From the NCBI GenBank assembly GCA_902578675.1, contig CACHDV010000014.1:1-35413 (forward strand): a stretch of 35,413 nucleotides of DNA, read 5' to 3'. The position numbers were made by a program, and so were the translations under genes. The notes below the pieces were generated by a model. That model was given only the letters and a program-made list of their open reading frames with translations. It ran no database searches and was not told where the DNA came from. The DNA is from an uncultured Alphaproteobacteria bacterium. Its GTDB lineage: Bacteria > Pseudomonadota > Alphaproteobacteria > Thalassobaculales > Thalassobaculaceae. Shown piece by piece: positions 1 through 35,413 of the stretch (position 1 is its first letter; each line of letters begins with the position of its first letter).

Positions 1-15
1 TGGAAGGAAATAGAA

Positions 16-708
16 ATGTCAAATATCGTTCTAATACATGGCGCTTACCAAGGCGGATGGATATGGCAACCACTAGCGAGTGTTCTTCGGAACCGAGGGC
101 ATTACGTCTTGGCTCCCACTCTAGAAGGTTGTGCAGAGCGTTCTTATCAACTGCACAGCAAAATTACCACCGAGTCTCACGCACAAGAAATTGCCAATCT
201 GTTATTTTTTGAAGATTTGAAAGATGTAGTTTTGGTTGGGACGAGCACTGGCGGCATGGTAATGGCGAAGGTTGCCGAACTAGTCGCAAATCGAGTAAAC
301 AGGCTTGTCTTCGCAGACGCTCTGGCCCTAATGGACGGCGAAAGACTTTCTGACATTGTATCCAGAAAATCAGTTGTAAATACCGACCTTGCATCAGGCC
401 CGCCCCGGGATGATGTTATAAATAGGCTTTTTAAAGAGTTACATGAACCTATAAAAAGTTGGGCCATCGCTCGTTACACGCTTCATCCTATAGCTTGTAT
501 GCACAACCCTGTGGAACTGAAAGAGTTTTGGTCGATGACCTGGGACGCATCAGTGATTTATTGTAATGAAAGCGTCAACCCACCAATCTCTCACCAAAAG
601 AGAACAGCTGATATGTTGAGTGCAAAATGGCTAGAGCTAACAACAGGGCATTACCCCATGTTAAGCGTGCCAGAAGCACTTGCTGACTCAATACTAAGCG
701 CTGATTAA
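16..708 (+). CDS. alpha/beta hydrolase (esterase/hydroxynitrile-lyase-like)
   Basis: A 230-residue single-domain alpha/beta hydrolase. The N-terminal strand VLIHGAYQGGW carries the oxyanion HG motif of the family. The nucleophile elbow reads GTSTGG with Ser77, where most members have GHSxGG. The likely catalytic His is His212 in TTGHYP near the C-terminus. There is no signal peptide, so it should be cytoplasmic. The compact size and the HGAYQGGW start resemble the plant methylesterase/hydroxynitrile lyase group and its bacterial relatives, but the substrate cannot be told. An AAGGAAA ribosome binding site precedes the ATG. It ends 34 bases before hyuA on the same strand, so it may be the first visible gene of a hydrolytic operon with hyuAB. 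Confidence 0.8.
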   Translation: MSNIVLIHGAYQGGWIWQPLASVLRNRGHYVLAPTLEGCAERSYQLHSKITTESHAQEIANLLFFEDLKDVVLVGTSTGGMVMAKVAELVANRVNRLVFADALALMDGERLSDIVSRKSVVNTDLASGPPRDDVINRLFKELHEPIKSWAIARYTLHPIACMHNPVELKEFWSMTWDASVIYCNESVNPPISHQKRTADMLSAKWLELTTGHYPMLSVPEALADSILSAD

Positions 709-742
709 AACAAAATTTTGAAAATCCCTGAAAGTTAGTTCT

Positions 743-2821
743 ATGACAGTTAGTCTTGCGATAGACATTGGCGGTACTTTTACGGATGCTGTATTAGAGC
801 ATAATAAGCATCGGTTCACCGCAAAAGTACTTACGACAAAAGAAAGCCCTGAAGCAGGTTTCTTAGCCGCAGCAAAAAAAGTGTTGAGAATCAGCAACTT
901 GAAGCCTAAGGACGTAGACTTCATCATACATGGCACAACTCTAGCCACGAATGCGGTTATAGAGCGAAAAGGCGCTAAAACAGCTCTTCTTACCACTGAC
1001 GGTTTTACAGATAGTCTAGAAATTGCCTACGAGCACAGATTTGAGCAATCAGATCTTTTCATGGAGCGGCCTAAACCCCTAGTGCCTAGACACCTCAGGT
1101 TAGGCATAAAGGAACGAATTGCAGCAGACGGCTCCATTTTAATTCCTCTGGATATGCGCTCCGTCGAAGAGGCCGTTGTCAAATGTAGAGAAGAAAAAGT
1201 AGAAGCAATCGCCATCGGCTTTTTGCATTGCTATGCCAATGATGAACACGAAAAAAGTGTGAAGTCATTTATCCAAAAGACTCTCCCGGATGTACCCGTA
1301 TCAATATCTAGCCAAGTATCGCCAGAGATACGAGAATATGATCGCCTTTCCACGACCACCGCCAACGCTTACATTCTGCCGCTGATGAAAACGTACCTTG
1401 AAAACTTAGGCGCAGCCCTAGTACAACAAGGATTTTCAGCCCCACTTCTTTTGATGATGTCAAGTGGCGGTATGACGACATTAGAAACTGCCAAAACATT
1501 ACCCATAAGGCTTGTTGAGTCAGGGCCAGCTGGTGGAGCAATTTTATCACGCATTATTTCCGCCGAGTGTGGCCTACCGCAAGTATTGTCATTTGATATG
1601 GGCGGGACTACAGCCAAGATATGTTATATAGACGAATATACCCCACAACACTCTCGTGAATTTGAGGTTGCTAGAGAATATAGGTTTTTAAAAGGCAGCG
1701 GATTTCCACTTAGAATACCAGTTATTGACATGGTTGAAATTGGCGCAGGAGGTGGATCTATAGCGTCAGTAGACCAACTATCGAGAATACGCGTTGGCCC
1801 AGAAAGTGCAGGGTCGAGCCCAGGACCCGCTTCTTACAACAAAGGTGGTCACAAAGCCACCGTAACGGATGCAGACTTAATTATGGGACGCATAGACCCA
1901 AAAGACTTTGCGAACGGTGAGGTTGAACTAGAACAAGAGTTAGCCAGGCAAGCTCTTGAGGCCGACATTGCCCTCCCCTTAGACCTGTCCATCGAAACTA
2001 GCGCATCTGGAATAGCACAAATCGTGGATGAAAATATGGCTAATGCAGCCAGCGTACATGCTATAGAACTGGGAAAACGTCTTGATGATAGAGCGATGAT
2101 TGCATTTGGTGGAGCGGCACCACTCCACGCCTGTCAGCTGGCGGAAACTTTAAATATCAAAAAAATAATCATTCCTAGTGGCGCTGGTGTGGGCTCGGCA
2201 ATCGGTTTTTTAAAAGCTGATATCGCCTATGAGGTTGCGCGTAGTTATTATATGGACCTTCGGTTCTTTGACCCAGCGATAATTAATAACTTATTTGAAT
2301 CAATGAAGAGAGAAGCAGAGGATGTTGTTAAACAAGGCACAAAAACAAAACAACTAACGGAAAATAGAATTGCTTTTATGCGTTATAGAGGCCAAGGCCA
2401 CGAAATAGCTGTGCCAATCAACGATCAGCCTTTGACTTCAAATAGCAGAGAAGTACTGATGCAAACATTTGAAAGCGAATACCAAAGATTGTTTGGCCGG
2501 GTCATACCAGGTCTCACTGCAGAAATTATGACCTGGTCACTAACGTTAAGTACAAATAAACGGCTGGTAAAAAATATTTCCAAAGTTGAAAAACAAAATC
2601 AACCTGAAGCGATGGACAAAAGGAAAGTTTTTAACATTCGCCTTAACCAGTTCCAGGAAATCCCCATTTACGTGAGAGAACATTTGGTCCCAGGAGACTG
2701 GATGCCCGGCCCAAATTTAATTATCGAAAATGAAACGACGACATACGTCTCGGAAAATTTCTGCGCCTATGTAAACAATCTAAATTATTTAGAGCTAAAA
2801 CTCCAAGAGGAAAACCCATGA
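743..2821 (+). CDS. hyuA: hydantoinase/oxoprolinase subunit A (HyuA family)
   Basis: A 692-residue protein of the HyuA/oxoprolinase-A family, the ATP-dependent subunit that opens cyclic amides (hydantoins, 5-oxoproline) or carboxylates ketones in acetone-carboxylase relatives. It has the two ASKHA-fold phosphate motifs: DIGGTFTD at residues 8-15 and FDMGGTTAK near residue 290. Other family landmarks are HGTTLATNA near residue 55, VESGPAGG near 258 and GAGGGS near 335. The length matches the usual ~700 residues. The stop overlaps the start of hyuB by 4 bases (ATGA), implying translational coupling and a complex. The exact substrate is not decidable: hydantoinase, 5-oxoprolinase and related ATP-dependent enzymes share these motifs. 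Confidence 0.9.
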   Translation: MTVSLAIDIGGTFTDAVLEHNKHRFTAKVLTTKESPEAGFLAAAKKVLRISNLKPKDVDFIIHGTTLATNAVIERKGAKTALLTTDGFTDSLEIAYEHRFEQSDLFMERPKPLVPRHLRLGIKERIAADGSILIPLDMRSVEEAVVKCREEKVEAIAIGFLHCYANDEHEKSVKSFIQKTLPDVPVSISSQVSPEIREYDRLSTTTANAYILPLMKTYLENLGAALVQQGFSAPLLLMMSSGGMTTLETAKTLPIRLVESGPAGGAILSRIISAECGLPQVLSFDMGGTTAKICYIDEYTPQHSREFEVAREYRFLKGSGFPLRIPVIDMVEIGAGGGSIASVDQLSRIRVGPESAGSSPGPASYNKGGHKATVTDADLIMGRIDPKDFANGEVELEQELARQALEADIALPLDLSIETSASGIAQIVDENMANAASVHAIELGKRLDDRAMIAFGGAAPLHACQLAETLNIKKIIIPSGAGVGSAIGFLKADIAYEVARSYYMDLRFFDPAIINNLFESMKREAEDVVKQGTKTKQLTENRIAFMRYRGQGHEIAVPINDQPLTSNSREVLMQTFESEYQRLFGRVIPGLTAEIMTWSLTLSTNKRLVKNISKVEKQNQPEAMDKRKVFNIRLNQFQEIPIYVREHLVPGDWMPGPNLIIENETTTYVSENFCAYVNNLNYLELKLQEENP

Positions 2822-4470
2822 GGGAAGCTAATATTCGTTACCAAGTAATGTGGGACCGATTAACGACAATAGTAGAGGAACAAGCTAGAACTCTAATACG
2901 CACTGGCTTTAGTGTTTCAACTCGAGAAGCTGGTGACGTATCGGCGGGCGTATTCGATTTACAAGGACGCATGCTCGCCCAGGCAGTTACAGGAACTCCC
3001 GGCCATATCAATTCTATGGCAATGTCAGTTGGTCACTTTATCGAGAAATTCCCAATCAAAAAAATGAAAGAAGGCGATGTTTTCCTCACCAACGACCCTT
3101 GGAAAGGTACCGGTCATCTGCATGACATCGTCGTGGTAACACCAACTTTTAAGAACGGGCGTGTTGTCGCTCTCTTCGCCTGTACAACCCATGTCGTAGA
3201 TATTGGGGGTATTGGCATGGCGCCTGACGGAAAGCAAATATATCACGAGGGACTTTATATTCCATTAATGTATCTTTTCAAAGCCGGCCAGTTGAATGAA
3301 ACACTGATAGACTTTGTTCATTACAACTGCAGAGAATCTAAACAAGTTGAGGGGGATATCTATGCTTTAGCCAATTGCAATGACGTTGGCAGCGATCGTC
3401 TTAGAGCAATGATGGTCCAATATAAAATTGAGGACCTCAACGAGTTAGCAGAAACAATCATTGAAAGCACCCGAAATGCAATGCGAGCGGCGATAAGCAA
3501 ACTTCCAATAACCACGACAACAAACACTATGAAAATTGATGGCTATGATGAGGAAATCGTTCTCAAAGCAAAACTTAGCGTAGTAAACGACACTATCGTG
3601 ATCGATTACGAAGGGTCTTCACCAATATCAGACTTTGGAATAAATGTACCGAAATGCTACACTGATGCCTACACAAGTTTTGGTGTCAAATGTGTTGTGG
3701 CTCCGGAAGTTCCAAATAACGCGGGATCTTTGGCGCATATAATCGTCAAAGCACCCGAAGGCTGTATCCTCAACGCCCCACATCCCTGCGCAGTTGTAGC
3801 TAGATCCTCTATTGGCCATATGTTACCAGATGTCGTTTTTGGTTGTTTACATCAACTACTACCTGGTCGGGTCCCTGCAGAAGGTACTTCTTGTCTTTGG
3901 AATTTACGCCTTGGAGCTGGGCATGGAATAACGACGCGAGATCCAAATACTAAGTTAGAAAATACAACTTTTACCGCGATGAGTTTTCATAGCGGTGGTG
4001 CGGGTGCGAGACCAAATAAAGATGGCCTGTCCGCGACCCCATTCCCAAGTGGAGTAAGAAACGTTCCCGTCGAAGTGCTAGAAGCGATCACACCTATAGT
4101 AATATGGCGCAAAGAGTTGAGACAAAACTCAGGCGGCGCTGGCCAATTCCGGGGGGGACTCGGTCAAAGGATGGTCGTTGGAAATAGAGAAAAAGCAGAA
4201 TTTGCTATATTTGGCACTTTTGATCGCGTTAAAAACCCCGCACGTGGGCGAGACGGTGGAAAGCCAGGAGCAACTGGTTCCCTTACATTAACATCAGGCA
4301 AAAAATTGAAAGGAATGGGCCGACAAGTTATTCCAATGGGCGAAGAATTGATAATTGAGATGCCTGGAGGTGGGGGATACGGTAATCCGAAAAGCCGCGA
4401 CAGAAAAAAGATAATGGAAGATATAAGGGCCGGTCTAGTAAGCGCTGATAATGTAAAAGAATACGAATAA
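2818..4470 (+). CDS. hyuB: hydantoinase/oxoprolinase subunit B (HyuB family)
   Basis: A 550-residue HyuB-family subunit, the partner of HyuA. Typical landmarks are FSVSTREAGDVSAGVFD near the N-terminus, DVFLTNDPWKGTGHLHDI near residue 90, the glycine-rich GGAGQFRGGLGQ near residue 440, and the closing PGGGGYGNP. Length is normal for the family (500-600). Its ATG lies inside the last codons of hyuA, so the two are translated together. It ends 29 bases from the converging rsmB-like gene, with no convincing terminator in that gap. In bacteria, separate A and B genes are the usual arrangement; eukaryotic 5-oxoprolinase is a fusion of the two. Confidence 0.9.
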   Translation: MREANIRYQVMWDRLTTIVEEQARTLIRTGFSVSTREAGDVSAGVFDLQGRMLAQAVTGTPGHINSMAMSVGHFIEKFPIKKMKEGDVFLTNDPWKGTGHLHDIVVVTPTFKNGRVVALFACTTHVVDIGGIGMAPDGKQIYHEGLYIPLMYLFKAGQLNETLIDFVHYNCRESKQVEGDIYALANCNDVGSDRLRAMMVQYKIEDLNELAETIIESTRNAMRAAISKLPITTTTNTMKIDGYDEEIVLKAKLSVVNDTIVIDYEGSSPISDFGINVPKCYTDAYTSFGVKCVVAPEVPNNAGSLAHIIVKAPEGCILNAPHPCAVVARSSIGHMLPDVVFGCLHQLLPGRVPAEGTSCLWNLRLGAGHGITTRDPNTKLENTTFTAMSFHSGGAGARPNKDGLSATPFPSGVRNVPVEVLEAITPIVIWRKELRQNSGGAGQFRGGLGQRMVVGNREKAEFAIFGTFDRVKNPARGRDGGKPGATGSLTLTSGKKLKGMGRQVIPMGEELIIEMPGGGGYGNPKSRDRKKIMEDIRAGLVSADNVKEYE

Positions 4471-4499
4471 GCGATTTATTAAAAAAATTCAAATTGCTC

Positions 4500-7279
<2,780 letters not shown>

Positions 7280-7387
7280 TCAAGCCTCCTCGCACATCAG
7301 TGACGCTGAAATATACATCTTCCTCAAGATTATCCAACCCACTTTTTTGAAAATTGATTATTTTTAGCTTTCTACGAATACATAGTG

Positions 7388-8104
7388 TTAATGCTCATTA
7401 TTGGAAGTAGTTACCTTTCCCCGAAAACCCATAGCAACAACATAGGTTTCAGGAGACTCAGACCGGCTAGCATCTGGCTTTGCATGTCTAACGCTTTTGA
7501 ATTCCTTTTTCATTCTATTCAATAAAGCGTGTTCGCTTCCACCTTTAAAAACTTTTGCAATAAACGAACCGTTCATTGCAAGAACGTCAACCGCGAATTC
7601 ATAAGCTGCCTCACAAAGTCCAATTGTGCGGATGTGGTCAGTTTGGGTATGACCAGTTGTTGGCGCAGCCATGTCACTTAGAACAACATCAACATTAGTT
7701 GGAAGGGACTTCAAAAGTAGCTCATAACCACTTTCAGTCATAAAATCAGCCTGCAGCAGCGTAGCGCCACTAATTGGCTCCATGGGCAGAATATCTAAAC
7801 CAACGACTTTACCAGAACAACTTTTCGAATTAATACGATCCGCAGCAATTTGTGTCCACCCACCAGGCGCTGCACCAAGGTCCACTACGAGATATCCCTT
7901 TTTAAACAAATCAAATTTTTGATCCAGTTGTATAAGCTTGAATGCTGAACGGGAACGATAACCCTGCCGTTTTGCCTCTTGCACATACGGATCATTTAGC
8001 TGCCTTCTTAACCAACGTTGGGAAGACACACTCCTGCCTTTAGCCGTCCTTAGCTTTACTGTTTTAGTCCGCGCCGCGCCAATTGATGATACCTTTTTTG
8101 CCAT
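7388..8104 (-). CDS. rlmE: 23S rRNA (uridine-2'-O)-methyltransferase RlmE (FtsJ/RrmJ)
   Basis: An FtsJ/RrmJ-type methyltransferase that modifies U2552 of 23S rRNA (E. coli numbering) during late large-subunit assembly. SAM motif I is VVDLGAAPGGW. The K-D-K-E catalytic tetrad is visible, numbered from the TTG at 8107: Lys57 (SRSAFKL), Asp145 (VLSDMAAP), Lys185 (FIAKVFKGG) and Glu220 (SESPETYVV). The basic N-terminal extension of about 30 residues is typical of alphaproteobacterial members. The frame could begin at that TTG, but an ATG is the next codon and is chosen here. It lies upstream of guaB on the same strand, a familiar alphaproteobacterial order. Confidence 0.93.
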   Translation of the reverse strand: MAKKVSSIGAARTKTVKLRTAKGRSVSSQRWLRRQLNDPYVQEAKRQGYRSRSAFKLIQLDQKFDLFKKGYLVVDLGAAPGGWTQIAADRINSKSCSGKVVGLDILPMEPISGATLLQADFMTESGYELLLKSLPTNVDVVLSDMAAPTTGHTQTDHIRTIGLCEAAYEFAVDVLAMNGSFIAKVFKGGSEHALLNRMKKEFKSVRHAKPDASRSESPETYVVAMGFRGKVTTSNNEH

Positions 8105-8187
8105 CAACTTATAGCGCTTTATGAAATCTATGGTTCAAACTTCAACACCTTTTTTACTTCTAGTTAAATTTATATACTCGTCTTTAC

Positions 8188-9213
8188 TTAAGAATGCTCG
8201 AACGCATATTTGGTCTTGTTAGCAAATGCTACCAAAGACAGCATCACGGGAACCTCGACTAAAACCCCAACAACTGTTGCCAAAGCTGCACCTGAATTTA
8301 GTCCAAATAAGCTTATTGAAACCGCTACAGCCAACTCAAAAAAATTAGAAGTACCAATCATAGCACACGGAGCCGCCACTTTGAACGGAACTTTCAATCG
8401 CCACGCCGAAAAATATGCTATGGCAAACACACCATATGACTGGATTAAAAGCGGTATTGCAATTAATAGGATCAAAACAGGTTGATCTAAAATCACCTCA
8501 CCTTGAAAGCCAAATAAAAGCACGACAGTCCCTAAAAGCGCTACGATAGAATAGGGCTTAATCAAAGTGTTAAACTGCTCCAGACGCATATGGCCATTTA
8601 AGTTATTTGTGAGATAGCTTCTCGTAAAAACGCCCGCTACAAAAGGCACCACAACGTACAAACCGACCGACAGCAGGAGGGTTTCCCATGGAACCGGTAT
8701 ATCCGTAACGCCAAGTAAAAAAGCAACGATGGGAGCAAAAGCAAAAACCATGATAACATCGTTTAAACTAACCTGAACCAAAGTATAATTTGGATCGCCA
8801 TTGGTTAAATGTGACCATACAAATACCATGGCTGTACATGGAGCCGCACCTAGCAAGATCAAACCCGCGATATAACTTTCCGCATCTTTTTCGGGTATCA
8901 GATCTGCAAAAAGCCATCTAAAGAAAAACACTCCAAGGGCAGCCATAGAAAAAGGCTTTAAAAACCAGTTTACAACAAGAGTAATAAGCAAACCTTTGGG
9001 CTGTTCTGAGACGAGGTGCAAACTTTTCAAATCTACTGAAACCATCATTGGGTAAATCATTGCCCAGATTAGTAGAGCGATAAGAAAGTTCACGCTGGCA
9101 TACTCAAGTTCGGACAATAGGAGGAAAATATCTGGAAATAATTTACCAAGGGTAACACCAACCAGGATACAAAGCCCCACCCAGATTGTTAAGTACCGCT
9201 CAAAGAGTGACAT
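8188..9213 (-). CDS. acr3: Acr3-family arsenite efflux transporter
   Basis: A 341-residue polytopic membrane protein with about ten hydrophobic segments, matching Acr3, which exports arsenite using the proton gradient. The family signature in the fourth membrane segment is clear: [16 protein letters not shown] with the conserved Cys126, followed by [16 protein letters not shown] conserved late glutamate is present in [11 protein letters not shown]. No arsR, arsC or arsH gene lies next to it, so either it is constitutive or its regulator is elsewhere. It stands 83 bases upstream of rlmE on the same strand and may be read into it. It could also export related oxyanions such as antimonite. Confidence 0.9.
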
Positions 9214-9582
9214 ATTTTTTACCTCTGCTTTAGAGTCTTAACTCAGGAGAGCCAGCTAGCGCAATACTTTCTTGCTGAATTGCCCACCTTAAAACCTTAA
9301 CTGCCCTTCTCCAGTTTAGAACGACATTAGATAGGTTAAGAAGTGTAATTTGAGGTTTTCAAGTTGTCCGGCTTTCTTCAACCTGTCGATCTAATGAAAA
9401 ATATCCTCTCCATTTTCGAAAAATTCGCATCAAAACCGAACGCGCTAAAATATTTGTTTTCCCTTTAAAAGTTATGTCCATGCATTTAGACCTCCATTTC
9501 AAGCCGACCACATTGGCATTAATCTTGTTTTATCCGTTACGTTACAATAAGTTTTCAGACAAAACTTTTACGAAGAAGATTT
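9214..9582. other. 369-base intergenic region between divergent acr3 and Rieske genes
   Basis: This is the only gene-free stretch above 300 bases. It must hold divergent promoters for acr3 (leftward) and the Rieske oxygenase (rightward). I see no reading frame with coding character, no tRNA and no strong intrinsic hairpin. A self-complementary TTTTCGAAAA lies at 9413-9422, and TTGTTT at 9525 with TACAAT at 9543 look like promoter elements but have only a 12-base spacer, so I do not call a promoter. Confidence 0.5.
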
Positions 9583-10878
9583 ATGGCAAGCTCTGCACAG
9601 AATAAATTGATGACGAATATTGGTCCAGGCACACCGGCTGGCAACGTCCTACGTTCCTTTTGGCAACCGGTGGCGCTGGCAGAGGAACTAAACAACGATC
9701 GTCCAGTTGCAGCCGTTCAAGTTTTTGGCGAAAGCCTTGTTCTATTCAGAGACCAAGATGGTAATCTGGGCCTCTTAGAACGAAACTGTGCCCATCGAGG
9801 TGCCGACCTTTGTTACGGCAGACTGGAAGATAACGGTATAAGGTGCCCCTTTCATGGTTGGCTTTTCAGTACGAACGGCGATTGCATGGAACAGCCAGCA
9901 GAACCCGAAGACAGCACGCTGCGCCATAGCGTTCAACAGAACGCTTATCCAGTAATCGAAAAAAATGGAATGATCTTTGCGTTCATGGGCAAAGGAGATA
10001 TACCCCCACTCCCCAACTTAGATTGTCTTATAGCGCCATCAACCCACAATTTTGCGTTCAAGGGATTCGTCGACTGTAATTGGCTGCAACTGCTAGAAGT
10101 GGGGATTGACCCAGCCCACGCTTCTTTTCTTCATCGTTTTCTTGAAGATGAGGAGGATGCAAAATACGGTCAGCAATTTAGAGATAATGTAGACAATATT
10201 CCGATGACTAAACTTCTAAGAGATTATTATCGCCCGGAGATAAGGGTCGAGAATACTGACTTTGGACATCGATTAATCGCTTTAAGAAATCTTAATAATA
10301 ACGGTATGCATGTAAGAGTTACAAATCAGATATTTCCATCAGCAATCCACATTCCACTTAGCAACGAAATGACACTCACCCAGTGGCATGTTCCAATTGA
10401 TGACTTTCGCAGCTATTGGTATGCAATGTTCACCAGTTTTGGTGACCCCGTTGATAAAGATTTAATGCGAAAGCAACGTCTAGAACTGTATGAATTACCT
10501 AACTACATTCCCAAAAAAGGGAAATGGAATAACTACGGCTATAATCCAACGGAACAAATTTCGGAAACTTACACTGGCATGGGTAGCGATATTAACGTCC
10601 ATGACCAATGGGCTGTCGAATCACAAGGCAGTATACAGGATAGAACAAAGGAGACGTTAGCTAATAGTGATGTCGCGATTAAAGCCTATCGTAAGAACCT
10701 TATCAAATCTATCCAACAGCAGGATCGCTCCGACGTAAACCTATCGCATTATGATCACAGTATTCCAAAAGCGATCGACGTCATTGCGTCACTTGATAAT
10801 TGGGAAAAAGCCTGGACGGAAGCTGAAATGAAGAGGCGCCAAAGTTGTAGTTGGAAAAGTACTATAAACCAGTTATGA
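9583..10878 (+). CDS. Rieske [2Fe-2S] oxygenase, phthalate-dioxygenase-like
   Basis: A 431-residue Rieske non-heme iron oxygenase. The Rieske cluster ligands are Cys69-x-His71 (NCAHRGADL) and Cys88-x2-His91 (RCPFHGW). The mononuclear iron site reads GIDPAHASFLH, with bridging Asp176 and ligands His179 and His184. The N-terminal layout (GPGTPAGNVLRSFWQPV) is that of the phthalate 4,5-dioxygenase/vanillate demethylase group. Such enzymes need a reductase with its own FeS centre, and none is in this window. The gene is followed after 16 bases by a glutamine-synthetase-like gene, so the two are almost certainly co-transcribed. The substrate is unknown; ring hydroxylation, O-/N-demethylation and amine oxidation are all possible. 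Confidence 0.88.
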   Translation: MASSAQNKLMTNIGPGTPAGNVLRSFWQPVALAEELNNDRPVAAVQVFGESLVLFRDQDGNLGLLERNCAHRGADLCYGRLEDNGIRCPFHGWLFSTNGDCMEQPAEPEDSTLRHSVQQNAYPVIEKNGMIFAFMGKGDIPPLPNLDCLIAPSTHNFAFKGFVDCNWLQLLEVGIDPAHASFLHRFLEDEEDAKYGQQFRDNVDNIPMTKLLRDYYRPEIRVENTDFGHRLIALRNLNNNGMHVRVTNQIFPSAIHIPLSNEMTLTQWHVPIDDFRSYWYAMFTSFGDPVDKDLMRKQRLELYELPNYIPKKGKWNNYGYNPTEQISETYTGMGSDINVHDQWAVESQGSIQDRTKETLANSDVAIKAYRKNLIKSIQQQDRSDVNLSHYDHSIPKAIDVIASLDNWEKAWTEAEMKRRQSCSWKSTINQL

Positions 10879-10894
10879 AAATATTGGAGAGAAT

Positions 10895-12361
10895 ATGCCT
10901 ACTTTGGGCGGTAGTAGTGGATTGAAAAACTTCATCAAGAAACATGGTTTGTGGGATGAAGATCAAAATAAGTCCGCAATGTCAATTCTCAAAAGAATTC
11001 AAGACCTAGGGCTAGAATCAATACGGCTTTCATTTGCGGATCAGCACGGCTTACTGCGCGGAAAATCTATTTTGGTCGCCGAATTGGAGAGCATTTTGTC
11101 TTCTGGTTGCAGCATGACGTCGACACTCCTGCTCAAAGATACGTCAAACAGAACTGTTTTCCCAATATGGGAGCAAGGCGCCGGAATGAATACGTCTCAG
11201 TTTAATGGTGCAGGCGATATGATCATGGTTCCTGATCCAAAAACCTTTAAAGTCCTTCCTTGGTCAAAAAAAACAGGCTGGTTTCTCTGTGATATTTATT
11301 TTCCAAATGGTGATCCTATTCCTTTTTCCAGCAGGCGACTATGTTCTCAAGCCGTGGATGCGCTTTCCAAGCTTGGTTACGAATATTTATCCGGCATAGA
11401 GATAGAGTTTCATATATTCAAAACTACCGATCCAAAATTAGGATTTCAGGACTCAGCAATGCCTGGTACGGCGCCAGAAGTCGCACCTTTAGCGCACGGG
11501 TTTCAATACCTATCTGAGGTAAGGTTAGATGAACTTGAACCGGCGATAGATTTAATTCGGGAAGGCGCCTTAGCTTTGGACTTGCCTCTGCGAACAGTGG
11601 AGATAGAGTTTGGCCCAAGTCAAGTTGAATTTACGTTTTCCCCACTGGTTGGCAAAGAAAGCGCAGACCTCATGCTACTTTTTAGATCTGCGACCAAGCA
11701 AATTTGTAAAAGAAGTGGTTACCATGCGAGTTTTATGTGCCGACCAGGATTACAAAATGTCTTTGCAAGTGGGTGGCATCTGCATCAATCACTGGTTAAT
11801 AGAAGCGATGGCAAAAATGCCTTTGCTTCGGATAAACAAGGCTTGCTGTTATCAGACGTTGGAAACCAGTTCGTTGCAGGAATTTTAAAAAACGCAGATG
11901 CAAGCTGTATTTTTACAACGCCTACGATAAATGGTTACAAAAGATATAAACCTGAGTCGCTAGCCCCAGACCGTATCCTCTGGGCCAAAGATAACAGAGG
12001 TGCGATGGTAAGAGTGTTAGGTTCGAGTGAAGATCAGGATTCTAGAATTGAAAATAGGGTCGGGGACCCGGGTGCAAATCCCTATTTTTATTTAATGTCA
12101 CAAATTTTATCAGGCTTAGATGGGATAGAACATAAACTCACTCCGCCTCCTGTGACAGAAACACCGTATACTACTGATGCCGATCGGTTACCACAAAGTC
12201 TAATTGAAGCGGCCGATGCGCTCGACAGAAGTTCTTTTTATAGAACAAAATTGGGCGACGAATTTGTGGAATATTTACTGAAAATAAAAAGGAATGAAAT
12301 TAACAGATTTCTATCAGAAGTTACCGATTGGGAACACAGAGAATATTTTGAGATTTTATGA
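10895..12361 (+). CDS. glutamine-synthetase-like gamma-glutamyl ligase
   Basis: A 488-residue member of the glutamine synthetase fold. Landmarks are SIRLSFADQHGLLRGKS in the beta-grasp N-terminal domain, GIEIEFHIF (metal-binding Glu) near residue 170, FGPSQVEF near 245, GWHLHQSL (ATP/metal His) near 293, and the Arg-rich RIENRVGDPGANPY near residue 387. It lacks the look of housekeeping GlnA and has no glnB/ntr genes nearby. Relatives join glutamate to amines: PuuA (putrescine), GlnA3/GlnA4 (polyamines, ethanolamine), GMAS (methylamine) and TdnQ/AtdA1 (aniline). A GGAGAG ribosome binding site sits just before the ATG. Its tight link to a Rieske oxygenase suggests an amine substrate that is glutamylated before or after oxidation; this is inference. 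Confidence 0.82.
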   Translation: MPTLGGSSGLKNFIKKHGLWDEDQNKSAMSILKRIQDLGLESIRLSFADQHGLLRGKSILVAELESILSSGCSMTSTLLLKDTSNRTVFPIWEQGAGMNTSQFNGAGDMIMVPDPKTFKVLPWSKKTGWFLCDIYFPNGDPIPFSSRRLCSQAVDALSKLGYEYLSGIEIEFHIFKTTDPKLGFQDSAMPGTAPEVAPLAHGFQYLSEVRLDELEPAIDLIREGALALDLPLRTVEIEFGPSQVEFTFSPLVGKESADLMLLFRSATKQICKRSGYHASFMCRPGLQNVFASGWHLHQSLVNRSDGKNAFASDKQGLLLSDVGNQFVAGILKNADASCIFTTPTINGYKRYKPESLAPDRILWAKDNRGAMVRVLGSSEDQDSRIENRVGDPGANPYFYLMSQILSGLDGIEHKLTPPPVTETPYTTDADRLPQSLIEAADALDRSSFYRTKLGDEFVEYLLKIKRNEINRFLSEVTDWEHREYFEIL

Positions 12362-12556
12362 AGATTATTTTATTTTCTTTTTTTGTTTCATCAAATGCCC
12401 AAAATTTAGACTTTTGATATGAACTACCATTTTTGTCATCAGATTGGAGGTTTTTCCAATCGGGATAAAAAAAATACTTCATAGACTTTTATGAACCGAT
12501 ATTTTGGTTTCTAATTTTTTTAATGGATATTTAAAAGTCGCGCGAGGTGAAGTTTA
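12362..12556. other. AT-rich spacer with hairpin before the TauD-like gene
   Basis: A 195-base AT-rich gap. It opens with a T-rich run right after the GS-like stop but no stem precedes it. An inverted repeat GATTGGA / TCCAATC lies at 12442-12448 and 12455-12461 with a 6-base gap. It is followed by A-rich, not T-rich, sequence, so it is not a standard terminator in either direction; an operator or mRNA hairpin is possible. An AGGTGA ribosome binding site for the next gene lies at about 12545-12550. Confidence 0.4.
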
Positions 12557-13477
12557 ATGAACCCTCAAATAGAAGCTATTGATGCAACTCTCGGAGCTGT
12601 AATTACGAATATTAATTTGGCGAACTTAACTGAAACTCATTGGAAGCTTATAGATACGGCTTTTAATGATTACGCCTTATTAGTTTTCCCTGACCAATAT
12701 TTATCAGCTGAAGCTCAGGTCGATTTTTCCCAACATTTCGGCGAAATCGAGATGCTCCGTGGGGCCGAGGGTGGAAAGGCTGTTCCAATAAGCAACCAAA
12801 AACCTGACGGCACTGTTCTGAAAGTTGATGAAGAAGATGACAAGCATCGTTTCATGACATTAAGAGGAAATGAGGGATGGCACATGGACAGCACTTATAT
12901 GCCTCTGGCCGCAAAGGCTGGCGTCCTATCGGCAAAAGTTGTTCCTTCAAGGGGCGGTGAAACCGAGTTCGCTGATATGCGAGCGGCATATGATGAGTTA
13001 GCTCCTTCTAAAGTTGAGAAAATTTCTAAATTATCCGCATTCCATTCACTCTACCAGAGCCAGGCAAAAAATGGCTACAAAGTAGAAACCGGGAAAGGCT
13101 ATGGGTATCACACCAAAGGAGCCCCACTCAGACCACTCATAAAGAAACATCCTGTAACGGGACGGAATGCTCTTTGTATCGGTAGGCATGCCTACAAAAT
13201 TCCAGGCATGGACGATAAAGAAGCTAACAATTTATTAGATTCACTTCTCGAGCAGGCCTGCCAGCAGCCAAGGCTTTATAAACACTCATGGTTACCAGGC
13301 GACCTTGTAATTTGGGACAATCGATGCGTGCTACATAGAGCATGTCCTTACGACGTATCCGAACCACGTGTTTTACAAGCAACGAGAATAAGCGGCGATC
13401 CAATGAGTGAATTTGCGGAAACAGGTGCCGATGATCTAGCCAGTGCCTTTGAGCCGTTGAAAGCTAATACCCTCTAG
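12557..13477 (+). CDS. TauD/TfdA-family 2-oxoglutarate-dependent dioxygenase
   Basis: A 306-residue Fe(II)/2-oxoglutarate dioxygenase of the TauD/TfdA family. The iron-binding triad is His109-x-Asp111 (GWHMDSTY) and His260 (DNRCVLHRA). Arg271, 11 residues after the distal His, is the expected 2-oxoglutarate carboxylate anchor. GGETEFADMRAAYDEL is a family-typical stretch. These enzymes hydroxylate next to a heteroatom and so release sulfite, phenols or amines from small organic acids; the substrate here is unknown. It is 195 bases after the GS-like gene on the same strand, perhaps with its own promoter, and converges on a dienelactone-hydrolase-like gene. Confidence 0.88.
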   Translation: MNPQIEAIDATLGAVITNINLANLTETHWKLIDTAFNDYALLVFPDQYLSAEAQVDFSQHFGEIEMLRGAEGGKAVPISNQKPDGTVLKVDEEDDKHRFMTLRGNEGWHMDSTYMPLAAKAGVLSAKVVPSRGGETEFADMRAAYDELAPSKVEKISKLSAFHSLYQSQAKNGYKVETGKGYGYHTKGAPLRPLIKKHPVTGRNALCIGRHAYKIPGMDDKEANNLLDSLLEQACQQPRLYKHSWLPGDLVIWDNRCVLHRACPYDVSEPRVLQATRISGDPMSEFAETGADDLASAFEPLKANTL

Positions 13478-13517
13478 ACTCTAAAGTCTTTAAAATATAG
13501 CAAACAAAGTACCGGTA

Positions 13518-14264
13518 TTACTTGTTAGGTTGTTTTAACTGCCGCTCCCACATTTCAAACAAGTGTGCCCAGGTCGCTTCGGCGGCCTCCGGCGCATATG
13601 CAGATCGTTCGGGAAAACAAAATCCATGTTGCGTGTTTTTGTATACCTCAACCGAATGCTTAATTTTTGTTTGAGCTAAAGCATCTTTGAGGTCAGGAAT
13701 AATATTTTCTGGAACATGCTGATCAACCTCAGCGAAAGCGTAGTAGAGTTCTCCTTGAATTTCAGGAAGCAGCAAATGTGGCGAGTCCGCATGATCTGTG
13801 ATAATGCCAACACCATATAAGGAGCCCGCCGCTTTTATTCGTGTTGGGAACTTTGCCGCCACCGTAGTGATGTAACGACCACTCATACAATGGCCAACAC
13901 ATCCAACAGGACCAGCTTTGGCTAATCCCTGACCATCTAACCACGATAATATGCACGACGTATCCTCAACAACCATCGCATTACTTAGATGATCCATGGC
14001 TGCAAAGATCACTTTAGTCATAGCTTCATTTCGCTGCAGTAAATTAAACCGAAGAGTACCCATTCTGTAGTACATATCAGGTAGAATACAAAAATAGCCT
14101 GCTTTGGCAATGCGCCGGGCCATATTGCGAAGTTCCTCACGATAACCAGGTGCGTCCATGTAAAAAATAATAGCAGGTGCTGGTACGCCATCCGCAGGAG
14201 CTGCCGCAAACCCCTGCATAACGCCTGCACGTGTGCAAATTTCTACCTCTTTTTCCCAAAGCAT
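13518..14264 (-). CDS. dienelactone hydrolase family protein
   Basis: A 248-residue cytoplasmic alpha/beta hydrolase of the dienelactone hydrolase family. The triad is visible as Cys126 in GHCMSG, Asp181 in AEVDQHVP and His213 in TQHGFCFP. The cysteine nucleophile separates it from serine esterases and fits the DLH family, which opens lactones such as dienelactone in ring-cleavage pathways. A GAGGAG ribosome binding site lies 8 bases before the ATG. It is transcribed against the TauD-like gene on one side and diverges from the CoA-transferase on the other. A role in the nearby oxygenase pathways is plausible but not shown; many DLH-like proteins have other substrates. Confidence 0.87.
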   Translation of the reverse strand: MLWEKEVEICTRAGVMQGFAAAPADGVPAPAIIFYMDAPGYREELRNMARRIAKAGYFCILPDMYYRMGTLRFNLLQRNEAMTKVIFAAMDHLSNAMVVEDTSCILSWLDGQGLAKAGPVGCVGHCMSGRYITTVAAKFPTRIKAAGSLYGVGIITDHADSPHLLLPEIQGELYYAFAEVDQHVPENIIPDLKDALAQTKIKHSVEVYKNTQHGFCFPERSAYAPEAAEATWAHLFEMWERQLKQPNK

Positions 14265-14457
14265 GTTTCATTCTCCTCTTACTTCACTGCAAAAGTAATT
14301 ATATGATCCAAAAACTTAAAAAAATTGGTCTAGTTTTTGATCAGAAATGCGCTGTCGACATAATCCAACTAGCATGTGCGCGAGAATCTTTTTACGATTA
14401 CTCGATACATAAAGTCAAAAGTTACTTTTAAGAGTTAATAAAACATAGGTGATTAAC

Positions 14458-15648
14458 GTGCCAGGAACATTAGACGGAATAAGAGTGGTCGACCTTACAA
14501 CGGTGATACTTGGCCCTTGGGCTGCCCAAACCTTGGGTGATATGGGAGCAGATGTAATTAAAATTGAGACGCCTCAAGGCGATGTCACGCGAAATATGGG
14601 GCCTAAAAAGAACCCCGGTATGGCAGCGGTATTTCTCTCTACAAATAGAAATAAACGAAGCGTTGTATTGGATCTACGCACTCGTGAGGGTAAAGACGCA
14701 TTATTGAAGATAGTCGATACCGCGGATGTGTTCATGCATAATATGCGCCCTAAAATTGCCGAAAAGCTTGAATTAAGTTACGAGCGCTTTACCGCAAACA
14801 ACCCTAGCCTTATATATTGCGCTGCTTATGGGTTTAGGGCAGACGGCCCAAGAGCCAACGATCCAGCTTACGATGATATTATACAGGCTGCCTCAGGTAT
14901 AGCGTCGCTGCAAACAGTTGTTTCCGATCAACCACGGTTTGTTCCAACAATCGTTGCCGATAAAACCACATCTTATAATTTTCTGAGCTCTATACTTTCA
15001 GCCCTTTTCTGCCGAGAGCGAACCGGGAATGGCCAATCTGTTGAAGTCCCAATGTTCGAAAGCCTTGTAGATAATGTGATGATCGAACATTTATATGGGG
15101 CAGCATTTGAACCACCGATCGCTGACATGGGTTATGCCCGTTTATTAAACACAGGGCGTCGCCCTTATGCAACCAAAGATGGTTTTCTAGCAGTGCTGCC
15201 ATACAGCGATGAAAACTGGCGGCGAATGTTTGAGATTGCTGGTCAACAAGAATTGAAAGACGACCCCCGCTTCTCTAGTAACGCTGCACGGGTGGATAAT
15301 GCTCAAGAAGTTTATGATTGGCTAGGAGAAGTGATTGCAACACGCACGACTACTGAATGGAAAACAGCTCTTAACGAGGCGGCGATACCAGTAACAGAGG
15401 TGAACAGTCTTGAAGACTTATTGAGCGACGAACAACTTTTGGCCAGTGGCTTTTGGAAAATTGAGGATCATCCGAGCGAGGGAAAAATTCGCATGACTGA
15501 TCCGCCCATTCGTTTTTCAAATAACCCGTCCTCATTAAGGCGAATGCAACCCAAATTAGGAGAGCACAGCCGAGAGGTACTGATTGAAGCCGGGTATACG
15601 AGTGATCACGTTCAAAAATTATTCGATACAGGTGTGACCTTGGAATGA
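14458..15648 (+). CDS. class III CoA-transferase (CaiB/BaiF family)
   Basis: A family III CoA-transferase, which moves CoA between acyl groups through an aspartyl intermediate. The N-terminal GIRVVDLTTVILGPWAAQTL and GADVIKIE are diagnostic. The catalytic aspartate is Asp168 in VADKTTSY, and the C-terminal GEHSREVL is typical. The frame is open from a GTG at 14449, but AGGTGA at 14447-14452 is a good ribosome binding site for the GTG at 14458, so the shorter 396-residue form is chosen. It lies alone between two minus-strand genes. It could activate the acid produced by the nearby oxygenases; donor and acceptor cannot be told from sequence. Confidence 0.88.
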   Translation: MPGTLDGIRVVDLTTVILGPWAAQTLGDMGADVIKIETPQGDVTRNMGPKKNPGMAAVFLSTNRNKRSVVLDLRTREGKDALLKIVDTADVFMHNMRPKIAEKLELSYERFTANNPSLIYCAAYGFRADGPRANDPAYDDIIQAASGIASLQTVVSDQPRFVPTIVADKTTSYNFLSSILSALFCRERTGNGQSVEVPMFESLVDNVMIEHLYGAAFEPPIADMGYARLLNTGRRPYATKDGFLAVLPYSDENWRRMFEIAGQQELKDDPRFSSNAARVDNAQEVYDWLGEVIATRTTTEWKTALNEAAIPVTEVNSLEDLLSDEQLLASGFWKIEDHPSEGKIRMTDPPIRFSNNPSSLRRMQPKLGEHSREVLIEAGYTSDHVQKLFDTGVTLE

Positions 15649-15664
15649 AAAGGGCGAATTTAAT

Positions 15665-16801
15665 TTAGCTTGATAACTCATTTATATGTGCGTTTAGTTG
15701 GCGATGAAAGTGCACAATTGCTTTTTCAAACCTACCAAACGTAAAATGAGTGTTACCGTCTCCCATTAAACCTCTTTGTATTGAGCAAGCGGCCTCCCGA
15801 TCTTCTTCAACACCAGTGTCTTTTACAAAAGCGGCGTCTTTTTTTGAGCGCTCAAGGTCTTCAATTGAAACTGTCGTGTTCGGCGGCGTAAGTCTATAGA
15901 CATGCCATCGAGAAGTTGAAACGGAAATCGGTTCCATTATGACCAACTGATAATGATTCGAAAGAATTGATAATCGCGCATTGGGATATATTTGTATTAC
16001 ATAGGTAAGCATCCCATCTGCCTTCCAATCATTTTTTGGGATTTCCCTTAATTTTTCAATACGTCGAAAAGGGAAAACTATTCGGGAGTTCATTCCAAAC
16101 GTCTCGACAATATTTAAATTATCGAAACCATAGGGATAAAAGGTTTTATTATGCAACGCTTTGATGTGATAGCCTTCCATGGCCGTTTCCAAAAGAATCT
16201 TCCAATTCGCTTCATCTACAAATGTTGAATAATCGAAGACTTTTTGATCCTCAGAAATGAGCGTTGGCAAACTAGCTAGCGCGCCATCAGATATGGCTTT
16301 TTTCTGGGTTACAAAGATTAGGCCGCACTTTTCCTGTGTCTCGACTTCAATAAGGCCATGGGAATTTTTATCTAAATCGGGGAAACCCTCATTCCCTGAT
16401 ACATTCAGCAAGTTACCATCTAACCCGTAGGCCCACGCATGGTAACGACAAATGAATTTTGAGGCGTTTCCGCTGCCTTCGGCTAATATCATGCCTCTAT
16501 GCCGGCAACTATTGTGGAAAGTTCTCACGACTCCGTCCTTTCCCCTAACTGCCAGCAGAGGAACACCACCAACATCTCGGGCTACATAAGAACCACTTTT
16601 AGCCAAGGCCGCAGATGGACAAAAGACAATTGGTAGTCGCTGGAATAGGTCTAACTCTGTGGAAAATCGCTCTTCGGACCGATAATTGTCTACCGATTCG
16701 CGCCATGTTTGATCACCAAGATCAGTTGTTTTATCTGAAATTTGATCAAGCACTTTTTGTATAACTTCTTTGTCGCTAAGTAATTTCGTCATATTTTTCA
16801 C
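15665..16801 (-). CDS. Rieske [2Fe-2S] oxygenase, ring-hydroxylating alpha-subunit type
   Basis: A 378-residue Rieske oxygenase of a different subgroup from the one at 9583. The cluster ligands are Cys99-x-His101 (SCRHRGM) and Cys118-x2-His121 (ICRYHAWAY). The iron site lies in ETAMEGYHIKALH, with Glu209 where many ring-hydroxylating enzymes have Asp, and ligands His212 and His217. This layout resembles the choline-monooxygenase/carnitine-oxygenase (CntA) and GbcA-type group that acts on quaternary amines, where the bridging residue is often Glu. Substrate remains unproven. The frame begins at GTG 16801, with a GGGG stretch about 10 bases upstream; an in-frame ATG at 16792 is the alternative. 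No reductase is adjacent. It is divergent from purF with 134 bases between. Confidence 0.87.
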   Translation of the reverse strand: MKNMTKLLSDKEVIQKVLDQISDKTTDLGDQTWRESVDNYRSEERFSTELDLFQRLPIVFCPSAALAKSGSYVARDVGGVPLLAVRGKDGVVRTFHNSCRHRGMILAEGSGNASKFICRYHAWAYGLDGNLLNVSGNEGFPDLDKNSHGLIEVETQEKCGLIFVTQKKAISDGALASLPTLISEDQKVFDYSTFVDEANWKILLETAMEGYHIKALHNKTFYPYGFDNLNIVETFGMNSRIVFPFRRIEKLREIPKNDWKADGMLTYVIQIYPNARLSILSNHYQLVIMEPISVSTSRWHVYRLTPPNTTVSIEDLERSKKDAAFVKDTGVEEDREAACSIQRGLMGDGNTHFTFGRFEKAIVHFHRQLNAHINELSS

Positions 16802-16935
16802 AAAAATTTTTCCCCATCATCACCAACAAACTATCTACCATGAGTTGTTATGTTACAAAAAACAAGACATGCCACTCAAGTAAGTATATAACTTCCGATG
16901 AATAAAACAGCGTTATAGGAGCTGTAAGAGATTTG

Positions 16936-18399
16936 GTGAATGAACTACCCGATCTAGATTTTAATGACGATCGCTTGCGTGAGGAATGCGGTATATTCGG
17001 CGTATATGGCCATCCGGACGCAGCTGCTCTAACAGCCCTCGGCCTACATGCCCTTCAGCACAGAGGCCAAGAATCGGTAGGAATAGTAAGCTACGACGGA
17101 AAGCGCTTTAATGCCGAACGTCGGCTCGGTCTAGTAAGTGAAAATTTTACCAAAGCTTCTGTGCTAGAACAGTTAATTGGCAGAAATTCAATTGGACACG
17201 TTCGCTACTCTACTACTGGAGAAACAACCCTACGCAATGTACAGCCACTTTTTGCAGATTTAGCTGGGGGGGGATTAGCGGTTGCTCATAATGGAAATTT
17301 AACAAACGCTGTCACACTTAGAGATGAATTGGTGAACAGCGGATGTATTTTCCAAACTACCTCTGACACAGAAACTATTTTGCAGTTAATCGCTCGCTCG
17401 AAGCGCGGCAATACCCTGGCCCGGTTTATTGACGCTCTTTTCAAAATTGAGGGCGCTTACGCCCTTGTCGTGCTCACCAATAAGAAATTGATTGGCGTGA
17501 GAGATCCGTTAGGCATACGCCCTCTTGTAATTGGAGAATTAGACGGAAGCTACATTCTTGCCTCGGAAACCTGTGCATTAGATATTATCGGGGCAAACTT
17601 TGTTCGCGAAGTAGAAAACGGCGAGATTGTTGTCATAACAGATGATGGTATTGAGAGCGTAAAACCGTTTCCACCAACGAAACCTAGGCCATGTGTTTTC
17701 GAATACATTTATTTTGCTCGGCCGGATAGTTCGGTTGGTGGGCGAAGCGTCTATGAATGCAGAAAGTCATTTGGACGCGAGCTAGCGAAAGAGTCTGGTG
17801 TCGAGGCTGATGTAGTAATCCCCGTCCCAGACAGTGGCGTGCCGGCAGCAATTGGATATGCCGAGGCTGCGAATATACCTTTTGAATTAGGTATTATCAG
17901 AAACCATTATGTTGGAAGAACATTCATAGAACCGCAACAATCAATACGCGCTTTTTCCGTAAAATTAAAACATAACGCAAACCGGATTCTTGTTGGTGGC
18001 AAACGGGTAATACTTATCGATGACTCAATAGTTCGCGGAACAACCTCTATAAAAATTGTCCAAATGATGAGGGACGCTGGAGCACTTGAGGTTCACATGC
18101 GAATTGCTTCACCTCCAATAAAATATCCTGACTATTATGGAATTGACACACCGGTACAAGATCAACTTTTGGCGGCAAATCAAACGTTGGAGAAAATGCG
18201 GGAGTTTATCGGGGCTGATAGTCTTTCATTTTTAAGTGTCAATGGTCTTTATAAAGCAATGGGTCACCCAGAAGGACGCGACCCTAATAATCCATTATAC
18301 ACCGATCACTGTTTCACCGGCGATTATCCTACTCAGCTGCAAGATCAACAAACTGATGAACATATCAAACAACTTTCGCTTTTGTCAGAGAGGCGTTGA
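16936..18399 (+). CDS. purF: amidophosphoribosyltransferase
   Basis: PurF makes 5-phosphoribosylamine from PRPP and glutamine, the first committed purine step. The N-terminal glutamine amidotransferase domain begins at the cysteine of REECGIFGVYG (Cys18 from this start), so a short propeptide is predicted to be removed. LHALQHRGQES, GHVRYSTTG and AHNGNL follow. The C-terminal phosphoribosyltransferase domain has the PRPP loop RVILIDDSIVRGTTS near residue 360. Start is uncertain between TTG 16933 and GTG 16936; GTG is taken because an AAGAG sits 5 bases before it, although AGGAG at 16917-16921 could serve either. Length is normal. Confidence 0.95.
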   Translation: MNELPDLDFNDDRLREECGIFGVYGHPDAAALTALGLHALQHRGQESVGIVSYDGKRFNAERRLGLVSENFTKASVLEQLIGRNSIGHVRYSTTGETTLRNVQPLFADLAGGGLAVAHNGNLTNAVTLRDELVNSGCIFQTTSDTETILQLIARSKRGNTLARFIDALFKIEGAYALVVLTNKKLIGVRDPLGIRPLVIGELDGSYILASETCALDIIGANFVREVENGEIVVITDDGIESVKPFPPTKPRPCVFEYIYFARPDSSVGGRSVYECRKSFGRELAKESGVEADVVIPVPDSGVPAAIGYAEAANIPFELGIIRNHYVGRTFIEPQQSIRAFSVKLKHNANRILVGGKRVILIDDSIVRGTTSIKIVQMMRDAGALEVHMRIASPPIKYPDYYGIDTPVQDQLLAANQTLEKMREFIGADSLSFLSVNGLYKAMGHPEGRDPNNPLYTDHCFTGDYPTQLQDQQTDEHIKQLSLLSERR

Positions 18400-18422
18400 A
18401 TTAGATTAGATTAGATTAGATT
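18400..18422. repeat. pentanucleotide tandem repeat (ATTAG)4.6
   Basis: Four full copies of ATTAG plus a partial ATT run directly from the base after the purF stop codon. No other tandem repeat of this kind was seen in the window. It lies outside coding sequence, in the purF 3' region and about 120 bases ahead of the amidohydrolase gene. Confidence 0.95.
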
Positions 18423-18469
18423 GGTTTGTCTCGCTCACCCTAGTTAATTTACAGGCACGTGTTCTGGGC

Positions 18470-18494
18470 AACTTAAATTCTTCTAAATTAAGTT
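18470..18494. other. inverted repeat between purF and the amidohydrolase gene
   Basis: AACTTAA at 18470-18476 and TTAAGTT at 18488-18494 form a 7-base inverted repeat with an 11-base gap, followed by TTTGTTTACTT. It may be a weak purF terminator or an operator. The AT-only stem makes the terminator reading weak. Confidence 0.3.
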
Positions 18495-18542
18495 TTGTTT
18501 ACTTAAAGTACAAACTCCTTGAGATGAATTAGGGATCACATC

Positions 18543-19781
18543 ATGGCCTCATTCCTATTTGAAAATGCAGCAATACTTGATGGACAATCCACAGAACTTC
18601 GATCGGATCACCACGTGCTAGTGGAGAACAATCGGATTGTTGAGGTATCTGACAAACCAATTAAATCTGAAACTAGTCACAATATCGATGTTAAGGGTAT
18701 GACGCTAATGCCTGGGCTGATCGATGCTCATGTTCATGTTAAGGCTACAATTGTAAATGTCGGGCGCCTAAGTGATATTCCGGTATCATACTTAACGGCA
18801 GATGCAGGTAAATTTATGAAGCAAATGCTAATGCGGGGATTTACATCAGTCCGTGACGCCGGAGGTGCCGACAGGGGGCTAGCCAATGCTGTAACAGATG
18901 GTCTTTTAGTCGGGCCTAGGTTGTTTGTTTCTGGTTTGTCACTTAGTCAAACCGGAGGCCATGGTGACATGAGGCCTGTCACATCTGAGTCACACCCGAT
19001 CACTTGTGCCTGTTTAGCATCGACGCAGCAACTAGGCCGCATAGCGGATGGTGTGGATGAGTGCCGACGGGCAGCACGTGATGAACTGAGGAAGGGTGCA
19101 CATCAGATAAAAATAATGGCAGGAGGTGGCGTTGCATCGCCAAACGATCCAATTCAAAACACACAATACTCCGTAGAAGAGATAAATGCGATCTGTGAAG
19201 AAGCCGAAGCTGCGCAAACTTATGTAATGGCACACGCGTACGTCCCTAAGGCTATTACCCGGGCAATTGAGAACGGTGTTCGTACTATAGAACACGGAAA
19301 TCTACTTGATGAAGAATCTGCTAGAGTAATGGCTAAATATGATGCGTTCCTAGTGCCAACAAACGTCACTTACAGAGCTTTATATAAACATGGTAAATCT
19401 TTTGGGTTTCCAGAGGTGTCTATTGGTAAGCTAAAAGATGTTCTCGATGTTGGCCTCAATGCAATTGAGATAGCAAAAAATAATGGCGTGAAAATAGGGC
19501 ACGGATCAGATCTTCTGGGAGAGTGCCAAATATATCAGTCGGATGAACTAAGTATAAAAGCCGAAGTGGTGGGAAATTATGAAGCAATCAGGCATGCAAC
19601 TGAGGTAAATGCTGAGATCTTAAATATGAGCGAAGAACTCGGTGCAATAAAAGAAAATGCCCTCGCCGATATTCTTATCGTGGACGGTAATCCTTCAAAA
19701 GATATCGGCCTCTTAAATAATGACGCGAAATTTATTCCAATAATAATGAAAGATGGCGTCTTTTATAAAAACGTCTTTTAA
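18543..19781 (+). CDS. metal-dependent amidohydrolase (imidazolonepropionase/prolidase-like)
   Basis: A 412-residue amidohydrolase-superfamily enzyme with the binuclear metal site of the Xaa-Pro/Xaa-Arg dipeptidase and imidazolonepropionase-like group. Visible ligands are His63 and His65 (MPGLIDAHVHV), Lys190 as the likely carboxylated bridge (HQIKIMAGGG), His231 (VMAHAY), His251 (EHGNLL) and Asp323 (GHGSDLLGE). There is no signal peptide. It is followed after 188 bases by the Dpp-type binding protein, so it probably hydrolyses an imported amide or dipeptide in the cytoplasm. Members of this group also hydrolyse carbamates and thiocarbamates, so the substrate is open. Confidence 0.85.
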   Translation: MASFLFENAAILDGQSTELRSDHHVLVENNRIVEVSDKPIKSETSHNIDVKGMTLMPGLIDAHVHVKATIVNVGRLSDIPVSYLTADAGKFMKQMLMRGFTSVRDAGGADRGLANAVTDGLLVGPRLFVSGLSLSQTGGHGDMRPVTSESHPITCACLASTQQLGRIADGVDECRRAARDELRKGAHQIKIMAGGGVASPNDPIQNTQYSVEEINAICEEAEAAQTYVMAHAYVPKAITRAIENGVRTIEHGNLLDEESARVMAKYDAFLVPTNVTYRALYKHGKSFGFPEVSIGKLKDVLDVGLNAIEIAKNNGVKIGHGSDLLGECQIYQSDELSIKAEVVGNYEAIRHATEVNAEILNMSEELGAIKENALADILIVDGNPSKDIGLLNNDAKFIPIIMKDGVFYKNVF

Positions 19782-19880
19782 ACTATATAAATCCAACGGC
19801 ACTGCAGTGATTACTACAAATATGAAATAGCCTTCACATTTTTGCGCTGCGTAAAATCACCCTTCTCTTGCATTGCTCGC

Positions 19881-19897
19881 AACGTTCCAATAACGTT
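19881..19897. promoter_or_regulatory. candidate operator: two AACGTT palindromes 11 bases apart
   Basis: AACGTT occurs at 19881-19886 and 19892-19897, each self-complementary, with starts 11 bases apart (about one helical turn). They lie 73 bases before the binding-protein ATG. This is a plausible protein-binding site; no regulator gene is nearby to name. Confidence 0.3.
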
Positions 19898-19947
19898 AAA
19901 CGGCACCCTCTGGGAATCCGACTTTAAGCTCAGAGAAGGGATTAACC

Positions 19948-19967
19948 TATGCTAGGGAGGTAGCATA
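19948..19967 (+). promoter_or_regulatory. hairpin presenting the Shine-Dalgarno in its loop
   Basis: TATGCTA at 19948-19954 and TAGCATA at 19961-19967 form a perfect 7-base-pair stem. The 6-base loop is GGGAGG, the ribosome binding site itself. The binding-protein ATG begins 3 bases after the stem, at 19970. The stem would keep the Shine-Dalgarno in a loop, either for ready access by the ribosome or to stabilise the mRNA end, but it may also crowd the start codon. Confidence 0.75.
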
Positions 19968-19969
19968 AA

Positions 19970-21559
19970 ATGAAATTTAGATTAACTGCTTTTGCTGCTA
20001 TCGCAGCGCTTGGGATGGCCATTACACCCGCCGACTCCAAAACATTTCGGTGGGCATTTCAGGGCGATCTTCAAACAATGGATCCGCACGGTCTATTTGA
20101 GACCATGACACTAGGTTTTCAACGTAATATTTATGAAGGCTTGGTTATTCGAAATGAAAAAATGGAGATGGTCGGTGCGCTCGCCGAGAGCTGGCAGAAT
20201 ATAGAGCCAACCGTCTGGCGTTTCAATTTAAGAAAGGGTGTTAAGTTTCATAATGGGTCGTCACTAGGCTCAGACGATGTGGCTTTTTCTGTAAAAAGAC
20301 TAAGTACCGAAGGTTCTGACATGAAAGTTGTGGCCGCACTTATAAAAGAAACGCGTATTGTGGACGAGCACACCATTGATCTCGTCACTCCAGCTCCAAA
20401 TCCTATACTGCCACTACAGTTGGAAATCTTTTACATTATGGATAAACAGTGGGCTGAAAAATACAAAGCATTAGAGGCTACAAATGTCAAAGGTGGCGAT
20501 GAGGGAAACTATGCAAACCTTAACGCGAACGGTACTGGACCGTTTATGCTCGGCGCGAGACAGTCGGGTGTGAAAACAGAACTCGTGATTAACCCTAACT
20601 ATTGGGGCACCGTAAAAGGCAATATTACAAAAGCAGTATTCACGCCGATTGCCCAAGACGCCACAAGGGTTGCTGCTTTGATTTCTGGTAATGTTCACAT
20701 GGCATATCCTGTTCCTGTTCAGGACTGGAAAAGACTTGACGATGCGAAAGGGGTAAAGCCACTAGCAGGTCCTGAGGCACGTACAATTTTTCTTGGTTTT
20801 GATCAGCTAAGAGACGAATTACTTTACTCAAATATTAAGGGCAAAAATCCATTCAAAGACCTCAGGGTAAGGCAGGCGTTTATAAAAGCAATTAATATCG
20901 ACGCCATCAAAAAGAAAGTAATGAGAGGAGCGAGCGTACCCGCAGGGTTGATGGTAGCTCCACAAATTAATGGTTTTAATTCTGCTCTAAATGATAGACC
21001 CTCTTACGATCCAAAAGGTGCAAAAAAGTTATTGGCCGACGCAGGTTATCCAGATGGTTTTGAGGTAACAATGGATTGTCCAAATAATCGCTACGTCAAT
21101 GATGAGCGTATTTGTCAAGCTTCCGCATCCATGCTCGCCAAGATCGGAGTCAAGGTAACCTTATTAGCCCAGCCGAAGTCAAAGTATTTTGGCAAGGTGT
21201 TAGCTCAGAATAACTATGACACGAGCTTTTTCTTGCTCGGGTGGACCCCATCGACATTCGATAGCCACAATCCGATATCTTCTTTGATGGCTTGTAGAGG
21301 TGGTCCTGACAAACTAGGAGCCTTTAATCTTGGAGGTTACTGTAATCTAAGAATTAATGAACTTGCCGCTTCGATACAATCCGAGACGAACCAAGAAAAA
21401 CGACAAAAGATGATCGATGAAGCATTCAAAATACACAAGGATGAAGTAGGTCATATCCCCTTGCATCAACAGCCACTTTCATGGGGAATATCTGAAAAGG
21501 TTGATCTGATTCAGCGTCCAGATAACGTTTTGGACCTTCGTTACGTCAACGTTAATTAA
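19970..21559 (+). CDS. ABC transporter substrate-binding protein, family 5 (peptide/opine type)
   Basis: A 529-residue periplasmic solute-binding protein of the SBP_bac_5 (DppA/OppA) family. An N-terminal signal peptide is evident: MKFR, a hydrophobic stretch to about residue 20, then a likely cleavage near residues 20-23. The mature protein opens with TFRWAFQGDLQTMDPHG. ESWQNIEPTVWRFNLRKGVKFHNG and DVAFSVKR are family-typical. There is no lipobox cysteine. It feeds the permeases and ATPase downstream. Dipeptides, glutathione, opines or nickel are all ligands of this family, so the ligand is not assigned. The flanking Shine-Dalgarno hairpin and the terminator after the stop suggest higher expression than for the other components. 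Confidence 0.92.
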   Translation: MKFRLTAFAAIAALGMAITPADSKTFRWAFQGDLQTMDPHGLFETMTLGFQRNIYEGLVIRNEKMEMVGALAESWQNIEPTVWRFNLRKGVKFHNGSSLGSDDVAFSVKRLSTEGSDMKVVAALIKETRIVDEHTIDLVTPAPNPILPLQLEIFYIMDKQWAEKYKALEATNVKGGDEGNYANLNANGTGPFMLGARQSGVKTELVINPNYWGTVKGNITKAVFTPIAQDATRVAALISGNVHMAYPVPVQDWKRLDDAKGVKPLAGPEARTIFLGFDQLRDELLYSNIKGKNPFKDLRVRQAFIKAINIDAIKKKVMRGASVPAGLMVAPQINGFNSALNDRPSYDPKGAKKLLADAGYPDGFEVTMDCPNNRYVNDERICQASASMLAKIGVKVTLLAQPKSKYFGKVLAQNNYDTSFFLLGWTPSTFDSHNPISSLMACRGGPDKLGAFNLGGYCNLRINELAASIQSETNQEKRQKMIDEAFKIHKDEVGHIPLHQQPLSWGISEKVDLIQRPDNVLDLRYVNVN

Positions 21560-21570
21560 ATCCCTAACTC

Positions 21571-21612
21571 CCTGAGGAGGATAATTAATAATTCCTCCTC
21601 AGGCTTTTTTTT
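21571..21612 (+). terminator. intrinsic terminator between binding protein and permease genes
   Basis: A perfect 11-base-pair stem, CCTGAGGAGGA at 21571-21581 and TCCTCCTCAGG at 21593-21603, with an 11-base AT loop, then C and eight Ts at 21605-21612. It lies 11 bases after the binding-protein stop and 64 bases before dppB. Partial read-through here would give more binding protein than membrane components. Confidence 0.92.
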
Positions 21613-21676
21613 AGAAAAAATAGATAAAACCAGTCTCTTTTTATGAAGTAAGCCATTTCCGAGGTTAATTGAGTTT

Positions 21677-22663
21677 ATGCTAGCATTTATATTTAAACGT
21701 CTACTGCAATCAGTAGTTGTAATGCTGACAGTTGCACTCATTGCTTTCGCGTTGTTTAGATATGTTGGTGATCCGATTAATAATATGGTGGGTCAAGATA
21801 CAACCCTGGAAGAACGTGCAGAACTAAAAGAGCGCCTTGGTTTAAATGATCCCTTCATAATCCAATTCTATCGTTTCGTCCGAGACGCTTCTGTTGGTGA
21901 ATTTGGCCTTTCGTATCAGCACAGACGTCCCGTCAAGGAACTCATTGCTGAGCGGTTGCCGGCGACACTTGAACTAGCACTAGTGTCGGCTATCTTAGCG
22001 CTCGCAATCGGTATTCCGATGGGTGTTTATACAGCGCTCAAGCGGTATGGTTTCCTCTCAAGAACATTCATGACAATTTCACTTGTTGGGGTGTCATTAC
22101 CAACATTTTTAATTGGAATTCTACTTATTTTATTTTTCGGCGTCATTTTACGTTGGCTTCCAACTTTCGGTAGGGGAGACATAGTAGAAATTGGTTGGTG
22201 GACCAGTGGCTTTTTAACAGCCTCAGGTTTAAAATCTCTGATAATGCCTTCTATCACACTCGCACTTTTTCAAATGACACTGATTATGCGTCTAGTAAGA
22301 GCGGAAATGCTAGAGGTGCTGCGAGCAGATTTTATTAAGTTTGCGCGTGCTCGGGGCCTACCAACTCGAGCCGTTCATTTTAGGCATGCTCTAAAAAATA
22401 CACTTGTCCCTGTTATAACAATAACTGGCCTTCAGCTTGGTTCTATCATAGCGTTTGCTATTATAACCGAAAGCGTCTTTCAATGGCCTGGCATGGGACT
22501 TCTTTTCATTCAGGCTATTGGCGAAGTTGACATTCCCGTTATGGCGGCCTACCTCGTGCTAATCGCGTTTTTCTTTGTTGTAATTAATATGGTTGTCGAC
22601 ATCCTTTACTTCGTTGTTGATCCCAGACTTCGTGTCGACAAGGCACTTGTTAATGGCCAGTAG
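21677..22663 (+). CDS. ABC transporter permease, DppB type
   Basis: A 328-residue inner-membrane permease of the DppB/OppB family. The start MLAFIFKRLLQSVVVMLTVALIAFALFRYVGDP is the typical first membrane helix followed by a periplasmic segment. The coupling (EAA-like) region reads DFIKFARARGLPTRAVHFRHALKN near residue 215. About six hydrophobic segments are visible. The gene ends 6 bases before the next permease, so the two are co-translated. Ligand specificity resides in the binding protein. Confidence 0.93.
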   Translation: MLAFIFKRLLQSVVVMLTVALIAFALFRYVGDPINNMVGQDTTLEERAELKERLGLNDPFIIQFYRFVRDASVGEFGLSYQHRRPVKELIAERLPATLELALVSAILALAIGIPMGVYTALKRYGFLSRTFMTISLVGVSLPTFLIGILLILFFGVILRWLPTFGRGDIVEIGWWTSGFLTASGLKSLIMPSITLALFQMTLIMRLVRAEMLEVLRADFIKFARARGLPTRAVHFRHALKNTLVPVITITGLQLGSIIAFAIITESVFQWPGMGLLFIQAIGEVDIPVMAAYLVLIAFFFVVINMVVDILYFVVDPRLRVDKALVNGQ

Positions 22664-22669
22664 TTAATA

Positions 22670-23611
22670 ATGACAGAAAATAAAAACCCTATAACTTTAC
22701 TTGATTACTTTGGACAGATGCGTGATAGCGATCTCTGGTTTAGCTTTACACGATCTCCCGTTATTGTTGCTTCGGCCTGCGTAACGCTATTGTATTTAAT
22801 AGTTACGATTTTTGCACCACTCATCGCGCCCCATGACCCGTTCGATTTAGCTAGCATAGATTTATTAGACGCGAGTCTCCCACCTGTTTGGATGGATGAT
22901 GGGGAACTTCGATTCATTTTAGGTACGGATGATCAAGGAAGAGACATTCTTTCAACCATAATATATGGCTCACGGATTTCATTATTTGTTGGATTTGCGT
23001 CGGTTATTTTTTCTCTAATCCTTGGTGTAGGCCTGGGTCTCATTAGTGGTTATGTAGGAGGTCGATTAGATGCGTTTATAATGCGTGTTGCGGACGTTCA
23101 ACTCTCTTTTCCAGCTATACTTATAGCCTTGCTGGTAGATGGACTAGCAAGAACATTACTCCCTCGCGAACACCACGACGAAGTGGCTCTATATGTACTC
23201 GTATTCGCCATCGGAATTTCTGGTTGGGTTCAATATGCTCGGACAGTCAGAGGGCAGACGTTAGTAGAAAAAGGGAAAGAATATGTGCAGGCGGCGCGGG
23301 TTATTGGTATTCGAAAATGGACGATCCTTCTACGCCACATATTACCGAATGTAACGGGACCAGTTCTCGTAATTGCAACTATACACCTAGCTATTGCAAT
23401 TATTACCGAAGCTACTCTCAGCTTTTTAGGGGTAGGTGTACCACCAACCACACCCTCTTTAGGAACGCTTATCAGGATAGGCAACGATTTTCTCTTCTCT
23501 GGAGAATGGTGGATAACAATTTTCCCTGGCATAGCCCTGGTTCTTCTTGTTCTGGCCGTGAACCTTTTAGGCGACTGGTTACGTGACGCCCTAAACCCTA
23601 AACTACGGTGA
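22670..23611 (+). CDS. ABC transporter permease, DppC type
   Basis: A 313-residue DppC/OppC-type permease. It has the N-terminal helix and PHDPFDLASIDLL-type segment characteristic of DppC, then LGTDDQGRDILSTIIYGSRISL, a strong family signature, near residue 84. The coupling loop is YVQAARVIGIRKWTILLRHILPN near residue 205. It partners the upstream DppB-type permease. Its TGA overlaps the GTG of the ATPase gene by 4 bases (GTGA at 23608-23611), which implies translational coupling. Confidence 0.93.
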   Translation: MTENKNPITLLDYFGQMRDSDLWFSFTRSPVIVASACVTLLYLIVTIFAPLIAPHDPFDLASIDLLDASLPPVWMDDGELRFILGTDDQGRDILSTIIYGSRISLFVGFASVIFSLILGVGLGLISGYVGGRLDAFIMRVADVQLSFPAILIALLVDGLARTLLPREHHDEVALYVLVFAIGISGWVQYARTVRGQTLVEKGKEYVQAARVIGIRKWTILLRHILPNVTGPVLVIATIHLAIAIITEATLSFLGVGVPPTTPSLGTLIRIGNDFLFSGEWWITIFPGIALVLLVLAVNLLGDWLRDALNPKLR

Positions 23612-25356
23612 CTAAATTGACGCTTCTTCAAATAAACAACCTCGAAATAGAGTTCCCCAGTCGTAAATCAGTTTTAAGAGCTGTAGATAACGTTTCTCTC
23701 TCACTCGAAAAAGGGGATATTCTAGGAATAGTTGGCGAGTCTGGCGCCGGAAAATCAACTGTAGGTAACGCACTTATAGGTCTATTAGAACCACCTGGAC
23801 AAATGACGAAAGGGGAAATTTTCCTTGACGGCAATCGTATAGACAATCTGCCAGATTCTGAAAAGCAGAAGATACGTGGTAAAAAAATTGGAATGATCTT
23901 CCAAGATCCTCTAACAAGTCTTAACCCTCTGCAAACAATTGAACATCAGCTGGTCGAAACCATTAACTTGCATCTAGAGCTTGGGGAAAATGACGCTCGA
24001 CAAAGAGCGGTTGAACTACTTGATCAAGTTGGCATTCCGGATCCCGATGTCCGCGTCAAACAATATCCACACCAGTTTTCTGGAGGAATGCGACAGCGAG
24101 TTGTCGTGGCATTAGCACTTTGCGCTGAACCTAACCTCATTATAGCAGATGAACCTACGACAGCTCTCGACGTATCGATACAAGCCCAAATCCTTGATTT
24201 GATGAGAGGATTGTGCAAAGAAAAGCAGGTAGGCATGGTCATTATCACACATGATATGGGAGTGATAGCAGACATTACGGATAGAGTTGCTGTTATGTAT
24301 CGTGGACGTTTAGTGGAGCACGGGGCGACAGAGAAGATCCTTGGTAATCCTGACCACCCTTATACTCAAAGTTTAATCTCCGCCGTACCAAGACCCGATA
24401 TTAAACTTATACGTTTTCCAAAGGTCACGTACATAGAAGACGTTGCAGAAAAAAATACTGAAATCGATATAACCGAGCACTGGCTTGGCAAGGCTCGCGA
24501 ATACGAAACAGCGCCAGGTCCCCTCGTTGAGTTAAAAAATATCAGCATGCGCTTTACCACTAAGCCAGCTTTACTGAGAAAAAATAGGATTTTTCTAGAT
24601 GCGGTAAATAATGTTTCTTTAGATATCCATGAGGGGGAGGTATTTGGACTGGTAGGAGAGTCGGGATCAGGAAAGTCAACTGTAGCAAGAATAATCTGCG
24701 GACTATATACGCCGGTTTCTGGCGCAATTAATTTTGCAGGTACAGAATTAACGGCGTTAAAAAAACAAAGCGATCTAGACCCGTTCCGCAAACAAATGCA
24801 AATGATATTTCAGGACCCATATTCAAGCTTAAACCCTCGCATGCGTGTACTTGATATAGTTGCAGAACCAATCCTCTTTCATCAGTTAGCTGAAACGCGG
24901 CGCGAGGTTGAAATCATAGTAAAAGATTTATTAGAACATGTTGGATTAGGCGCACAATCCGCAGTTAGGTATCCTCACGAATTTTCTGGTGGACAACGGC
25001 AGCGCATTTCTATCGCCCGCGCATTAGCTACTAGGCCAAGGTTTCTCATTTGTGACGAACCCACATCCGCACTTGATGTATCAATACAAGCCCAAATTCT
25101 TAATTTGCTAAAAGACCTTCAAGAGGAACTTGGTCTGACAATGCTGTTTATAAGCCATGATTTACCTGTAATCCGGCAAATGTGTGATCGAGTGGGAGTT
25201 ATGAAGGACGGATTTTTGTGCGAAATGAAAGAAACCGAAGTACTTTTTGAAAACCCAGCACATGAATATACACAGCATTTACTTAACCTAATGCCACGCT
25301 TAGAGGGCTTATCTTTGGAAGGGCTCGATATGCAGCCGCAACCAAATCAAAACTAA
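23608..25356 (+). CDS. fused double ABC ATPase (DppD-DppF type)
   Basis: A 582-residue protein carrying two complete ABC ATPase domains, so one polypeptide replaces separate DppD and DppF. Domain 1: Walker A GESGAGKST (43-51), Q-loop IFQDPLTSLNP, signature FSGGMRQR, Walker B IIADEPTTALDV. Domain 2: Walker A GESGSGKST near residue 350, IFQDPYSSLNP, FSGGQRQR and FLICDEPTSALDV. Each domain ends with an oligopeptide-type tail (NPDHPYTQSLISAVP; NPAHEYTQHLLNLMP). Fused ATPases occur in GsiA and YejF and are common in Alphaproteobacteria. Both sites look catalytically intact. It starts with GTG overlapping the permease stop. Confidence 0.94.
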   Translation: MTKLTLLQINNLEIEFPSRKSVLRAVDNVSLSLEKGDILGIVGESGAGKSTVGNALIGLLEPPGQMTKGEIFLDGNRIDNLPDSEKQKIRGKKIGMIFQDPLTSLNPLQTIEHQLVETINLHLELGENDARQRAVELLDQVGIPDPDVRVKQYPHQFSGGMRQRVVVALALCAEPNLIIADEPTTALDVSIQAQILDLMRGLCKEKQVGMVIITHDMGVIADITDRVAVMYRGRLVEHGATEKILGNPDHPYTQSLISAVPRPDIKLIRFPKVTYIEDVAEKNTEIDITEHWLGKAREYETAPGPLVELKNISMRFTTKPALLRKNRIFLDAVNNVSLDIHEGEVFGLVGESGSGKSTVARIICGLYTPVSGAINFAGTELTALKKQSDLDPFRKQMQMIFQDPYSSLNPRMRVLDIVAEPILFHQLAETRREVEIIVKDLLEHVGLGAQSAVRYPHEFSGGQRQRISIARALATRPRFLICDEPTSALDVSIQAQILNLLKDLQEELGLTMLFISHDLPVIRQMCDRVGVMKDGFLCEMKETEVLFENPAHEYTQHLLNLMPRLEGLSLEGLDMQPQPNQN

Positions 25357-25370
25357 AGAAAGGAAGAAAG

Positions 25371-26873
25371 GTGACTTCTTACGACGTCGTTATAATTGGG
25401 GCTGGAAACGCAGCATTAACGTCAGCACTTGCAGCTCGAGAAAATGGAGCCTCTGTGTTAATTCTAGAAAAAGCACCGGAACATGAAAAAGGTGGCAACT
25501 CCTATTTTACCGCAGGAGGCTTTCGGTTCTGCTATGACAATGTAGAGGATGTAGCAACTGATGTTTTAACGGATCTTTCGCCAGCAGAACGCGATCAAAT
25601 CGTCCTACCAAAACACGACAGACAAGTATTCTACGACGCTCTTATGAAAGTTACCAAACACCAAGCAAATGAAGAAATGGCGTGGCGATTAATCGATAAT
25701 TCTAGACCAACTATGGTATGGCTGCGTAATCATGGCATCCGTTTTATACCAATGTTTGGTCGGCAGTCTTTTATGGTCGACGGAAAACACCATTTTTACG
25801 GCGGGGTAAACATCGAAGCAGTGGGCGGCGGCTCTGGTTTAGTCGAAGCCGAAATAAGGCGCGCACTTCAGATCGGGTGTGAAATACGATACGATACGGC
25901 GGCTACTCGCTTGATCCAAGATAAAAATAAAAAAATCACGGGCCTGGAAATTTCGAGTCCAGATGGCATTGAGACGATAAATGCACGATCTATAGTGCTC
26001 GCGTGTGGTGGGTTCGAGTCCAACCCTGAAATGAGAGCAAGATATCTTGGCCCTGGCTGGGATCTTGCTAGGGTTCGAGGGACGAAACATAATATGGGCG
26101 ACGGAATAAAGATGGCAATTGATATAGGCGCCCGAGCATACGGAAATTGGTCTGGTTGTCACTCTGTCGGATGGGATATATCTGCGCCAGAATACGGCGA
26201 TTACGAGGTTCTTGATAATTTCCAGAAGCATTCGTACCCATGGGGTATAATGGTGAATACAGATGGAAATAGATTTGTAGATGAAGGTGAGGATTTGCGT
26301 AATCATACCTATGTGAAATTTGGACGCGAAATAATGAAACAGCCTAATCGCACCGCGATCCAAATCTTTGACCAGAAAACTATCCCGCTATTAAGAGATG
26401 AATATCGGATCCGTCAAGTCACAAAGGTTTCTGGAAATACAATAGCAGAGTTAGCACAAGAACTAGAAATAAATGTATCTGCATTAACCAAAACAATTGA
26501 CGAATTTAATGCCGCCTGTAAACCCGGTAACTTTAATCCTTCAATTTTAGATGGTGTTGCGACAACAGGTTTAAATCCAAATAAAACAAACTGGGCATTA
26601 CCAGTAGATGAACCGCCCTTTGAGGCTTTCATTACAACAACTGGCGTTACGTTTACCTTTGGCGGGTTGAAAGTCGACGAAAAAGGCTCTGTTCTTGATA
26701 ACAACAATAGATCCATAAGTGGTCTATTCGCAGCTGGGGAACTGGTTGGTGGATTATTTTACGAAAACTATCCCGGCGGCAGTGGTCTAATGGCAGGTGC
26801 TGTTTATGGTAAAATTGCTGGAGAGAACGCCGCTTCACATGCTATAGGTAATAGCAAAGACACCAGTCATTAA
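25371..26873 (+). CDS. FAD-dependent dehydrogenase, TcuA (tricarballylate dehydrogenase)-like
   Basis: A 500-residue flavoprotein of the succinate dehydrogenase/fumarate reductase superfamily. The FAD-binding start is YDVVIIGAGNAALTSALAA, followed by GGNSYFTAGGFRF, a stretch typical of TcuA, which oxidises tricarballylate to cis-aconitate. The C-terminal GLFAAGELVGGLFYENYPGG is the flavin-contact region. There is no signal peptide. The usual partner TcuB is absent, and no TcuC transporter is present; instead the gene follows the peptide-type ABC importer by 14 bases after a GTG start with an AAGGAAGAAAGG purine tract ahead. This suggests that the dehydrogenase acts on something derived from the imported substrate. 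KSTD- and fumarate-reductase-like functions are alternatives. Confidence 0.82.
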   Translation: MTSYDVVIIGAGNAALTSALAARENGASVLILEKAPEHEKGGNSYFTAGGFRFCYDNVEDVATDVLTDLSPAERDQIVLPKHDRQVFYDALMKVTKHQANEEMAWRLIDNSRPTMVWLRNHGIRFIPMFGRQSFMVDGKHHFYGGVNIEAVGGGSGLVEAEIRRALQIGCEIRYDTAATRLIQDKNKKITGLEISSPDGIETINARSIVLACGGFESNPEMRARYLGPGWDLARVRGTKHNMGDGIKMAIDIGARAYGNWSGCHSVGWDISAPEYGDYEVLDNFQKHSYPWGIMVNTDGNRFVDEGEDLRNHTYVKFGREIMKQPNRTAIQIFDQKTIPLLRDEYRIRQVTKVSGNTIAELAQELEINVSALTKTIDEFNAACKPGNFNPSILDGVATTGLNPNKTNWALPVDEPPFEAFITTTGVTFTFGGLKVDEKGSVLDNNNRSISGLFAAGELVGGLFYENYPGGSGLMAGAVYGKIAGENAASHAIGNSKDTSH

Positions 26874-26890
26874 GGCTCAATTAGGGCCTT
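26872..26890 (+). other. hairpin at the TcuA-like stop codon
   Basis: AAGGCTC at 26872-26878 and GGGCCTT at 26884-26890 can pair over 7 positions (one G-U) around the loop AATTA, starting within the stop codon. No T-run follows, so a classical terminator is not supported; it may mark or protect the 3' end of the transporter transcript. Confidence 0.35.
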
Positions 26891-26990
26891 CCCGTATCGA
26901 AAAATACATGTCAATTAGGTTCAACTTTTAATGATATTCTGCGGCTTTTTGAAGCAGATATTTAGTCAGCACGCAGATGATTTTGTCTTT

Positions 26991-27006
26991 ATTGTTTAAA
27001 AACAAT
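26991..27006. promoter_or_regulatory. candidate operator: 16-base perfect palindrome upstream of proteorhodopsin
   Basis: ATTGTTTAAAAACAAT is perfectly self-complementary (7-base arms, 2-base centre). It lies about 45 bases upstream of the best -10 hexamer of the proteorhodopsin promoter, a place suited to an activator or repressor. The binding protein is unknown. Confidence 0.4.
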
Positions 27007-27028
27007 GACTTAAATAGAAAAATAAGGA

Positions 27029-27057
27029 TTTTTGCGTCATGCAAAAAATGTTATAAT
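27029..27057 (+). promoter_or_regulatory. probable proteorhodopsin promoter
   Basis: A consensus -10 hexamer TATAAT lies at 27052-27057, the best in the region. The -35 is poor: TTTTTG at 27029-27034 gives a 17-base spacer, while the better TTGCGT at 27032-27037 gives only 14. A transcript from here would have a leader of about 90 bases before the opsin start. The weak -35 fits activator dependence. Confidence 0.5.
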
Positions 27058-27070
27058 TGTGATTCGGTGG

Positions 27071-27122
27071 TATCAACTTTTTGATAACAAAAACAGGCAA
27101 GGGTTAGAACTGATACTCAGTT
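27071..27122 (+). promoter_or_regulatory. two small hairpins in the proteorhodopsin mRNA leader
   Basis: The predicted leader holds two perfect 6-base stems: TATCAA/TTGATA at 27071-27086 with loop CTTT, and AACTGA/TCAGTT at 27108-27122 with loop TAC. Both lie between the -10 and the Shine-Dalgarno. They are short but perfect. They could stabilise the abundant opsin mRNA, or the first could be a DNA operator. Confidence 0.4.
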
Positions 27123-27156
27123 ATAGTCTCGTTTTATACCCGAGGAGTAAATGAAC

Positions 27157-27864
27157 ATGGATAAATCATTAATGCTAAATCCAGCGGACTACGTAGGAGT
27201 TTCCTTCTGGATTATCTCAGCTGCAATGGTAGCTGCAACTTACTTTTTCTACGTTGAACGTGACAGAGCAATAGGTAAATGGAAGACATCACTAACAGTA
27301 GCCGCGATGGTAACAGGTATTGCTGCTATCCACTACTTCTATATGCGAGAAGTTTGGGTTGCTACAGGTGAGTCCCCGATAGTCTTTAGATATGTTGACT
27401 GGCTATTGACCGTTCCTCTGCAAATAGTCGAGTTTTATTTGATATTAGCCGCAGTCGCAGCGGTGGCTGCTGCTTTATTCTGGCGCCTCTTGATCGCTTC
27501 ACTTGTGATGCTAATCGCAGGATATTTAGGTGAAGTGGGTGGACAGGATGGGTCCGGCCTATGGATCTACTTTATCATTGGAATGGCCGGATGGTTATAT
27601 ATCCTGTACGAAATTTTTGCCGGCGAGGCGAGCAAAATAAATGCTAGCGAGGGCACCAACGCCTCGAAAACTGCATTTAACGCTCTAAAATGGATCGTAA
27701 CGGTTGGATGGGCAATTTATCCAATAGGTTACGTTTGGGGCTACGCCGGAGGTGGAGACGCAGAAGCACTAAACATTATCTACAACCTAGCTGATTTTAT
27801 TAATAAAATAGCCTTTGGTGTAGTGATTTGGGTGGCGGCAACTTCACCTGAATCAAATAAATAA
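27157..27864 (+). CDS. proteorhodopsin, blue-tuned light-driven proton pump
   Basis: A seven-helix microbial rhodopsin. With numbering from the ATG at 27151: the helix-C motif RYVDWLLTVPLQIVEF gives Asp83 (proton acceptor), Thr87 and Glu94 (proton donor), the triad of outward proton pumps. Position 105 of the reference protein is Gln91, predicting blue absorption; Leu there gives green. His61 (reference His75) is kept and the retinal-binding lysine is Lys219 in ADFINKIAFG. AGGAG at 27143-27147 lies 3 bases before the ATG at 27151 but 9 before that at 27157, so the latter is preferred (235 residues). The N-terminus is short and lacks the signal peptide found in many proteorhodopsins. Retinal is supplied by the five genes that follow. 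Confidence 0.97.
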   Translation: MDKSLMLNPADYVGVSFWIISAAMVAATYFFYVERDRAIGKWKTSLTVAAMVTGIAAIHYFYMREVWVATGESPIVFRYVDWLLTVPLQIVEFYLILAAVAAVAAALFWRLLIASLVMLIAGYLGEVGGQDGSGLWIYFIIGMAGWLYILYEIFAGEASKINASEGTNASKTAFNALKWIVTVGWAIYPIGYVWGYAGGGDAEALNIIYNLADFINKIAFGVVIWVAATSPESNK

Positions 27865-27890
27865 CCGAAATTGGTTGTGACTTAGTAAAA

Positions 27891-27920
27891 GCGGGCGATA
27901 GTTTTTACAATATCGCCCGC
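27891..27920. other. strong hairpin between proteorhodopsin and crtE
   Basis: GCGGGCGATA at 27891-27900 and TATCGCCCGC at 27911-27920 form a perfect 10-base-pair, GC-rich stem around a 10-base loop. It begins 26 bases after the opsin stop. The plus strand continues with AAAAC, so this is not a standard terminator for the operon; on the minus strand only four Ts follow. A leaky terminator, RNase block or processing site that leaves opsin mRNA in excess is likely. Confidence 0.8.
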
Positions 27921-28037
27921 AAAACTAAAGGGTTACCTGCAATTAAGAAGCAACAAAAAGCTGAACTACTCACCGCTCCCGCCCTTAAATCTGACTCGGG
28001 TCAACTAGGACTCGTAAAAGAAGAGTTAAAGACCAAA

Positions 28038-28985
28038 TTGTTAGAGGTGCTTCCCCGGGAGGGGCATCCCCTATTTAGCGTAGCGAAAACTCATTTTGCT
28101 GAGTTTGGTAAAATGCTTAGAGGGACTACTAGCCTAACCATTTCAAACGCTGTTGGTCTTGACCACGACATTGGCTTAAACTGGGCTCTCGCGGTTGAAT
28201 TAATGCATAACGCATCGCTAGTGCACGACGATGTTTGTGACGAAGATGATTTTCGTAGAGACCATCCTACCGTCTTTGCAATTCACGGAGCACCGCTCGC
28301 AATTTGTTTCGGCGATTGGCTCGTAGCGAAAAGTTTTGAGTGTGCAACGTTAGCAGCCAAGGAATGTCGCGGCGAATCACTTACCGCAATAACACTTATC
28401 GCAAAAGTGATGTCAGAGTTATCCGCTGGACAAGCCAAGGAATTTACTGGGGAACCTATTCTAGACTGGGAAAGTTACGATACTCTCGTCAGTAGCAAAA
28501 CTGTACCTTTGCTCAGTGCCGCAGTCGAAGGTCCTATTCTGCTTTCAAATAAAACAGAATACTTCGAAACCATAAGAAACTTCATCCATTCTCTCGGATT
28601 AGGCTATCAGATATCAAATGATATTTCTGATGCGCTAGGTAAAGATGGTTCAAATAAACCATTCAGTGATCTCTATCGCGGCGCACCCAACGCCGTCTCT
28701 ATAACATTTCGTGACACACTAAAAAACGGCCATAGGTTAGAATTTGAAGAATGGGTGAGGAATAAGTTCCGATTGAACCATACTAACTGGCTAACAGAGA
28801 TTAGACAGAACGGGGCGGTAGATATTTGTACACAACAATTACAACAATATATTGGTGCATGCCATCAGTATAAATCAAACCTCCCAGAAGAATTACAAAA
28901 AGCGCTGTCGCCGTTAGTATCTTATCTGGAGCAATCGGTTAAACAACAATTTTCATTAGCAAAAAATCGAAGCGAGAGTTCCTAA
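28038..28985 (+). CDS. crtE: geranylgeranyl diphosphate synthase
   Basis: A trans-isoprenyl diphosphate synthase of at least 315 residues that extends FPP to GGPP for carotenoid synthesis. The first Asp-rich motif is intact: HDDVCD with Asp64, Asp65 and Asp68. The second reads NDISD (residues 194-198), with Asn in place of the usual first Asp. The FGKMLRG region replaces the family GKRLRP. The start is uncertain: the only NTG codons near the conserved LPREGHPL are TTG 28038 and GTG 28047, but the frame stays open upstream to 27861, and the bases just before TTG encode a plausible family-type helix (VKEELKTKLLEVL). ATT 27942, with AAAGGG 9 bases ahead, is a possible non-standard start. It is the first enzyme gene of the retinal operon. 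Confidence 0.9.
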   Translation: MLEVLPREGHPLFSVAKTHFAEFGKMLRGTTSLTISNAVGLDHDIGLNWALAVELMHNASLVHDDVCDEDDFRRDHPTVFAIHGAPLAICFGDWLVAKSFECATLAAKECRGESLTAITLIAKVMSELSAGQAKEFTGEPILDWESYDTLVSSKTVPLLSAAVEGPILLSNKTEYFETIRNFIHSLGLGYQISNDISDALGKDGSNKPFSDLYRGAPNAVSITFRDTLKNGHRLEFEEWVRNKFRLNHTNWLTEIRQNGAVDICTQQLQQYIGACHQYKSNLPEELQKALSPLVSYLEQSVKQQFSLAKNRSESS

Positions 28986-28988
28986 GTT

Positions 28989-30485
28989 TTGGTAGGTAAG
29001 GAATCGATTAACACTCTTGTTGTTGGAGGAGGTTTCGGAGGTATTGCTGCTGCCCTACGCTGCAAAGCTCTAGGCCATAACGTGACGCTCGTGGAACGGC
29101 TAGATAAATTAGGTGGTAGAGCTCAAGTACTTAAAATAGACGGTTACAAGCACGATATGGGCCCAACGGTTATTACTGCGCCATTTCTATTTCAAGAACT
29201 TTTTCAGTTATTTGATGAAAACCTCGATGATCATTTGGAGTTTGTTCCCGTTTCACCGTGGTATAGATTCGTTTTTCATACCGGAAAAGAGTTTAATTAT
29301 AGCGGGGACGAGACGCAAATGGACGAGGAGATAGCAAAGTTCTCAACCTCAGATGTCAAAAATTACAAAAGATTACTGCAGGCCTCTAAGAAAATATTTG
29401 ATGTAGGCTTTTCGAAATTAGCTCATGTCCCATTTCTTACAGTTTGGTCAATGATGAAGCAAATCCCTCACTTGATTAGATTACGAGCAGATCGCACTGT
29501 GAGCCAATTTGTTAAGCATTATATTGAAAACCCACTTCTCCAAAGAGCTTTCTCAATCCACCCCCTACTCGTTGGTGGAAATCCATATACAACGACGTCT
29601 ATCTATTCGCTCATTCATTATCTTGAAAAAAAATGGGGCATTTTTTTTTGCAAGGGGGGTACCGGAGAACTTGTTGAAAAATTAACCGAATTGATGGAGC
29701 GACATGGAATAATAATCAAATATAATACAGAGGTAGAAAAGTTATCGGTCAGCGATAACAGAGTTACATGCGCTTACACCAAAACAAATGAAAAAATAAC
29801 GTTCGACAATATAATTTGCAATGCCGACCCACCTGTGGTTTACAAAAACCTCTTAAAGGTGAATCAAGAACAATCCATGGGACTTAAAAAGTGGTTTCCA
29901 TCTCGATTAACAAATTATTCCATGGGTCTATATGTATTCTTTTTTGGCACCACAATTAAATATGAAAATGTTGCACACCATACTATTTGGCTAACCGAGC
30001 GCTTCGAAGAACTTTTAAGTGACATTTTTGATCGAAAAAAGCTAACTGAAGACTTCTCTCTCTACATACATAGACCAACTGCAACCGATACAAGTTTCGC
30101 GCCTCCTAACTGTGATAGTTTTTATGTTTTGTGCCCTGTACCTAATTTACAAGCGAGCATAGACTGGGATATCGAGGGGAAGAGATTGCGTGACCGTATA
30201 GTAATGGCATTATCCAAAACTATCCTGCCAAAATTAGAAGATTACATAACAGCTGAACATTGGATGACACCTAGGGAGTTTAAAGACAACTATCTTTGCG
30301 CCTATGGAGCAGGGTTTTCTATTTCACCTAATTTGACGCAATCAGCATGGTTTAGATACCATAATGTCGACACAAAACTTGAAAATCTTTATTTTGTAGG
30401 GGCCGGCACACACCCTGGAGCGGGTCTTCCCGGTGTACTGAGCTCAGCAAAAGTCGCGGAATATTTATTAAAAACAGAGGCATGA
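28989..30485 (+). CDS. crtI: phytoene desaturase (lycopene-forming)
   Basis: A 498-residue CrtI that introduces the four double bonds turning phytoene into lycopene, membrane-associated and FAD-dependent. The dinucleotide-binding start is VVGGGFGGIAAALRCKALG with VERLDKLGGRAQV after it, and GHDMGPTVI-like DMGPTVITAPFLF follows. The C-terminal FVGAGTHPGAGLPGVLSSAK is the bacterial desaturase signature. The length is the usual ~500. It starts with TTG 3 bases after the crtE stop; no Met codon occurs before the FAD motif, so the TTG is needed. A GAGAG 10 bases upstream is a weak ribosome binding site. Confidence 0.95.
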   Translation: MVGKESINTLVVGGGFGGIAAALRCKALGHNVTLVERLDKLGGRAQVLKIDGYKHDMGPTVITAPFLFQELFQLFDENLDDHLEFVPVSPWYRFVFHTGKEFNYSGDETQMDEEIAKFSTSDVKNYKRLLQASKKIFDVGFSKLAHVPFLTVWSMMKQIPHLIRLRADRTVSQFVKHYIENPLLQRAFSIHPLLVGGNPYTTTSIYSLIHYLEKKWGIFFCKGGTGELVEKLTELMERHGIIIKYNTEVEKLSVSDNRVTCAYTKTNEKITFDNIICNADPPVVYKNLLKVNQEQSMGLKKWFPSRLTNYSMGLYVFFFGTTIKYENVAHHTIWLTERFEELLSDIFDRKKLTEDFSLYIHRPTATDTSFAPPNCDSFYVLCPVPNLQASIDWDIEGKRLRDRIVMALSKTILPKLEDYITAEHWMTPREFKDNYLCAYGAGFSISPNLTQSAWFRYHNVDTKLENLYFVGAGTHPGAGLPGVLSSAKVAEYLLKTEA

Positions 30486-30488
30486 AGA

Positions 30489-31424
30489 GTGCCAAAAGCG
30501 ACCACAGCGAAACAATATGTTAGTACCGCGAACAAGTTACTTTTTACGTATGGCAAATCGTTCCATTGGGCGCGGTATTTCTTAGGCAAAGAGGTAGGAT
30601 TACAAGCTACACAATTATATGCCTTTTGTCGATATCTCGACGATATAGCGGACCAACCCGATAATCTTGGTGCCACAAAACTCAAGTCGATCCAAAATAT
30701 TTTCAATAATTATTCCTATCAGACCGGGAGCTGTCCTGAAGTTGATAATTTTTTGTTATTAAAGCAGGAATTAGATTTGCCAGTTTTTGCGGTTAAAGAT
30801 TTGCTTGAAGGGCTTATTAGTGATCAAGGAACTGTTTTACTACTTAATGAAAATCAGTTGATACAGTATTCTTATAAAGTAGCTGGTACTGTTGGCCTAA
30901 TGATGGCTCCCATTCTTGGAATTTCTAGTACGAAGGCTATTCCATTCGCAGTAGATTTGGGAATAGCAATGCAATTAACGAATATATCTAGAGACGTATT
31001 GGAGGATGCCAAATTAGGTAGGCGCTATATACCAGGAGAATGGTGTGATGACCTGTCCGCTCCACAGATTGCTGAATTAGCTAAAAACGGCACGACCAAA
31101 GATCGGTTGAAAATCTCCGCGGCGGTAAAACGTACTCTCCTATTAGCGGAAACCTACTATATATCTGGCTTTAAGGGCTTGGCATACTTGCCACCAAGAA
31201 GTCACTTGGCCATTCTAATTGCAGGGATTATCTACAGATTAATAGGAAGACGTATTCTTAATTCCGGGACAAAATGGTGGGTAGGTCGGCAAGTTGTTAA
31301 TAATACTGGTAAATTGCTGCATTCCTTTTATCCTCCGTTACTTATGCTTAACCGCTTCAAGCGATTGCCAGTACATGAGTCACACTTACACACCCACCTT
31401 AGGGACTATTTAGATTTTGATTGA
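30489..31424 (+). CDS. crtB: phytoene synthase
   Basis: A 311-residue squalene/phytoene synthase that condenses two GGPP to phytoene. Both Asp-rich motifs are present: DDIAD at residues 51-55 (YAFCRYLDDIADQ) and DVLED at 169-173 (TNISRDVLEDAKLGRRYIP). The YGKSFHWARYF segment near residue 21 is typical. It starts with GTG 3 bases after the crtI stop, with AGAGG 8 bases before it; the ATG at 30482 is out of frame. It overlaps the presumed crtY start by 8 bases. Confidence 0.96.
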   Translation: MPKATTAKQYVSTANKLLFTYGKSFHWARYFLGKEVGLQATQLYAFCRYLDDIADQPDNLGATKLKSIQNIFNNYSYQTGSCPEVDNFLLLKQELDLPVFAVKDLLEGLISDQGTVLLLNENQLIQYSYKVAGTVGLMMAPILGISSTKAIPFAVDLGIAMQLTNISRDVLEDAKLGRRYIPGEWCDDLSAPQIAELAKNGTTKDRLKISAAVKRTLLLAETYYISGFKGLAYLPPRSHLAILIAGIIYRLIGRRILNSGTKWWVGRQVVNNTGKLLHSFYPPLLMLNRFKRLPVHESHLHTHLRDYLDFD

Positions 31425-32556
31425 AACTTCTGATGTGGAATATTTTCCAACTGCCATTGTAGGCGCAGGTTGCGCCGGATTAACACTTGCCTATGAATTA
31501 ATAAATTCAAAAGATTTCCCTTGTATCTTACTAGACCCGCAAAAATTTCGCCCAGAGCACGCATTTTCCTTTTGGGATGATGGACATCCAAACTTAACTT
31601 TAGCGAGATCTCTTGCGAGAAAAACATGGTCAAAATGGGAAATTAAAACCTTTGAGGAGACCATTCAAAAATATAGTAGTCGTTTTGTATACTCAACTGT
31701 TTCATCATCTAATTATGAAACCTATCTCTTCAAAAAAATTGCAGAAAATAGAGGTACAATATTAAATGCCAGAGTCACTGACCTCTATAACGAAGATACC
31801 TATACCCGATTAGAAACATCTTCTGGAGACGTTTTCTTGGCTAATAGGGTTTTTGATAGCAGGCCTCCATCCCCAACAAAGAAAACTATATTCCAACATT
31901 TTCTTGGATGGGAAATAAAAACCAACAAATCCGTTTTTGATGATACCCTTGTTACACTTATGGATTTTCGGGTACCTCAAGAAGATGGAATTCATTTTAT
32001 ATACGTGTTGCCATATTCCGAAACATCCGCCTTGGTTGAATCAACAGTTTATTCAGATACCGTGTTTAATCCAAAATGGTATGAAAACCAAATCACTGAA
32101 TACTTAACGAATGTAATACAGTGCAAGTCGTGGGACGTAGTTATTAAAGAAAAAGGGGCTATTCCTCTCAATTACAAGAAGGATTTAAAACCACTCGGCA
32201 CGCCTATAGGCCTCAACGCTGCTGCTATGCGAGCTTCTACAGGATACGCTTTCTCACAGATAATTCATCAAGCCATTAACGTCAGTGGACAGCTTAAACA
32301 AGGCCAAGATCTCATTCAGATAAAACCTGGAGCTACAAGCTTTGAAAATTGGATGGATAACGTATTTCTTGATGTACTATCATCCTCACCTAAGCTAGCG
32401 CCGTATGTATTTTCAACCTTGGCCAAAACTCTGAGTGGTGATGATTTCGTGAAATTTATGATTGGTGATTGCCCACTTTCGATTAAGTTAAGGATAATTT
32501 TTGCACTTCCAAAGTCTGATTTTATTCTTGGTGCACTAAGGAATGCATTTAAATGA
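31417..32556 (+). CDS. crtY: lycopene beta-cyclase
   Basis: A 379-residue CrtY-type lycopene cyclase that forms beta-carotene. The FAD/NAD-binding start is AIVGAGCAGLTLAYEL near residue 13. Family features are FSFWDDGH near residue 50 and the central FDSRPPSPTKKTIFQHFLGWEI (residues ~147-168), the FDSRP..FQ.F.GW signature of CrtY; IPLNYK and STGYAFSQII follow. The frame starts at TTG 31417 inside the end of crtB; GTG 31435 is an alternative start just before the FAD motif. Its TGA overlaps the blh ATG by 4 bases. Confidence 0.94.
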   Translation: MIETSDVEYFPTAIVGAGCAGLTLAYELINSKDFPCILLDPQKFRPEHAFSFWDDGHPNLTLARSLARKTWSKWEIKTFEETIQKYSSRFVYSTVSSSNYETYLFKKIAENRGTILNARVTDLYNEDTYTRLETSSGDVFLANRVFDSRPPSPTKKTIFQHFLGWEIKTNKSVFDDTLVTLMDFRVPQEDGIHFIYVLPYSETSALVESTVYSDTVFNPKWYENQITEYLTNVIQCKSWDVVIKEKGAIPLNYKKDLKPLGTPIGLNAAAMRASTGYAFSQIIHQAINVSGQLKQGQDLIQIKPGATSFENWMDNVFLDVLSSSPKLAPYVFSTLAKTLSGDDFVKFMIGDCPLSIKLRIIFALPKSDFILGALRNAFK

Positions 32557-33347
32557 AATGGGACCTTCTAATACCATTACTCTTTATTCTTTTTATTGGA
32601 ATTCCACATGGGGCATCAGACATTCTAATAGCAAGGCGGCGCTTCAAAAATTCATGGCTTAAGATATCGTTCTTTATAATAGGTTACGTTTTCGTCGCAA
32701 TTATCTTTACAGCCACTTGGTTTCTTTATCCTACCTTATGTTTAGCGTTATTTCTGTTCATTTCTGGATTACATTTCGGTCTGCTCGACACAATAAAAAT
32801 GCCTACTTCTTCTTTGAAATTAATCCAAGCCTTTATCTATGGCCTAACCCCAATAATTATTCCCATTGTGTTTCACACAAGAGAAGTGAATGAGATTTTT
32901 AAGTTATTATTGTTTGATGACAACAATGAAATTGCACTCCAGATAAAACACTTTTTCCTAGTTTGGCTGTTGGGACTAATAGTATTTTTCGTAAAATACC
33001 CAGAAAGTTCACAACGGCAAGTCTTAGAAATAATAGCACTCGCTAGTTTGCTTGTTACTACGCCTCCACTTTGGGGGTTTGCATTTTATTTTTGCTTTGT
33101 CCATTCCATCAGGCACTTTTTAAACCTTAGAAAAGAATTAAATAATCTGGAAAGGTTTGATGTAATTGCCTTATTTATGACCTCAGTCGCGACAATAGCG
33201 CTTGTTGCTTTAGCTGGTTTTTTATTGGAAGGAAATGGAATGGAAGAAAGCCTTCTAAAAGTAACCTTTATTGGCTTAGCAGCGCTTACAGTCCCGCATA
33301 TGTTATTGGTAGACCTTTATCCAAGGATAAGAACTACAAGCTTTTAA
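32553..33347 (+). CDS. blh: beta-carotene 15,15'-dioxygenase, Brp/Blh family
   Basis: A 264-residue integral membrane enzyme that splits beta-carotene into two retinals. The four iron-binding histidines expected in Blh are visible: His19 in GIPHGASD, His74 in SGLHFGLLD, and His184 and His188 in FVHSIRHFLN. A further conserved His249 is in TVPHMLL. Several hydrophobic helices span the protein. It starts with ATG overlapping the crtY stop (ATGA), so it is coupled to it, and is the last gene of the operon. Together with the opsin it defines a complete holo-rhodopsin module. Confidence 0.95.
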   Translation: MKWDLLIPLLFILFIGIPHGASDILIARRRFKNSWLKISFFIIGYVFVAIIFTATWFLYPTLCLALFLFISGLHFGLLDTIKMPTSSLKLIQAFIYGLTPIIIPIVFHTREVNEIFKLLLFDDNNEIALQIKHFFLVWLLGLIVFFVKYPESSQRQVLEIIALASLLVTTPPLWGFAFYFCFVHSIRHFLNLRKELNNLERFDVIALFMTSVATIALVALAGFLLEGNGMEESLLKVTFIGLAALTVPHMLLVDLYPRIRTTSF

Positions 33348-33382
33348 AAGAACCTCAAGTCTACTTTTTTAATAGCATAGTC

Positions 33383-33410
33383 CAAAAAAAACACCGTATC
33401 TCAGTACGGT
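33383..33410 (-). terminator. leftward-oriented intrinsic terminator downstream of blh
   Basis: ACCGTA at 33393-33398 and TACGGT at 33405-33410 pair with a 6-base loop. On the minus strand the stem is followed by G and eight Ts (the A-run at 33384-33391). On the plus strand no T-run follows. So it fits a terminator for leftward transcription, though no minus-strand gene is visible to its right. Confidence 0.55.
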
Positions 33411-33496
33411 ACATACTATTTAACAAGCAGACTCTTTAATACAAAAAACACTTTCCTAAATAATGAAAGCTTAGGTAGATATAGGTAAGAGCTTGT

Positions 33497-33502
33497 TATA
33501 AT
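33497..33502 (+). promoter_or_regulatory. -10 hexamer for the tRNA-Gln gene
   Basis: A consensus TATAAT lies 53 bases before the tRNA 5' end. No good -35 is found at 16-18 bases upstream, so the promoter call rests on the -10 alone. Confidence 0.4.
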
Positions 33503-33555
33503 GTAGATTAGGCGTGATTGGCCTATTAGGAAATTATTCTGCCTGACGTAAAAGG

Positions 33556-33629
33556 TGGGGAATAGTATAACGGTAGTACAGCGGACTCTGACTCCGTCAG
33601 TCCTGTTTCGAATCCAGGTTCCCCAGCCA
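33556..33629 (+). tRNA. tRNA-Gln (anticodon CUG)
   Basis: A 74-base gene including the encoded GCCA end. The acceptor stem TGGGGAA/TTCCCCA pairs fully. D stem GTAT/GTAC and anticodon stem GCGGA/TCCGT pair with G-T wobbles. The loop CTCTGAC puts anticodon CTG at 33588-33590, reading CAG (Gln). The variable loop is CAGT. The T stem is CCTGT/CCAGG with loop TTCGAAT: the near-universal G53-C61 pair is replaced by a T-C mismatch (33606 against 33614). Position 38 is C rather than the usual A. The rest is normal, so it is called a tRNA, with a note that function could be impaired. Confidence 0.92.
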
Positions 33630-33781
33630 GACACATTGTGATATTTCTCAATAGGAATAAATCAACTCGATGCTATTTTTATCAATATTTGTTAGATATA
33701 AAAAACGCCAACGCTCTATTTTTATAAAATTTACAACTCACGTTTTTTTGATCTGCCAATAGCTGTTTGAGGAGCCTTGAC

Positions 33782-34084
33782 TTGTATATTGCTTTCAACC
33801 GGTTCAGAATAATTCCAGATAGGCATGCTGATTTTGAGAAACTTTGGCTAAATTATCAGACACACCGTGAAAAGGTGCCGGGTTTTTTATTCTTTGATTT
33901 GATAAAGGGTAAGACCGAGAAAGGCTGCGCTATATATGCTTCTCACACAACGTGGAGAAATCAGCAAGACTTTCTAACTTGGACGAAATCAGAATCTTTT
34001 CGTAGGGCCCATAAAAACGCCGGCGATTACTCCAAGCTTTATCTAGGACACCCAGAATTCGAAGGTTTCGAGGTTGCTTTGTAA
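33782..34084 (+). CDS. ABM-domain protein (antibiotic biosynthesis monooxygenase/HmoA-like)
   Basis: A small dimeric ferredoxin-like-fold protein of the ABM superfamily. The start MYIAFNRFRIIPDRHADFEKLW, the middle VPGFLFFDLIKG and the YASHTTWRNQQDFLTW segment match the HmoA/IsdG-like family layout, and it ends with YLGHPEFEGFEV. Members are heme-degrading or quinone-forming monooxygenases, or of unknown role; no heme gene is nearby. The frame opens at TTG 33767, but GAGGAG at 33769-33774 lies 7 bases before TTG 33782, so the 100-residue form is chosen. It follows tRNA-Gln by 152 bases. Confidence 0.78.
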   Translation: MYIAFNRFRIIPDRHADFEKLWLNYQTHREKVPGFLFFDLIKGKTEKGCAIYASHTTWRNQQDFLTWTKSESFRRAHKNAGDYSKLYLGHPEFEGFEVAL

Positions 34085-34165
34085 TTACTGCATAAAATTT
34101 TGTGGTGAGTGGCTAATTGCCAAGGCATAGACGTAATAAATTCAAAAATATTAAAAGGTTTTCTC

Positions 34166-34909
34166 ATGGACAAGGCGTTAGATCTTAAAAGAATGATTCA
34201 TCGCAGCCGCAACGTTGTTTTTTTTACCGGCGCAGGCATTTCCACTGAATCAGGTATACCCGATTTTAGAAGTCCAGGAGGCATTTGGACAAAAATGGCC
34301 CCTATACAATTTCAAGACTTTTTGAATAGTGAGGACATGAGAAGAGAATCTTGGCGCAGAAAATTTGAGACTGACAAAACTCTTCGTGCAGCTAAGCCAA
34401 ATGAAGGACATTATGCAATTGCGCGATTAATTTCATCTGGTAAGGCATCAGTGGTTATAACCCAAAATATAGATAATCTTCATCAGGACTCCGGTATCCC
34501 AGAAGAAAAAGTAATAGAGCTTCATGGAAACGGCACTTTTGCCTCATGCCTTACTTGTGGCACGCGATACGAATTAGAGAATATAAAACAGAGCTTTTTT
34601 GGTGATAATCAATTACCGATATGCAAATTTTGTGGTGGAATAATTAAAACTGCCACTATCTCGTTTGGCCAAGCTATGCCCCTTAAACCTGTACAAAGGG
34701 CTGAGGACGCAGCTAGCCATTGTGATTTATTTATTTGCATTGGCTCATCGCTGGTAGTGCATCCAGCTGCTCAAATACCCCTTATTGCTAAAGACAGTGG
34801 AGCAACACTCGTCATACTAAATCGCGAGGCAACGGCATTGGATGAATATGCGGATCTCATCATAAATGACGAGATTGGGGAAATTTTACCGACAGCGATA
34901 GCAACTTAA
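34166..34909 (+). CDS. cobB: NAD-dependent protein deacylase, Sir2/CobB family
   Basis: A 247-residue sirtuin that removes acyl groups from lysine using NAD+. The NAD-binding GAGISTESGIPDFRSPGG is at residues 22-39, TQNIDNLHQDSG at 99-110, and the catalytic His120 is in ELHGNG. A zinc ribbon uses Cys128, Cys131, Cys153 and Cys156. GSSLVVHPAAQIP is also typical. The frame runs back to a GTG at 34109, but the ATG at 34166 has an AAAAGG ahead of it and starts just where the family aligns, so it is used. Targets are probably metabolic enzymes such as acetyl-CoA synthetase, by analogy only. Confidence 0.92.
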   Translation: MDKALDLKRMIHRSRNVVFFTGAGISTESGIPDFRSPGGIWTKMAPIQFQDFLNSEDMRRESWRRKFETDKTLRAAKPNEGHYAIARLISSGKASVVITQNIDNLHQDSGIPEEKVIELHGNGTFASCLTCGTRYELENIKQSFFGDNQLPICKFCGGIIKTATISFGQAMPLKPVQRAEDAASHCDLFICIGSSLVVHPAAQIPLIAKDSGATLVILNREATALDEYADLIINDEIGEILPTAIAT

Positions 34910-34977
34910 ATGTTGGTTAAGTGATAAATTACCTTTATGATTTAACGAATTAGAAGCCACAAGGAGGCATGTCTGAT

Positions 34978-35373
34978 ATGAACGAGTTATCTCCTGAACT
35001 AACTTTCTTATTATGGGCCGTTGCACTCACTTTCATCCAACTTATTATTTCTCTCTTAGGTGCTACACAACAGCATGGCCTAACAACGCTGGCAGGAAAT
35101 CGCGAAAACATTGGCTCAACTTCTGGATGGGCTGGACGAGCTCAAAGAGCTCATCGAAATATGCTGGAAAACCTGCCCCTCTTTGCAGTACTCGTAATAG
35201 TTGCGCATATTGCTGGTATTTCTAATGACTTAACTGTTCTTGGAGCACAACTGTTCTTCTGGGGAAGATTAGCCTACTCGTTGATTTATGTGGTAGGTAT
35301 AGCGTGGCTCAGAACTGCTGCTTTTCTTGTCTCGATTTTAGGATTGATATTAATTTTTCTGCAACTAGTTTGA
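34978..35373 (+). CDS. MAPEG-family membrane protein
   Basis: A small integral membrane protein with four hydrophobic helices. The stretch GRAQRAHRNMLENLPLFAVLVIVAH is the MAPEG family signature (RAxRAHxNxxEN), the glutathione-binding region of eicosanoid/glutathione enzymes; most bacterial members have unknown activity. AAGGAGG at 34961-34967 is one base from the ATG at 34969 but 10 bases from the in-frame ATG at 34978, so the second ATG is preferred (131 residues). It is on the same strand as cobB, 68 bases after it. Confidence 0.88.
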   Translation: MNELSPELTFLLWAVALTFIQLIISLLGATQQHGLTTLAGNRENIGSTSGWAGRAQRAHRNMLENLPLFAVLVIVAHIAGISNDLTVLGAQLFFWGRLAYSLIYVVGIAWLRTAAFLVSILGLILIFLQLV

Positions 35374-35413
35374 TTGGGACTTATCAATTCAAAACATTAG
35401 CTAAGGCGTTTCC

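Follow-up and report, generated by a model that had tools for sequence, protein, structure and literature searches.

Gene arrangement at the locus

The window, the whole 35,413-nucleotide stretch of DNA that was analysed, derives from an uncultured alphaproteobacterium that is probably marine. On its forward strand, positions 9583..10878 encode a 431-residue Rieske non-haem iron oxygenase (RO) of the phthalate/isophthalate dioxygenase type, likened to SadA on the basis of Pfam, PDB matches and alignment. The next gene, at 10895..12361 on the same strand, encodes a 488-residue glutamine synthetase-like (GS-like) protein, which Pfam, PDB matches and its clade in the tree mark as a putative SadB-like gamma-glutamyl-(aromatic amine) synthetase. 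The spacer of 16 bases (10879..10894, forward strand) contains GGAGAG, which by eye resembles a ribosome-binding site, and the two genes are probably co-transcribed. Open reading frames (ORFs) and Pfam confirm the tight pairing described in an earlier sequence-only reading, as well as the TauD-like ORF 3' of the pair (12557..13477, forward strand; Pfam 4.7e-51). This ORF and an SBF transporter gene are the immediate neighbours of the pair in the window.

The Pfam scan took in 20 of the window ORFs, a selection rather than the full set. Among these 20, none was recognised as an oxygenase reductase, a ferredoxin or an amidase, in keeping with the earlier claim that neither a reductase nor an amidase is adjacent, and no beta subunit or amidase-type amidotransferase was recognised beside the pair. 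The class-II amidotransferase encoded at 16933 is purF (498 bits, cut-off 350).

The oxygenase

The RO matches the Pfam families Rieske (E 7.8e-21) and LigXa_C (6.6e-25), and the best solved structures by sequence are isophthalate dioxygenase (IPDO; 9ina, 7e-56) and 7fjl (8.4e-51), which we take to be phthalate dioxygenase (PDO). These matches bear out the view that the enzyme is of the phthalate type rather than the two-subunit aniline type. Alignment places the Rieske ligands at C69, H71, C88 and H91, the bridging aspartate at D176, and the iron ligands at H179, H184 and D341, so that the CxH...CxxH motif, bridge and 2-His-1-carboxylate arrangement of the phthalate-type Rieske enzymes are all present. 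The anchor arginine of IPDO (R234) and PDO (R244) is also kept, as Arg245 (codon 10315..10317, forward strand), and Arg occupies this carboxylate-binding site in 47 of the 47 pair ROs compared. The four phthalate-type ROs without a GS-like gene that were compared all have Arg too, so the anchor does not mark the paired family.

The window RO differs from the phthalate and isophthalate dioxygenases in being paired with a ligase and in the second carboxylate-binding residue. Thr (window Thr209) stands at the IPDO L198 (PDO R207) site and Gln (window Gln267) at the IPDO H257 site, each in 47/47 pair ROs, in a pocket alignment that is weak in places, with a PDO gap in the R207/L198 column and no alignable counterpart of IPDO I294. 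In IPDO, binding of the carboxylate by R234 places the meta and para positions closest to the iron (PMC12445078). In two Rhodobacterales plasmids the RO occurs as a split-Rieske variant.

The ligase

The GS-like protein matches Gln-synt_C (7.8e-74), and its closest solved relative is the 1-naphthylamine glutamylase NpaA1 (PDB 8wwu; 468.5 bits, 2e-139), the next structure reaching 166.7 bits. Scores fall far below the curated cut-offs for GlnA (217 bits against 429), PuuA (228 against 650) and the GMAS-type family TIGR03105 (218 against 470). In the tree, the window protein belongs to a clade of 48 sequences found with this RO type (97/93), sister to NpaA1 and its kin and apart from GlnA, PuuA and GMAS (100/99, with long branches). 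It lies outside the clade of NpaA1 and kin, a grouping of nine sequences that is itself weak (80/53). Scores and tree together rule out a true GlnA, PuuA or GMAS; the clustering with true glutamine synthetases that the sequence-only reading had named as the outcome against it did not occur. Several plasmid-borne ligases, which we take to be TdnQ, DcaQ and AdoQ, carry the record name glutamine synthetase family protein.

Most of the metal, ATP and glutamate residues are retained by alignment, as are the equivalents of E232 and E234. The clearest difference lies at NpaA1 position 75, where Lys (window Lys81; codon 11135..11137, forward strand) is found in 48/48 ligases of the clade, and Phe (8) or Val (1) in the nine sister-group sequences, five of which sit with two-subunit ROs. 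In NpaA1, F75 lines the bottleneck of a tunnel (PMC11335346), and Lys81 would accordingly occupy an amine-tunnel position. Taken together, the active-site alignments of ligase and oxygenase suggest an acidic aromatic amine as the substrate.

Conservation of the pair

The oxygenase is present in 21 of 398 sampled Pseudomonadota genomes (∼5%, own genome included), nearly always with the ligase. In this RO-only search the GS-like gene adjoins the RO gene in 20 of the 21 matches and lies 1.4 kb downstream in the other. A second genome survey, which shares five genomes with the first, gave an RO with a GS-like gene in 26 of 29 matches. Across both surveys, a single RO (locus L202) lacks the ligase once contig ends and the 1.4 kb gap are accounted for. 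Starting from the ligase in GTDB contigs, 77 of 80 loci have the RO gene immediately 5' of the GS-like gene in the same orientation, and in the other three the available DNA begins at most 350 bases from the GS-like gene; 65 of the 80 loci are from Bradyrhizobium, with one genome contributing two. The pairing is therefore strongly conserved, more than chance would give, and the survey that the sequence-only reading had proposed came out in favour of the pair.

The trees of the two proteins agree in that the same sets of two, five and six sequences contain the window. They conflict for Nitratireductor (locus L182), which indicates at least one exchange of partners.

Known systems of similar make-up

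One member of the 48-sequence ligase clade is encoded on plasmid pSA3 of Novosphingobium resinovorum SA1, which degrades sulfanilate. Both proteins of this pair are 52% identical to those of the window and fall within the same ligase and RO clades, whereas the window pair groups with Rhodospirillaceae-type metagenome-assembled genomes in a sub-clade of its own. The SA1 pair itself presumably attacks sulfanilate. From this pair and from general background, we infer that SadA is a one-subunit phthalate-type RO. The one enzyme set of this kind that, to our knowledge, has been studied has an industrial chemical as its substrate. The sad cloning study of Gan et al. in 2012 reportedly assigned sadC as the reductase and sadD as the ferredoxin, and deletion of sadB is said to have abolished activity in E. 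coli.

The sad operon of Hydrogenophaga PBC, according to the 2017 paper, contains a dioxygenase gene (SadA) and a glutamine-synthetase-like gene (SadB), and a figure legend there calls sadC a ferredoxin (PMC5632844). The two Hydrogenophaga proteins have the accessions WP_009515254.1 (SadA) and WP_009515256.1 (SadB). The window resembles this 4-aminobenzenesulfonate 3,4-dioxygenase system in joining a dioxygenase gene to a GS-like gene and differs in having no recognised ferredoxin or reductase beside the pair. A SadAB-type team thus appears to be known already from degraders of the dye chemical sulfanilic acid, with the Hydrogenophaga proteins likened to the window's by description rather than by sequence.

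The AtdA, Tdn and Npa systems share with the window a GS-like glutamylase of the same super-clade in which the amine-site residues E232 and E234 are kept, and have Phe or Val in the ligase tunnel in place of Lys. All five aniline and 1-naphthylamine systems compared combine a two-subunit RO with an amidotransferase-type gene, in contrast with the one-subunit phthalate-type RO of the window. A reductase is annotated in four of them, all but Npa, whose reductase has been named NpaA5 (PMC11335346). With no beta subunit, amidotransferase or reductase recognised beside the pair, and the ligase in another clade, an aniline-type two-subunit system of the AtdA/Tdn kind was rejected.

Genomic neighbourhood

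The TauD gene directly trails the pair on the same strand in the window and one same-genus relative (L001/L131) only, and was rejected as a member of a conserved unit; TauD-like genes at loci L014 and L055 are 34% identical, on the opposite strand and 2-4 kb away. Near the pair, a ferredoxin gene lies in 11/43 and a reductase gene in 7/43 loci outside Bradyrhizobium, against 0/65 Bradyrhizobium loci; Caballeronia (locus L086) offers an example of a ferredoxin/reductase set. Neither is a constant feature, and the absence of a neighbouring reductase or amidase in the window is therefore not special. The window's own genome, which is 62% complete, has three Fer2 matches, of which one was examined and resembles an ISC ferredoxin only weakly (78 bits, cut-off 132). 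The same genome encodes pcaHG (protocatechuate 3,4-dioxygenase) above curated cut-offs and a Peptidase_C26 protein (227 bits).

Genes of aminobenzoate or protocatechuate metabolism accompany the pair in a few genomes. In Palleronia, pcaBDGHC genes lie 0.7 kb behind the GS-like gene on the opposite strand; pcaGH is near the pair in 1/43 non-Bradyrhizobium loci and PnbB in 2/43, each in 0/65 Bradyrhizobium loci. In Caballeronia and Methylobacterium nodulans the pair has genes for a nitroreductase and a PnbB-family protein nearby, the family (PF16155, 4-hydroxylaminobenzoate lyase) having been tested on the Caballeronia protein. PnbB is found in 7/398 genomes, and four of these seven belong to the 21 that carry the RO (0.37 expected; p 2e-4, uncorrected for kinship or genome size); it was not found in the window's own, 62% complete genome. 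Among relatives, Dioxygenase_C is present in 15/15 ligase-bearing genomes versus 23/46 others, a significant excess overall; within the same family the counts are 13/13 versus 18/23 (p 0.14, not significant), and the co-occurrence of intradiol dioxygenases was discarded as support.

Hydantoinase/oxoprolinase genes (743-4470 in the window) are found again close to the pair at L131-L134 and L088. They were set aside as partners because nine HyuA copies in the 1.67 Mb genome give a ∼9% chance of one lying within 9 kb. The box gene boxC is near the pair in 13/65 Bradyrhizobium loci, and a divergently oriented IclR regulator gene accompanies the pair in Bradyrhizobium. A homarine pathway was dropped as a role for the pair after a literature search gave nothing to the point.

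Proposed function and alternatives

The best reading, to which we give a probability of roughly 0.55, is that the pair forms a SadAB-type ring oxygenase system that depends on glutamylation and acts on an acidic aromatic amine, most likely 4-aminobenzoate. The GS-like enzyme would use ATP and glutamate to form the gamma-glutamyl amide of the acid-bearing amine, with 3-aminobenzoate or 4-aminobenzenesulfonate as other possible substrates. Arg245 of the RO may bind the acid group and thereby turn the meta and para carbons towards the iron; the carbon pair bearing the amide would then be dioxygenated. The unstable amino-diol is predicted to collapse to a catechol with release of the nitrogen, probably as glutamine, and electrons would be supplied by a ferredoxin and a reductase whose genes lie elsewhere. 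With an aminobenzoate as substrate, the catechol would be protocatechuate, whose ring could be opened by the protocatechuate 3,4-dioxygenase that the genome itself encodes; the conversion of 4- (or 3-) aminobenzoate to protocatechuate is suggested by this enzyme and by neighbours of the pair in a few other genomes. Protein families, pairing, kept catalytic residues, clade and the presence of pcaHG are read from sequence, and we infer the reaction, substrate, nitrogen fate, electron donors and co-transcription.

Glutamylation ahead of Rieske attack, as in aniline degraders, had been proposed by the sequence-only reading and is well supported, given a ligase nearest NpaA1 and a conserved pair. 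Its suggestion of a different amine pathway fares less well, since the published sad system has a matching make-up.

Three other explanations bear on the substrate or role. The same kind of oxygenase might act on a natural aromatic amine that is larger or carries no acid group and yield another catechol, in line with the several anilines and naphthylamines that NpaA1 accepts (PMC11335346). Three same-family genomes, moreover, have SDR, Amidohydro_2, weakly FAA-hydrolase-like and NMO genes by the pair (at locus L132 also DSBA) and not pca genes, and the neighbours in Bradyrhizobium differ again. The ligase-tunnel Lys and oxygenase-pocket Arg, invariant by alignment in the sequences compared, would nevertheless fit an acidic ring, and this alternative seems rather unlikely. 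Glutamylation of a non-aromatic amine (methylamine, a polyamine or ethanolamine), with the place behind the RO a mere operon convenience, is highly improbable. GMAS-family members do exceed the curated cut-off in 7/21 relatives, so such ligases are common in the lineage, yet the window's ligase has a clade separate from GMAS and PuuA and low scores against PuuA, GMAS and GlnA, and an RO without the ligase was unexplained just once in the two surveys.

The pair might instead detoxify or salvage p-aminobenzoate or p-aminobenzoyl-glutamate, both of which arise from folate turnover, rather than serve feeding. The present evidence does not separate salvage from catabolism, and we regard salvage as improbable. 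It draws on 4-aminobenzoate being a natural look-alike of 4-aminobenzenesulfonate and, in the 2017 Hydrogenophaga paper, on the expectation of a natural substrate of close structure (PMC5632844).

A literature search found no bacterial degradation of 4-aminobenzoate to protocatechuate by a Rieske enzyme in the sources covered, which include few subscription journals, so this result is no proof of absence. Returning to the SadAB-type reading, a tentative extension is that the pair may form a marine branch of an aminobenzoate pathway that is natural and widespread. In this pathway, gamma-glutamyl capping and a one-subunit RO would lead to protocatechuate, and the acid group would be read twice, by the ligase Lys and by the oxygenase Arg; the sulfanilate enzymes known from polluted sites would have been recruited from it. 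Should an aminobenzoate prove to be the natural substrate, two genes and a single assay would make it possible to test a step in p-aminobenzoate turnover and the origin of sulfanilate degradation.

The Oxygenase-Ligase Pair and Its Proposed Function

The window encodes a Rieske oxygenase of 431 aa (9583-10878, + strand) with Pfam Rieske and LigXa_C domains, followed after 16 bases by a glutamine-synthetase-like ligase of 488 aa (10895-12361, +) and then by a TauD-like gene (12557-13477). These coordinates bear out the tight pairing described in the sequence-only reading, and its phthalate-type assignment of the oxygenase matches both the domains and the nearest solved structures, 9ina (isophthalate dioxygenase, IPDO) and 7fjl. 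The nearest solved structure to the ligase is NpaA1, a 1-naphthylamine glutamylase (468.5 bits; the next structure scores 166.7).

The pair probably carries out glutamylation-dependent oxygenation of some aromatic amine (probability roughly 0.8); the earlier proposal that the ligase acts before Rieske attack is retained by analogy with two systems. Work on aniline (PMC4539516) and 1-naphthylamine (PMC11335346) reports a glutamylated intermediate as the oxygenase substrate. In the aniline route, an amidotransferase returns the amide to aniline and prevents amide build-up (PMC4539516). As this enzyme reverts the amide, its absence beside the window pair is no argument against glutamylation.

In the most likely working, the ligase would use ATP to join glutamate and an amino-aryl acid into a gamma-glutamyl amide; the oxygenase would then dioxygenate the nitrogen-bearing carbon and its neighbor, and the product would collapse to a catechol. 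That the amine is acidic is only slightly favored. Judged from the aligned residues, a single acid group at the ring carbon para or meta to the amine would fit both the ligase lysine and the oxygenase arginine described below. An aminobenzoate is a tentative candidate for the natural substrate; 4-aminobenzoate would yield protocatechuate, by analogy with the conversion of 4-aminobenzenesulfonate to 4-sulfocatechol.

Conservation of the Pair

The pair is widespread. With the ligase as query against GTDB contigs, 340 places were confirmed and the best 80 of 340 kept; the oxygenase lies directly upstream in 77, the other three having no upstream sequence, and 65 of the 80 are Bradyrhizobium, making this sample mostly a single lineage. 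A search of 398 Pseudomonadota genomes with the oxygenase gave 21 matches (E up to 1e-100). In 20 of them, the window's own genome included, the ligase comes immediately downstream, the gap between alignments being 5 to 204 bases (median 117); the 21st has it 1.4 kb away. A Pseudooceanicola oxygenase used against 385 alphaproteobacterial genomes, five of them shared with the preceding survey, gave 29 matches with the ligase beside 26. The exceptions are the 1.4 kb case, one at a contig end, and L202, in which no ligase lies within 1.5 kb downstream. The conservation across genomes on which the sequence-only reading depended is thus upheld in both oxygenase surveys. Among 61 relatives, 15 harbor the ligase, with the oxygenase adjacent in all 14 examined (genome G032 is outside that count). 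The two genes are near each other without being adjacent in L088, L091, L182, and L173. A pair also occurs in L005, an Acidimicrobiia MAG contig of 7.4 kb placed in Actinomycetota, which may reflect transfer or a binning error.

Ligase Family

A tree was built from 64 selected rows, omitting most Bradyrhizobium; it places the window ligase in a 48-row clade (support 97/93) of ligases accompanying this phthalate-type oxygenase; one row, L003, has no upstream sequence to show it. The sister group (80/53) comprises nine rows: NpaA1, four more ligases with two-subunit oxygenases, and four with no oxygenase annotated nearby. GlnA, PuuA, and GMAS are distant (100/99, with a long-branch warning), and NCBIfam scores far under the cut-offs for all three agree with this separation, which the earlier reading had named as a check.

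In E. coli numbering, the ligase keeps E129, E131, E212, E220, H269, R321, R339, R344, E357, and R359 and is changed at D50, N264, G265, E327, and Y397, five positions at which NpaA1 also differs. The amine-holding residues of NpaA1, E232 and E234, are kept in 48/48 clade ligases. NpaA1 position 75, at the bottleneck of the amine tunnel (PMC11335346), is lysine in all 48, in contrast with phenylalanine (eight) or valine (one) in the sister rows. Position 80 is arginine or lysine in 43/48.

Oxygenase Family and a Split Variant

In a 52-row tree, 47 pair oxygenases group together (94/84, with a long-branch warning), apart from four phthalate-type oxygenases without an annotated ligase nearby and another from the window's own genome. 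The two trees agree on the 2-, 5-, and 6-row sets around the window, as expected if both genes travel together; Nitratireductor (L182, non-adjacent genes) is placed differently, so partner exchange can happen.

The window oxygenase retains C69, H71, C88, H91, the bridge D176, H179, H184, and D341. Complete Rieske ligands occur in 44/47 pair oxygenases; L009 is cut by a contig end, and two are split forms. PMC12445078 states that in IPDO R234 binds the C1 carboxylate, with C3 and C4 nearest the iron, and that phthalate dioxygenase (PDO) uses R244 at the same site plus R207. All 47 pair oxygenases have arginine at the R234 site (window R245), which the four outgroup oxygenases also carry and which is thus common to the wider family. 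All 47 also have threonine at the IPDO L198 (PDO R207) site and glutamine at the H257 site, in a pocket alignment that is poor around R207 and I294.

The split forms are those of Pseudooceanicola algae p111 (L088, 10352-12513, -) and Palleronia sp. LCG004 (L091, 1-2076, +). The catalytic protein aligns with the window oxygenase, but its own Rieske domain lacks the CxH/CxxH ligands; a small protein encoded separately precedes it and carries the Rieske motif intact. The Pseudooceanicola and Palleronia versions of this small protein share 66% identity; among the plasmid matches listed, its nearest other relatives, at no more than 53%, are the Rieske domains of fused oxygenases of the same family. 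In L088, a small protein after the split oxygenase has no Pfam match. The motif is intact in 29/29 oxygenases of the 385-genome survey.

Gene Neighborhoods

SadA, the dioxygenase of the sad operon for 4-aminobenzenesulfonate, is presumably a one-subunit, phthalate-type oxygenase. The pair of Novosphingobium resinovorum SA1 falls inside both clades holding the window ligase and oxygenase. This strain is described as degrading sulfanilic acid (PMC6167471, PMC5632844), and maleylacetate reductase is listed among its 4-sulfocatechol genes (PMC5632844). In SA1, a maleylacetate reductase gene lies 2 kb before the oxygenase. Behind the ligase, at 3.7 kb or more, come genes for FAD reductase, ferredoxin, and glutaminase; no pcaG/H-like genes were found in the stretch covered around the pair.

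Caballeronia, Cupriavidus, and Polaromonas share the row oxygenase-ligase-ferredoxin-FAD reductase; a gene for a gamma-glutamyl hydrolase or an amidotransferase lies no more than ∼6 kb away. Nitroreductase genes are neighbors of the pair in Caballeronia, Cupriavidus, and M. nodulans, joined in the first and last by PnbB-family (4-hydroxylaminobenzoate lyase) genes. In Palleronia, pcaBDGHC genes lie behind the ligase on the opposite strand. Loci vary in length, so neighbor counts are minima. The 43 non-Bradyrhizobium loci, which include the window, the sequence-identical L006 and L136, and the Bradyrhizobium-like L171, contain ferredoxin in at least 11, reductase in at least seven, Peptidase_C26 or amidotransferase in at least three, pcaGH in at least one, PnbB in at least two, IclR in at least 13, and GntR in at least six. 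The 65 Bradyrhizobium loci show none of the first five, with IclR in at least 58 and BoxC in at least 13.

PnbB occurs in seven of 398 genomes, the window's own not among them, and four of the seven belong to the 21 oxygenase genomes (p 2e-4, uncorrected for kinship and genome size); the genome sets of the oxygenase and PnbB surveys show the same handles as far as they are listed.

A protein of ∼113 aa, weakly similar to CHMI (tautomerase-like), lies just behind the ligase in four clusters (L084, 9569-9910; L088, 9368-9706, over the Pfam cut-off; L091, 9433-9786; L170, 6042-6380, under it) and further off in a fifth (L176, 3377-3718). In the same-family genomes L132, L133, and L134, SDR, Amidohydro_2, weakly FAA-hydrolase-like, and NMO genes adjoin the pair, possibly as a ring-breakdown set; L132 adds a DSBA-like gene.

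The Source Genome and the Rest of the Window

The window's own assembly (62% complete), which has a same-genus relative in Rhodospirillaceae bacterium NAT66, encodes both subunits, beta and alpha, of protocatechuate 3,4-dioxygenase, with scores above the curated cut-offs, and five Peptidase_C26 matches (best 227 bits). Of its three Fer2 matches, one is a weak match to ISC ferredoxin, and the others belong to reading frames 921 and 180 aa long. The window also encodes, close to the pair, a further Rieske oxygenase that belongs to a different type (Ring_hydroxyl_A; 15665-16801, -); its best NCBIfam match is glycine betaine monooxygenase, at 109 of 670 bits.

A rhodopsin-retinal cluster (27151-33347, +) begins with the rhodopsin gene; behind it lie genes for polyprenyl synthetase, an amino-oxidase-family (phytoene-desaturase-like) protein, phytoene synthase, lycopene cyclase, and beta-carotene dioxygenase. 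Together with the ocean setting given in the earlier reading, this cluster indicates a probably marine source. A hydantoinase/oxoprolinase HyuA-HyuB pair lies at 743-4470 (+), in a genome with nine HyuA matches in 1.67 Mb.
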